From positions 3,316,040-3,380,039 of the forward strand of contig NC_030988.1 of NCBI RefSeq assembly GCF_000149955.1: DNA of 64,000 nucleotides, in the 5' to 3' direction. The stretch's first letter is position 1; every line of letters begins with the position of its first letter. This DNA is from Fusarium oxysporum f. sp. lycopersici 4287. Lineage: Eukaryota; Ascomycota; Sordariomycetes; Hypocreales; Nectriaceae. The notes below the pieces were generated by a model. It worked only from the letters and a program-made list of their open reading frames with translations, was not told where the DNA came from and made no database searches. Positions 1-64,000 of this stretch are shown here, in pieces. The translations under genes and the position numbers were made by a program.

Positions 1-751
1 GGGAGGGATGAGCAGATGGCCCGATGCTGCGGCTGTGGTTATGCTGGCTGTGTTCGAGGTTCGAGTGTTGTCGTAAGAGCCACTTCCCCTCCTCTAACGC
101 TTCGGCAACAACCATCCATTTACATCCACACTTTCGAGACTTCCGTCGTCGAAGACCTGCGCCTTGACTAGGCGCTGGTTCTCCGAATCGATCGCATTGG
201 AAAGTGTACCGGATCCTCCGGCCCTTGTATGAATGGGCATTTCGTCGAACAATACCGAAGCCATTAGCCTTTGCGAAAGTATTCACCCACTCGAACAGGA
301 CTTCGGCTGACGGCGCTGGGTCGCCTGGGATAGGTGGGTTCGGAATCGCGTCAGGGACAGGCGATGACGAGCGGTCAGGCAAGGGTGGCGAGGTTATAGC
401 TGGAGAGTGCCTGTCTTGGGGAGGCGAGTAGGGCGGGGGTGATTCGAGTGCATCTGAACTGAGCGGCGAGTACCCCCATCTCTCACGCCATTGGCGGACT
501 TGTTCGTATGACCGGACGAGCTCGAAGGTCAGTCGCCTGTCTGTCCCAATAACCTCGCGCACTAGCCTGAGGGCGGACTGAAACTGGGGCCTTGTTGGAG
601 ACGATTGCTCTTGTGCTGGTTGCAGTGGAGAGCAGGAACTCAGTTGTCGATTTCCGGGCCTGTTATAGGTATTCTTACTCGCTGCTGTCGTCCTCCTTGG
701 GTTGGGAAATCGTTCGAAAGGTGAATCTCTTGATCGAATCGTAGCCCCCAT
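1..751 (-). CDS. MULE-type transposase, N-terminal part with FAR1-like DNA-binding domain (runs off the left edge)
   Basis: The minus strand is open from an ATG at 751 to base 1. About 160 residues of low-complexity Pro/Ser/Arg sequence lead into a compact domain beginning LFEWVNTFAKANGFGIV and continuing with YTFQCDRFG, KSRKCGCKWMVV, a Trp-containing strand and NLEHSQHNHS. The order Cys, Cys-x-Cys, then His-x-His after a Trp is the WRKY-GCM1/FAR1 zinc fold found at the N-terminus of fungal Mutator-like transposases (the Hop group in Fusarium is one example). The DDE catalytic domain would lie outside the window. The protein could instead be a domesticated FAR1-like factor; the missing part decides this. 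No terminal inverted repeat was found on the right side. Confidence 0.6.
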   Translation of the reverse strand, partial: MGATIRSRDSPFERFPNPRRTTAASKNTYNRPGNRQLSSCSPLQPAQEQSSPTRPQFQSALRLVREVIGTDRRLTFELVRSYEQVRQWRERWGYSPLSSDALESPPPYSPPQDRHSPAITSPPLPDRSSSPVPDAIPNPPIPGDPAPSAEVLFEWVNTFAKANGFGIVRRNAHSYKGRRIRYTFQCDRFGEPAPSQGAGLRRRKSRKCGCKWMVVAEALEEGKWLLRQHSNLEHSQHNHSRSIGPSAHPS

Positions 752-1044
752 GGTGGCTCGTTCAGCGCGCGCGACCCATGGGGCCGTGGAGCAGTCGTGA
801 ACGTCTCTGGATACGAGGCGAAGAGATTATAGAGTGCCTCATCGTCTCCGACGCCATAGTGTCGGCCAATGCTCGTCCCTGTGCTATTAGACGAAGGTGG
901 TCTTGAACTATCAGATTGGTCCTGCCGCTGTCGTTTTCGAGGACGGAATTGATAGCTTCGTTGTCGTTGGTTGCTTAGGGAGCTAGATGGATACTCGGGC
1001 TGGGACATGACGGTCTGGATCGCGATAGGGTGTGTCGCATGCAC
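640..1044 (-). CDS. Ser/Arg-rich open frame overlapping the MULE start; possible upstream exon
   Basis: A 134-codon frame, in a different phase from the FAR1-like ORF, overlaps its first 112 bases. It is rich in Gln, Arg, Ser and Pro and has no domain I recognise. Its position directly upstream and its composition fit an N-terminal exon or a frameshifted 5' part of the transposase. A GT-AG pair joining the two frames in phase was not found, so it could also be noncoding. Confidence 0.25.
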   Translation of the reverse strand: MHATHPIAIQTVMSQPEYPSSSLSNQRQRSYQFRPRKRQRQDQSDSSRPPSSNSTGTSIGRHYGVGDDEALYNLFASYPETFTTAPRPHGSRALNEPPWGLRFDQEIHLSNDFPTQGGRQQRVRIPITGPEIDN

Positions 1045-2379
1045 GGTGAGAATATGATTAAAAGGGTACTTGTTTTGACGGTGAAAGAAGGAAAGAAGGG
1101 TCTCATTTCAGCAGAAACGAAAGTCCTGCTTTGCGATGCAGATGGTTTAAAGATGAGGCCGTTGGCGATATCTGATACAGCCTGTGTTCGAGGGTTGGTC
1201 TCAGCAGGGGCCCAACACAGGACACCCCCAGCACTTTGACCTTAACAAATACCGTATCTTTCGAGAAAAACCATTCTAAGTAGGCTCTACATGTCAGACA
1301 CGCGTGCTCATATAATGATGGAGTGGATGATCAGAAGATGGAGAAGTGCATATCGAGTGTGGAGAACCGTGAATGATTGATTTAGGATCATGAGCATGTC
1401 TCTGACTGATCTGTAGATGTGTTGTGTCCTTCTTGTTCTTCGTTCTCCCTCCTCGTCTCAATATCTGAAGAGGAAAGGCCAAGATATGAGACCTGCCGAT
1501 CCTGCAACAGATCTGTAATGCTGTTCAGACAATTCTGGTATCATCGTGAGACATCGTCCCTTGAGGTGGCTGCCTGTGTAACACCATCTTGCATGCCACT
1601 TCTCTAACACTACACGCAGCAAAGAGGTAATTAATGTAGTAGCTAGCTGGTGAAGAGCTTCATGGGGCGCGTCGATCGTCGCGGTGGGGAGCTAAGCTAG
1701 AGGTACAACGAGCGGTGGTGGCAGAATCTAAATGCACTAACAAAAAGGGATGGGCCAATCAGAGGCCATAAAAACGACGCCTGTGTAAGAGTGACGCCGG
1801 TGTAGTAATTGCCACCACGAAATGGAAGAACAGATGTGATGTTGTGTAGGGTCTCGACTGGTAACTCTCCCAACCGACCCATTCTCAGACTGACGTTTCT
1901 TATGTCACGAGAGTTCTACCTCATGAGAGCGTGGGTGATATTTATGTTGTATGAAAAGGTCCAAAATAATACTATAGCGATCTCAGTATGATGAAGAGCG
2001 GGCCAAGCATCAGTAGTCGACCTCTGTAATTTCACCAGGATTGCCCAAGACTGACCAAACGTGGCCCGTTTCGGACGTTTCCCTCGACCTTCCATTATGG
2101 GCAATCCATCGGGATGGATTATGGGATGAAAGGATCCAACATGCAGTCTCAAGTTGTTCGTGTTGTCACCAAATGGATGCATCGGTACTGTAGCCCATCC
2201 GGTTGTAGTTTTCTTTTTTGTTCTCGCAGTCTTTTTATTCTAGGAGTCCTTTGCCTATTTCAAAACTGCCATTTATTTGCCACCAGCACGATGAGTTTAA
2301 ACAAGGTACCCAATACTTGGATGGCTGATGCTACTGAGATACGTCCTAGGACATACTGCCTCCGCAGTAGGCATGCTTA
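1045..2379. other. Gene-poor stretch between the MULE and a pogo element
   Basis: Only short ORFs without recognisable domains occur on either strand. It may hold the 5' flank or terminal repeat of the MULE, but no matching inverted repeat is visible because the other end of that element lies outside the window. Confidence 0.5.
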
Positions 2380-4587
2380 CCCATGCAGTACCCACCTGCC
2401 GTACGTACCCACCTACCGTACAGCAAAAAAAAAATTCCCCCATACAGAATACTATTTTTCAACCATATGTTGAAAATTCACCAAAAATAAAACCCGTCAA
2501 ATGATTTTCGAATTTAGTTTTAGAATAAAGTAGATTTTAATATTTTCGCGGTATTTTGACTTCACGCCCTGCGCGTGTGCGTACCTCACCTAATTCTTCC
2601 TCCTCCGAATTTGAACTCTCAACTTCTTCCATCCCTCCTACCTCGATCACTTCCTCAACAGCATCCGCCTCTTCAATTGCTTCGTTTGCCTTGGAAATAG
2701 TCTCACCAGTTACCAGAGCTTCTGCCAATGTCATGAATCTTTTATAGGGATTCGGTATCGCCTTCCTCTTCTTGCCTCTGCTCAACCGGCCAACTTCCTC
2801 CTCCAGACTGGCTATTCTGGTGCTCAGAGAGGCGATCTTTGACTCTTGAGCTTCAAACCCTTTCGATATCACAGAATAGCGCCTTCTTGTTGATGGGCTC
2901 TTGTTCTTCCCCATATCTCGGATGTGGCGGCTGGTCTTTGGCGTATTATCAGAGTCGACTTGCCCGTCTCGGTGGCCGTCCGACCCGGGCGTTGCTTCCT
3001 TCTTGTCCGGCTGAATCTCAGGATGTATGAGCGCTTTCCGCCGTGAAATCGGCCAGTTTCCAGTCACTCTCCAGCCTGAGAGTATATTTTTCTTCGTCAT
3101 ACCCACTTCCCTGGCCTTGGCATAGGCCTTGATGAAGTTGACCTTGTCTACCGGCGCAGAATCGGTCAGGCTGGCGAGTTTCTGCAGTTCTTTTCGGTAG
3201 GCAGCCTTGGATACATTGAAGACGCCATTATCCAGCGGCTGCAGCCCATGAGAGCAGTGTGCAGGCAGGTAACAGCAATATACGTTGTTCAAAAAGCACG
3301 TAGCCATCTACTCATCCTGGATTTTCAGTCAGCGCCGTCAGCGGCATTTCTGATCTAGAACAGGTAGATACTCACAGATACATGGCTTCCATGGCCATCT
3401 AATATGATGAGCCTTGCATCAGACTCATCCGCCGGTTGCGTTTGAGGCAGATAGACCTCCTTGAGCCACTCGACTGCGATATGGTTGTCCGTCCAGCCAT
3501 TGTCGGACGTGATATAATACCAGTCGGCGATCCCCCGGAGCTCGTCGATAAACCACTGTTGCTGAAGCTCTTTACCTTTGAAAATAATCCCCGGCTTCAG
3601 AAGATGACCATCTGCGGTGACGGCTTCGATAAAGGTAGTCCAAGTGCGGGACTGCGAGCCCTTGAGGAAGGCCTTCCTCCTAGGATCGCTACTGCCAATG
3701 ACCAAGGAATCCAAGCCTATATTTTTCAGTGGATTAGTGAGTTTGGTAGCAAAAATGATCAATACTCACCAAATCCAGCCATGATACCGCCCTCGTCAAC
3801 ATTAACCGTGTTCTCCGGTTTGATCCAGCCATATTCGCTCTCCCGGATATCAAAGTACCAATTGACGGCCATTGGGGTAAAGGAATTGGACCTTGCAGTT
3901 TCCTGGCGTTTCCCCACCTTCGTCTTGATATCGTCATGGCGTTTAATGAACCTAGCTAGCCAGTGTACACCGATAGGCCTTTCCCGTCCTTGCTGTCTCA
4001 AGAGGGCAGCAACGGTGGCGCGAACTTGACTGTGAGAAGGAGTATAGCCCAAGGCCTCTTGTCGAAGTATCCAGGTAACCAATCTGGACTCCTCCGACTT
4101 GGATAGCAGCTGAGCAGGCTGGGTGACCTCGGATTTTGACGGTAGGCCTCTTAATCGGTCAGAGAGAGTGGTCGGAGGCACGCCGTTCTTCTGGGCGGCC
4201 TGGTTCTGGGAGAGGCCATTTTCTGTGACATCTAGTATGGCCTGGATAACATCGTCCTCCGTATAAGATGATTGAGGCATGTTTGAGGTGACCAAGGAAA
4301 GATGGGGAAGAGAAAAGGTTGGATGAAGCTTCGAGGAGGCTGGTTGATAAGGGAGGCATTTTGAGACATTTTATATTAGTTCCGTGCGACCACACCGCAA
4401 GCGTCGCTGTGGAAGCAAAGTGGAAATATTAAATTCTATGCAATTCTTAATGTAATAGACATTTTCTTATTAAAATATCTTTCATTTTGATAACATACTC
4501 TATAAGTGAAATTGGGCATTTTGTATGGGGAAAATCTTTTTTGGTGTACGGTAGGTGGGTACGTACGGCAGGTGGGTACTGCATGGG
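2380..4587 (-). mobile_element. pogo/Fot-like (Tc1-mariner superfamily) DNA transposon, apparently complete
   Basis: Perfect 43-bp terminal inverted repeats lie at 2380-2422 and 4545-4587, each flanked by a TA dinucleotide (2378-2379 and 4588-4589), the hallmark target duplication of this superfamily. The 2208-bp element encloses one three-exon transposase gene. The TIR itself contains a 17-bp tandem duplication differing at two positions (units starting TACCCACCTGCC and TACCCACCTACC). Intact TIRs, target duplication and reading frame make this a candidate autonomous element. Confidence 0.9.
2537..4295 (-). CDS. DDE_1 (pogo/Fot-like) transposase, 545 aa in three exons
   Basis: Exons are 4295-3770, 3716-3376 and 3307-2537, joined by GT-AG introns in phase. 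The N-terminal third has a psq-like HTH (TENGLSQNQAAQKNGVP) and a CENP-B-type HTH (RQEALGYTPSHSQVRA). The catalytic domain keeps all three acidic residues: VNVDEGG, LIILDGHGSHVS and LQPLDNGVF. The C-terminus has a coiled-coil stretch and a basic tail ending KIPRKY, typical of fungal Fot-type transposases. It cuts and reinserts the element at TA sites. No stop or frameshift was seen. The second acceptor is the least certain: I chose the TAG just before ATGGCTACG because it restores the usual HVS-x-FLNN-LPAH-LQPLD order. Confidence 0.85.
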
Positions 4588-4722
4588 TACATGCTGGCGC
4601 ATACTTCATTAATAAGAATTAGCTCATTGACAAAGGATTTATAAATAATTACTATTCATCAATTTGTTCAACCTTGCATGACATAACGATGATTACACCA
4701 GAGGGACAAAAATCAGACGAAC
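4588..4722. other. Short spacer between the pogo element and a solo LTR
   Basis: AT-rich, no ORF or motif seen. Confidence 0.5.
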
Positions 4723-4914
4723 TGTTGTTTATATTGCACAGTAGTGCTGGGTGAAATTTTTTTGTAAAACTTGGTTATTCATTGTTGAGACGAGAGTTCT
4801 TCTCGGGTTTATATCTCTAGTTGATTTCATCTAGGACTTTGAACTTTAAATCTAGGACTTTCAGACTAATAGTCTGAATCCTGAAGATAAGGGGGATTCC
4901 CAGTTTTTTCAACA
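4723..4914 (+). repeat. Solo LTR, short-LTR family (copy 1 of 4)
   Basis: Begins TGTTG and ends CAACA, and shares most of its length with copies at 13642, 25003 and 28410 (reverse). All carry an internal hairpin of the form TTCAGACT-loop-AGTCTGAA followed by GGGGGATTCCC near the 3' end. This copy shows no matching 5-bp target duplication (CGAAC versus ATAGT), so one flank has probably been rearranged. No internal retrotransposon sequence is attached. Confidence 0.7.
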
Positions 4915-4969
4915 ATAGTTTGGCTGTGAAAAGTTGGAAATTAAAGCTACTGGTACCCTGCTCGTACTG

Positions 4970-6800
4970 CTATGATGACAGGGATAGGGTGGGGCGGGGT
5001 ACGGATTGTGGCCTTATGAGCTCTGACGGGCAGCCTGTGGTCGCCATGAGATTTAGTCTCTTGTACTGCTCAGGAGCGGTGGCTGACCACCATGCTTCGA
5101 ATACTTCTTTCAGTTTTTGTCTTTCGATCCTCCGTACGTAAGCTAGCGTCGGCTTAGCACCTTCGGGCTCAGGGAGCGATGATGCCGCTTTTGCCAGCTT
5201 GTCGGCCTGTTCGCTGCCAGGGGATGTCGGAGTGTCCTGGTACCCAACGAACCTGGATGGCACCATGCGATGTCGCCAGAGCCTGGAACTCGAGAAAGAC
5301 GTCTTGAAAGGAGCCAGAGGGTGTGCCTCGTAAGCACGTGGCAGCTGCCAGGTTGTCTAGGCATATGTAAATGTTCTGTGTTGCTAATTCTCGCAGGTTT
5401 AGGGCAGCCTTCAGGCCCTCTAACGCCCCGGTAGCTTCAGCATCGAAAGCCTCAGCGGGTCCAAGGCGACCCGATCCGTCAAAGATTGGGACCTTGTCCT
5501 GATGAATGGTGAAGCCATAGCTGGCAGCCCCTTCCGAGGACAGAGAGCCATCCGAGTATACAACCAAGGTGAGGGGGTCGAGTGACTCGACCCAATGGGA
5601 AAAGGCATCAGCCGATTTGTCTTTTGACGCCATCTGAAGCGGAGGCAAAGGCTCTTGATGGAAGCGTCGCTGGACGAGTTTCGGTCGCGCGCACGGCGCA
5701 AGGAGCTCATCTGTGCGTCGAAGACGTGTTCTGAAGCTGCACTCTACCTGTGCTTGATATCTTCGCTTGATGAGGTCGTGGTAAGCAGGTTGGCTGGGCG
5801 GGCGCGTTCGACTCGCCAGAGGGTGGGCCTCATCAAGCGATTTGAGCCGCGCAGAGAATCGCAGTCGCCGTGCTTCGAGGAGTTGCGCGACTGGCGGTAT
5901 CCCACTTTCTCCGGTGGGGAGCAGCAATAGGTGTTGTCTTCCAGACGGGAAGTATAGCTCTCATAGACTGGTTCATGGCCTTGGTCATTCTCTGTATGAG
6001 ATGCTGGTTGATTGACGATAGGTCTTTGGTAGGCTGACTCCATTGCGGCCTGGTTGTGCCCGGGTACCAGGCCTCGGCGCCATAGAGTAGCACGGGCTCG
6101 ACACATGCCCTGACGGCGCTTCGTACGGCGGCCGGCAGCGGGCCGTGTTTCGTGTTGGTAAGTCCTCGTAGATGGTAGACCACAGCTTGGGCTTTTGTCG
6201 CCCAGTTTTCAGCATGGACTCGGAACGATAGCCTGCTATCAAGCAGATTCCTAGCCAACGTAGGGCTAACTCGGGATGTTTCTCGATATCGCCGTGACGT
6301 ACCGCCGGGGCGGTCATGAGTTTGCTACGAGAGAAGTTCATGACTTCAGTCTTCTTCGAGTCGAAGGAGACACCGTTTGTCGCGCCCCAGCACACCATCT
6401 CATCGATGGCCCCGGAAGCCATAGCCGTAGTTTCGTCTCCTGTGTCACCTATGGACAGGATAGCTATGTCATCTGCATAGCCGAAGCGGCCTTGGGGGTT
6501 GCCGAGTCGGTAGATGGGCTCTGTGTAGAGTAGGAAAAGAATCGGCGATACTGGCGACGCCTGAGGGAGGCCATATTGGAGAGGAGAGGAGGGTGTGAGG
6601 GTGTCTTGATATCTGACACGGGCCGATCGGCCACTGATGAAGGATCCAGCCCATCTAGCGAGATGGTCAGGCCATCCTTGTTCACGCAATCGCAGCACCA
6701 ATCTGTTGCGCGAGACGGTATCGAATGCGCCTTGGATGTCCATTGTGACCAGGGTGGCCACCTTTTTTCGAGCAAACGCCTCTTCGATATCATGGATCAG
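4970..6800 (-). pseudogene. Broken LINE retrotransposon: reverse transcriptase plus RNase H region
   Basis: Read on the minus strand, the fragment starts inside a reverse transcriptase (TLVTMDIQGAFDTVSRN, then QYGLPQASPVSPILF and the catalytic FGYADDIAIL), continues through the thumb (RWLGI, YGAEAWYPG) and a RNase H domain (LVVYSDGSLSSEGAASYGF, an internal Glu, then CLDNLAA and VRWVPGH), and ends near a C-terminal CPSEL motif. The coding frame is broken at least twice, near 6250 and 5900, and again near 5250. The endonuclease domain and ORF1 are absent: the 5' side is cut at 6803 by a hAT terminus. Order RT then RNase H fits Tad/I-type fungal LINEs. Confidence 0.8.
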
Positions 6801-6802
6801 GG

Positions 6803-8685
6803 CAGGCTGGCGATCAATTCAATTCCATCAATTTCGCCCTCGCGTGGCGTTGCGTTGACAGCTTACTCAGCATTTGGCCCGTGGAGTTGAACCACCGCAT
6901 CTGCAAATTGAATTGGTGGCGTTGAATTGAACATGTTGAACCTCATACGCCCCCCGAGATGCCCAACACGTTATTCGCCATCGTCTCGGCCATCTTCCTC
7001 TGTCTCCCATATAATGCTACTCCCAACCTCATCTGATACGTCAACCAACGTATCCACCGCGTCGATTAGGCCATTCCGCACCCATGACCTTAGCGTCTGT
7101 GTCATCCCCTATCGTGCTAGCCTCCAGTCGAGTCCGCAGCGGTGAGACCATTTGCCCAGCAACACTAAACAAACGCTCGCACTCTGCCGACATAGGCGGT
7201 ACCGAAAGCAGGTCAAGAGCCATTCGCGACAGTCGAGGGTAATCTTTCCGTCTCTCCCACCAATATTGGATGGGATCCGTGACAAGAGGGTCGCTCTTAA
7301 CGTCCGGACTCGACAGCCAGTGGTCATATTCATCATGGTCTGCGTTCACTGACCTATCCAAAGGACATCTGCCTGCTAGAGACGAAGTTCTGTGTGCTCG
7401 GTGTCTTTCGAGAGCACTCATTGCCTTTAAACGCTTGAATGGAGGTTCCTCATCTGAATTCGAAACATTCGGTAGTGATTTATACTCTTCCTCCCACAGA
7501 GTCTTCACCATTCTTTTGCCTCCTGAAGCCATGGCAGCTGTGCTTTGTCGGTCCACGTATTCTCGAAATATCCCCAACGTGAGGCGGATTTAGAATGGCG
7601 GAAGCATAGTAAGCTGGCGTCTCGTCCAGTTTCGTATAGTACTCGTTCAACTTATCCCACCCCAGGTTGATGTTTATCCTGAAGTGCTCAGGATCCGGGT
7701 AATTCTCTGCTGCTGCTTTCCACTCCTCCAGACGTTCCATCAGAAATTCATACGTTGAAGCAACATCCCACATATTGCCATATGCCTCAATACGGCCACC
7801 TTTACGTACCCGGCTCTGAGCATCTCCTTCAAGCATCCGGAGTGCCTCCTCGAAATCAAGCAGCACCTTGTCCATCAACTCAATTACTTTCCAGTCCTTC
7901 TCCCCAAGAAGACTCTCCTCCCGGAGACAGAGCGGTATCTCTTCCCTCCGTCTAGCCCCGTTGCGGCATTCCTTGTTGAATTCAAGCGTGACCTTCTCAA
8001 CTAGGTCCTCCAGAAAAGGACGCAACAAGAGACCGCGTCGCATCATATACAGGGTCGACAACCACCGCGTCTGGTTATCGCGAACAACGTCGACAGGCTT
8101 CCTTGCTCGAATCTTCGGGTTGTCAGAATGCTGAAAAAATTCTTCCTGCAGCGCACGGAGACGATAGATCAACTTGTCAGACCGATGGATCCAATGGACC
8201 AGGTTATGGAGCTTCCCAATGGGACCTTTCTTTCGCCAGATCTCATGCTGGGCAGCGCCAGAAACAGATTCTCCATCAATTTCTGCTTCAAAAGCCTCAG
8301 CTTTATACCCAAACAACAGGGCTTTCACCACCAAGTTGAGCACATGGCCGAAGCATCGCACTCTCCGTTTCTTCGGATCGAATCCCAGCGCCTCCGCAAT
8401 GTCCTCCATTGCTGTATCCATATTCCCGGCGTTGTCAAGCGTGATGTACCCCACCCTATCGAGTATCTCATAGCTCTCCAAGATCTCGAGGATCTGGGCT
8501 GCAATATTTCCCCCCGAATGGCAATTCTTCAACTCTGGTAGGCCAAGGACCAACTTCGACGGGATTCCATTTTTGTCAACATAAAAGCAGACAATCCCAT
8601 ACAGAGCATGCCGATTCCTTGAACGCCAGCCATCGAATGCAATATGAATTTGACCTGGAACACTCCTCAGGTGGTCGATTATGCG
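6803..8685 (-). mobile_element. hAT element Y, right part missing
   Basis: The left terminus starts CAGGCTGGCGATCAATTC, matching the CAGGCTGGCG terminus of the adjacent hAT X, so the two belong to related families. The element lies inside the LINE on its left side. On its right side it stops abruptly where hAT X begins at 8686; the N-terminal part of its transposase and its other terminus are absent. Confidence 0.7.
6971..8685 (-). pseudogene. hAT transposase pseudogene (element Y), catalytic and dimerisation domains only
   Basis: The readable part begins just upstream of IHIAFDGWRSRNRHALYGI (first catalytic Asp), continues with HSGGNIAAQILEILE and VGYITLDNAGN (second Asp), RCFGHVLNLVVKA, and ends with the hAT dimerisation region SRMALDLLSVPPMSAECERLFS. 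Two single-base indels break it: one near 7575 (a base missing in the codon for Arg of PHRWGYF) and one near 7112 (an extra G after the ASTIG motif). The first 250 or so residues, including the BED zinc finger, are missing because hAT X abuts here. Confidence 0.85.
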
Positions 8686-11653
8686 CAGGCTGGCGGTCCA
8701 TTCCATTTCCATCCACGCAGCCTCTTGTAGAATGGATGGACGTCCATGTAGGCCCACCTTGGATGGAATGGATGGAAATGGACGCTAAGAGTGGGCCCGT
8801 GGAATGGATGGACGTGGAAATGGAAATGCGTGGACGCTATAAAGGGACAGTACACGTGATCCTCCCACCCGTTGCACCCCGGGCCTCCGCAAAGCTCATT
8901 TCAGCTAACAGATCAGTCCCTGGCACCTTTACATCCTCAAGGAGCTTCTCCGTGCTCTTAATATAGCCTCCGCAATGCCATGATCTCACCGTCTGTGTCA
9001 TCCCGATCGTACTAGCATCCAGCCTGGCACGATCGTCTCGAACCATTCGACCGCATGTTGAGAAGAGCCTCTCAACATCAGCAGACATAGGAAGGACAGA
9101 GAGCACATCGAGAGCCATTTGTGACAGACGTGGATACTCTTCCCGTCTCTCATACCAATAGCTAATAGGATCTAGGATATTCTGGTCGGACTTGTGGACG
9201 TCACGGAACCAATCGCTGTATTCGTCGCCAACAGCATGTGTAGAACTGCTCGCCGCGTCCTCGGCTTGCAACAAGGTAGTCATCGATGAAGGTGGCTGTA
9301 ATAGAGTCGGGGCCTGACGAGAATCTTCACGATACTCGTCAAAGGGATTCCGATATATGCGCCGCTTCTTCGTGACCGGCTCGCCGCGTTCTCGATCTCG
9401 AGAGATAATTCGCGGCTCGTAGTGAGACCGGTATAGTTCTTCTACAAGGGACTTTGCAGTTTGGATCCAGTCTAGGCGGTCTGCCCACACGTCCTCGAAA
9501 TATCCCCAACGATACGCTGGGTGAAGTGCAATGGCGGCATAATAAACCGGCGTCTCGTCAAGCCGCGAGTAGTACTTGTCAAGCTTTTTCCAACAGAGGT
9601 TAATGTTAACCTTGAAGTGCTCGGGATCGGGATATCGATGGGCAGCAGCCTTATATACCTCCATTTTGCCAAGGAGATATTCATAGCCAAGCAGGGTATC
9701 CCACGGACACCCATATGCCCCAATGTATCCTTCCTTCCGCTTGCGCTGCTGACCGTCGCCTTCGAGAGTAATCAAGACGTGCTCGAAGTGTTGAAGGACC
9801 TCGTTAAATAAGGAAATAATAGCCCAGTCCTTCTCTTCGAGTTTGTTCTCGTCCCTGAGGCAGAGCGGCACCTCGCTGCTTGACTTCTTTCCCCTCAATA
9901 CTAACCCCTCCCACTCGCTCTTCTGCTCATACCAAAGGTCCTCGAGGAAGTCCTTCAGGAGAAGGGCACGCCGAATCATATAAAGAGTGGAAAGCCAACG
10001 GGTAACCACATCAATGATAACATCTAGAGGTTTCTTCGCTCGAACCACCGGATCGTCAGACTCGCTGTACGCCGTAAGCTGAAGAGACCGGAGGAGATTG
10101 GTAAGCGAGTCTGAGCGGTGGATCCAGAAGATGAGGTTATGAAGTTTCCCAACTGGTCCTTTCCGTCTCCATAGCTCGTGGGCCTTCGCGTCAAGGGTCT
10201 CGTTCCCTTGGATATCATCCTCGAAGGCCTCGGAATTATGGCCAAAAAGAAGTGCTTTAACGGCGAGATTGAGGATATGGCCAAAGCAGCGCAATCGCCG
10301 AGTTTTACCCTCGAAACCGAGCGCCTTCCCAATTTCTTCCATCGCCGTGTCGTTATTGCTGGCGTTATCGAGTGTGAAATATCCTACCTTGTGGGTTATG
10401 CCGTAGCTTCGAAGGACCTCGACCACGTGGGTGGCGATATTGTCACCAGAATGGCGGTCGACAAGTTCAGGAAGGCCAAGCACAAGCTTTCCTGGCTGGC
10501 CAAGGGTGTTGAGAAAGTAGCAACAGATTCCATACAAAGCGTGGCGATTATTGGACCTCCAACCATCGAACGCAATATGAAGTAACCCTGGAGCTGTCGC
10601 TAATACTCGCTTGATCTCAGCCTTGTTTTCCTCGTACACCTGAAGAATACGCCTGCGGACGGTATTGTGGGTAATATGCGCTTCGGTTGTCTTCACGAGT
10701 GGATTGAGATATTCGAAAGCGGCGCGGAGGTATGGATCTTCACTTTGTCGGAAAGAAGAGTTGCTGTTGATGATCCACGAGACTACCAAACGCTGGAAGT
10801 CTAGCCGATCAAAACGGCCAATGATCTGGTTTGCAATCTGCTGCTCTCGCGCGTCACGGGTATTCAATTTCATCATCTCGGCGATATTCCTCGATGGTGT
10901 CTTCTCCTTTGCTTTGCTAGGCGGCTTCCGTCTTCCGGAAGGGTCACAGACCTTGTGGTCATTCCAAAGATGGATCTCCGCGTTCTGCGTACCGCTCGAG
11001 GCCGCCGAATGAGGGTTTGGCCTGCGACTGTCAACACAGACCTTGCAAACCCATCGCCGCTTTGTATCGTCATCGCTCTTCTCGATATCGTAGCCGAATT
11101 GCCATATCCATGACGATGTAGACGCACAGCGTTGGGATTGCGTGTAGCCAGGGAAGTCTTTCCAAGGGAAGAGGTCCCACGAGTTCTTCTTATCCTCTTG
11201 GTCTGGCGGCTCGAGCACCATAGAGCTGATAATTGGGCTCCCAGCCATTCTACGCGGTACAAAATGCAGTTGCAAGAATGCAGTTGCATAGAGACGCTTG
11301 AACGCGGCACCGTGACGCGAAATGTCCACGACCCCATGGCTGTTATGTTCTGTTTAAAGATACCTTAATTTGTATGTGAAAATGCCTGGTATATAGGTAC
11401 TTGAGATCTCTACCGACCATGACCAAGTTGGTCTACCCTGAATTACAGGGTATTTTGGGGACTAGGCTAGGGAACCCCCTACCAGTCCATACCCCTGCTT
11501 CCATTTCCACCTATCCATTCCACGGAACCCTGTCGTGGATGGATGGATTATGTAACGGCCAGCTCCATGGAATGGATGGAAATGGATGCACGGACCATCC
11601 ATTTCCACGCCGTGGATACGTGGACGGTGGACGTGGAATGGATCGCCAGCCTG
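8686..11653 (-). mobile_element. hAT element X, intact transposase and both termini
   Basis: The termini are CAGGCTGGCGGTCCATTCC at 8686 and, on the other strand, CAGGCTGGCGATCCATTCC ending at 11653. Many ATGGATGG/CCATTCCA subterminal repeats lie within 150 bp of each end, as is usual for hAT transposase binding sites. The 2968-bp element carries one uninterrupted ORF. The expected 8-bp target duplication is missing: the flanks are ATTATGCG and AATGCCTT, and they belong to different elements (Y on the left, Z on the right). This points to rearrangement at or after insertion. Confidence 0.85.
8837..11329 (-). CDS. hAT transposase, 830 aa, uninterrupted
   Basis: The first methionine of the open frame is at 11329; a shorter start at MAGSPI is possible. 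An N-terminal BED-type zinc finger is suggested by WVCKVC followed by AEIHLWNDHKV. The RNase H-like core has LLHIAFDGWRSNNRHALYGI, HSGDNIATHVVEVL and VGYFTLDNASNNDTAMEEI, with RCFGHILNLAVKALL after it. The C-terminus carries the dimerisation domain SQMALDVLSVLPMSADVERLFS and ends with VRSWHCGGYIK. Length and domain order are normal for fungal hAT transposases, and no disabling change is visible, so it may be active. A C-terminal fragment of the same family at 28946-29553 is heavily mutated. Confidence 0.9.
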   Translation of the reverse strand: MDISRHGAAFKRLYATAFLQLHFVPRRMAGSPIISSMVLEPPDQEDKKNSWDLFPWKDFPGYTQSQRCASTSSWIWQFGYDIEKSDDDTKRRWVCKVCVDSRRPNPHSAASSGTQNAEIHLWNDHKVCDPSGRRKPPSKAKEKTPSRNIAEMMKLNTRDAREQQIANQIIGRFDRLDFQRLVVSWIINSNSSFRQSEDPYLRAAFEYLNPLVKTTEAHITHNTVRRRILQVYEENKAEIKRVLATAPGLLHIAFDGWRSNNRHALYGICCYFLNTLGQPGKLVLGLPELVDRHSGDNIATHVVEVLRSYGITHKVGYFTLDNASNNDTAMEEIGKALGFEGKTRRLRCFGHILNLAVKALLFGHNSEAFEDDIQGNETLDAKAHELWRRKGPVGKLHNLIFWIHRSDSLTNLLRSLQLTAYSESDDPVVRAKKPLDVIIDVVTRWLSTLYMIRRALLLKDFLEDLWYEQKSEWEGLVLRGKKSSSEVPLCLRDENKLEEKDWAIISLFNEVLQHFEHVLITLEGDGQQRKRKEGYIGAYGCPWDTLLGYEYLLGKMEVYKAAAHRYPDPEHFKVNINLCWKKLDKYYSRLDETPVYYAAIALHPAYRWGYFEDVWADRLDWIQTAKSLVEELYRSHYEPRIISRDRERGEPVTKKRRIYRNPFDEYREDSRQAPTLLQPPSSMTTLLQAEDAASSSTHAVGDEYSDWFRDVHKSDQNILDPISYWYERREEYPRLSQMALDVLSVLPMSADVERLFSTCGRMVRDDRARLDASTIGMTQTVRSWHCGGYIKSTEKLLEDVKVPGTDLLAEMSFAEARGATGGRITCTVPL

Positions 11654-12830
11654 AATGCCTTGCCACCCAGTATAGTCCTCATCAATGCCAGTCTTCTGAC
11701 TGGCCTTAGCTGTCGATTTGGGTCTTTTACCTTGCAGTACAGGCTCTTCCTCTTGTGATATGGTTTCTGCTAGTGTGGTGGCAAAGTGGTCGACCATATC
11801 CACACTCTCATCACTAATAGTAGCATTGAGGGCTGCTGTGAGAGCCTCCTTAGATGGAGCAAGAAGGAAGGATTGCAAGGAGAGGTTAATGATATGACCA
11901 ATGCACCGGATTCGACACCCCTTGGGGTTGAAATCGATCCTCTCTATGCCAGATAGGATCCAACTAGCTAGGGGACAAGCATACCTGGAGCTCTGCCTTC
12001 AATTTCTCTGATAGTGCTTCCAAACACTTATTATTTGAAGTTGCATTGTCCCCTGTGTGGTAGCCTACTCTCAATATATCGAAGTTGCGTAGGACTTCCA
12101 CAATCAAGGCTGCCTGGGCCTCACCACTATGGCTGAATGGACATTCTGGCAGTCCTAAGAGCGCCTTTCGAAGTGCGTAGTTATAATTAACCCATTGGGC
12201 ACACACTGCTAGCATGGCATGGCGATGCGGTGATGTCCAGAGGTCAGTTGAGATGTGGATCATCGATTGAGAACCCTGAATGAGATCTCTAAGCTGGGAA
12301 GCATATAGCCCATAGTTGGCATTTATGATCTTCATAGCCTGATCACGGGACGTAATCAGGCAGTCTTCAATGGCAGGATTGCATGCCAGGGCAAGACTCT
12401 TCATCTCATCCCAAGTAACTGAAGAGAATGGGACCCGACGCCGCGTGAGGAGTTCCACGATTACCTCAATATACCGTTGAGCATTGAAGACATTCCGAAG
12501 AGCACTGTCGGATGGTTGGAATGTTATATATGAGTCTATGGATGGCTGCGTCGATTGCTGTGAGTTTTGAGATGCCTCATTAGCCTGGATAAGTTGCCGG
12601 TGTCGATTTTGAGCATGGTTTATGGCATTACTCGTGTATCCGTTGCTCCAGCGAGTTGAGCAGTGAAGACAGACGTATTCCCTTCGACCATAAGACTTCC
12701 GAACCCTTCCAATTTGAGTCTTGTTCTTCTCAGGATACTCAACACGGAAGAAGCTGTGGAAGTCCCAGCCCAGCCGCTCGATGGCTGTTAATTGAGCAGA
12801 TGTTGAATTGATAGGCGATGAGCTAGCCAT
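11654..12830 (-). pseudogene. hAT transposase (element Z), N-terminal half
   Basis: The N-terminal frame (12830 to about 11975) starts MASSSPINSTSAQ, has a BED-like finger (YVCLHCSTRWSNGYTSNAINHAQNRH) and reaches the first catalytic region MIHISTDLWTSPHRHAMLAV and HSGEAQAALIVEVLRNFDI. A second segment (11950-11654) continues in another frame with CRIRCIGHIINLSLQSFL, so an intron or a frameshift lies between them. The protein then stops where hAT X ends at 11653; the dimerisation domain is not present anywhere in the window. It is clearly a different subfamily from Y and X. Confidence 0.75.
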
Positions 12831-12839
12831 AGTCGAGAT

Positions 12840-13541
12840 TCTAGGACTAAGTGCTTAAGCATATGGCACCCTGATGGTGCCTAAAGCGTCTAAGATTTGC
12901 AGTGAGATTCGCAGAATCAAAACAATAGAGACAGGGCAGCTCGGTCATAGCATTGATTGAAAAAGTCATCACTCGCATGTGGAAAATATCAAGTCGAAGA
13001 AACCCCTTAATTTCTATCTAATGAGGGACTAGGAGCTGGCTTCTTGTAACTATGTTTCGTCATAAGCAGCATTGACGGTCTTTAGGCAGCCGTATGCTGC
13101 CTTGCGGCTTGCGCTAGTTGTGATGTGGCGTTCGTGCTGTCCGTGAAACTATTCACGACAGTTATCCTTGGCCGTGACAGAGCTTATCCGAGGAGTAAAG
13201 AGAAGATGGACTTATATGTCTGTCTGCTAACGGTGGGCGTCTAAGAGCCATAAATGTGCCACGGGCCATAGCCATCAGTGAGGTCGCTTACTACTCAGCC
13301 GGTGGCGGATAGCTTCACGACGTAACAAGGTCATCGTGACACGTCACGTTTCTGGTGTACCTATACGATAAAATCAATATCGGATCAGCTAACGCTACCA
13401 ACTTGACCAATTAGATGTAGCGCCTTATTGTTGTACAACAGTTGTTTGGGAAGTCCGGTAGTGTTGTACAGCTTCAACAAAAGCAGTGTTGTACAACTAT
13501 ACAACAGTTGTACTCATATAACAACACTACAATACGCATGT
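12840..13541. other. No gene seen; transposon flank and AT-rich sequence
   Basis: No ORF with a recognisable domain. It may contain the right terminus of hAT Z. The last 110 bp have repeated TTGTACAAC motifs just before the HAK pseudogene. Confidence 0.5.
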
Positions 13542-13544
13542 ATA

Positions 13545-14249
13545 GTCGATAAGTCTGGAAATACAGAGTTACTTCCCCCCTCCTTCGCCCAATTTGTTAT
13601 CAAATTTGCTGGACGACCGGCAGTTGTTGTACTCTTCAACATGTTGTTTATATTGCGCAGTAGTGCTGGGTGAAAATATATTTTATGAAACTTGATTGTT
13701 CATTTTGAGATGAGATTTCTTCTTGGGTTTATATCTCTAAATGATGTCATCTAGGACTTTCAGACTGTTAGTCTGAATCCTGAAGGGAAGGGGGATTCCC
13801 GGATTGTCCAACACAGCATGCGTCCGCTTTCGGTGCCCATAGTCTCCTTGGCTGATCGCTATATCATCACACGCGTAACCGAGATCAATTCATGCCACGC
13901 CGTCACGTTACGCCATGGCTACAAGGATAACGTTCTATACCCAGGTCTCGCTCACGACGTTGTTCAGCAAATTGAGCTAGCAATTGCAAGGGGTCGATGC
14001 GATGACGTGACGACTGCGGAGTTGGACATTCTACGATCCTCGCACAACTCGGGTACAGTGTACGTTTTTGGCAAGGGGACGATGAAGATTGATCGGTCAA
14101 ACATGCGAGTCTCGTCTCCTCAAACCTATCCCCGAACATGGCTTCTTTGGATTTTTCTTTGGATCTGAGAAATCTCCCGCACCAAGCTTGCTGATCTTGA
14201 CATCGACGCCGACATAGTGGTTGAGGTGGGGTTTGTCAAAGAACTCTAG
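13545..14249 (+). pseudogene. HAK/KUP-type potassium transporter, C-terminal relic split by a solo LTR
   Basis: The frame VDKSGNTELLPPSFAQF-VIKFAGRPAVVVLFN, then (after the LTR) MRPLSVPIVSLADRYIITRV, CHAVTLRHGYKDNVL and finally KLADLDIDADIVVEVGFVKEL matches the cytosolic C-terminus of the HAK gene at 45241-47700 (HKFRTRPQVVIFFHMRSLS, YHIVLRHGYMDDVL, LANLDIDPESLVEVGFIKEI). The solo LTR at 13642-13813 lies exactly between FN and MRPLS. An in-frame TGA at about 14166 replaces the Arg of LWIREN. All membrane segments are missing. This is therefore a dead, LTR-interrupted paralogue of the functional HAK. Confidence 0.85.
13642..13813 (+). repeat. Solo LTR, short-LTR family (copy 2), inserted in the HAK relic
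   Basis: TGTTG...CAACA boundaries and the same internal hairpin as the other copies. Flanking 5-bp sequences are CAACA (13637-13641) and CAGCA (13814-13818), one mismatch, consistent with an aged target duplication. Removing the LTR and one copy of the target joins the HAK reading frame. Confidence 0.75.
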
Positions 14250-14988
14250 GAGTTTACTGATGAGAGGAAAATTCACTTTCGTCGCCTACTAGATCATGTG
14301 CAACAGGTAATTGTGGTAGTGAACCCCCTATCCCCTTTTCTTTGTTGTTTTGTCTGTATGTTCGTGTCTTTGGTAGTATAGCTGTCAGGTACATCGCTGA
14401 TGTACATCGGGCAATATGCGCCCGGAGTCAAGGCTCAAACCGGGTCAAGACCGTTAGGTAGAGAATCATGGTGGTTTTGAGTGAAAGTGGAATTGTTATT
14501 TTGCTATGCCTTACTGACCTGAGGCCTTTCCGAAATTTTTGAGATCATGGAAAGATACAAGTCTGAGCATGGTTTCATACCTAGCTTCAGGCAACGCATG
14601 TGCATATTGTCCCTTGAGATGAGAGTAGCATGTGCAATACCTGACGAATGTAGCTATTGCTGCGTAGAGTTACCGTTCCGCTGACCGCCGCGTCGGCGAT
14701 GCTGACGGGGAGAAATAACTTTCTCTACACTCGACCAGGCAAGATGGCAGGCACAGATGTTCATTGACGACATCAACCATAAGCATCAGAAGCAACAGCA
14801 GGCATTCCGCCCATTCTGTCTTGTCAAAAACTTTAGTCTCCGAAACATTCCGGATTGATGCTCATACTGAACAGTGAAAAGATTGGCTACCACTCGCCTT
14901 CGAATTCGCTTGTCGATCCCACAAATTCGCTCGTAGCACTGACCTCAGAACCTTCGAGCTCCATAACTTCCTCACTCAAATCATTTAC
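14250..14988. other. No gene seen between the HAK relic and the RING gene
   Basis: Only short, unremarkable ORFs. Confidence 0.5.
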
Positions 14989-16002
14989 TTAACAATATTG
15001 AAACAGAAACTTGAATTTGTTCGACTGACAAATCTGCTCCCTACATTTCCAAGAGCCTAACCCACTGCCCCATCCCAATTCTGTCATTAGTTCCTCTCCC
15101 CTCCATTTTTCTGTTTTAACAACACCACCCATCACCTCGGAGCAGGGCCCACCTGCTCTAGGATTTCTGCAACTGTCGGCATCGGAGTTTGATAGCGGCG
15201 AAAAGGGCGTGGCTGGATCGCGGTTCCCGGCCCGCCGGATTGAATGGTTGAGACGGTAGTAAAGGCAGGGAGATCCCCGGAAGCCTATCAACTGCGTTAG
15301 GCTGTATCGAGAGATGGACGCGAGTGCTAACTTAACTCTTGATCTGGTGCGTCGCTGTGTCCAGAATTCAGTGATGGATAGGACCCGACGAGGCCGGGCG
15401 GGCATTTTAGGGGCCATTAAAAGGCCGGTAATAGTACTGACTCGGCTAGAAGAAATTAGATGTTGTTAAAAAGTCTCAGTTTTGAGGCAGACTCACCACA
15501 TTGGGCATGTGACGGAGCGCTCCAGGAGCCACGGATCGATACATTCGGGATGGAAGCGGTGGCCACAAGGCAGCGAACGGATACCGACATCTTCCAAGAA
15601 GTCCTCTGCGCAGATGGAGCATTCCTGACATCTGTCAGATGACGTGATGAGGCTGTTCGTGCCTTTCTGCGAAGCCCGCTCGTGATTGCCTTGAAGCGAC
15701 GTCCGATATTTGGTGATGGGCATCAGCTCGAGCGCCTCCGGAGTGAGACACAAAATCGTCCTACGAGGCGGATGGGTCGTACGTGTGGGGAAGCATCGCC
15801 TGAGGGCTATCTTGCTATACAAGAAAGGCGTGAGCATCATAATCACAGCCGCAAGGATGCTTAGGATGATTGCCACCAAGGGAGGCTTGTGGGGCGCATA
15901 GCGGTGCTCTTCAGCATCTGCCCTCACGAAAATGTCTGGAGGCAAGAACATGCTTAGATAAGGGGAAAAAGTAGAGAAAAAAGCACGCCCAGCCAAGAGC
16001 AA
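14989..16002 (-). CDS. Membrane-anchored RING-H2 finger protein (probable E3 ubiquitin ligase)
   Basis: The minus-strand frame from 16002 has a hydrophobic helix (PLVAIILSILAAVIMMLTPFLY), a cytosolic linker RTILCLTPEALELMPITKY, and a RING-H2 domain: CQECSICAEDFLEDV, LPCGHRFHPECIDPWL, TCPM. The last Cys is restored by an intron at 15496-15446 (GTGAGT to TCTAG), giving CPMCRV; the frame then runs to 14989. The layout (short lumenal/vacuolar part, one TM, C-terminal RING-H2) is that of fungal transmembrane E3 ligases acting in membrane-protein turnover. The N-terminus is uncertain: an additional hydrophobic exon may start at 16108 (MAPETPQPKPF), and further introns may exist in the tail after 15290. 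Next to TRK1 on the same strand. Confidence 0.7.
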
Positions 16003-16492
16003 TGAAAAGAAATATGCACGAGCTGGTCTTTGGGAGGTATGGGAGTAGAAAAATACGGCGTGTTGCGGTGATATGAAACGGTTTTGGCTGAGGGGTTTCC
16101 GGTGCCAATCTCTTTGATTGGAACAGGATACCGGGTCAATATTATACCGTCTGCGGATCGGAATATGTCATGGGCCGGGAAGCGCATCATGCGAACGCCG
16201 ACATCGCATGTACAATGAGCTTTTTGTCATTCTCCCATAAAGATAACTCTAGTAAGGGGTTCTACAGGAAATAACTTGTCTAGTCTTGAGTGCTATGTCA
16301 GAGCTACACTTGTGAAGAATGTTGATCAAGACAACAAGTGGCGGGTAGGAGAGGACATATCAATGGGTCTAAATAATGAAGTACAACAGGATCGTGCCCA
16401 GCTCATTCTAACCAACGAGGCACATTTCCAGTGATAAAATCCTTCCCCTACACAACGCGAAATCAGAACCACATCCCCGTTTTGACCGAAAA

Positions 16493-19032
16493 TCACTCAG
16501 TGCTGTCTGCAGGAGTCTCTAGAAGGTGTTCATCTGGTAACATGACGGCGCGATCGAGGGCGTACGGCAGTCCACGGTGGCGTCCTCTAATCATAGTCAA
16601 ACAGATAACAACTTTGCCAAAAGTCCCAAACTTGCCACACAGAGAGGTGCTAACTGTCGGATAGCCAAGACTGAGGCCGACATTGCCACTAGAAGGTTAT
16701 AAGCATACGGAGCGAGAGGCCTGGAAATTGGAGGTGCTTACTAAGCTGAAGTGACTTCGAAAAGGATTGAAAAGATGGTGAAGGCCTGCAAATAGTTAGG
16801 AGATCGAGTCGAAAAGAACCTGCCAAGGGCTGCTGATGCCTACCGGATCTTTCACATCAGCAATTCGAGTAGCTTCGGCGACGCAAATGCAAAACGTCCC
16901 TAGAAAGATATACCACAAATCAAAACCAAGCTGATTCTTTATGTGCTGCATCAAATATGATTTGCCATTTCGCTCATTGAGAGAGCCTTCTGGCTCCCAA
17001 ATTCCTAGCGATTTCTCCTCATACGTATTAGAGAGACGGATGCTAAGAGCGATCGGGAAGACAGCAATGTACATCATAACTAGTAAACTCAATTGCACTC
17101 CCGGATTGACATTTGCTAGGTTAAATGTGGCAGTGCCTGTATGACGAGCCGATGCGGCCTGGAATATGGCAGCTGGGATGCGGGAGTCTAGGGGAAGAGA
17201 TGCTACTTCGGGATTGTCGAGATCGAGGATGATGATAAGCAACACATCTATGAAGTTGAGAGAGAAAATGATACCAAAGAGGATCCAGGTGGGCTTGCTA
17301 GGAAAGAGAAGGGTGTAGCATCTGCGCGGGTAGTTGAGAAGGAAACCCAAGGGCTCTTGTGTTGAGGAATGCTTGGGCAGGAGCTTGGACATAGTCCAGA
17401 TGATCAAGCGCAGGAAGACCGGGTAGAGGGTGTTTCCAGCAAAGGCAAGGAAGCTCATAAGAATCATGGGCCACTTGGCATCCCGGAAAGAGATCATAGA
17501 GTCGGGTGTCAAGGTGAAGCCGAGGTTGTCAACCATGGTCTGCGCGGAATAGAATGCCCTAAAAGCAATGGTCAACACACATTCAAGACCTGACACAGTG
17601 CGTGATTTCCTGCTCACCACCAGTTCTTATCTTGTCCAGTTGACTGCAGGTACTCTCTGTACTTGGGATTGGCAGTCTGAATCCAGCCCAGAAGACAAAT
17701 AGCACCGAATAAGTGAACACCGAAGAAGTAGGCTTCCCTGCCAGTTAACAAACTCCCATGTCAGAACTGGTGGGGACCAACCTGTCACAATCTTGAGCAA
17801 GAGCTTCAGGCTGCGGTACTCAATGCCACCTAACAATTCCCTATCATGTGATGTGAGGTTTTGGAACTCAGAGTTTCGCCCAATGGTGGCTTGACGCGAC
17901 AAAAACGGACGGTCGTTGAGGGCGGGTTGCTGCTGAGAGACAGAGGAGGATGATTGACGCCGGGGACGCGTCGTCTCAGATCCCATCATGAGCAGCGATG
18001 AGGCAATACCAGCGACGCGATCCATGGATCGCGTGGCTGTCATCTGGAGGCCGTCACCGGTACTAATGCGGCGAGGCAGGCGTCGTCGCATGGATGAACT
18101 AGGCTCGCCAGAGGCAGCAGTAGGAACAGGAGTAATACGGTCTACTTTCAAACGTTAGTATGTACTCCAAGTCTCCAGGAAAGGATTGGGGGGCATGCCA
18201 TCGTCGCTGTTGTCAGAGTCATAGTGCTCGTTTCCCGTTTTGGCAATGATGGGATGTCCTTGTTTTTTTGGTCAGCATCGACAGCGGGCAAATAACCTCT
18301 GGCAAGCAACAAACCTCGGTCCCGATCCTGCGGACCGGGGATGTAGAGCGTCGCACTGTCTCTACGTTGATCTATGGAAGGGTCAAAAGTGATGGTGGTA
18401 GTGCGTGGGACAGGAGTGTCTGTGGTCGCATGCTGCTCCAGGTTGTTGCTAGGAGCCGTCACGGCAGGTAAATCATTCTGGGCCTTCTCTTCCACAATTT
18501 TACCATCTTCGACATTCTCACCGGATGCGTCTCGTCGTCTGGGGCTGAACAACTGAGGAGCTATTGCCATGTGTTGTCAGCCATCTCCACAGCACCGGAT
18601 GAACGGAATTCCTACCGCGGCGCTTCAGATGTTTCTTGAACCAATATAGACGGACGATAACGACGCCGATGTTGATGAAGCCCAGGTTTGTGATGATGGG
18701 GATAAAATATATGTAGAGCTGCTGGTAGGTTTTGAGATCTTTCACGTCAACGCTGTATGGTAGAGGGTCAGTGGAGGGGCGACGACCCAAGAACGCAAAG
18801 GTCCACGTACGTATTCAGACCAGACTCAGTCGATGCACTGGCGCCGAAAAAATAGGCATCAGTCACACTGATGTTGCCGTAGGGTGCGAGAATGGGCAGC
18901 GCCAGTAAACTCATCGATATGATCCATGCATCTAGCCAAAGATGCCATTAGCCTGTCAATCCACAATGTCTGTGTGGGGCAGTGGGTAGCATCACAATGC
19001 AGGGTCAAAAAGTTGATAGGCGGACGCCACAT
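16493..19032 (-). CDS. TRK-type potassium transporter (TRK1 copy)
   Basis: A multi-exon gene. Exon 1 (19032-18996) reads MWRPPINFLTLH, exon 2 (18931-18811) contains the first pore loop DAYFFGASASTESGLNT, exon 3 (18752-18616) VDVKDLKTYQQLYIYFIP. A long hydrophilic cytosolic linker follows (about 18560-17800, with a probable intron inside), then the conserved RQATIGRNSEFQNLT and LLGGIEYRSLKLLL. After more introns come FRDAKWPMILMSFLAFAGN, the pore loop QAASARHTGTATFNL, and finally FEVTSA-YGNVGLSLG and a tail ending PADSTE (stop 16493). Four pore-loop regions and the very long linker are typical of fungal Trk proteins, which import K+ across the plasma membrane. No disabling change was seen. A second TRK lies at 41733-44346. 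Confidence 0.85.
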
Positions 19033-19710
19033 GTTGCGAGCAGATAAAAAGGCGCAGCGCGTCGGTTTGTTGATAAAAAAAATAAAAATAAAAAGGAGGG
19101 GCAGATAGCCAGCCTGTGCGTAAGTAGGTAGGATGAGGGAAAAGAAAAAGCTTTTGGGGGGGGGGGAAGATGAGGGCGGCATAGCCCTCCTCATATTATA
19201 TACCGTCCGCCAATAGAAAAGTGGCGTCACACCCACCAGGCCGCCTCCTTTTCGGACCTTGCCCTGATCTGGCCTAGGAAGAGGCATTTATCGGGTTCCT
19301 CATTTTGGCTGGCGATGTGTTCACCAATCTGAACAACATCTCCTGCCAGCAGCAGCGCTCGTCATATGTCAACTCAATCAATCAATCAATCACCCCAATC
19401 AAATCAATCAAATTGTCGAATTCTTCCTTTCAATCAAATCAATTCATGCATTTCGAAAGTTGAAATAATTGATATAACTATTACAAATGCATCATGCGAT
19501 CGTCTAATATCGAGGCAAAAATTCACCTCTTCCTGGACCACTACCCTACACCAGATAGTTATAGATGGAGGTCTACTTTCTAATAGCGGTGGGTCAGCCC
19601 CAAAACCAAGTATCTACTATCGTGTTCTATCGCGTAGCCTTACTACGCGTATGCAACCTGGAACGCGTTTCCTAACCATGTCGCGCCACCAAAACGGCCC
19701 CTTCTATATA
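19033..19710. other. TRK1 upstream region and repeat-rich hAT flank
   Basis: 19033-19290 is the likely TRK1 promoter, with a run of ten G near 19157. 19363-19460 carries many CAATCA/AATCAAAT repeats that resemble subterminal repeats of the hAT element beginning further right. Confidence 0.45.
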
Positions 19711-19712
19711 TG

Positions 19713-19746
<34 letters not shown>
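19711..19746. repeat. Poly-T tract of about 35 bases
   Basis: A near-pure T run immediately upstream of the hAT R coding start. Such tracts vary in length between isolates and are error-prone in assemblies. Confidence 0.8.
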
Positions 19747-19748
<2 letters not shown>

Positions 19749-19758
19749 TTCATTAGCA

Positions 19759-20433
19759 AAATGTCGAATTCGCCGCTCTCCCCATCGCCAGCTGGCTTTC
19801 TGCCAGCAACGTTGACGCCTTGCCTTATACCTCCCTCTTCCGTCTTCTTACGATTATCTCAGCCTAAGACGGTTGCCAAGCAGTTAGAAGAGGTAGCCGT
19901 TGCAGCTTTACCTCCTAACCCGACTATTGAGGATCTGCCCAAGATTACCTGGAAGAACCGTCGCTTCGTTCAAGAGGATTCGCTGGCTCGAAAAGGTGCA
20001 AAGGGCAGGAAGAGCTGGATTAGGTCGCACAGGACCTTCCTTATGGAACTGAACTATCAGGATCAACAGATAGGTCATGTCTGGTGCTGCAATCGATGTG
20101 ACATGAAAGGCGCAGCGGAGTTCTTCTCGGTGCAAGCCACGTCTTCCGCAGCAGATCATCTCCGAAAGCATGTACTTATCCCGTTCAATATTGTTCATAA
20201 GATACCCAGCAGCTGACCGACCTACATAGAGCTCACCGGATCACCCCAGCCAGCCAGTCTAGTGAGCCAAGTCCTGGTGATGAAAGTGCCATTGATATTT
20301 ATTCTAGTGCAAAACCTAAAAGGCGCCGGCTTGAACAGAGCGTCATATTAAAAGCGAAAATAAAAACCATATAAGAACTAAGCGTTGGGTTCGTCATTGA
20401 TAGCGATGTGCCATTCACCATCTTCGAGCACAG
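19759..20433 (+). pseudogene. hAT transposase (element R), N-terminal BED region only
   Basis: From MSNSPLSPSPAGFLP the frame carries a BED-type finger: KSWIRSHRTFLMELN, GHVWCCNRCDMKG, then SAADHLRKHVLIP. It stops at 20214; downstream sequence in another frame (VGFVIDSDVPFTIFEH) continues the usual hAT pattern until about 20433, where a different hAT terminus begins. The catalytic core is missing. Confidence 0.7.
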
Positions 20434-21360
20434 CAAGGGTCGGAACCACTACATCCACTCCACTTTGGACCAAATAGAGTGGATGTACGATTTTTTAGGC
20501 AATTACATAGTGGATGTAACACATATTCGACCGGAGTGGAATGGATATACATACGTGGATTTATAGGGGATTTATAAGTGGAATTTTGAGGCTATTCACA
20601 ACCTCGTGGGTGCCTATTCACCCTCACTTTCAGAGGTTGACACTAACTCTTTAGCCTGTTGCTCCTGTGATGAATCGTTAACCTCGCTGGCGCTATCCTC
20701 ACCCTCCAATAGCCATTTTGTCTCAGCAAGCGCCAGCTCGCCGTCGCTTAGAGTCCCATAACCGGCATCAGGCTTACTTTCAAGGTGTGACTTAAGCAAT
20801 GGATCCAGATCCTTGATAAGGCCAGCACGGTACCAAGAGCGTAAACCTGACATATGGCGATGATCTTAGCATCCAGGTTCATACGCAACCCCGAGACTAT
20901 CTTGCCAGCAGCTGAAAATAACCTCTCACACTCGGCTGATATCGGCTGAATCGTCAGGAAGTCCAAGGCCATCCTGGATAACCGAGGATATCTGCTTTGC
21001 TTAGTGATCCAGTAACCAATTGGATCACGAACGTTGCCGTCGCTGCGTCACGATCCGTCTGCCACGCTTGGTACTCGTCACCAACAATAGCTGCTGCGTG
21101 GGCTGGCAGTGAGTTCGGCACACGACTGTTCTTCTCGAAGGGGTTGAAAAACCGAAGTCTTTTTGCCGGTGGATCGTCGTCGCCTCTGCTGCTGCTGGTT
21201 CTAACCTCGAGATGAGCGTAATCGGACAACCATCTCTCTTGCCTTTTCAACCCAACTAGGCTTATGAGCCCACGTTTCATCAAACCAGTCCCAACGATAA
21301 GCTGGATGGAGTGCCATAGCCGTATAGTAGATGGGCGTCTCGTCCAGCCGCCGATAATAT
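20434..21360 (-). pseudogene. hAT element V, C-terminal part of transposase
   Basis: The minus strand reads YRRLDETPIYYTAMALHPAYRWDWFDETW just right of the fragment's middle, then AAAIVGDEYQAW and MALDFLTIQPISAECERLFSAAGKIVSGLRMNLDA (hAT dimerisation domain), ending STSESEGE at 20614. Frame changes near 21000 and 20850 show decay. The left terminus is probably near 20434 (CAAGGGTCGGAACC), inserted in element R. The N-terminal half is cut off exactly at the terminus of hAT T at 21361. Confidence 0.75.
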
Positions 21361-21967
21361 CAGTGATCTTGTTGGACTGGACTAGCATTGGAGTGGATTT
21401 GGATGGACTGGATTCACAGTTTCAGAAATTTGGACTGGACTGGATCGAGTATGGCAGGCTATAGAGGTGACTGTTGCAAAACCCCTGAAATCACTGCAAG
21501 TGTGCTAAATTGGGTTAGCGGCATATTCACTTCGCCCCGCAGTACATTGCACTCTGTACCTCAGCCAGCTTGAATTTCTCGATTTCTAGCGTCGCGGCAA
21601 GATCCTGTCATAACCACGAGGCCGCACCCAGACCTGCGTATATCGATATCCACCGAAATTCTGGCCCTCATATCGATATCCAGATAAGTGGGAGAAATTA
21701 TCTGGATATCGATATATCCAGGTAGATATCCATACAGCCACATAGCCACTTTAGCAAGGTTGATATCCAGATAAACCACATATAATTCTTGCAGGCTAGA
21801 GGAAAGAACAAGAAATTGCCCTAATCTAGAAAGTCCTCTGCCTCTGTTTCAACGCTAAATTCAACAGCAACGCTCGAAATAACGCCCCTGCCGCCGTGAG
21901 ACCTGGGCACAATAATACCCTCGCGCATCCAGTTGCCCACACACTCAACCTTGAAGGTTCTCACAGG

Positions 21968-22486
21968 TCATGCTCTCTCTATCCCATGATAGCGTACGCC
22001 GCGCCGATGAGAAGTGAGACTCAAGGTCAGATGATTCAGGAGGGATTGAGAGGATATCAATTGCCATGCAGGATAACCGCGGATATGTTTTCCTTTGATC
22101 TCGATGTAGCCACCATCCGAGTAACGAGAGGGAAAGAAAGCATCAATCCGAGGACGTTTGACTTCCCTTTCATCATCTAGAACATCAGAACTGCCCCCAA
22201 TGAGCGTGCGATCGAGGGAAGAGATAATATCGGCATGGCACCGCCGGGCATGATGCCATGCGTTGTCCCGCGTCCGATTCGTCCAGGGCTTATCGGCAGG
22301 GTAATGGAGACATCGATACATCACCATGCCCCTAGATTTGCGCGTACGTGACCCACCGGTGGTGTTCTGGGTGTCTTCATCAGGATACGTTGCGTTGAAG
22401 AAGAGGAAAAAGTCCAGAGACGTCCCAGTAATGGGCTGGTCCGAAATCGAGGGCGTAGAGGCGGCGGTGGTCTGAGATGATGTCAT
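21968..22486 (-). CDS. Truncated hAT transposase N-terminus (BED-like finger), 172 aa
   Basis: The frame MTSSQTTAASTPSISDQP has a BED-like pattern: MVMYRCLHYPADKPW then NAWHHARRCHADI, followed by a linker RPRIDAFFPSRYSDGGYIEIK. It resembles the N-terminal segment of hAT Z. The catalytic and dimerisation domains are absent because the element is internally deleted. Whether the short protein is made, for example as a repressor of transposition, cannot be seen. Confidence 0.6.
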   Translation of the reverse strand: MTSSQTTAASTPSISDQPITGTSLDFFLFFNATYPDEDTQNTTGGSRTRKSRGMVMYRCLHYPADKPWTNRTRDNAWHHARRCHADIISSLDRTLIGGSSDVLDDEREVKRPRIDAFFPSRYSDGGYIEIKGKHIRGYPAWQLISSQSLLNHLTLSLTSHRRGVRYHGIERA

Positions 22487-22683
22487 GGTCGATAAATCAC
22501 CTGGATAAGCTAATTGTGCTAGAATACCTAGGGCCGTTTGAACGAGTACTGAGATGGTGGTGCTGATGAAATTGAGAGAAACCTTTTCATCATCTAATCA
22601 GTTGATAAGATCTTTTCAGCCAATCAGAGAGCGGTATTTAGGTGGACATCAATCTGGATATCCATTTAAGAGGCAGAGAGTTA

Positions 22684-24543
22684 ACGTGGTTGATAAGCAT
22701 GCCGACCAGACAAGTATGCCGACCAAAAATTTCAGCCTTAAACTTTTAAATCCATTTAAAAACACCACAAACCATCTAATCAAGTAAAACTACTTACTAT
22801 ACTCTTCCCTAGATGTCTCAATTACTACCTGACAGGTTCTTGCATTATGCCCGGCCTTGCCGCATACACCACATCGCCGACCACCCGGTCGATCCGACCT
22901 TCCTCGAGCACCATTTCTAGATGATTCGGCCACTACCTGCGCATCAACATCCATCTGATCAATTACTTGCGATGCTTCCTGTACAGTCATTGCCCCTCCT
23001 TTCTGTAGTCTAGTCCTTTTTGCCCTCCGGCGCCGGCTTAGTATCTCATTTGCATCTCGAAGATTTCGCACCTCATTTCTCAATAAGACAACCTCATGCA
23101 TAATTGCCCTTGTTGCTTTAGTATTTGACTTTAAAGCCTCTATAATTGACTCTGGGGAGCTGCTTTTATGTCTTCTGATTCGTCTTTCCAGGTATTCAGA
23201 CTGAGATTGAGCCTCTGTTGCTGTCTTAGGAGTCTTTGAAACCCATGGGGTTGATGGTTGGCTGACCTCCCCGGGAGGCGTTGGGGTTCGTAGCTGCACA
23301 TCAAGCTTTGAGATCACGGTTTCTGGGTCAAGAGGAGCAAGTCCAGCTCCTCTAAAACCCCCCCGGATATTGCTTTCTGTAAAAGTAGCTTTAAAGGCGG
23401 CATAAAAGGCCGGGAAGAACTCAGTCTTGGAAATATGGGTTATAGAGCATCTGATCAGATGCTCTATTTCTTGACCATAAGCCTTTTTCAGTACTGCAAA
23501 GCACCCAATATCGAGAGGCTGGAGTAGATGGGATGCATGAGCAGGCATACAGAGCGTGATAATCTTGTTCTCCTTGCAATATTTCTCAAAGTCGGTAGAG
23601 TGGTGGCTTTCGTGACCATCAAGGATCAGAAGACGATACCGAGCATTTGATCGTTTAGTTGTAGATCGATCAAAGTGCTTTAGCCACTCAAGACCCAGCT
23701 CATTATTTGTCCAACCATTTTGGCTCGTTGCGATAACCCAGTCGGCCGGGAGGTTGCTTTCTCGGTACCAGTTGGCAAGGTGGTATTGGCCCGCACCAAT
23801 GATGAATGGCGCGATCGATTGACCTTCTGCATTAATCGCCTGGATTACTGCAATCCATTCACGATTTCCAGGCTGCACTGATTTTGGTCTTCCTTGCCTT
23901 TCCGAGCCTGTAACTGCCATTCCGGCCATTATAAGGCCCATCATAAAGCCAGTCTCATCAAAGTTCCAGATATCATCTGATCGGATACCGTACTTTGCAA
24001 TTGTATTCTGTACAAGCCTAAACCAGCCACGAATAATAGTCGGATCTTCGCATTTGGCTCTCTGGTAGTCATATCTCCGAAATAAACGCGTCTTTAGCTC
24101 TGGTTGCCGCTTGACGAAGTTATGAGCCCAGCGCTTGCCAACAGGTGATGCATCGCGGCCAGCGAGCAGAGAATTGGCTATTTCTTCCACAAAACGCAGT
24201 CGCGCAGGAAATCCTCGGGAATCTAGGTCAAGGAGGAATTGAACTATTATCTGTTCTTCTAGATCAGATAGTTTCCGTGACTTTGGGACCCAATCGCTTC
24301 GCGATTGAATGCCATTCCTTCGGTCACGGAGGGTACTATATCCAACCTTATATATAGTAGCAGCGCGTCGGAGACGTAATTTTGGGTTATTTTGAAGGGC
24401 CTGAAGGGCAAGAAGAATTCTAGCTTCATTTGAAGGTTGTGACATAATGGGTGGTTGAGAAGTATCTGATCAGATGGAAATGATGTAGGATGAGGGATTT
24501 TTGGTCGGCATACTTGTCCGGTCGGCATGCTTATCAACCACGT
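22684..24543 (-). mobile_element. pogo/Fot-like transposon nested in hAT U, apparently intact
   Basis: Inverted repeats start ACGTGGTTGATAAGC at both ends, followed by ATGCCGACC, then AGACAAGT (GGACAAGT on the right), then ATGCCGACC again. TA flanks lie at 22682-22683 and 24544-24545. The 1860-bp element is almost filled by one uninterrupted transposase gene. Two MITEs at 34475 and 35339 have the same TIR scaffold with different doubled words. Confidence 0.9.
22790..24445 (-). CDS. DDE_1 (pogo/Fot-like) transposase, 551 aa, single exon, with zinc knuckle
   Basis: The N-terminus has a psq-like HTH (LRRAATIYKVGYSTLRDR) and a CENP-B-type HTH (SRGFPARLRFVEEIANSLL). The catalytic triad is present: WNFDETGFMMG, RLLILDGHESHHS and LLQPLDIGCFAVLKKAYG. 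After a coiled coil, the C-terminus adds a CCHC zinc knuckle, CGVCGKAGHNARTC, seen in several fungal pogo transposases. No introns, stops or frameshifts. It acts at the TIRs described for the enclosing element; a product this intact could still mobilise elements with matching ends. Confidence 0.9.
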   Translation of the reverse strand: MSQPSNEARILLALQALQNNPKLRLRRAATIYKVGYSTLRDRRNGIQSRSDWVPKSRKLSDLEEQIIVQFLLDLDSRGFPARLRFVEEIANSLLAGRDASPVGKRWAHNFVKRQPELKTRLFRRYDYQRAKCEDPTIIRGWFRLVQNTIAKYGIRSDDIWNFDETGFMMGLIMAGMAVTGSERQGRPKSVQPGNREWIAVIQAINAEGQSIAPFIIGAGQYHLANWYRESNLPADWVIATSQNGWTNNELGLEWLKHFDRSTTKRSNARYRLLILDGHESHHSTDFEKYCKENKIITLCMPAHASHLLQPLDIGCFAVLKKAYGQEIEHLIRCSITHISKTEFFPAFYAAFKATFTESNIRGGFRGAGLAPLDPETVISKLDVQLRTPTPPGEVSQPSTPWVSKTPKTATEAQSQSEYLERRIRRHKSSSPESIIEALKSNTKATRAIMHEVVLLRNEVRNLRDANEILSRRRRAKRTRLQKGGAMTVQEASQVIDQMDVDAQVVAESSRNGARGRSDRPGGRRCGVCGKAGHNARTCQVVIETSREEYSK

Positions 24544-24628
24544 TATATCGATATCGATATATATCAGTATCGATATATCCAGATAGCACAGTTGATATCG
24601 ATATATCATATCCAAATACGCAGGTCTG

Positions 24629-26053
24629 GCCGCACCAAACCAGCAGAATGCATTTTAATTAATTTGAAGCAAGATGCGGTCTCATGCAGGTATGACATGC
24701 ACGGATGGGCAGCTCAAGATTAAATGAGCGCCTGGTTTTCTATCCACAGGAGCGACGAGAGTCGGTCTCTTACAATTACGTATGCTCAGTCTGCTGATCT
24801 TCTAGACAGCATTCTGCCTGTGTTTTGGGGTTCATTCCAACCATGAAGTTATTCACGGCGGTCGTGATCCTTGCCCTCGACGTGCAAGAACATTATCGCC
24901 TTCTCCGAGGTGTATGAAGTCGCTAAGCTCTTTTGAGTAGGCGGTTACTGCGTTAAACCACTGCTGACCAGAAACGGAATTGCCGCGTTAACCACCATGG
25001 GCTGTTGTTTATATTGCGCTGTAGTGCTGAGTGAGACATATATATTTGTTAAACTAGATTGTTGCTTATTGAAATGAAAGCTTTTCTCGGTTTATATCTC
25101 TAGATAATTTCATCTCGGACTTTGAACTTTAATTCTAGGACTTTCAGACTAAAGTCTGAATCCTGAAGGGAAGGGGGATTCCCGGGGTTTCCACCATAGG
25201 CTCGCCAGGCTGCTTTTTATTGCGAGTGGAAGAGGAATGGCCAGTCGGAGTTTCGCGATGTCTGAAACAGGATGAGCTGTAATCATGGAGTACAAATCAA
25301 AGCTTAGGCGGCGAGTGTATTTACAAAAATTCGACTCAGATTGTGTTCATGATAATATGTAGGTGTTTGCGCTGTGGCGCTTGTCTACCAGTGTCGCATT
25401 AGGTATGTGCTTTGAGGGACAGAAGATCAGGCCATTAATAACGAGTAGCAGTCGTAGGTTGATTAATCATTATCGAGACTTTCTTGTGTAGAGTATTTCC
25501 ATTCCGCAGATTTACTTAAACCGTAGTGCCAGATTACTGACATAGTCGTTTCGTGAAGCCGTGAAGATCATGCCTACTCTGCGACAACCATTCAGCTGAT
25601 GTGTTGATACTGTAGGCAAATTCAACTAGCTGGAGAGCTAAAGGCTACAGCGCGAGCCCGCAGCTAGTCCGCAGTACATTTTCCCGACGACCCCAATGTA
25701 CTCAGATGACTAAGAAGTAAAGCCCCTAAACCCAAATGGAAATGACCAGGAGTTTTGCAACAGTCCCCCCTATCGCCCACCGTAATCGAGAGGTCTGGAG
25801 CCTCCTGGAGCGCCAATAGATCATTCCTAATTAGGAAAGAAGCGAGCCTGAACTCCACTTTTTATTTCAGGCATATTGTTCCGCGTGGTGTTGATTAGTC
25901 TCCACGATGCTAAACCTGTCAAGTCCTATCAGCAAACCAAGTCAGTAATGCAGCGCAAAGGTGAGACGTCCATTTGCCTATATAATAAGCAGCAGCACGA
26001 ACCCGATAACATGCCCTTTACCATTTGACCAACAAGGTAATTGACGTCCCAGA
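24629..26053. other. Gene-free interior of nested elements S and T
   Basis: Apart from the solo LTR, no ORF is convincing. A very short frame at 24844-24915 starts MKLFTAVVILAL, signal-peptide-like, but stops after 24 codons. 25663-25770 is the right end of element S; 25788-26053 is the 5' leader of hAT T. Confidence 0.45.
25003..25196 (+). repeat. Solo LTR, short-LTR family (copy 3)
   Basis: Starts TGTTGTTTATATTGC, ends CCACCA (a decayed CAACA). Flanks TGGGC (24998-25002) and TAGGC (25197-25201) are a one-mismatch 5-bp target duplication. Lies inside element S. Confidence 0.7.
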
Positions 26054-28729
26054 ATGGCCGTACCAACAATCACCCACTTCTTCTCTCGTTCTTCTAATAG
26101 GTCTTCAGAGTCAGACAATGTTGTTCTCGCTCCAGAATCGATCAACAATACCGGTAGTCGAGATCAGGATGCCATGATCGAGCCAGATGAGTTCAAGCTT
26201 CAGGGCGAGCAATATACTCGCTGTTCTGTGATCGCAAGAGGCCCTAGATCAACAAAGAAACGCACGTCGGTGATCTGGCTATACGGTGAGGATCTACAGT
26301 CAAAGAGAGATCGGAAGCGGGTATGGTACTGCTACCTCTGCGAGAAACAGCGTCGTCAACAAGAACTTCCAGCAGTCTCAAACGGCAATTCTACGGCACT
26401 TGATCATCTCCACCTGAAACATCATATCGACAAGACTACTGGAGAACTTAAGTCCTTTCGAGGAGACTCGGTGGACTCGAGCCAGCCCTCGATATCCGAT
26501 TACCAGGACATGAAATCGATCATCTTCTCCCGCCGCTTAGATTGGTTCAGGGAACTCCTAGTCCGCTGGCTAGTCTGTTGCCATATCGCCTTCTTCTAGA
26601 TCGAGAATGACTCCTTTCGCGACCTCCTCTTCTATCTATTCCCACCCTTAGCTGATCTCCTTCCAAAGGCAGCATCGACCATTCGCCAGTGGGTGATGAA
26701 TATGTTCGAGGTGAGGAAGGAGAGACTGCGGCAGGATATGCTTGACAGTCGGAATTCCATTTCGCTGTCCTTTGATCTGTGGACGTCGCCGAACTACCTC
26801 GCAGTGCTTGGAGTAGCAGCACATTTCATCGACAAATCTGGGCTGCGTCGAACTGCTGTCTTGGCGCTACGCGAAGTGGAAGGGGAACACTCAGGGGAGA
26901 ACATCGCCGATGTCTTGTTGTAGGTCATCAAAGATTATAAGATTACTGACCGAGTTGGCTATTTCATGTCCGATAACGCATCGGCCAACGATGTTTGCGT
27001 TGACTTTGTACTGCGCGCTGTCTACCCAAGGATGTTAGATAAGCAGCGAAAACGCAGACGCCTCCGGTGCTTCGGGCACATTGTGAATCTCTGCGCGTAG
27101 GCTTTCCTTATCGGAAAGGACGCCGAAGTCTGCAAAGATCTAGACGCTGCGTACAGGGAAGGTGATATGAAGCGAATCCGGGAGCTCTGGCGGAAGCGCG
27201 GCGCCATCGGAAGGCTTCACAATATCATCAAATACATCCGAGCCAGTCCTCAGCGCCGCCAGTTTTTCAGATCAATTGTTTGTGGGGGAGAACTGTCTGA
27301 GTTTGATGGCTTAGAGGTGAGTTTACGCCCTCCATAAACCCATAGTCAGAACTAATAATTAGCCAAGCTTATCCAAAGCCAGCAGACACGCTGGAATTCA
27401 TACTTCACCTTGATCGGTAGAGCTCTTAACGTCAAGGAGCGAATTCAAGTCTTCTGTAACCAGTATGAGGCTGGCCAGAGCCAGAAAAGCCTCACCGAAG
27501 ACCGCCTGTCTGAGAAGCAGTGGGACGAGCTTGCACACCTTAATGATCAGCTGGAGACGTTCTATGACGGAACCCTCTCTACGGAAGGCAGGCTTTCAAC
27601 ACTAGCGGATCACTTTCAGACACTTGACTGGCTACTAAATGAGATCCAGCAGGCCAAGATTAAATTCGAAGAACTCCACAAGGAGGCTGTTCGAAGGAAC
27701 ACCAGTCGAGGAACTGTTGCTGCTGAAGCTGATGACTTCGCATTTCTTGCCGCTTCAGCGGAAGCTTCCTGGCGTAAGGCGGAGGAGTACTTCAAGAAAG
27801 CGGATGAGACACCAGCATATTATGCCGCTATTGCGCTGAATCCGACTCTCAAAAACCAGTGGTACATCGAGACTTGGACAGATGAAGAAAAGAAGTCATG
27901 GATCCCGAGCGTTACGAAGCTTGTTAGGGGGCTCTGGCTAGAAGAGTATCGGGGAAGACATTGTACAAAGCATACGTCAGTTTCCGCTTCGTTCTGCCCA
28001 ACTTTGCCTGCTCTGGTTAGAAAGGAGAAGGCTTTTGTGGCGGTCAAGAGCCATAAACGACTGAAGCTTCGTCACGAGGCCCTGGCAACCGACCCTCCAG
28101 CCGTCGACTTGCTCGATCAGTTCCTTGAAACAAATGTTATCCGGCTTGGTGAGGACGAAACCTTTGACGCTATCCGTTACTGGAACGATCGCTACTATAC
28201 GCAGCCGGATCTAGCCCGTATGGCTCTGGATGTCCTGGCCGTTCCATCAATGTCAGATGAGTGCGAGCGGCTATTCAGCAGCGCCAAGATACTGCTTTCC
28301 GACCGGCGATCGAGGCTTAATATAGATATCATTGAAGCCAGCGAGTGCCTCTGATCCTGGTTCGGCCCACCTGCACAGAATACTTTTGAGGATATCAACA
28401 TCGGGAGACTGTTGGAAAATCCGGGAATCCCCCTTATCTTCAGGATTCAGACTGTTAGTCTGAAAGTCCTAGATGAAATCAATTAGAGATATAAACCCGA
28501 GAAGAACTCTCATCTCAACAATGAACAATTAAGTTTCATAAAATATATATTTTCACCCAGCACTACTGCGCAATATAAACAACAGAGACTAGAAGGGGAT
28601 CCTGATCTGCAGGGGACTCGGCACGGCGGGGAGGGATCTGAAATTAGAATGGGTAATAAGGACCTTCAGACCGTTGAGCAAGAGGGTTTTCTGGATGAGG
28701 ACAATACCACTCAGGATGGCTTGCGGTAA
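26054..28729 (+). pseudogene. hAT transposase (element T) with several C-to-T nonsense codons
   Basis: Begins MAVPTITHFFSRSSN. BED finger: VWYCYLCEKQRRQQ and LDHLHLKHHI. Core: ISLSFDLWTSPNYLAVLGV, HSGENIADVL, VGYFMSDNASANDVCV, RCFGHIVNLC. Dimerisation domain: ARMALDVLAVPSMSDECERLFSSAK. In-frame stops are at about 26597, 26921, 27098 (each TAG where Gln fits) and 28351 (TGA where Arg fits). A likely intron lies near 27317-27362. A solo LTR (28410-28584) splits the tail; after it the frame resumes EGDPDLQGTRHGG and stops at 28727. Confidence 0.85.
28410..28584 (-). repeat. Solo LTR, short-LTR family (copy 4), with perfect target duplication
   Basis: Bounded by TGTTG and CAACA, flanked by GAGAC at 28405-28409 and 28585-28589. 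The perfect 5-bp duplication fixes the boundaries of the family and identifies it as an LTR rather than a DNA transposon. It lies inside the 3' end of the hAT T coding region. Confidence 0.85.
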
Positions 28730-28945
28730 CCAGTGTAATTGATGCCAAATACATAGGTACCGCAACATCATTGAACAGGGATCGATTCCGCAGTAAATCT
28801 CGCGGCGACTCTTTTCGCAAAATACTCCTAATCCATTTGGAGAATTGGATTTGCATTGGCGGTCCTGGAGCCCCCAGCCCTGTGCATTGGACTGGACTGG
28901 ATCCGACATCGAAATCCAGTCCAGTCCAATCCAACAAGATCACTG

Positions 28946-29553
28946 GCGGCGCATATATCGGAATCCCTTTGACGAGTATCGTAAAGAATCTCGTCAGGCC
29001 CCGACTCTATTACAACCACCTTCATCGATGACTACCTTGTTGCAAGCCGAGGACGCGGCTAGCAGTTCTATATATGCTGTTGGCGACGAATACAGCGATT
29101 GGTTCCATGACATCCATAAGTCTAACCAGAATATCCCATATCCTATTAGCCATTGGTATAAGAGACGGGAAGAATATCCACGTCTATTATAAATGGCTCT
29201 CGATATGCTCTCTATCCTTCCTATGTCTGTTGATGTTGAGAGGCTCTTCTTAACATGCGGTCGAATGGTTCGAGACGATCATGCCAGGCTGGGCGCTAGT
29301 ACGATTGGGATGCCACAGATGGTGAGATCATGGCATTGCGGAGGCTATATTAAGAGCACGGAGAAGCTCCTTGAAGATGTCAAGGTGCCAGGAACTGATC
29401 TGTTAGCTGAAATGAGCTTTGCAGAGGCCCGGGAGACAACGGGTGGGAGGATCACATGTACTGTCCCTTTATAGCGTCCACGCAATTCCATTTCGACGTC
29501 CATCCATTCTACAAGAGGCTGCGTGGATGGAAATGGAATGGACCGCCAGCCTG
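28946..29553 (+). pseudogene. hAT X family fragment, C-terminal end and terminus
   Basis: Homologous to the 3' part of the intact hAT X: IYRNPFDEYRKESRQAP, SHWYKRREEYPRL, MALDMLSILPMSVDVERLF, VRSWHCGGYIK, then the terminus ending CGCCAGCCTG at 29553. A TAA at about 29190 stands where X has Gln (CAA). Most differences from X are C-to-T or G-to-A. The 5' part is lost at the terminus of hAT T. Confidence 0.85.
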
Positions 29554-30951
29554 TGCCCATCTTACTCGCGTACGCGCCACCGAAAGAGATGTTGAAAAGT
29601 ACTGAGTAAGCGGGGGCCACAAGATGGCTAGAGAAGGTAGCCTGTAGCCTTCGCGATGGAGTTATCGGCACACAGATCGAAGTCTGCAATCTACAAGCGT
29701 ACTTCCTCTCGGATGATGGTGTGTCTAACAAATGACGCGACACTCCACTGCTTCTCGAGGATACATTTGAATCTCGGCGAACTGAGGCGTCTTCGTCATA
29801 CGAGGGGGGTGCACTTTCACCTAGATAATCTGCAGTTTCATCTGCGGCCGATTTTAGGTTCGAGAAAGTCCACTGAAAATTCCGGAATGTTTGGCAATCT
29901 AGCCTTTGAAAGTCCCTGTAAATATGGAGGGAACTATGATCCGTGGAAAGATTCTGGGAAGGCATGCATGGTAACTCTTCGGAGGAATAGTAGGTCTTTG
30001 CGCAGATGACGGGTTGGACTACGACAATAGTGTATCGTAGTCGGCGAATGGCCGCGAAGTCGCAGTCGATAGTGATGTCAAATTCGCATTTAGTCGAAAC
30101 CGGGGCTTGATCTGATGAATACGCGAGTGGCGGTGGCTCCTTCGTGGATATAGTGACAAGTCCCAGGCGGCCATAGAGAATGGTCTTCCATAGTGGTCGG
30201 CGTACGCGAAGTGTGAAGTCGCTAGGGAAACTTTGGGTATCGATTGGGGGCGGGACTTCATGGTACGGCAGGAACTCAATCGGCTTGCTCATTACAACGG
30301 TCATCAGCGAGTTCGTTGTTGTGGGCTTATGCAAAATGTATGTCAGAACAATTTGAAGACAATATGATATCGATATGTCCGGGATGGGTATCGGGCTCCA
30401 GGAGTAGAAGTAAGCATTCCGAGAGTTAAAGGATGGAGGAAACGTATAGCGTGCAAGCTGAGCAAACTCGGACCCATCCGGCATGATAAAGAGGAAAGGA
30501 ATGCTGTATATATACTCAGAGGTCCATACCTCAGAACTGAGGTCTTGCGGAATGGAAGGACGACATGCAACGGCTAAGAACTGCACTATATCAGTTCTAC
30601 TGCATGAAGTTACATCATCTGTAGGACTAACAGTTTGCAGCCGTTGCGTCGGGTACCATTACCAGTCACAACTATTGTCGTCTCTGTACCTATATATGGG
30701 TTAGTATAAGCACTCAGAAGCATTACAATAATGTTGTTGGCGGTAGAAGAACGCAGCTGAATGGACGCACTGGGCTAACCTTGGAGATAAACTTCAGCCC
30801 TGGTGAAATGCAGAGGATGTTTTGCCGTTACGTGAACTCGCCCTTCCAGTTTGTCGGCCGGTCGCACGCAGCTGAGAGTGTCTCTACCCAAGAGGTCTAT
30901 ATCCACGTTGAGGTTATCCACGCGGGAGCGTGGAATTGGAGGCTCTGCCAT
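29554..30951 (-). pseudogene. Alpha-arrestin-like gene, frameshifted and cut at its 3' end by a hAT terminus
   Basis: Exon 1 (30951-30780) starts MAEPPIPRSRVDNLNVDIDL and has the arrestin N-fold pattern (LEGRVHVTAKHPLHFTRAEVYLQG). An intron (30779 to about 30693) precedes a segment that needs a frame change near 30655 before VQFLAVACRPSIP. The rest has the arrestin C-fold (FTLRVRRPLWKT, CEFDITIDCDFAAIRRLRY, VICAKTYYSSEELP) and a PPxY motif, ESAPPSYDEDA, the docking site for Nedd4/Rsp5 ligases. Alpha-arrestins target plasma-membrane transporters for ubiquitin-dependent endocytosis. At 29553 the open frame runs into the hAT terminus, so the natural C-terminus is lost. Read as a pseudogene because of the frame break and truncation, though an unseen intron could rescue the former. 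Confidence 0.65.
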
Positions 30952-31099
30952 GGTCACATGTAGTGGCAGCCCTGCATGTCGCTTTCGACACGTCGTAGGC
31001 AGGTCCTGGGCGAAGCTATATGCCCGGTGCAAAAAGAGTCGACCTGGCAACGCTTCGCTGGCGTCTGGCGGCGTATCTGTCCCTGGCAGCACGTGTGAA

Positions 31100-32537
31100 A
31101 GCGAGCCTCAACATCTCCCGCGAGCTCGCCACACCAGGATATCGCCGCTAGTGCACTCTCAATCTCACCGTATGACTCTAAAGCGCCCAATCTGATCACA
31201 GCCATGACAAGATCCCGGTTATAAGGACCAAACTTGGCCAACGATGATCTGCACTGTTACGTCACCAGCTGGTTCGTGGATTTGGGAACCGTATCGACCC
31301 AATTGATTCGGATTTCCTAGTGGGCCTAGATACCCCATAAAACTTTCCAATCAAAAGGTATGTAATGGGTTCCTCTGACCCATCTCCTGAGTGCGTGAAG
31401 CCCTCCAATGCGGTCACGACAAGGGTATCAGGCCAATCAGAGTTCTCGTTAAAAGCGATACCTCACTCTCGCCTATCTTTCGCCCAAGGTTTAAGTAGAC
31501 GTATGGTAGGACCTTAACAGTCACGCCCCCTGAGGTCCTCTATGAAGGGCGCTAGCTGTTAAAGGCATAACACTGGGGCGGGGTACGCCTTGGAGGGCTT
31601 CACGCACTCAGGAGATAGGGGAATCCGAATCTTTCAAGTCGATATGGTATGTTCTGCCAAGCGTAAAGCTAATGCAAGAAACTGCATCTAGCCAGTGAAG
31701 CAAGGTCCCACTCTTCGGCAAACGGTCTCGCACTGCCGAAGGCTGAATGGGTCATTCACTGAGGTGATCACGACCAGTCGTTTGATTCTCTCGGAGGTCT
31801 TAGAAGCTAATCTCCGAGCCTCTGGCGCAGGATGCCTTTCTGACATGTGTCAAATTCTGCCCCTTGGAGGCTTTACTGTTTACGTGTGCAATCTTAAATG
31901 ACCCCTGCTTGCATGTGACAACCCAGCACCTGTTCAACACTTTCCTGGTGAGAAGAGCGGGGATGGAACTCAGTGTAGAACTCTTAAAACCCGCTTGAGC
32001 CAATCGCAGCCTTGCCCTGACAGTCCCCTGCAAGGCTGAGTGACCAATCACCTCGCGGGGATGACAGAGCCCCAAAAAAGCCATGAAACTCTGACCATTG
32101 GCCAATCATGGCCTGGGTATGACAGTCCTGGCCATGTCTATATGAGAGTATCCATTGCCTTCGGCCCTCAGAGCTCCTGGTCGTCCCTATGTTCTTAATT
32201 AAGGTAATATGTTGATTGGTAGCGCAGGTGAGTCAGACCGTGATCGCCAAGAAAATATGATTCTCATCCAGCACCCACGTGCTGCATAGGACCATGTGCC
32301 ATTGGCTGGCGCCAAGAACCTCTAAAATGAGTTTCCTTCAAATGGTCCATTACTGTGTAAGCTCTACGTTTACAAAAAAGGCCATCCATTACTCCTTGAC
32401 CAAACACACGTTCTCTCCATCGGTTCATCTGCTTCCCTCTACCGATTTTTATCTCCTTACTGCGAAGCACTGGAGGTGTCCGCCGCATTGGAAGCGAGCC
32501 AGTAAGGAGATAAGCTCTTACACTTCGTCTAGCTGTG
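31100..32537. other. Non-coding spacer upstream of the CHR gene
   Basis: No credible gene. It holds one inverted-repeat element (31382-31616). The last few hundred bases should include the CHR promoter. Confidence 0.5.
31382..31616. repeat. Small inverted-repeat element (MITE-like), 235 bp
   Basis: A perfect 27-bp inverted repeat, beginning ATCTCCTGAGTGCGTGAAGC, lies at 31382-31408 and reversed at 31590-31616. No ORF is enclosed and I could not settle the target duplication, so the family is unknown. Confidence 0.6.
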
Positions 32538-34322
32538 ATGGGCCACAGAAAGATCGCGATCCAGCGATCGGCAAGACTCAATACAGCCAACCTTGGTGAA
32601 CGGTTCTGGAACATCATTCGGGAGAATTGGTATCTGGGTTTCACTTCTTTTGGAGGCCCGCCGGTCCACTTCAAGATCGTGAGTGGCACCTACTGCCCCT
32701 GAACCGTTCTCTCCTCTTCTCACGAGCCAAACCCGATGCTAGATCGGCTAGACTGGATGGATCGAAGGCAATACAGAGCCGATGGCTAACGATATTCTAC
32801 GGTAGTTTCATGACAAATTTGTCGCTAAGCTTTCATGGATCGATGAGCAAATGGTAGGAATTTATTTCAGCTGACAGAGAAGCTTTGTTGCTGACGTTGT
32901 CCAGTACCAAGAGCTGTTCAGTGTCTGCCAAGCATTCTCAGGCCCTGGCAGCACTAAGATGCATTACTGCATCAACCTTCTCCACGACGGCTTCCTCCCT
33001 GCTCTCTTTGGCTTCCTCCTCTGGAGGTATGTTTCAGTCGTCCGATCCTGCAGTGCAAAGCTAATAAATTGGTTGCAATTAGTCTTCCAGGGGCTCTGGG
33101 GATGTATGGACTTTCCATCGGAGTCTCTAACATTGGCGAATCTCTTCCTCGAGCCGTCTATGCTCTCCTTTCCGGTCTCAACGCTGCTACCGTCGGCATT
33201 ATCGTTCTCGCGGCCGTCCAGTTATCTGAGAAGGCCATCACTGACAAGATGACCCGCATTCTAGTTTTTCTCGGGGCCTCAGCCGGCATGATGTACAATG
33301 CGCTCTGGTATTTTCCGTTGTTGATGTTTCTGGCTGGCGTCGCGACGGTTATCTATGACTTCCGCTGGCTCCATGGCCCTATTAAAGTCATCACTGTGAG
33401 TTTCCAGAAAAAGGCCAAGCATTCTCAGAATACATCAGAAGAAGGTGTCGAGATGCAAACCCAACAGCAAGCCACCGCAAGCAATGGTCACGAGGAATAC
33501 AACGCAGGTGCTGGACCGTCCGGCCGCGGCAAAGACGGCGAGCGGTCGAGCCAGAGAATCGATGGAAATGGCACCCTCCCGCTTACTGAGCAGGAAGCAT
33601 CGACGGCCGAAGATCAGTCTCGGATAGTCCCTCAGGAGCGACGTCTCAACATCAGCTGGAAGTTCGGGGTACTGCTTATAGTCCTCTTCCTGCTCTCTTT
33701 CATCGTCGTTATGGTTCTACGCGGTACGCTACCCCATAAATCACGTCTATACAGTCTCTTCGCCAATATGTACCTCGCTGGTACTATCATTTTTGGCGGT
33801 GGGCCCGTCGTGATCCCGCTTCTCCGGGAATATGTTGTCGCCGAGAACTGGGTTAGCCCTCGAGATTTCCTTATCGGACTCGCCCTCATCCAAGCATTCC
33901 CAGGACCCAACTTTAACTTCGCGGTTTATCTTGGCAGCCTGACTGCCATCAATGGTGGATATAATTCCGCTGCCGGTGCAATCCTCGGATTCCTAGGAAT
34001 CTTTGTTCCCGGACTACTCACGGTGCACGGGACTATGGGTGTCTGGAGTGCGATACGCGGGTGGAGATGGGTCAAGTCGTCTCTCAGAGGAGTCAATGCG
34101 GCTGCCGTTGGCCTCATCTACACTGCGGTATATCGTCTTTGGCAGATCGGCCATATCGATGAAGGTTTCCAGCAGGGCACCAGCCTGGCTGTGGATCCTT
34201 GGTGGGTCGTTGTGACGGCCACAAGCTATGTCGGTGGCTATTGGTTTCGGGTGAGCCCGCCTGTGGCAATTGGTACGGGAGCCGTCATGGGTCTGATTTG
34301 GTATGGTGTCGTCTCAGACTGA
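32538..34322 (+). CDS. CHR (chromate ion transporter) family protein, 516 aa
   Basis: Exons 32538-32678, 32806-32853, 32905-33026 and 33083-34322 join in phase with GT-AG introns. Start: MGHRKIAIQRSARLNT. Each half carries the family signature: FTSFGGPPVHF with CQAFSGPGSTKMHY in the N-half, TIIFGGGPVVIPLL with IQAFPGPNFNFAVYLG in the C-half. Around ten membrane helices are visible, with a hydrophilic linker between halves (about residues 200-290) rich in Glu, Gln and Ser. Two-domain (long-chain) CHR proteins carry chromate/sulfate-like oxyanions; bacterial ChrA exports chromate, and a Neurospora homologue has been linked to chromate uptake, so direction here is not predictable. The gene is intact, unlike its arrestin neighbour. 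Confidence 0.9.
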
Positions 34323-34474
34323 TGGGCCATTTGCTTCTTTGTTGTGGTAGTATCTATTGGCAATAAGGGAAGAAAGCCTTAGTTTAGTATGTAACGTATG
34401 TGATAAGCGAGTGGCACAGTTATACTGTGCATGTTAAAAGCTAAACCTTAAATTTTTTTAGAAACTGCTATGTA

Positions 34475-35295
34475 ACGTAGTTGATAAGCGATCCGACCAG
34501 ACAAGTGATCCGACCAAAACACTGTACAGCTAAAAATAGCTTACCCTATAGTAATTTCAACCTTAAATAAAATAGCTAAAAATCTAGTAAAAATAGCTTA
34601 TATAATAGTATAGTTAGCTTTATTAAAAAGTAATTTTTTAAGATTTTTAGCTATTTTATTTAATATAAAAAACCTTAAAATACAGTGTATTTTACAGTGT
34701 AAATAGACTTTAAAGTTTACAGCTCTATAGAATTTTTTTAAAAGTCTAGAAAAATTAATATAGTTTAATTTAGGACTTATATATAGGCTATTAAGATTAT
34801 AGTCATTTTAAGCTAAATTTAAAGCTTTTATAACCTTTTAAAATTCAGCTTTTAAGGTGTAGGTTAAGTTGGTCGGATCACTTGTCTGGTCGGATCGTGT
34901 TACGACCCCCGCGGTTACGTCACGTGTACCCCACAATTTCATCCAACAAATCACCAATCATGGAACAAGTCATGCGGGACGACCATTATAAGGACGCCGT
35001 CGTCCCATGGAGCGATGCGTCCCAAGGACGACCGCGTCCCCCTGAGGCAGCGTCCCAACACCCAGGACATTAGTATATAGAACACATTCATTAGCACTTT
35101 CATAGACTTAGCTCACTAGCTATCAATAAGACTTCTTTACATCAATAAGCCTAACACGCATTATTTGATCATTAAGAGACGTGACAACCAACTCGCTCAG
35201 TATTAACGCCCTACGCCATCTGCAAACATAAACCTAGTACGGACTAGTTTCCCTGTTTGAAACCACATTCGTCACAGATCGCTTATCAACTACGT
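34475..35295. mobile_element. MITE 1 (pogo-type ends), interrupted by a solo LTR
   Basis: Ends ACGTAGTTGATAAGC then GATCCGACC, AGACAAGT, GATCCGACC, on both strands; TA flanks at 34473-34474 and 35296-35297. Without the LTR it is about 437 bp. The interior is very AT-rich and clearly homologous to MITE 2. No coding capacity. Confidence 0.85.
34898..35276. repeat. Solo LTR (second family), 379 bp, with perfect GATCG target duplication
   Basis: Starts TGTTACGACC and ends ATTCGTCACA; flanked by GATCG at 34893-34897 and 35277-35281. It splits the right TIR of MITE 1, and excising it with one target copy rebuilds that TIR exactly. It has no similarity to the short-LTR family or the Copia LTR. Confidence 0.85.
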
Positions 35296-35338
35296 TAAGT
35301 CTAAAATATTAATAAGAAGTAGTTTTCTATAAGTTATA

Positions 35339-35777
35339 ACGTGGTTGATAAGCGAGTGTCCCAGACAAGTGAGTGTCCCAGTATACTGTGCACCTAGAAA
35401 TAACCTACCCCATAGTACTTTTGAAGCTTAAATAAAATAGCTAAAAGTCTGTAAAAATATTTTTTATAATAGTATAGCTAATTGTATTAAATAATATTTT
35501 TTTAAAGATTTTTAGCTATTTTATTTTATATAGAAAACCTTAAAATACAGTGTATTTTACAGTGTAAATAAACTTTAAAATTTATAGCTATATAGGATAT
35601 TTTCTTAATATATAAGAAACTTAATATAGCTTATTTTAAGACTTATATATAAGCTATTAAAATTATAGCTATTTTAGGCTTAGTTTGGATTTTTAAAGAG
35701 TTTTTTAAAATATGAATTTAAGGTAGAAATAAGACTGGGACACTCACTTGTCTGGGACACTCGCTTATCAACCACGT
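35339..35777. mobile_element. MITE 2 (pogo-type ends), intact
   Basis: Ends ACGTGGTTGATAAGC then GAGTGTCCC, AGACAAGT, GAGTGTCCC on both strands, TA at 35337-35338 and 35778-35779. 439 bp, AT-rich, same interior as MITE 1. The target is a palindrome (AAGTTA-TA / TA-TAACTT). Confidence 0.85.
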
Positions 35778-35925
35778 TATAACTTGAAATCGTCTATAAT
35801 ATTGTTTTTTTTTTAAAGATTTAAAGAAAAATCTAGATTATAATATTATAAAAACAAGAAAAAGAATAGTACGCAAAAGGAATTTGTTACAGTGGTAACT
35901 GGATTTTGAAAGCTAGGTAGGTTCA

Positions 35926-36077
35926 TGTTGAACAGGTGCTGGGGCCTCACGTGCAAGCAGGGATACATTAAGATTACAGCCGAAATGGTAAAACCTCTAA
36001 GGGGTAGATTTCAACAGAACACAACATGAATACACACCAATTCACATCAATGAACCGAATACACGTAATGTCTAACA
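35926..36077 (+). repeat. 5' LTR of the Copia element
   Basis: 152 bp; TG...CA ends. The primer-binding region should lie just downstream, around 36078-36110. Confidence 0.9.
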
Positions 36078-36149
36078 ATTAAGAGTCTCAATTGCATCTC
36101 AGCGACCCGCGCACCCAAATGCATACGACTTTCGGTTCATTCTATCACC

Positions 36150-37391
36150 ATGTCGGCCAAACACGCCGAGAGGACCATTAGCTACGCGTCTCCGGAGGAT
36201 TGGGACTCCTGGTCCAACGAATTCAAGAAACTGGCGCACGCCTACGACCTGTGGCAGTATATTGATCCAACCGATCGTATCCGATGGCCTCAGCGACCAG
36301 AACTTCCAGAAATCCGAGACTACCCCAGACAAGCAGATCCGGACGATCCCGATAGTGGCACAATGACGCCCAGCTCAGATTACGTACCGCCCCGGCGAAT
36401 CGGAGAGTTGACGTCTGAAGGAAGAGCGGAATACGAGCATGATATCAGGATCTACTCTCTGAAAGAAACGGCGTATAGAGAGACGAAGAAACAGGAGCAG
36501 AAGCTGGTCGAGTTTGTCCTCAAGACGGTCTCGGCCACGTATCAGAAAACATCCTGCGTCACGGGAGACCGATTAGACAAGTGGTATCAGGAGCTACGAA
36601 GATCTGGAGTGGTATACAACGAACGCCTTCGACCCGAAGCGCGCGACAAGTACCACAAAGCCGTACATACAGCCCCGAAGATCAACAAACTCAACGAGTG
36701 GGTCACGGAGTGGGAGACGACCATGGCCGAAGCGATCAGCAAGAAAGTCCCCGATGCCCTCGACGCGCAATGCTGGGCGGAAGACCTGAACCGAGCAATG
36801 TATCACGTCCTCCCCAGCTGGGCATCTACTTTCCGACAACACCGACGCCCTCAAATCCTCAACAATTCCCTCAACTATCGAGAGGTCGCTGCCGACATTC
36901 GATACGAAGCCAAAATGGCCAACGCTAGCGGAAGGCCGTCAGGAATCAAGAGAGGCGCATTCGCAGCCACATACGGCGCTGCATCCAGGAACGACAGACC
37001 TGAAATCACAGACCGCGATAATGACACTATTGAAGTCCAAGGAGACGCCTCAGATTGGGCGACGGACGAAACATCCTATGCACATCGAGATACGCGAGGC
37101 CAAGGCCGTGGGCGTAGAGCACGAGGCGGCGGAAGAGGAGTATCAACAAAACGAAAACGAGCAGAGACGACCGTCAATCCGAACCCGGACGGCCCTACTT
37201 GTCGAGGATGTTTGGGTTTCCATGACTGGAGAGGCTGCTGGTACTTATTCCCAGCCCAGAAAGCCGAAGGATGGGAGCCCAACCAAGCGATACAACGATT
37301 AATAAACGACCGTCTCAAGAACGATACTGGTTTGGTGGAGGAAGTCAAACGATTGTCCAAAAGTAGAGACAGAACCACTCAGGACGAGTGA
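36150..37391 (+). CDS. Copia Gag-like polyprotein, 413 aa
   Basis: Starts MSAKHAERTISYASPEDWD. A mostly helical N-terminal region (UBN2/retrotran_gag-like) is followed by a Gly/Arg-rich basic stretch (RDTRGQGRGRRARGGGRG) and a cysteine motif CRGCLGFHDWRGC, a variant zinc knuckle (spacing 2-3-4). It ends at a TGA at 37389. The next ORF lies in the same reading frame with no further stop, so the TGA is the only barrier between Gag and Pol. Confidence 0.85.
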   Translation: MSAKHAERTISYASPEDWDSWSNEFKKLAHAYDLWQYIDPTDRIRWPQRPELPEIRDYPRQADPDDPDSGTMTPSSDYVPPRRIGELTSEGRAEYEHDIRIYSLKETAYRETKKQEQKLVEFVLKTVSATYQKTSCVTGDRLDKWYQELRRSGVVYNERLRPEARDKYHKAVHTAPKINKLNEWVTEWETTMAEAISKKVPDALDAQCWAEDLNRAMYHVLPSWASTFRQHRRPQILNNSLNYREVAADIRYEAKMANASGRPSGIKRGAFAATYGAASRNDRPEITDRDNDTIEVQGDASDWATDETSYAHRDTRGQGRGRRARGGGRGVSTKRKRAETTVNPNPDGPTCRGCLGFHDWRGCWYLFPAQKAEGWEPNQAIQRLINDRLKNDTGLVEEVKRLSKSRDRTTQDE

Positions 37392-37403
37392 CTTGGGCGG
37401 GGT

Positions 37404-40400
37404 ATGGCACACGTCAAGGCAAGCTACCTAGTGATGCACAACTTTATCGCAGCCTTCAACTGTGCCCCCTACCCTCTCAGACATTCTGCCATCCTTGACT
37501 CTGGATCGACAATCCATATCTTCAATGAAGTATGCAGGTTCCTCAACTACCGACCGGCGCCGTCTGGAGACTTCGTCTACGCAGGGGAGTCACCAGTGGC
37601 CATTCACGGGTACGGGAACGTGGATATTCGCGTTCGAGGACCTCAAGGACCCTCTCTTCTCAGATTGCAAGATGTAGCTCATTGCATAAACTTTGCGTGC
37701 AATATTGTGTCATACCGCCAGTTGCGGAAAAGGGGCTACTACTGGGATACCAAAGGGAACAGCAACCAAATCCGCAGGAAAGATGATTCAATCCTCTGCA
37801 CATTGACGGATCATTTCGACCAGTACGTACTGGAGTATATCGACAAATCAACAACGGCAGCGGCATTCCTAGCCAAACGGAAACAGTATGATTCGTGGAC
37901 TAAACGCCCTCCTCGCAGTGGAGACGAAACCTTTTGGCACCTTCGACTTGGACACCCAGGGCCTGAAGCACTCAAGCACCTCGTGGGCCAATCTCGGGGG
38001 GTGAAGATCAGAGGGATCTCCACGGTTGAGTGTGATGCTTGTGGAATGGCGAAGGTGAAGCGCCAAGTCCGTCGACAAAGACGAGTTCCACCCGAGAAGG
38101 CTGGAATCCGACTCACTATTGATTTCCACGACATGAGTGGGGATCCAGGCTACACTTCAGCTATGCTGGTTACCGACCGTTACTCTGGCTATATCTGGGA
38201 CTATTATCTTCCCGATCGAACTGCACCAACGCTTATCGGTGCACTTGAGCATCTACTTAGAACACTAGAGCGACAACTCCAGTGTAGACCCGAAGTCATC
38301 GAGTGTGATAACGAGATCCCGGATAGTCACCAGGTAAGTGACTTCCTCAGTATCAAAAACGGGATGCGCCTAGAGCCCTCCGCGCCATATGCCCAAAGTC
38401 AAAATGGCGGCGCAGAGCGCTCGGGGGGTGTGATCAAGGAGAAAGCTCGCGCGATGAGAATCGGAGCAAAGCTGCCTTCGTTCCTTTGGGTTGAGATCTG
38501 GCGTGCTGCCGTATACCTATACAATAGGACACCCAAGTATATCTACAATTGGAAGACGCCATATGAGCGTTTCTACACTTACTTTGCCTTTAGGGACGGC
38601 GTGGTTGTCACGGAGCGTAAGCCCGATCAAACACACCTACGCGTGTATGGCTGTAAAGCCTTTGCGATGACGACCGATGCTTTGAAAAAGAAGAATCGGC
38701 GACAACGACTCAATCCCCGAGGGTGGATAGGATACCTGGTCGGGTATAACTCGACAAACATCTACAGGGTCTGGAATCCGTTGACCAACAAGGTCATCTC
38801 CACTAGAGACGTGATCTTCAACGAGAAGGAGACGTTCTCTGGGGATGTGCAACACCTCAAGGATGATTTAAAAGAACTAAACGAAGAAGAACTTATTCAG
38901 CATCTCACTGATGCTGAGGTCCCACAGGGATCTAGCATAAATCTGGATGCTTCTACCCAAGAAGAAGACGAGGAATTAAGCGCCTTGCCTGAAGGACTAG
39001 CGTTTGAGCGGGAGGCTGCAAGTTATCCACATAGAGGGTTTGAACGTGATCCCACGATTACGCAGGGTGAGACTGGCAGGACACTAGTCGTAGGAGATCG
39101 CAATCGAGAAGAGCCTGACGGGACTGATCACCCCTACACGACCGCTCGATTCACTCCCTACCTGACCCCGGAGACTTGCCCTCTACGGCCTGCTGCCCTT
39201 CTGGTCGCTACTATCAGAGAACCTCCCGTGAGGAAGGAGGGGGAAAACCCCCCTCAGTTACGAGCTGCGAAGATGGTGCATGTCCCACCTAGCGCTGGCA
39301 CTTCCCCGGGACGAGACGGCGCAAATGGAGCCCCTCGTGTCATTTCAACTCCGAGCAGTTACTGGGAGGCCGCATTTAATGCCGGTCGACTCGCATCTGT
39401 GAAAGGGACCTGGAATGGCAAGGTGGTGAGTAAGCGGAAGCTCGAGAAGCAGGCGAGCTCGGCCAGCTGCCACCCTGATAGCGGAGAACCTCAGTTTACG
39501 GGAAGTCGAGGGGAATCTACTAAGCTGATGGATTCTCCCAATCGCAAAACACAATCTGCAAAGCTGACAGATTTAGGTGACGGCCAACGCCGAATACACC
39601 GACGAGACATGCCAATATTGCCAAAAAGGCATAAAGACCTCAAGAACCATCCACTAGGTGACCTATTCCGCGAGGCAGAAAAGACTCATCTTGAAAGCCA
39701 TAAAGAAATGCGCTCCTGGCGTGAGGTTCAGAGAGAAGAAGCCGCAGGCAAGGAACTCCTGGACTGCATGTGGGTTTATGTGTACAAGTTCGACAAGCAC
39801 GGATGGTTCACCAAGTGCAAGGCCCGGCTCGTTGTACGAGGCGATCAACAGGTCAAGTCGACACACGAGGATACCTATGCATCCACACTTGCCGGCAGAT
39901 CTTTCCGAACACTCATGGCTATAGCTGCTCGCTTTGATTTAGAACTTCTCCAGTATGATGTCGTCAACGCCTTTGTCAATGCTGAACTGAAGCAGGACGT
40001 CTACATGCGGATGCCCGGAGGCTACCGAAAGCCTGGCCTGGTTCTCAAACTTCAGAAAGCACTATACGGCTTGCGCCAGTCACCACTACTTTGGCAAAAA
40101 GAACTAACCACCACCCTTACGAACATTGGGTTCAAGTCTGTACCTCATGAGCCATGCTGTCTCTCGAAAGGAGGAATATTGATATTCTTCTATGTGGACG
40201 ACCTCATTGTTGCCTACGAGAAGACCAATCAAAAATCGGTCGAATGGACAATAGGCAAGCTTCGAGAAAAATACCAACTCTCTGGAGGAGATACGCTACA
40301 GTGGTTTCTTGGAATTGAGATTATTCGCGAACGAAACCAACGTCTGATTTGGCTGTCGCAATCGTCATTCGTGGATAAGATCACTAGTCATTTTAGGATT

Positions 40401-41243
40401 CAAGGGGGAAAGCCTTCCCTCACTCCAATGACCACGAAAGAACTTCTTCCGAACGAAGAGCGCGCATCAACAGCGTCAATACAGCAGTATCAACGCAAGA
40501 CCGGATCAGTGCTCTACCTGGCAGTAATCACTCGACCCGATATTGCCTTTGCTGTTTCTCGACTTTGTCGATTCAACATGAACCCGAGCGACGATCACCA
40601 TGAGGCCTTGGACCACCTATTCCGGTATCTGCAAAACACCAGGGCACTCGCGCTACAACTCGGCGGAACAGACACGTTTGATGTGTACAGTGACGCTTCC
40701 TTTGCCGACAACACAATCGATCGGAAGAGCTCGCAAGCCTACGTGATGAAGCTATTTGGAGGGATTATTGGATGGCGCGCCAACAAGCAGGACACCGTGA
40801 CTACCTCTACAACAGAGGCGGAGTTGCTGGCACTTGCGCAGGCTGCGAAGGAGTCCATGTTCATCTCCAGATTAATCACCGAGCTCGGCGTAACTCTCGA
40901 TAACTCAAGAATTACTATTCAGTGCGATAACGCGCAGACCATTCGGCTTATTAATGCCGACGTGGCGCTCCTGCAGACCAAACTTCGACACGTCGACATC
41001 CATAACCACTGGCTACGCCAGGAAGCACTCGCTAACCGGATCTCGGTCCGGCATACTCCCACCACCGAGATGATTGCGGACGGCCTCACGAAGGCATTAC
41101 CCGCTCAGCAGTTCCAGAAGTTCGTCACACAGGTTGGCCTAGTGGATATCAAGGACAGGATTCAAGAGAGAAGGACCAAGGAACTCACTGCGGATGACTT
41201 TGTCAGAACAGAGGAACATCTCGATGGAGGAAAAGCCGAATAA
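37404..41243 (+). CDS. Copia Pol polyprotein, 1279 aa: protease, integrase, reverse transcriptase, RNase H
   Basis: Domains in order. Aspartic protease: HSAILDSGSTIHIFNE (about residue 30). GAG pre-integrase: FWHLRLGHPGPEALKHL with CDACGMAKVKRQVRR. Integrase core: LTIDFHDMSG, VIECDNE, YAQSQNGGAERSGG (D, D, E) near residues 240-345. Reverse transcriptase: LLQYDVVNAFVNAEL, LYGLRQSPLLW and the catalytic FFYVDDLIV (YVDD). RNase H: DVYSDASFADN, DRKSSQAYV, TTSTTEAELLALAQAAKE and LRHVDIHNHWLR. All are intact. First in-frame ATG is 37404, 12 nt after the Gag TGA; an internal start or readthrough must supply Pol. Confidence 0.95.
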   Translation: MAHVKASYLVMHNFIAAFNCAPYPLRHSAILDSGSTIHIFNEVCRFLNYRPAPSGDFVYAGESPVAIHGYGNVDIRVRGPQGPSLLRLQDVAHCINFACNIVSYRQLRKRGYYWDTKGNSNQIRRKDDSILCTLTDHFDQYVLEYIDKSTTAAAFLAKRKQYDSWTKRPPRSGDETFWHLRLGHPGPEALKHLVGQSRGVKIRGISTVECDACGMAKVKRQVRRQRRVPPEKAGIRLTIDFHDMSGDPGYTSAMLVTDRYSGYIWDYYLPDRTAPTLIGALEHLLRTLERQLQCRPEVIECDNEIPDSHQVSDFLSIKNGMRLEPSAPYAQSQNGGAERSGGVIKEKARAMRIGAKLPSFLWVEIWRAAVYLYNRTPKYIYNWKTPYERFYTYFAFRDGVVVTERKPDQTHLRVYGCKAFAMTTDALKKKNRRQRLNPRGWIGYLVGYNSTNIYRVWNPLTNKVISTRDVIFNEKETFSGDVQHLKDDLKELNEEELIQHLTDAEVPQGSSINLDASTQEEDEELSALPEGLAFEREAASYPHRGFERDPTITQGETGRTLVVGDRNREEPDGTDHPYTTARFTPYLTPETCPLRPAALLVATIREPPVRKEGENPPQLRAAKMVHVPPSAGTSPGRDGANGAPRVISTPSSYWEAAFNAGRLASVKGTWNGKVVSKRKLEKQASSASCHPDSGEPQFTGSRGESTKLMDSPNRKTQSAKLTDLGDGQRRIHRRDMPILPKRHKDLKNHPLGDLFREAEKTHLESHKEMRSWREVQREEAAGKELLDCMWVYVYKFDKHGWFTKCKARLVVRGDQQVKSTHEDTYASTLAGRSFRTLMAIAARFDLELLQYDVVNAFVNAELKQDVYMRMPGGYRKPGLVLKLQKALYGLRQSPLLWQKELTTTLTNIGFKSVPHEPCCLSKGGILIFFYVDDLIVAYEKTNQKSVEWTIGKLREKYQLSGGDTLQWFLGIEIIRERNQRLIWLSQSSFVDKITSHFRIQGGKPSLTPMTTKELLPNEERASTASIQQYQRKTGSVLYLAVITRPDIAFAVSRLCRFNMNPSDDHHEALDHLFRYLQNTRALALQLGGTDTFDVYSDASFADNTIDRKSSQAYVMKLFGGIIGWRANKQDTVTTSTTEAELLALAQAAKESMFISRLITELGVTLDNSRITIQCDNAQTIRLINADVALLQTKLRHVDIHNHWLRQEALANRISVRHTPTTEMIADGLTKALPAQQFQKFVTQVGLVDIKDRIQERRTKELTADDFVRTEEHLDGGKAE

Positions 41244-41322
41244 GGGATCGGAAGGATGGCCAACCTGACAATAGGAATACGGACTGCACAGACTGAACCA
41301 CGATGGCCAGTCTGGGGGGGTG

Positions 41323-41474
41323 TGTTGAACAGGTGCTGGGGCCTCACGTGCAAGCAGGGATACATTAAGATTACAGCCGAAATGGTAAAACCTCTAAGGG
41401 GTAGATTTCAACAGAACACAACATGAATACACACCAATTCACATCAATGAACCGAATACACGTAATGTCTAACA
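41323..41474 (+). repeat. 3' LTR of the Copia element
   Basis: Identical by eye to the 5' LTR; should hold the polyadenylation signals. Confidence 0.9.
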
Positions 41475-41732
41475 GTTCAATGGTTGTATTGTACTAAAGC
41501 TTGAAGAAGGGAAGCGTCAAATATTGGGATGAAAATATGTTGTCAATTCCCCCCCCCCCTTTTGTTATGGTTGGGTTAGAACCCCATTTCTATCTGTTTA
41601 GTAATGACCTATCTGAGGGGTTGTTACAGTGCTGAGACAGCTCTCCAACCGGTAGCTCGGTCTTCCGGTTAGCCGGTCTTATCTTCACCAGTATTCAACA
41701 GTTTCCATATATGATAGGAACAGAAATCTCCA

Positions 41733-44346
41733 TTACCCTGCTTGACTGCCAGCGTCACTAAGCAGTAAGGGTCTGCGTGAGGGACCTCGTTCGTCTTCAT
41801 CATCTACCAGACGTTCGCTTGGTAACTCAATGGCGCGGTCAATCTCATACGGCAAGCCGCGATGACGACCTCGAATCATCATAGCGCATATGACAAGCTT
41901 GCCGTAAACAGAGAATGTGCCAGAGAAAGATGTCTGAACAGCCGGGTGACCAAGACTTAAGCCGACGTTACAGCTGAGACATGAATTTAGACCTTGAAAA
42001 GATGAGCCAAGTCAAAGTACTTACTATGCAGAGGTAACTTCGAAAAATACAGGAAAAACAGAAAACTCCTATCGAACTGATCAGTTTGCAATTCTCAGAC
42101 AGGATGTACAACAAACAAATAGGTTCGGTACTAACAGGCTGTGAGGTATCCATGATCTTTTCCGACTCAGCTATACATATAAGAAAGATCCCCAAAAAGA
42201 TATACCACAGGTCGAAACTTAGCTGATTTCGCATGTGCGAAACAAGGTACTTTCGCCCTGTACTCTCGTCCGGATTCACTTGTTCAGGAGCATAGGTCCC
42301 TAGAGAGCGTTCTTCGTACGTATTGGAGGCACGAATGGTCAAAGCAATGGGGTAAACAGAGATGTACATCATCACCAACAAGCTGAATTGTGCTGCTGGG
42401 TTGAGTTTCGAAAGATCAAAAGTAGACGTTCCTGTATGGCGCGATGAAGCAGCTTGGAAAATAGCAGCTAAGATCCGCCGGGCGAGAGGTAGTTCCGTGA
42501 CGGACGGGTTGTCAAGATCCAAGACGATGAGTAGCAGTACATCAAAGAAGTTGATGAATAGAAGTATGCCAAGCAGGATCCAGGTTGGGCGACTTGGGAA
42601 CAGGAGCATACAGCATCTGCGTGGGTGTTCAAGAAGGAATGCTAGTGGTCCTCGTAGGGCCGAGTTCTTAGGCACAAGCTTGTAAAACGTCCAGATGATA
42701 AGTCGTAAAAAGATGGGATAGAAGTTATATCCGGCGTAAGCAAGGAAAGTCATGATTATCATAGGGAACGTAGCATCGCGGAAGTGGGCCATGGAATCCG
42801 GTGTTAAAGTGAAACCGAGATTGTTCGCCATGGTTTGTGCGGAATAGAAGGCCCTTATATCAGGAAGTCAGAAGGATAACATAGAATCAAGTACGGCCAT
42901 AGGGTAGAAACTCACCACCATATCTTATTCTGACCGACCTCGTCGAGGTAGTCGGTATACTTGGCAGGGGCATGCTGAATCCATGGTATGAGACAGATAA
43001 CTCCTAGGATATGCAGAGCCAAGAAGTATCCTTGCAACGAGTCAGGTTCGGTTCCTCACTGCGAAGGTCATGGGTCATGAGGAAGCATCGACTAGCGAGC
43101 TATACGACTTACCCATAGAAATCCAAAAGAGCAGCTTTAGGCTGCGGTACTCCATGCCTCCCAGGGTTTCTCGTTCTTCCACAGTCAGTCCATGAAATTG
43201 CGAGTTCCTCCCAATAGTGACTCGGGAAGACAGCTGAGGTAGATCTGATACATGAGTGTAGGGTGCTCGAGGTCGAGAGGCGTCACGGCGGCCTCTGTTC
43301 AAACCTCGACTACGGCTTCGTGTCTGGCCTAAAACAAAGACAGACGATGTGACACGCTCTATCGACGCGGTATGCTCTAGACCAAAGTGATCACGAACGC
43401 GCGGGCGAGAGTCTGGACTTGCTCTGGTAGTCATTCGTGCGGCAGACCTTGAGTTTGTTTCCTCTCTTGTACCAACTCGAGTGGCTGATAAGGTATCATG
43501 AGGTATTGACATGAGTGCCGTATCATTTTCCAGATGTCCGGTAGATTCAGGTCGGCTTTGTCGGGTTCTGGAAAACGAGCGCTCTAAACAATGTTACTTT
43601 GGGTTCGGTTGGGTGAGTAAGTGTCTTACTGCGATGACGGCCCCTGAGGGGCGGAGCGTATATGGTTGTGGCGTCCGTCCGATGGTCAGGAAGCGTGTGG
43701 CTAAAAGCGATACGACGACCCTGCTCTACATCTGCATGTTGTTCTGGCACAAGGTCATCGCATTGGTCATCTCTCAAGGATTCTCTTGGCTCCGTCGTGG
43801 AAGATCGGGAGGGCAGAGAAGGATCTGCGGTTGTGGAACCCAGTTGACCAATATGAAGACAGTCATGAGTGGCTGGTACACTGGGATTTTTTATTTGTGC
43901 GGAACGGGCTTTCGAGCGGATCAGGTGCGGTGCTATGCGTGCATCAGCATCGTCAACCATATGTCATGGGCGATGATAGCAGTACCAACTTGCTCGAGAC
44001 GCCGTTCAAACCAGTGGAGACGGACGACGACAACCACAATGTTAATAACAGCCATATGGCTGATGGTGGGAATGATGTAGATGACAAGTTGTTGGTAAGT
44101 CTTCAAGTCTTTGACATCAACCGGATTCAGGCCTGACTCAGTACATGCACTGATGCCGAAGAACAAGGCATCTATAACATCGATGTTACCATAGGGCGCT
44201 ATCACTGTGAAAGCGACTAGGCCGGCGGCAAGAATGTAAACATCTAAAAATCGTAATTAGCTCGCAGGAGCTTGCATGCAGCGCTTTACAGAGTTTGGTC
44301 AAAACCCACAATGCAGAGTAAAAAAATTTATGAAAGGTTTTCCCAT
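41733..44346 (-). CDS. TRK-type potassium transporter (TRK2 copy)
   Basis: Exon 1 (44346-44310) reads MGKPFINFFTLH; exon 2 starts at 44243 and has YVYILAAGLVAFTVIAPYG and the first pore loop DALFFGISACTESGLNPVDV. Unlike TRK1 there is no intron after that loop. The long linker (about 43960-43300) diverges strongly from TRK1 and probably contains introns. The conserved block RVTIGRNSQFHGLT, LGGMEYRSLKLL returns, then FRDATFPMIIMTFLAYAGY, pore loop QAASSRHTGTSTFDL, and, after two introns, YGNVGLSLGHPAV and a tail ending SDAGSQAG (stop 41733). Imports K+ at the plasma membrane. No disabling change seen, but the exon near 42100-42000 needs transcript support. Directly followed on the same strand by HAK upstream. 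Confidence 0.85.
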
Positions 44347-45240
44347 TGTAAAAAACAAATTATGTAGCAGAACTAGTATTTTAAAGCGGGGGTGGGCTGC
44401 TGTTGACTGCAAATATCTGAGAGAGTAAATAGTACCAGGCAAAATTTGCGACGAAACACATTGGGAGTGCTGTGAGTGATATTTATAAGCGTTTTTCTCC
44501 TAATTTTGGCGCACGGCAGGGCTCATGAAAGTGGTTAGTGGGTATTGTTGACTAGTTTCTCGGCACGTGGCTTAGCATTTCTGCATAAACTGGGGGCTAC
44601 CTACAAGCCAAGGCGAATAATCAAGGGAGTAACTTTACAAAGTGCTGTGCAATAAGACAGAACAATCTAGAAGAGTGATCCGCTCAGTTGAGCATAGATC
44701 ATAGATTTGGTCCTCCGGAAAGTCGATTAATACTTGTGAAGTTTTTTTAAAGAGGAAAACTGTCTTAGCTCTTCAATAAAGAAACATGTGCACTGCACCA
44801 ATTCATGGCGAAATACTGAGTTAGATATGGTATATCAGTTACATCTCCTACCCCCTTCGACAACAATCATGTAAAGTCGCAGTCGAACAGAGAGTCCAAG
44901 AGCTACAGGATTTGTGACCACAAACTACTCTTCGGGCCTGAATGAATCGGGTTGTTCAACATCTGAATCCACCCCAACGTTCGGGTCTTGCCAACGAAGG
45001 AATAGCTTCAAATCCAAGTTAGTGGGCTTTGAAACATGCTCTGGAAAACCTTCGGGCCTATTTGATCAGATTTGAGATAGGAGGACTGGATATGAAGTGT
45101 TAAAATGAGTCCGGCATCCGATCATCAGTTGTAGAGTGAAAGTACGCAGAGCATTTGACGGCTGATTTCCAATAGACAATGACGTAATCCTCACCCGGTC
45201 CCTCCTATCTAATGTTATTTGGGGAAGAAACGTTATGATT
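44347..45240. other. Spacer between TRK2 start and HAK stop
   Basis: No ORF of note. Holds the TRK2 promoter and HAK 3' untranslated region. Confidence 0.5.
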
Positions 45241-47700
45241 TCAGATCTCTTTTATGAATCCCACCTCGACGAGGCTCTCGGGATCGATATCCAGGTTAGC
45301 CAACCTTCCATTGAAATTTTCTCGAATCCATAAATAGACTCCCAAAGCCCCACGGCGCATAAGACATTTAATGCAATTACCATCCTTCTTTTGAACTCGC
45401 AGAATTTGTTTGCCGATTAGGTATACCGTCTGAGTATCTTCCGCAGCACGAAGTGATTCAAGCTCTTGTCGTATGTCTGAGGGTAACTCGTCTTCGCTAG
45501 GTTCAAAGGAATCTCTCATGATAAACACCATAAGCTCTCCAATAACTATACGGGTAAGGTTGGATGTAAGAACATCGTCCATATAACCATGCCGCAGAAC
45601 AATATGGTAGCAGGACGGGATGTTAGAATTAACACGGGCGATGACGAATCGTTGGTCGGCCGGGATAGTAGGCTGCGAAAGTGATCGCATATGAAAGAAA
45701 ATGACGACTTGAGGCCTAGTACGGAATTTGTGGACAAAGTGTGTAAAAACCTCCGGAATATGGTCACTGGGACCACCAACTTTGTCGAAGAAAATCCCTA
45801 GGCCTGGGGCGAAAAGGATGTTGTCGTAGGCAAGTTGGCATGCTGAGCTGTTGTCGCGGATATCTCTGGAACTAGCCCTTGAGGTATTATGGGACGAGTT
45901 CTGGGATATGGGGCGTTCGGGGGGGGTTATTCGATCCTGACATTCTGCCGCCCATTGTTGCTCTTTGCCCCATCTCCATAACGATAACAAAGCAGAGAGT
46001 AAGAAAGATAAAACTAGAGCCAACCAAGCTCCTTGTGGCACCTTACTTAACGCTGCACTTAGGTAAACACCATCAAGCAAGATGAAAACGAGGAAGATCA
46101 GCAATACAACCAGCAGATGAACACGCCATATGATAAGCGCAACAAGCGAAACCATGCATGTTGTGAGAAAACAAACGGTTATGGCGCAAGTGCCATATGC
46201 ATAGCCAAGGCTAGTTGTCTTGCATTGCTGCATGTTAGAATTGCACTATTTGATAGAATGGTATGAGATACTTACATTGTTATAAATGGCTGTGACTACC
46301 ACGGTACCAATCATTAACAACCAATTCGCAAAGGGCATATAAACATGACCACGAAAGCGGCGGCTCGTATATATAATCTTGATGTGCGGAAAATAACTTA
46401 GTCTTATCAGTTGCGAGATGAGCTGGAATGAACTCGTAATCATAGCCTGGCTGGCTACAATTGCAGCCAAAACAGCAATTACAACACTAAAATAAAGTGT
46501 TGGTCTTGGGACAGTATAGAAGAATGGATTCGTAAAGGCTATCCCAGTCTCGTCGAAAGAGATATAGGCTGCCTGGCCAGCATAGGCTAGAAGCAAGCTT
46601 GGATAGGCGATAAGCAACCAAGATAGTTGAATGGCACGCTTGCCGAAGGCTCCGAGAGCAGCAAAGAGTGACTCAACGCCGGTGATTGCGAGAAGGAGAC
46701 CGCTAAGGGACTTCCAGCCACTTGAGCCATACAAGTAAGCAAAGGCAAAATATGGGCTAAATGCTTTGAGTACGGTGTGGTCGTATTCTATAAGGTTATA
46801 AATCCCGACACCAAGGTTAAAGAGGAGCCAGATCAGGACAATGGGCGCGAAGAAAGTGCCAATCTTGGATGTACCGAGAGGCTGCAGTAGGAAGAGTAGA
46901 ATAAGTATACTGCAAGTGACGCCGACAATGGCAGGCCTGCCGAGCTCAGGACTCACCACCTGGATACCTTGTACTGCACCGAGGACGGACTGAGCTGGGG
47001 CCAGGACACTATCGGCCAAGGTCATCGACACCCCCATTATTCCAATGAGCTTCAAGCCTATCTTTGCACCTCTACTTGTTTCGATGAAGTTTCGCAAGCA
47101 TCTCCCCGCACGAGACAACTCGGTATCTGTTCTGCGGTCAAGGCCGTCAATGAGGCTTCTAGGGCCATTAGGATCCGTCCGCACAATGCTAGCATGTCGA
47201 GCGAGTAGGGTATAGACAGCAAACGTGCCGCCTTGGCCGCCATCATTGGCCGAGAGCACGATGAAGCAGTACTTGATGGTAACGATAATTGTGAGTGACC
47301 AAATGATGATGGACAGGGCGCCAACTAGATCATGCCATGTTGGCTGCTGGGCAAACGTCGAGCTGAAGACGTAGAGGGGGCTCGTGCCGATGTAGCCATA
47401 CACGACGCCAGTACTCTGCCAGGCGAGCCAGAGCAAAACAAGACTGCTGTAGGTCTTTTCCCCACGTGATTTACCAGTCAGAACGAGATTTATGGGACAC
47501 GCCACCATGTACTCAGGACAAAGTGTACATACCTGCTTGCCCTCACAATGTAGATCTTGGAGTTCGATGCGCTGGGCATTTTCCTGATCATGCAGGTTGC
47601 GTGCTTCGGGGTTTGTGGGCGCAGGAGGATCACTTGCTACAGCAGCCGCGTGGGCCCAGGCTGCTATCCTTTGGTTGCGCTCAGGATATAGCGGCCCCAT
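45241..47700 (-). CDS. HAK/KUP-type high-affinity potassium transporter
   Basis: Main exons: 47700-46276 (with a probable in-frame 78-nt intron at about 47533-47456, GTATGT to AAAAG) and 46227-45241. The protein has the family pattern: GVVYGYIGTSPLYVFSSTF in TM1, TIKYCFIVLSANDGGQGGTFAVYTLLARHA, ADSVLAPAQSVLGAVQGI, SGWKSLSGLLLAITGVESLFAALG, and a cytosolic tail with RFVIARV, YHIVLRHGYMDDVL and ESLVEVGFIKEI. About 12 membrane helices. HAK proteins take up K+ at low external concentration, coupled to H+ or Na+. Notable: the nearly invariant Asp of GDIGTSPLY is Tyr here (TAC). The frame is open upstream of 47700 to about 47870 without an ATG, so an upstream exon may exist. Confidence 0.88.
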
Positions 47701-48865
47701 TTCGATGGGGAGCAAGACCAGCTGCTTGAAAACCTTTGAAGGAGTTAAGTCACGGGCCAGACCCAGGGTTGATGTTTGATAGTCTAGCCATCGCTGAACA
47801 ACATATGGGATGGTGGATACTAGACAAGGTAAGGCAGTTCGCCTAGAGAAAAATAAGGGAAGGAAAATAATTCAACATACTTTTGTCTTTAACTTTGAAC
47901 ACTGTCATCTGTTAATAATTCTCCCGCTGCTACTGATTGGTTACTCTATCATTACTGTAATTCTCAACCACAAAAGGCTAGATTGTTCGGTTAGGTAAAG
48001 ATTGAAAGGAGCCGACCTTGCAAGGGTTATGGGAGGGTCGAGTTAGGTCTTGCTACAAGAAAAAGATAAAAAGAAGATAAGAGTAAAAGGGCATCAAGCC
48101 AGGGACTCTCGCTTAGCATCCCCGCTGCGACTTTAAAAGCCCTTTCTCTTCTCTCTCGCACGCCAAGGTTGAGCTTGTATCTTCGTTCAGATTATATCGC
48201 CGTAATAATAACGTTACGTTGTAAAGAATTGAGTCTAACCAATACTATAGAATAAGCATAAGGAGGCCGCTACAGTCTGGCTGGCATGGCAAGGCATCTC
48301 TTGGCCATACGTAATCCAATCTAGACAAGGATCCTCGCTCTGCACCTGCAAAAAATTTGTTAAGCCACTTACCCACCAGAGCTCTTGGCGAAGCGTAGTG
48401 TATGCGCACGGAGCAAGGAAAACTCTGCGATGATACTCTATACTGTATTCCCCACTGCTTGGCGACAATATGGCGGCGGTGTACGTCTGGGCGGGCTTGG
48501 CATGGCCGCTGGTGGATGCTTTGGATAGACTGTGACCAATGACGAGTTCTTAATAATAGCGTGCGGCCTGTGCGTCGTCATGTGTAATTTCACCAACCAT
48601 CTCTTCAAACCCGACTATTTACTGCCAAGCCGCCAAGAACAACTTCCAGTTCAACACCTAACCATGAACCGAACCAAACTCGCCTAGCACCTGGTCCAAA
48701 TTCCTCCCTCGCCGTCACTGTCGCCACTTACGTCACGCAGGAGTTAGCCCCTGACAACCCCCGCATATACTCTGGGTTTATTTACAGCCCTTGCTTCCTC
48801 CGGTTGCGGTTCTCATTTTTCTCTCTAACAGCTCTGTCATCTTTACAGAAATTGAGACCTTCACA
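47701..48865. promoter_or_regulatory. Shared divergent upstream region of HAK (-) and ENA (+)
   Basis: About 1.2 kb separates the two start regions. Divergent placement allows co-regulation. A pyrimidine-rich run and CACTTACGTCACGC lie within 150 bp upstream of the ENA start; TTACGTCA is a CRE/ATF-like octamer at about 48728-48735. In yeast, ENA1 is controlled by a CRE site, but function here is inference. The left part may hold 5' exon sequence of HAK. Confidence 0.4.
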
Positions 48866-51800
48866 ATGAATCAAAAACCAGGTGAAGAACCTGCCCACGT
48901 CTCGGGTCAGGCCAATTCGCCCATGTCGGCGCCGGCACATGCCCTCTCGTTTCGACAAGTCGCCGAGGAACTCAATGCCAATCTCGAGGATGGATTGACC
49001 ACCGAAGAAGCGAAGAGACGCCTCAGCCAGTATGGCTCGAATGAGTTCGGCGAACAAGAGGGCGTCCAGCCTCTCAAGATTCTTCTAGGCCAGGTTGCCA
49101 ATGCTTTGACTCTAGTGAGATGTCCCATTACCCCCCCTTTGACTTGAACGCATGACACCATTCATGTCGAGTTGAAGGTTTTTTTAGGCAATGGTAGAGT
49201 CGCTGATTTGGTGATGGGGTGAATTAGGTGCTTATTCTCGCTATGGCAGCATCACTCGGCATCCAGTCGTGGATTGAGGGTGGCGTAATTGCTGCCGTTA
49301 TCCTCCTGAACATCGTTGTTGGATTTCTTCAAGAATTTAAAGCGGCAAAGACCATGGACTCTCTCCGCTCACTTAGTTCGCCTACCGCCCATGCTGTCCG
49401 CAATGGAAACAACGAGGTTGTGGTTACAGCAGAGATCGTACCTGGTGATATGGTGGAGTTGAAAACAGGTGACACTATCCCTGCTGATATCCGCCTCGTT
49501 GAGGCTGTCAATTTTGAGACCAACGAAGCATTGCTCACCGGAGAGTCACTGCCCGTTCGAAAGGAAATCAACACTACGTTCCCTGATGACACCGGCCCTG
49601 GCGACCGTCTCAATGTTGCTTATAGCTCCTCAACAGTTACTAAAGGACGAGCTCGTGGAATTGTTTTTGCTACCGGAACTTACACTGAGATCGGCCAAAT
49701 CGCTGTTGCCCTTCGTGGCAAGTCCTCCCGCCGCCGCGAGCCCAAGAGAGATGCTGAGGGAAAGGCCTCGGCGGGCCGTTGGATGCAAGCCTGGACTCTG
49801 ACCTTCTCCGATGCTGTTGGGCGCTTTCTGGGTGTCAACGTTGGGACGCCCCTTCAACGCAAGCTCGCCAAGCTGGCCATCTTGCTGTTGGGAGTGGCTA
49901 TCGTCTGCGCTATTATTGTTCTGGGAGCCAACGAGTTCAACACTAAGAAGGAGGTCATCATCTATGCTGTTGCAACCGGTCTCTCCATGATTCCTGCTTC
50001 TCTTATCGTTGTGCTCACTATCACCATGGCCGCCGGCACTAAGCGTATGGTTCAGAGACATGTAATCGTGCGCAATCTGAAGAGCCTCGAAGCCCTAGGC
50101 GCGGTAACCAGTAAGTCATCCAAGGTGACCTTCCTGCCACTCTACTAACAGCCCAAGACATTTGTTCAGACAAGACAGGCACCTTGACCCAAGGCACCAT
50201 GATCGTCAAGAAGGCGTGGGTTCCTGGACGAGGCACATACTCCATCGGTGCCACCAACGAGCCCTTCAACCCTACCATGGGTGACCTAGGCCTCCAAGAA
50301 ACTCAGCCTAAGGATATCGACTTCCAAGCTGAGGACTCTGAAGGTGCCGTCATCAATCCTGAGCAGCTCGCGGCCCAAGACGGTGCCCTTCAAGCCTACC
50401 TCAACATCGCCTCGTTAGCCAATCTCGCCACTGTCCACCAAGTTGAGGGTGAATGGCATGGTCGTGGTGATCCTACCGAAATTGCTATTCAGGTTTTCGC
50501 CTCACGATTCAACTGGAACCGATGTCAACTTGCAAGTGGTGAGAAGCCTCGCTGGCGCGAAGTTGCCGAGTTTCCATTTGACTCTGATGTTAAGAAGATG
50601 TCCGTGATCTTCGAGGATAGTGAATCTCAGAAGCAATGGGTCTTTACTAAGGGTGCTGTTGAGCGTGTCTTGACCTCATGCCCTGTTTATGCTGTTGGCG
50701 ATGAGATCCGAGAACTGGGAGATGATGTCAAAGAGGACGTCCTTCGCAATATGGAATCACTCGCTCGCTTAGGTCTGAGAGTTCTTGCCCTGGCTAGCCG
50801 CACTGATATTCCCCACGTCACCGATAACGAAGCCGATCTGGACCGATCCCAGTTTGAGAATGATCTCATCTTTCGAGGATTGATTGGTCTTTATGACCCT
50901 CCTCGTCCTGAGTCCGCATCGTCGGTCAAGATGTGCCACCAGGCCGGAATCAGTGTTCATATGCTTACTGGTGACCATCCCGAAACTGCCCGAGCTATTG
51001 CCCTGGAGGTTGGCATTCTGCCTGAGAAGATTTCGCAGATCCCCAAGGACGTTGCCAAATCCATGGTCATGGCCGCATCTGAATTTGACAAGTTAACTGA
51101 TGCTGAGGTCGACAATCTTCCTCTACTGCCGCTTGTTGTTGCACGGTGCGCTCCCCAAACGAAGGTACGCATGATTGAGGCCCTGCACCGCCGTAAAGCT
51201 TTCGTTGCTATGACTGGTGATGGCGTCAACGACTCGCCAAGTCTAAAGCGGTCCGATGTTGGTATCGCGATGGGCTTGGCCGGATCAGATGTAGCCAAAG
51301 AGGCTTCCGACATCGTCCTCATGGATGATAACTTCGCATCGATTCTGAATGCTGTGGAAGAAGGTCGACGCATGTTTGATAATATCCAAAAGTTTATTCT
51401 CCATGTTCTTGCGGAGAATATCGCCCAGGCGTGCACTCTCCTTATTGGGCTAGCCTTCAAGGATCGCAATGGATTGTCTGTTTTTCCCTTGGCCCCAGTC
51501 GAAATTCTGTGGATTATCATGATCACTTCCGGTATGCCAGATATGGGCCTTGGCTTTGAGATTGCGGCACCTGATATCATGCAGCGCCCACCCCAGAATG
51601 TGAGTATTCGTTCTTGATATTCTATGTATGCACTTTGCTAACATCGCAATAGTTGAAACAAGGCGTTTTTACCCCAGAGCTACTCCTTGATATGGTAGTC
51701 TATGGCCTCTGGATGGCAGCCCTATGCCTAGCCTCATTTGTTCTGGTCCTCTACGGCTTTGGTCGTGGCGCCGATGATATCGGTGAGAACTGTAACAACA

Positions 51801-52297
51801 GTTATAGTGAGGACTGTAAAGTTATTTTCAGAGCCCGTTCGACCACCTTTGCCTGCCTCACGTGGTTTGCGCTATTCCTGGCTTGGGAAATGATCAACAT
51901 GCGGCGATCATTCTTCCGTATGCAGCCCAAGAGCAAGCGATACTTTACTCAGTGGATGCATGACGTCTGGCGCAACTCCTTCCTATTCTGGGCTATTGTC
52001 GCGGGCTTTGTTACAATGTTTCCTATCATCTATATCCCCGGACTGAACACTGTCGTTTTCAAGCACGCGCCGATCTCATGGGAGTGGGGCATTGTTTTTA
52101 TCGCGGCGGTGGTCTTCTTTATGGGGATCGAATTTTGGAAATGGCTTAAGCGAGTCTACTTCCGCCGCCAGGCTCGTAAGGTGTCTGGTAACGTTGCGGA
52201 TTTGGAGACTCGTGTTTTTGGACGCTACTACAACATGGGTACCGGCAGCCAGGATGAAGAGACAGGAGCCAGTGCGGGAGAGAAGGTGGCTCAGTAA
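48866..52297 (+). CDS. ENA-type (P-type IID) sodium/potassium-exporting ATPase, about 1072 aa
   Basis: Exons 48866-49114, 49228-50110, 50158-51599 and 51653-52297 join in phase. N-terminus has the cation-ATPase domain LSFRQVAEELNANLEDGLT. Actuator: TGESLPVRKE. TM4: LSMIPASLIVVLTITMA, characteristic of ENA. Phosphorylation loop across the second intron: TNICSDKTGTLTQGTM (Asp phosphorylated). Hinge: MTGDGVNDSPSLKRSDVGIAMG. C-terminal four to six helices and a soluble tail ending AGEKVAQ. Pumps Na+, Li+ or K+ out of the cell at alkaline pH or high salt. All catalytic motifs are intact. Start chosen at MNQKPGEEP, preceded by an open but ATG-less frame. Confidence 0.93.
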
Positions 52298-53385
52298 GTC
52301 GCGTTCGGCCGATGAGATGCAAGCAGACCAACATATTCTGAGCATTATGCCAGCTCCTTCTTGTGGCCTGCCATAGAGGCATCCTGGGACGGAGAATTGA
52401 AGATTTATAGAATAGGTAAAGTCCTTGCGGATAGGTAAGTATGGGATGTGCCTTTGATGAGATGTAGATTTTGGTAAAGTTACGTAGCTCAGCAATAGTG
52501 AGTAATACGAACCATAATGCATCCGGAAATCTAAAGGGTGAAAAAGGAAACCGATCACCCACACTGTTTATAACACAGGTGGTAGCTGGCAGTTAGGCCG
52601 ACGGTGTAATCTTTGTAGGTTTTACATGCTGGTTAGCCGATCACAATACAAAGAAAAGCGAGGACAAGGAAGTCAGATCATAGCTAAAAAAGGATTATAG
52701 TTACGAAACCGAGCCCCAACATTACAGACGCTGAGCTAGCAAGTCGCTTTATGGCTTTTGATGTTCAGACCAACTTGGGCATCAACCAGTTATGACATCT
52801 AAATATTGTTTATTATGCACCGAATCCAGATCTATGCCAACATATTAAGGCATCATAAGTTTTACAGTCTAACTACAGGGTAAAAAACTATAAAACAAAT
52901 TTAGTATAAAAATAGCATAGAGTGATACTCAATCTTGACAGGAAGGGAATGAGACGACGAAACTAGTAGTTGTTAAATCTTTTTATGTTAAAATCAATTC
53001 TACCCTTGCAAGACGCTCAATTGCAGTCGCCTTGGACCAGTCCATCAGCAATCCACGAGCTAGGCGCATAAGTAATAGAACCCATCAAAACGCCCGACAT
53101 AAGTCCAGCTCTGGGAAAAAGTAATAAACCACTTCAGGCGCCTCGCAGCATTTCAATGTTAGACGGGGGACCTACAGGTGACAGCTCTCTACATCAGATG
53201 ACATACGCTTCCTAGCACGCGACAACGACCCCTCACTCGCTACCTTTGTTTGTTTGTTTGTTTGTTTGTTTGTATATTTTTCGTCTGGGTGGCTGTAACG
53301 AAGCCAGATCTCCTACTGGAGCAAAAGACGTGCTGAGCTAGCTAGGTACAGGGAAACCCCGCTTCCTTCACCATCCAGCATACCA
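52298..53385. other. Spacer with a (TTTG)n microsatellite
   Basis: No convincing gene. A TTTG repeat of about six units lies at 53247-53272. Confidence 0.5.
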
Positions 53386-53778
53386 ATGGCACAAAAGGTG
53401 CTGTATTTCTCAAGCCCGTCACCCGTCAGCGGGTTCGGGGGCAATCTACTGTCGAGCTTTTTCCACCGACCAGAATTCTCTCACGCATCACTACATCTGC
53501 TGACGCAGTCCACAATCTCCAGTAACCAAGTTGTAGCTCGTAGTCGACTGTCGTGGCGGCAGGGAAAAACCTTGGGAAGGAATCAGAGGCCGGCGGTGCG
53601 GCTTGCCTTCAAAGGGGAAAAACCCATCGCAATCGGCGTCGTTGATCGGGAGGATGTCGCTACCGATGCCACGGGCACCGTCCTCCGATATCTAAGGCGT
53701 TCTGGTTCTGAGGTGCCGCCATTAGATCCGACAAAGGTGTTGTCAGAGAAGGTGAACTCTCCAAAATTCCTTCTCTGA
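53386..53778 (+). CDS. Unrecognised 130-aa open frame
   Basis: Reads MAQKVLYFSSPSPVSGFGG and ends NSPKFLL. No domain, signal peptide or membrane segment is convincing. The opposite strand is also open at 53908-53660, so coding potential is doubtful. It lies between ENA and the kinase relic and could be a remnant. Confidence 0.2.
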   Translation: MAQKVLYFSSPSPVSGFGGNLLSSFFHRPEFSHASLHLLTQSTISSNQVVARSRLSWRQGKTLGRNQRPAVRLAFKGEKPIAIGVVDREDVATDATGTVLRYLRRSGSEVPPLDPTKVLSEKVNSPKFLL

Positions 53779-54944
53779 AAACTGCTGTTAGGGAGCCGAT
53801 GGCGTCCCCGCAGTATTGTGTGGCCGAGTAGCCCGTAGAAAATCCCGCTCCTAACAGTGCACTAACAGTGCGTGCCAAGAAAGAATTTTTACAGGGGAGA
53901 GTTGTCACTCGCTACCTTCACGCCGATAGACCTTGTGTCGCAGGGTAGGCATTAGTAATCTAGCTATATGCTTTAAGTAACTCTGCGGGATGGAATACCC
54001 CGCACAAGAGACAACTTAAGACATCAATCAACACATTTGCTGCTGCTCATCATATTCACTCTAACCCTTTAAGCACGCTAAGTGCGACACCTTGCGTGCA
54101 ATGTAATCATTGTCCTCTGAAAAGCGGGGCTGCTGGTTCTGGACGCCTTGGCGGGTTACTTGGCGCTGTCATCTTCCACTCGTTAAGATCTCTCGACCCG
54201 CGCCCCAAGGCAATGCTAATCTGTCACACCTTGGGGACAAGGCGTAATAATGACCGTGCGAAGCAGCTATTGACTACTGTCATTGACTTCTCTTTGTTAC
54301 TAGTTATCGCTTGGAGGCACCAATGTGCGTTAGATATGTAAAAAGGGAGCTTAGCATGGGTAACCTATATGGATACAGTATCATAATAACAAAGACTCCC
54401 ACCGTTTTGAAGCCAAGGCCAAGTTATCGGAGTCCTCGGCAGCGAAATCAAGAGTTGAGGCCATACTAGAAGCGGGGTCATCTTGGCGAAGCTCTTGGCA
54501 GAAATTCCTAGCAACGTAGTGCTGTATCAGCCCGTTCGCCTGAATCCCTTCCTTGTCTTGTTTAGACTCATTTACCTGGGAGAAAAAATCTGGTTGGCAG
54601 TCAATTCTGCATTAAGAAAAGCAACCTACTTTCGCCACCAGCAGTTACAACGTATTCGGACCGCTTTACTGTCGATAAGACTCGAACAGGTGGCCTGTGA
54701 TTTCGTCTGCGGGTGGTTGGAAGATGCCGCTACAGGAACTTACTGTCCTGCCAGAACCACAAGGTGGTCATGAGTACCATTTAGGCTCCAACCACACGAA
54801 GAGACTCACATCAAGGACTCAGAGCAACCTTCGAGCATACGGCGACGGTAGGCGCGCATGCCGTTGCTGGTATCGAGTCAGTGGAACTCTAATAAACATA
54901 TCACAGCACAGCTTACGTCCGAGAAGCAAGGCTGGCGCGGCAAC
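53779..54944. other. No recognisable gene
   Basis: Several short ORFs without family resemblance. The right end may include decayed 5' sequence of the kinase relic. Confidence 0.45.
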
Positions 54945-55590
54945 ACTGGTAGAGAGGTGCGGCAAGTGCTGGGAAGTAGCGGGCCGTACGAAGTTCAGTA
55001 TCGCGTTCGTCTCGTGCAGGAAAAAGGATAATGGAGCGGGCGCAGAACTATATGCAGTCAAGAATGTCCAGCGACAGCCGAAGGAGACAGAACATATGTG
55101 CATAAGACGGTCGACCGCAGAGTTTTGTGTTTTAAGCGCGCTTCCGAATGTAATATGCACACTCGAATTGCTCATGGACACAAAGGGTGACTACTGCGAG
55201 GTGATGGAGTGCTGCTCTGGTGGTGACTTGCATAACTTGATGCGCATGGTGGGCACGTTGAAGTGGCAGGACGCGGACTGCAATATCAAACAATTGATGC
55301 GCGGTGCTGAATATCCATGAGATAGGGGTTGCGCATCTTGAACTCAAGTGTGAGAACCTTCTTTTTACTGGCGACGGCATTCTCAAAATCAGCGACTTTG
55401 GCCATAGTGAATGTGTCCGCCTTGGTTGGGACAAAGAGGTTCATACGGTTTCCGGAATCCGAGGCTCGGGTCCATACATCGCTCCTGAGGAAGATCTTAC
55501 GCACGATACCTTATGGAACGCCGGCAGCAGGAGGGCTTTGGCCCAATCGAATCGTTGCCCCGAGTAACTTCTCTGGTCCGTCAATATTAC
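54945..55590 (+). pseudogene. Degenerate copy of the Hal4/Hal5-like kinase
   Basis: Plus-strand fragments follow the intact kinase at 56236-57513 in order: CGKCWEVAGR, AELYAVKNVQRQPKETE, RRSTAEFCVLSALPNVI, GDYCEVMECCSGGDL, QLMRGAEYP, then (one-base frame change near 55310) HEIGVAHLELKCENLL, LKISDFGHSECVRLGW, GSGPYIAPEE, a deletion of about 50 residues, and RRQQEGFGPIESL. The glycine loop is destroyed (GYGASG became GRTKFS) and the catalytic HRD is HLE. It cannot be an active kinase and is almost certainly untranslated as a whole. It points toward the intact copy, so the pair is in inverted (convergent) orientation. Confidence 0.85.
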
Positions 55591-56235
55591 GGTCGCATTC
55601 TAGGAGCTGAAATTTACATCTTGTCTAGTTACACAGTCGAAATACCATATATTGCCTCTTGGACCCCAATCCATCCAGCCGGCTTACGGCATCGCATGTA
55701 TCGAGATCCGAATGGGGGCCGGAGATCAGACTTTGCAAGGCTAGCGAGTGTTTTTGACCGTGAAATATACCATGTTAGCGCTAAAAACTATACCCTTATG
55801 GCAAGGAGATAACACCGCTTGATGACGACGCATCGCCTCGGCCGTTTCCGACATCTTAGGAGATAGTGGAGTTTGAGGGCTGAGCCGTATATAACTAGAG
55901 AGTACGCTCCCAATGATCGGTTATCAGCTAAATTGTACGTCGAGCGGGTCGAGCTTAGAAGCTGTCACTTAGAAAGCCGGATATGTCCCAACGTTCATTG
56001 TCGAGGGACAGACCAGTTCCCTTGCGTTTCGACCACCGTTAACCTGGCTTCAAGACAGTCGCGAACTACCCTGATTATTTTGAGCATCCTAGCTATCTAC
56101 TCCTAAGACAAGAGATATGCATATAGCCATAGCGTATGATGATATGACAACGATGTGTAGCTGAGTCTCTTTCTAACCTTTCTAGCTTGTTGCGGGCTTA
56201 GATGTAGGTGACGCCACTTTTCAATTATGCCAGCG
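55591..56235. other. Spacer between the kinase relic and the intact kinase
   Basis: No gene seen. It contains the 3' ends of both convergent copies. Confidence 0.5.
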
Positions 56236-57513
56236 CTAGAAGGCCGCCTGACAAAGTTGTATGTTTTGACCCCATTGCGACCGCAGGACTTGTGATGCCG
56301 TGATACGGCGAAGCGGATTCGGATCTAGCATGCAGTAAATAATATCCCGGCAGTTTGACTAATTGCCTCGTTAGTCAATAGTTTAATCGTGAAAAGCCAA
56401 GCACACGGGAACGGAACTTACTGGGTTTAACGACTCAATTGGACTGAAACCTTCCTCTTGACGACGATCCTTGAGATAGTGTGCATATATCTCATCCTGA
56501 TCCTTTCTGGCCTGATGCCAGAGGTAACTCCCCGTGCGCATGACAATATAAATGACACCGCAAGCCCAGACATCGACTGCTCGGCCATCGTATTCCTGAT
56601 CTGTATACACTTCTGGAGCGATATATGGTCCTGAACCGCATAACCCGGACATAAGATGGACGTCATTCTCCCAAGCCATGCGAAAGCAGTCGCTGTTGCC
56701 GAAATCACTGATCTTGAGGCTGCCGTGCCTGGTAAGCAGCAGATTTTCTGGCTTGAGATCGCGGTGCGCTACACCCATCTCGTGCAAGTACTCGATGCCG
56801 CGCATCAACTGCTTAAAGAAGCAGTCCGCCTCCTCTACCTCTAACTTCCCTGCCGAGTACACTAGCGTGAATAGGTCGCCACCTTCGCAGTATTCTATCA
56901 CCTGGCAGTAGTTCCCCTTCTCATCTGTCAGTAGCTCGAGCGTGCGGATCACATTTGGATGGCGTAGCTCGCTGAGGACGCAGAACTCAGCGGTTAAGCG
57001 CCTGATGTACTCATCCTCCGTCTCCCGCGACCGACGCTGGAGCTCCTTCACCGCGTATAGTTCTTCGCCAATTCCATTCTCCTTTTTCTTGCGCGAAACA
57101 TGGACGATGCCAGATGCGCCATATCCAACCACTTCCTGGCACCTGCCGTACTTTGCCGACAATATAGGTCCCTTATTATCCTCCTGCGGCTGCTTCTTGC
57201 TCAGTATTTTCCTCCATCGATCAAATAGCGACCTTTTGCGCAGTTTTTGTTCAATACGGTGCCCATGCCCTTCTTGCAGTGCGATGAACCGCTGCAGCGG
57301 CGCAGTGTTGCTGCCATCGAAATTGGTTAAATTTGGAATCAGAGGCGCTTCATCCGCGTTCATGTCAGTTGATACTGCTTTTCGAGTATCAGGTGCCGGC
57401 TCTGCAGAGGAGTTCGAGGGCTGCACAGTGCTACCTTCGACCTCTAAATTAGTAGTAGCAGTCGCATTGTGCTGCAGTCGCCTCAGCTTGGCGATGTTTC
57501 TCAACGATTCCAT
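56236..57513 (-). CDS. Hal4(Sat4)/Hal5-like serine/threonine kinase, 404 aa
   Basis: Exon 1 57513-56422, intron 56421-56359 (GTAAGT to TTAG), exon 2 56358-56236. A 115-residue low-complexity N-terminus precedes the kinase: YGRCQEVVGYGASGIVHV (glycine loop), LYAVKELQ (Lys), RRLTAEFCVLSELRHPNVIRTLEL, VIEYCEGGDL, ADCFFKQLMRGIEYLHEMGVAHRDLKPENLL, LKISDFGNSDCFRMAW, GSGPYIAPEVYTDQEYDGRAVDVWACGVIY, and exon 2 CRDIIYCMLDPNPLRRITAS. These are hallmark sequences of the fungal NPR/HAL5 subfamily. In S. cerevisiae, Hal4 and Hal5 stabilise and activate the Trk1/Trk2 K+ transporters and give salt tolerance. All catalytic residues are present. It sits between ENA and NHA, so its role in this cluster is likely control of K+ uptake (inference). 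Confidence 0.9.
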
Positions 57514-58410
57514 AATTAAGGCTTACCCCTCTCGTTACAGCAGAGTGGACCGTAAGTGCTCTCAGGATAGCCGCCCACAACAAGCCTGGGGATGGCTGCG
57601 AATATGATGCGGCGGTAGTGAGATTCGCATTTGTCTGCAGGCCACGAACGCAAGAATTGTCGTCTCGAGAAAGCCAAACTCAAGTGTAGACTGTTTAAAT
57701 CGAAAGTATATCGAGCGAGTCCCCAGATTCCCCGGTTGCAAGAAGGATAGGTTTAGGTGGAAATTACTGTCTTGTTACTCTCCTGTTCTGACCTGTGGCA
57801 ATATTATTGAGGTAGATACTTCGGTCGTTCGTGTGGCATCTCCACCAAGATTGGCGCCGAAAGTGCGGGCGTAGCCTTTATGTGCTGAGAGTCATTTATG
57901 ATGCCAGGCTTCTCTTGGCGAAATCAAGCTAAAGTGCTAATGCCATTCTTACACAATAACGGGACTGTGGGAAGACGAATCACCGATATAGTGATACCAG
58001 ATGGCTAGCAAGAGTTCCGCTTCCGGCACCTCAGATCATGTTAAAAAAAAAAAAATGAAAAAAAAAAAAAAACTGGCAAAGTAATAGCGAAATTCTTTTT
58101 GTTGGCCATGGGTTCGAGGAATTGACTGGTAGGCAGCAGAATACTTGAGGCATTTTTGGCTGCCAAGGTTTTGCCAAGATCTTGGCTTGTTGGTGATGAC
58201 AGGGTATTACATCAGCTGAGTACATACATGCCAATGCAAGCTAGAGCAGGCTACAACACTTCAATATGCACTCCTTCGCAAAAAGCAGCGATTTTGATGA
58301 CTTCACGATTGAGGGGTGGTTTGGGTACGGCCCCGAGATCACAAGGGAAACTTGGTCACAAGAGATCGCCTTCCAGGCCTCCAAAAAAAATCCAAAGAAA
58401 TCTCCCAATA
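57514..58410. other. Kinase upstream region; two poly-A runs
   Basis: No gene. A-runs at 58041-58070 precede the pogo relic and could mark its left side. Confidence 0.45.
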
Positions 58411-59774
58411 AAGAGAATGCTTCTTGTAGATAGTTTCTCAGCTCATAAGGATCCCCAATTTATTTGGTATTATATAATGTTCGATATTATCCCTTATTAA
58501 CTCCTTAGTCATACAACTCATCTCCTTTAGCCTCTTGATATGGGGGTCTATCAGCATCTCAAGCGCGCACAAAGAAGTGCTTTATACGACTTCACTGGAG
58601 GCGGCGGCCTTCAATTATCGAGATTTCAGTTCCTCGGTATGTCGAATTGTCTATAAAAAGTTGCCTTGAGAGCTTGTTATATATATATATTGGCTGGGAA
58701 AAGTCAGGTTTTTAGCTAATTGACCGGGAAGTTGTTTTGGAACCACTACGACGAGCAGCTCATGAGCAAACCGAATCTTTAATTCCCAACCTTATTCATC
58801 CTGTTACTCCAATAACAGCCAAAAAACAGTTCAATTCGATACGAGATGAGCTTCAAATTCTCAGCAGTCCAACGAGAGCTACCTTAGAAGATGCAGAGTC
58901 TTTTTTAGACTATGCAATTATCGCCAAATTGGCGCAGAAGGATATTGTAAAATTACAGAAGGAAAAGCTCGAACTGGAGGCACGCCAGATTCGTAACCCC
59001 GATGGAGGTGCTTATACAATCCGGCAGTTGCGTGAGATGGTGTCAGATCGAGCTCAACAGGAATTGCAGATAACTAACAAAAGGCAGGCAAAAGACCAGG
59101 AAGCATGGTTCAAGCAGCTTCGCGAGGAAGCCCTCCTCAAAGAAGATAATAGACCGAAATTACGAGGAAGAGCAGCTGCCAAAGCGAAGGCGTCACGAGA
59201 AGCTCTAGAGGCAACTCGGTGGGAGGAAATCCACAAAACCTTCACTGATCCAAATACAATTGAGGAGCAACAACGCCAGCTACGACGACGGGAGGTAGCT
59301 AATAAGGAAAATCGATTCTTGATGATTACAATGGTACCAAAATCACACCTTGAAGCTATTCCTAACCTCGAGAAATGGGTCGGAGAAAACTCTCGCCCCG
59401 GCGAGGCTAACGAGGCTGAAGTTATATATGTTCAAACCGATATCGCCGATGATTTCATCTCGGTAGACTCAACACGAAAGTTACCTTCTTTGCCAGGGAC
59501 CTCGGGCTCCGATGAGGATGATATTGAGATCAGTACGTGCCCCCAGGTGGTAGCTACCAGAGGCGGCCCTTCTAATCACTCAATGATGCCATTTGGCGTG
59601 ACAATTGATGTAGAGGAAGAGATTGAAATATCCGTGATGCCTCAGAATGGATGGGGCTACGAGCGTGGGCCGAATCATTATTCTGATGAAGAAGATGAAG
59701 GTTATGTAGAGGTGGATTGGGTTATTTTGCCTGCGCCGAGGTCGCGGGGTCGGACTGACCGTTCAAAAAAGTAA
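58411..59774 (+). pseudogene. pogo/Fot-like transposase relic; C-terminal 345-aa frame still open
   Basis: The 5' part holds the second catalytic region MLLVDSFSAHKDPQFIWYY and then, after an in-frame TAA, HTTHLL-stop-PLDMGVYQHLKRAQ, where TAG replaces the Gln of LLQPLD. Another stop follows near 58650. From 58737 a clean frame runs to 59774: FLDYAIIAKLAQKDIVKLQ and a long charged coiled coil (residues 60-180), then an acidic tail. Such helical C-termini are common in pogo-superfamily transposases of fungi. The N-terminal HTH region was not found. The open frame may be chance survival or a retained protein. Confidence 0.7.
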
Positions 59775-60492
59775 CAACACAACACGATAGTTTGCAGTTC
59801 AATTTGAACGAATTTGCTATTGAGAAGTATATGAGATTACAGCAATTGAATCATATAACCTTTATCTTCATACAACCAAAATTGCCTATCGCAGTTTATA
59901 CGAAGGTTACGTTATGTGGTTATGGTTTGTACGCGGTTAGAGGTTACGGCACCCCCTCTTAGAAACAGAAGGGGGGGAGGGGCAAAACCACTTTTATCAA
60001 CCCGCCGGGTAGTTTCGAGTCGTCGCATGTGCTTTGTTTAATGCGGCCTTGTCAAACTTTTAGACATAATTGCTTACCAAGTTCAATCATTACAAGTGTC
60101 TTAGAACTGAGGCATGTAAAGCAAACTTCGGCATGCTTATCTACCTCGAGAAATATTAAGGTTGCGCGTTACTCTGGTGCTCTCTACTGGTAACTCATGA
60201 GCCCCAAAAGTGTGATAGGGCTCTCTTATCTCTATACGTAAATAAGTATCGGAGAATACCTCTTTTGAAGTCAGACTTGTCCTTAAAGCTTGCTGTCATC
60301 GTTTTTTTTTTTTTTTTTTTTTTTTTTTTCGAACTTACAGTTTCCATCACGAGAAAGTCACGAAAGGGCAAGCTGTGTAAACGAGTGACATGATATATAA
60401 CGTAACAGGCCATGTGTCCTTGTGGAACTAAAACGAGAGGAGAGGTTAGGGCAAAGACCCATACTGACTAACCTACATACCAGTCTCCATTC
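59775..60492. other. Spacer; poly-T tract
   Basis: A T-run of about 27 bases lies at 60303-60329. No gene seen. Confidence 0.5.
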
Positions 60493-62477
60493 TTAGACAA
60501 ATCTCAAACCACCCTTCTTCTTCGGAGATTGGCGCCCCTTGCCAAGATCCTCATCATCAGAAAACTCATGATCCTCATTAGCAGACCTGCTAACCGGCAA
60601 GCCAACAGCATTGGCATCGACATGGCGACTAAAGCGGTTGTACGCAATAAAAGTATCCTTATCGCCAGCCACCGCATTGGCAGGGGTGGCAACCTGCATC
60701 GAAATGCGCCTCAGCTCAACAGCATCCTCCTTGATAGGCGCCTTGCCGGTGTAGTGATAAAAGACGTTGAGTGCAGGGATCGATAGACCGTGGACAATGA
60801 TGGAAAACAGCACGAGCCAGTAAACTGTCGGCCCCATAGCTCGAACAAGGTTGGTCTCCTCCTCATCACCCTCACCATCATGCGGAAACAAATGTCTGGC
60901 GTGCTCAACATAGAAAACGGCGCCAGCGCCGATGGGTCCGAAATAACCCATGAAGAGTGCCTCTTTCCAGTTTGTGCAAACACCAGGCATCAGCTTATAA
61001 AAGGCAAAAATGGCAGGTAATCGGCGGAAGATGAGAACGAGGAGTCCAAGACCTAGAAGACGACCCCATGTGATGCCAGTGCCAGTAGGGTCGTTGAAGT
61101 CTGACCAAGGCAGAATAGCACCGATGTACATGAATCCGCCGAAATTGAGAAGGACGTCAACACATGAATTAACTTCGTCGTGACGGAGTTCAGTCTCGCG
61201 GAGGTAGTGGCCGTCCCAGTTCAAGGCGCAGCCAGCGACGAAGCAGGCCAAAAGGTCGTCAGTGCCGAGAGCTCCGCAGGTTCCGACGATGAACAGGCCC
61301 AGGGCTGTGGGAAAGAGGACGTAAGACTCGTTATCGATCCACTTCCTGTATAAGATAGGATTAGAACAAGGTGGAAAATGGCAGACAATGAATACTGCAG
61401 GTGTTGATATGATGTTGCGGCGTTGTAGAGATCACTTACCATCTCAGAGCAAGGCGAACAGCCTTGCAAGATCCATACCCAACAACGGCACCATATGCAA
61501 TGGACAAGACAATGGTATACAGCCACGTCTCAACGAACCATTCTGTGAGAGCCACTCCAACTCCACCACCCAGACGTCCAACCTCACCAGCACGAGCCAT
61601 CAAAGTATGAGCAACGGAATGACCAGCTTCACCTGCAGCTCCAGCCTTGGCACCAGCACCAGGGATCTCTGCGTGCTGAATCAAGTATGTAGCAAGCATC
61701 AAAAACGGGAAACCGAAACCGTCGTTGGCACCCGCTTCGGCAGAGATGATCTCGCGTAGTGGACGAGCGACATATTTATCGGCGAAAGGGCCTTTGGCGA
61801 TGGCCTGTGAGAGGATGGGATCGGTGCAGGTGACGCAGGAGCCGATGACGAGAGCGGCCAGGAGTGTTAACTTGGGAATCGTGAGCATGATACAGGCTGT
61901 TGTACAGAGCCACATGACGGTCATGATGGGGAGAAGACAAAGTGCCATTTCTTTCCACCGTGCGAGACCATATTTGGCTGGGAGTTGGTAGCCTGCGATG
62001 ACGAGCTGAACGCCAATCATAACCCGAGCGACGCCCTAGTTCTTTGGGATCAGTATTTGCTCGTAGCGTCTTGTAGATAAGCTGCGTGGGATGGCTGGGG
62101 ACAAACCAGAGTGATGGCGTTAGTCTGGCCTGGTTCGGCAGAGCCCCATTTCTCGCTCTCGATAAATTTGGCTGCTAAAGGTCCAAGGATGACGCCAATG
62201 AAGACGGCGGGGACTAGGAGGTGTTAGATACTGTAGTGATGTGAAGGCAGAGGACGAAAGGACTGGAATGGGGATGTGGGGTACTGACGGGCTTCACCAA
62301 GATACCAAGCCTGCTTGATCTTGACCGAGATGATGCCATAGAGAATCGTGAAGGCGCCTAGATACAAACATGTAAGCAAAGGCCTTAGCGGCAAGAGCCA
62401 AGAGATGGATGGGCGCCAAGGTACGGACCCAAGACGCTGAGCACGATGTTCAGCTCGCTAAGGTTCAGGACAGGCAT
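60493..62477 (-). CDS. Nha1/Sod2-type Na+(K+)/H+ antiporter
   Basis: Five exons on the minus strand. Exon 1 (start 62477) reads MPVLNLSELNIVLSVLG; exon 2 FTILYGIISVKIKQAWYLGEA; exon 3 PAVFIGVILGPLAAKF and GQTNAITL; exon 4 (62035-61440) and exon 5 (61345-60493) hold most of the membrane core. Family motifs: CTDPILSQAIAKGPFADKYV, ISAEAGANDGFGFPF (the ion-binding Asp pair), TDDLLACFVAGCALNWDG, GYFGPIGAGAVFYVEHARH. It ends with a short acidic/basic tail SDDEDLGKGRQSPKKKG; this tail is much shorter than in S. cerevisiae Nha1 and nearer fission yeast Sod2. Exchanges cytosolic Na+ or K+ for H+ at the plasma membrane, complementing ENA at acid pH. Intact. Confidence 0.92.
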
Positions 62478-64000
62478 CTTGGCGATGTCACCGTGTGCCT
62501 CGAAATAATAAGATGGACAGAGGAAAAGGGAGAAAAGAGAAAAAAATAGAAAAGGGGAAAAGGAAAAGAAAAGAGAAAAAAAAAAAATATAATAGAGGTC
62601 CAGCCTATGAAAACAAAAAGAGATGGAAAGGAAGCTAAGTCATTCTCCGGGGGCTATCCGTTCATCTTTAAAGGCATCTGCATCAACCGAGATAAGGGAT
62701 ATTTTAGCCAGCGCCAGACGAACTAGGGGAGAGCTAATGGCTCCGAAACGGCAAGGAACAACAGTCTTCATAAATAGGGCCTAAAAAAAAGGAAACAGAA
62801 CAAAAAGAGAGAGGCTAGAAAAAGATCCACGTCCATGACACGCTCGGTGATTCCGCTGGCGATTCAAGCGATGACAACACGTCTCTCGCCAGCACTCCTC
62901 TTGAGTCTCTCGGTCCTCGATAAGGAGGATGCAGAGCAGAGTCGGTGTCTGGGCGAGGTGGGTGAAACTCTTGACAACGGCGCCATCGCTGGTGGCGGTT
63001 GTCTTGGCGTCGGGGGTTGATGAGGAGTTATCTTGGCGATCACAATTAGAGGTGGAGACTCGAGTCAGGGAGACGCTATTTGGAATTCTGCTGGAGGGTT
63101 ATGGAAATGGAAATCGGTCGCGTGTCTATCCGACGGGAGCCTCGTCTGGAGTACACAACTGGCCGTTTTCGGGCGTTTAAAATAAGCATAAAAAGGCGTG
63201 TCGGACATGGTGCTTTCACAGTCTCTCAATCTCGCAACCATTTCACTTATTCGCCATGGATATCAGAAGGAACGGGGTAACGAATTATGGACCGTCTGTT
63301 TTAGCGCGTGTTGCCGCGGCTGTGAATAGCCTCGAGACAGGTTCCGTCCGTGTCTCGAGTTGTAGGGTCGAAGCTGCATTGGGAACCTTGAATGGACAGG
63401 AGAAACGCAGATCCTTGTCGACTTGTCCAGGGTCAGGTTGTGTGGAGGCCGGGACTTTGAGGACCAACCGGATCACTCCAAGTCTCAGATTCGGAATCTA
63501 TAATATTTTTAAGCATAAAAATGTCCACAAGATTAAAAAAAAAAACCCTTGGCTTCTCCTGCGGCCATTGTTTTTACTGTCTCCGCGCTACTACCCTGGA
63601 GAGGGAATACCCCCAGGCCCGCCCAGATCCGAAACATGATACGTCAGCAGAATATCACGGCGCTTTGACATCGGGGCTGCAACTCATGTCAAACAGTAAT
63701 TGCGTGAAAACGATAGATCCCGAGAGATCTGCGCTTTTTCTTCCATCGACGGGGCTCCACACAAGGAGCCTCAAAAACTCCTAAATATAGATGTGAGTAA
63801 AAAGCGTTCCTCGATCCCCCGCGGGGGGGAGGGGGTGGTGGGACTCTTCCGCTCGCTACAGATCAAGCCCATCAGTATTGGCCCGAGGTCGAGGGCGCCG
63901 ACGAGATGGACTTGCAAACACCAGCTGTGTCAATGTGCGGGGGATGCCTTACCAGGTAATGTTCCATGACTGTTTCTTGGGCAATGTCATGAAGGTTCCT
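62478..64000. other. Antiporter upstream region and right edge, no gene recognised
   Basis: Purine-rich runs at 62515-62590 and 62787-62822 fit the reverse complement of a CT-rich fungal core promoter for the antiporter. ORFs at 62835-63640 have no recognisable domain and overlap in several frames. Confidence 0.45.

What the first reader, a model, noticed from the sequence alone, without database searches (positions are those of the whole stretch)
41733..62477. A physical cluster of monovalent-cation homeostasis genes with its own regulatory kinase
TRK, HAK, ENA, a Hal4/Hal5-like kinase and a Nha1/Sod2 antiporter lie within 21 kb, with a second TRK and a HAK relic 25 kb to the left. These functions jointly set cellular K+/Na+ balance, and in yeast the kinase acts on Trk itself. 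I know of no described fungal locus uniting all five. The genes look intact while everything around them is transposon debris. It may act as a transferable salt/alkali-tolerance or host-ion-adaptation module.
Basis: partly seen in the sequence, partly recalled or inferred. Interest (0 to 1): 0.9.

Follow-up and report, generated by a model that had tools for sequence, protein, structure and literature searches.

The report
Fungal accessory-chromosome salt and potassium cluster
In the tomato wilt fungus Fusarium oxysporum, genes that pump sodium out and potassium in sit side by side on a triplicated accessory block, and some carry many motifs for the alkaline-pH regulator PacC, which makes the idea of a salt and pH tolerance module on accessory DNA testable.

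Summary
The window is F. oxysporum f. sp. lycopersici 4287, contig C3. Within 41.7-62.5 kb lie TRK2, HAK, ENA1, a HAL4/5-like kinase and a Nha1/Sod2-type antiporter. TRK1 and a HAK relic lie to the left; a second ENA and a Na+ symporter-family gene lie just beyond the window. HAK, ENA1 and the kinase have intact spliced models. TRK1, TRK2 and the antiporter have open membrane-domain exons but no full model. A second kinase is a relic. The stretch (at least 84 kb) exists three times (C3 twice, C6 once) at 99.9-100% identity, fitting the published chromosome 3/6 duplication. Paralogues elsewhere are scattered; random placement never put five families in 21 kb (0 of 20,000). HAK and an ENA probably share a 20-kb F. 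solani contig. ENA2 is 96% identical to F. falciforme against 85-89% for core-like ENAs, suggesting horizontal transfer. New: HAK and ENA1 diverge from one 1.2-kb promoter with eight PacC motifs (GCCARG); the kinase promoter is also rich, TRK, ENA2 and antiporter promoters are not. Best reading: a partly PacC-governed alkaline/Na+/K+ module on accessory DNA. Expression and phenotype are untested here.

The parts
13803..14246 (+). HAK C-terminal relic
   Evidence: tblastn 33% identity to residues 621-774 of a Fusarium HAK, E 3e-20
16450..18950 (-). TRK1, K+ uptake transporter (TrkH); membrane-domain exons open with GT-AG introns, N-terminal loop and start not modelled with certainty (ends approximate)
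32958..34322 (+). chromate transporter family gene, open frame; five GCCARG in the 1 kb upstream of the frame
41733..44250 (-). TRK2, K+ uptake transporter; membrane domain open across GT-AG introns, cytoplasmic loop about 43.97-43.60 kb not modelled with certainty (start approximate)
45244..47700 (-). HAK high-affinity K+ transporter, 774 aa, two introns, intact, 96.3% to F. oxysporum f. sp. vasinfectum protein P0003
47701..48865 (.). shared divergent promoter of HAK and ENA1 with eight GCCARG (PacC consensus) sites
48866..52297 (+). ENA1, type IID Na+/K+ efflux P-ATPase, 1072 aa, four exons, intact, DKTGT/TGES/GDGVNDS present
53246..53905 (.). 660-bp dispersed repeat inserted between ENA1 and the kinases
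   Evidence: 40 rows listed, 37 of them at 100% identity; lower bound
54900..55746 (+). broken second HAL-type kinase (relic)
   Evidence: three frame breaks in spliced alignment, about 53% identity
56239..57513 (-). HAL4/5-like kinase, 404 aa, one intron, catalytic motifs present
57514..58514 (.). kinase promoter with five GCCARG sites
60493..62477 (-). Nha1/Sod2-type Na+/H+ antiporter, several exons (5' exons set by eye), membrane-domain exons open

Best explanation
It is an accessory-genome gene cluster for monovalent-cation homeostasis, part of it under the alkaline-pH transcription factor PacC. When ambient pH (and Na+) rises, PacC switches on ENA1 and HAK from one shared promoter, and also the HAL kinase and, further out, a Na+ symporter-family gene and a chromate-family transporter. 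ENA and the antiporter export Na+. HAK (and TRK) restore K+ uptake. The HAL kinase raises Trk-type uptake, as Hal4/Hal5 do in yeast (recalled). The cluster was assembled from diverged, partly horizontally acquired Fusarium paralogues and tripled in dose when the chr3/chr6 block was duplicated. Shown here: gene content, order, integrity of three genes, triplication, phylogenetic discordance of ENA2, PacC-motif enrichment at some promoters. Inferred: PacC binding, co-induction, kinase-Trk action, horizontal acquisition, benefit to the fungus.
For: Gene identities. Intact HAK, kinase, ENA1. Non-random co-location with paralogues on other contigs. HAK/ENA1 divergent promoter with eight GCCARG: none of the other 179 permuted motifs reaches eight (mean 1.0); kinase 5: none of the other 179 reaches it. 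The six promoters chosen first hold 20 sites where 10.9 are expected from the 84 kb (binomial P 0.006). Two neighbours tested afterwards are rich too: symporter 6 and chromate 5 (each reached by 2 of 180 motifs, GCCARG included); all eight together 31 against 14.4 expected (P 4e-5, partly post hoc). Published PacC-controlled ena promoters hold two to six such sites (PMC7459330; PMC10455529). HAK and ENA on contigs of equal length 20,224 in F. solani. Accessory lineages shared across species complexes: HAK with F. solani, HAL with F. phyllophilum, F. keratoplasticum and F. solani, ENA2 with F. falciforme at 95.9%.
Against: Four of eight promoters are not enriched in GCCARG: NHA 3 (18 of 180 motifs reach it) and TRK1 1 and TRK2 1, ENA2 2 (36 of 180), so the regulon does not cover all members; the TRK start codons are not established, so their 1-kb stretches may not be the promoters. 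The symporter promoter was looked at because the motif scan peaked there, so its value is post hoc. Other GCCARG-rich windows lie at 27 kb, inside HAK and ENA1, and at 53-55 kb. The core HAK upstream stretch has 3 (14 of 180), so PacC control may not be special to the cluster. No expression data were available. PMC6001611 reports lineage-specific HAL kinases at least 30-fold below the core copy, although four of five Fo4287 HAL kinases were expressed. Two relics show that decay is under way. The ENA on the F. solani contig is not the orthologue of ENA1 or ENA2.
Confidence: 0.52

Rival explanations
1. A decaying hitch-hiker: duplicated transporter genes that drifted together in a repeat-rich accessory block, weakly expressed and carried along by the block's segmental duplication, with no joint function.
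For: Relics of HAK and of a HAL kinase, many transposon pieces, low expression of accessory HAL kinases in print (PMC6001611 passages), three near-identical copies explained by block duplication alone.
Against: Three genes kept fully open at 96-100% to relatives, random co-location improbable, PacC motifs concentrated at several promoters, HAK-ENA linkage hinted outside the species.
Confidence: 0.3
2. A host-adaptation module: the cluster mainly helps growth in plant xylem or other host fluids and is one reason why the second small chromosome (chr3/6 block) is linked to stronger disease.
For: The block corresponds to that chromosome and is said to hold few if any effector genes (PMC3599309 passages; PMC5140021 passages).
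Against: PMC5140021 points to transcription-factor genes in the block; no in-planta expression of these transporters was seen here; the window's exact share of the transferred chromosome was not checked.
Confidence: 0.12
3. Cargo of a Starship giant transposon.
For: Multi-gene tolerance cargo is typical of Starships (recalled); patchy distribution of relatives.
Against: DUF3435 matches lie no nearer than about 1.4 Mb to any block copy, 1.96 Mb to the window's own (13 matches in the genome, search by six-frame candidates); the copies sit in a longer duplicated block.
Confidence: 0.04
4. Assembly artefact joining unrelated pieces.
For: The accessory region of this assembly holds gaps (N at L030:2833-3953, and at the matching place in both other copies).
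Against: No N inside the window, same order in three places, published chr3/chr6 duplication, linkage hints in other assemblies.
Confidence: 0.02

Closest known systems
Cation-transporter and HAL-kinase enrichment of F. oxysporum accessory chromosomes (PMC6994591, PMC6001611, PMC12345182; passages seen)
   Same: Same kinds of gene families, accessory location, also a chromate transporter; in NRRL 32931 an accessory pacC lies next to an ENA gene
   Different: The passages report family counts and GO enrichment, not a contiguous TRK-HAK-ENA-HAL-NHA block, a shared HAK/ENA promoter or PacC-site enrichment
PacC-controlled ena genes of Aspergillus nidulans and Penicillium expansum (PMC7459330, PMC10455529; passages seen)
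   Same: GCCARG-bearing promoters (5, 6 and 2 sites; 6, 5 and 2 sites) before ENA pumps
   Different: No shared HAK-ENA promoter or accessory cluster in the passages seen; here the promoter is shared with a HAK and the genes are accessory
Copper-related gene concentration on an accessory contig of F. oxysporum IB-SN1W (PMC11708227; passages seen)
   Same: Tolerance genes gathered on accessory DNA
   Different: Copper, not Na+/K+; no regulatory kinase named in the passages
Yeast Trk/Hal4-Hal5/Ena/Nha1 network (recalled; Mulet 1999 seen only as a reference-list entry)
   Same: Same functional set
   Different: Genes unlinked in yeast (recalled); no accessory block

Membership tests
Fungal TRK K+ transporter | TrkH domain above cut-off | tested here: met
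   221 and 220.7 bits against 27 for one exon each
Fungal TRK K+ transporter | full-length TIGR00934 score above 441.9 | tested here: inconclusive
   293.5 and 300.6 bits from one exon each; whole protein not modelled
HAK/KUP K+ transporter | K_trans plus K_trans_C domains in an intact protein | tested here: met
ENA type IID P-ATPase | P-type motifs and best match TIGR01523 | tested here: met
   motifs; 629.7 bits for one exon against cut-off 645.05, best of 19 families; 97% to a relative over 1072 aa
HAL4/HAL5 kinase | protein kinase with catalytic motifs, nearest relatives named HAL/HAL4 kinases | tested here: met
HAL4/HAL5 kinase | acts on Trk transporters | not testable with these tools
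   needs experiment
Nha1/Sod2 antiporter | Na_H_Exchanger domain above cut-off | tested here: met
   62.6 and 44 bits against 26.2
Nha1/Sod2 antiporter | TIGR00844 equivalog cut-off 1236 | tested here: inconclusive
   129.6 and 95.4 bits for separate exons; only family matched, but exons only
PacC regulon | GCCARG enrichment in promoters | tested here: inconclusive
   rich at 4 of 8 (HAK/ENA1, HAL; SNF and chromate added later), not at 4 of 8 (NHA, ENA2, TRK1, TRK2)
PacC regulon | PacC binding and pH response | not testable with these tools
   no expression or ChIP data held
Starship element | DUF3435 captain at one end | tested here: not met
   no match within about 1.4 Mb of any copy
Accessory chr3/chr6 block of Fol4287 | near-identical copies within C3 and on C6 | tested here: met
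   that C3 and C6 are chromosomes 3 and 6 is inferred from number and size

The most novel reading that the evidence does not exclude
A transferable fungal 'ion island': K+ uptake (HAK, TRK), Na+ export (ENA, NHA), a Na+ symporter-family gene and their own regulatory kinase, wired to PacC through a shared HAK-ENA promoter, spread between Fusarium species complexes on accessory DNA and raised to three doses in Fol4287; it would be a selectable benefit of the second mobile chromosome, whose responsible gene was stated to be unknown in PMC3599309 (passage seen).
Probability: 0.28. Interest if true: 0.82.

Novelty: new variant of a known kind. Interest (0 to 1): 0.6.

Why it matters
Accessory fungal chromosomes are mostly discussed for effectors. 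A compact, PacC-marked Na+/K+ module would show that they can also carry a whole physiological circuit, and would offer one testable reason why cation transporters and HAL kinases are enriched there. It also offers named candidate genes for the unexplained effect of the chr3/chr6-type chromosome.

Tried and rejected
Starship cargo: disfavoured for lack of a DUF3435 match within about 1.4 Mb of any copy and because the copies lie in a longer duplicated block. Mimp inverted repeats (pattern recalled): none in the window with up to one mismatch. CDRE-like and SltA motifs (patterns recalled; SltA also): not enriched in any of six promoters. A DNA search with most of the cluster was swamped by one dispersed repeat. 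Paper searches for a Starship carrying salt-tolerance genes gave nothing useful. A paper on dry-cured-meat Penicillium (PMC10519415, passages) was checked and is not relevant. Core paralogue promoters and the C4 antiporter could not be fetched, so the antiporter has no homologue-based model and the core PacC control is limited to one upstream stretch (L036). Synteny in other fungi could be judged only from equal contig lengths, read by eye in three lists of 120 hits each (more may have been missed): 20,224 (HAK and ENA, F. solani), 687,738 (HAK and ENA, Neonectria ditissima), 4,552,110 (ENA and HAL, f. sp. albedinis). The last two are long contigs and weak evidence, and the N. ditissima HAK is in the other HAK clade. 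On checking, I added a PacC test on the six promoters chosen first (P 0.006 instead of 4e-5 for all eight) and lowered the best-explanation and novel-case odds slightly for it.
Full report
What the window is. The 64-kb window is G000:C3:3316040-3380039 of a 61.2-Mb genome. The kinase is identical over 404 aa to a protein named 'HAL protein kinase [Fusarium oxysporum f. sp. lycopersici 4287]', whose longest contig has 5,634,991 bases, exactly the length of C3. The genome is therefore Fol4287; that C3 and C6 are its chromosomes 3 and 6 is inferred.

What is there. Pfam and NCBIfam place TrkH at 41968-42867, K_trans/K_trans_C at 47871-45241, an ENA-type P-ATPase, a protein kinase and a Na_H_Exchanger in the stated order. 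A second TRK lies at about 16.5-18.9 kb. A HAK C-terminal relic lies at 13.8-14.2 kb and a broken second HAL kinase at 54.9-55.7 kb. A chromate transporter gene is at 32958-34322. Beyond the right edge, locus L030 holds a second ENA (L030:684 onward, cut by a 1,121-base assembly gap after residue 660) and a sodium:neurotransmitter symporter-family gene (frames L030:6983-8239 and 7759-8634).

Integrity. ENA1 was modelled by setting its three introns by hand: 1072 aa in four exons, no stop, P-type motifs present, 97% to P0241 over its whole length. The in-frame stop flagged in HAK by the six-frame search falls in its second intron. For both TRKs the membrane-domain introns have GT-AG ends, but in the variable cytoplasmic loop the same alignment placed doubtful introns, so no full model is claimed. 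The antiporter exons are open, but no homologue-based model was possible.

The block is triplicated. Window plus flanks (84 kb) was compared with C3:2736188-2826187 (inverted) and C6:1637082-1727081. Among matches over 1,500 bases, the C3 copy aligns in three pieces at 99.993, 99.947 and 100% and the C6 copy in two at 99.995 and 100%. The break near 66.8-68.0 kb is the assembly gap, present in all three copies; the break at 30.63-30.71 kb in the C3 copy is a short divergent stretch, not a gap. Kinase hits in matched sets of three suggest that the duplicated region is far longer. [quoted passage not shown] I did not check which part of the block is in the transferred chromosome.

Is the clustering chance? 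Outside the block the genome holds four TRK, two HAK, five ENA-like (51% identity or more), two HAL-like (54 and 67%) and seven Na/H-exchanger loci (candidate lists are capped). Placing all 28 non-redundant loci at random gave five families within 21 kb in 0, and three or more in 14, of 20,000 trials. The test assumes independent placement; duplication beside a parent gene could explain two copies of one family but not different families together.

Relatives. Trees were built from chosen rows: 24 of the 120 listed HAK hits, 23 of 120 HAL hits, and 23 and then 21 of 120 ENA hits. The accessory HAK of F. oxysporum forms one clade (100/100) whose sister is a F. solani HAK (100/98), apart from the core HAKs of Fol4287 and F. 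vanettenii. The accessory HAL kinases form one clade of 11 rows (100/100) with F. phyllophilum, F. keratoplasticum and F. solani, apart from the HAL4-type kinases of other fungi, among them F. piperis and F. euwallaceae. ENA1 pairs with f. sp. albedinis at 97%. ENA2 sits with F. falciforme, F. austroafricanum and F. nygamai: over its 660 residues it is 95.9% identical to the F. falciforme protein P0246, while core-like ENAs of F. oxysporum (P0250) and F. keratoplasticum (P0242) are 88.6% identical over 1030 residues and 85.4% over the first 658 aligned. That these two are orthologous core genes is inferred from the tree; Fol4287's own core ENA was not fetched. NCBI taxonomy places F. falciforme in the F. 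solani complex, F. austroafricanum in the F. concolor complex and F. phyllophilum and F. nygamai in the F. fujikuroi complex. This discordance suggests horizontal transfer of ENA2; an old paralogue kept patchily under strong constraint is not excluded.

Linkage elsewhere. F. solani P0006 (HAK) and P0245 (ENA) are both reported on a longest contig of 20,224 bases, so the pair is probably linked there too. The ENA on that contig is not the orthologue of ENA1 or ENA2 by the tree, so any conserved linkage is at family level only.

Regulation. HAK (minus strand, start 47700) and ENA1 (plus strand, start 48866) diverge from 1,165 bp. GCCARG, the PacC consensus given in PMC10455529, occurs eight times there. 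Of 180 motifs made by permuting its letters only GCCARG itself reaches eight, the mean being 1.0. Other 1-kb stretches gave: kinase 5 (1 of 180), NHA 3 (18 of 180), TRK1 1 (92 of 180), TRK2 1 (78 of 180), ENA2 2 (36 of 180), and, looked at afterwards, symporter 6 (2 of 180), chromate 5 (2 of 180), core HAK 3 (14 of 180), copia 0, RING gene 1 (56 of 180). The symporter was looked at because the window scan peaked there. The six promoters chosen first hold 20 sites against 10.9 expected (binomial P 0.006); all eight hold 31 against 14.4 (P 4e-5, partly post hoc). Against the local density the single-promoter P values are 0.0006 (HAK/ENA1), 0.005 (symporter), 0.02 (kinase), 0.02 (chromate) and 0.2 or more for the rest, uncorrected; three motifs and six promoters were tried at first. 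Windows of 1,165 bp with six or more sites also occur at 27 kb, inside HAK and ENA1, and at 53-55 kb. TRK, symporter and chromate stretches were measured from frame or match edges, not from proven start codons. In print, A. nidulans enaA, enaB and enaC promoters hold five, six and two PacC sites, and enaA and enaB expression is abolished in a mutant with non-functional PacC (PMC7459330).

How it probably works. At alkaline pH and high Na+, processed PacC would switch on ENA1 and HAK together, so that Na+ export is coupled to K+ uptake, and the HAL kinase would raise Trk-type uptake. Only the gene content, integrity, copy number and motif counts are shown; the rest is inference from the yeast and Aspergillus systems.

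Prior work. Accessory chromosomes of F. oxysporum were already known to be enriched in cation transporters, with an accessory pacC beside an ENA gene in NRRL 32931 (PMC6994591), in HAL kinases (PMC6001611), and in potassium-transport, chromate-transporter and HAL4-like genes (PMC12345182). PMC6001611 counts five HAL kinases in Fo4287, which would agree with three block copies plus C5 and C4 here; it says that all but one were expressed and that the core copy was at least 30-fold above the lineage-specific ones. Ten searches of the held library found no paper describing this physical cluster; most subscription papers are not held, and I did not see Ma et al. 2010.

Noticed in passing
window 53246-53905: A 660-bp element with 40 rows listed across many contigs, 37 of them at 100% identity (lower bound); a TTTG repeat at its left edge suggests a SINE such as Foxy (name recalled).
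   Followed up: partly
window 36069-41243: Copia-type element with two long open frames, the second with reverse transcriptase and integrase-region matches, so probably a young insertion rather than debris.
   Followed up: partly
L030:684-2832 and gap 2833-3953: Second ENA pump cut by an assembly gap that recurs at the matching place in both other block copies; its closest relatives are in other Fusarium species complexes.
   Followed up: yes
L030:6983-8634: Sodium:neurotransmitter symporter-family gene with six GCCARG sites in the 1 kb upstream, about 7-9 kb past the window's end.
   Followed up: partly
window 31957-32957: Five GCCARG sites upstream of the chromate transporter; related chromate transporter copies on C15, C13, C1 and elsewhere on C3.
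   Followed up: no
L029:5678-7591: Open MCRA-family (oleate hydratase-like, function recalled) gene left of the window.
   Followed up: no
window 15493-16167: RING-finger ORF next to TRK1.
   Followed up: no
P0001 (F. oxysporum f. sp. albedinis): A HAK transporter carries the source name 'Vegetative incompatibility protein HET-E-1', a likely misannotation.
   Followed up: no
P0121 (F. phyllophilum): HAL kinase 96% identical to the window's kinase in another species complex, on a 40-kb contig.
   Followed up: partly
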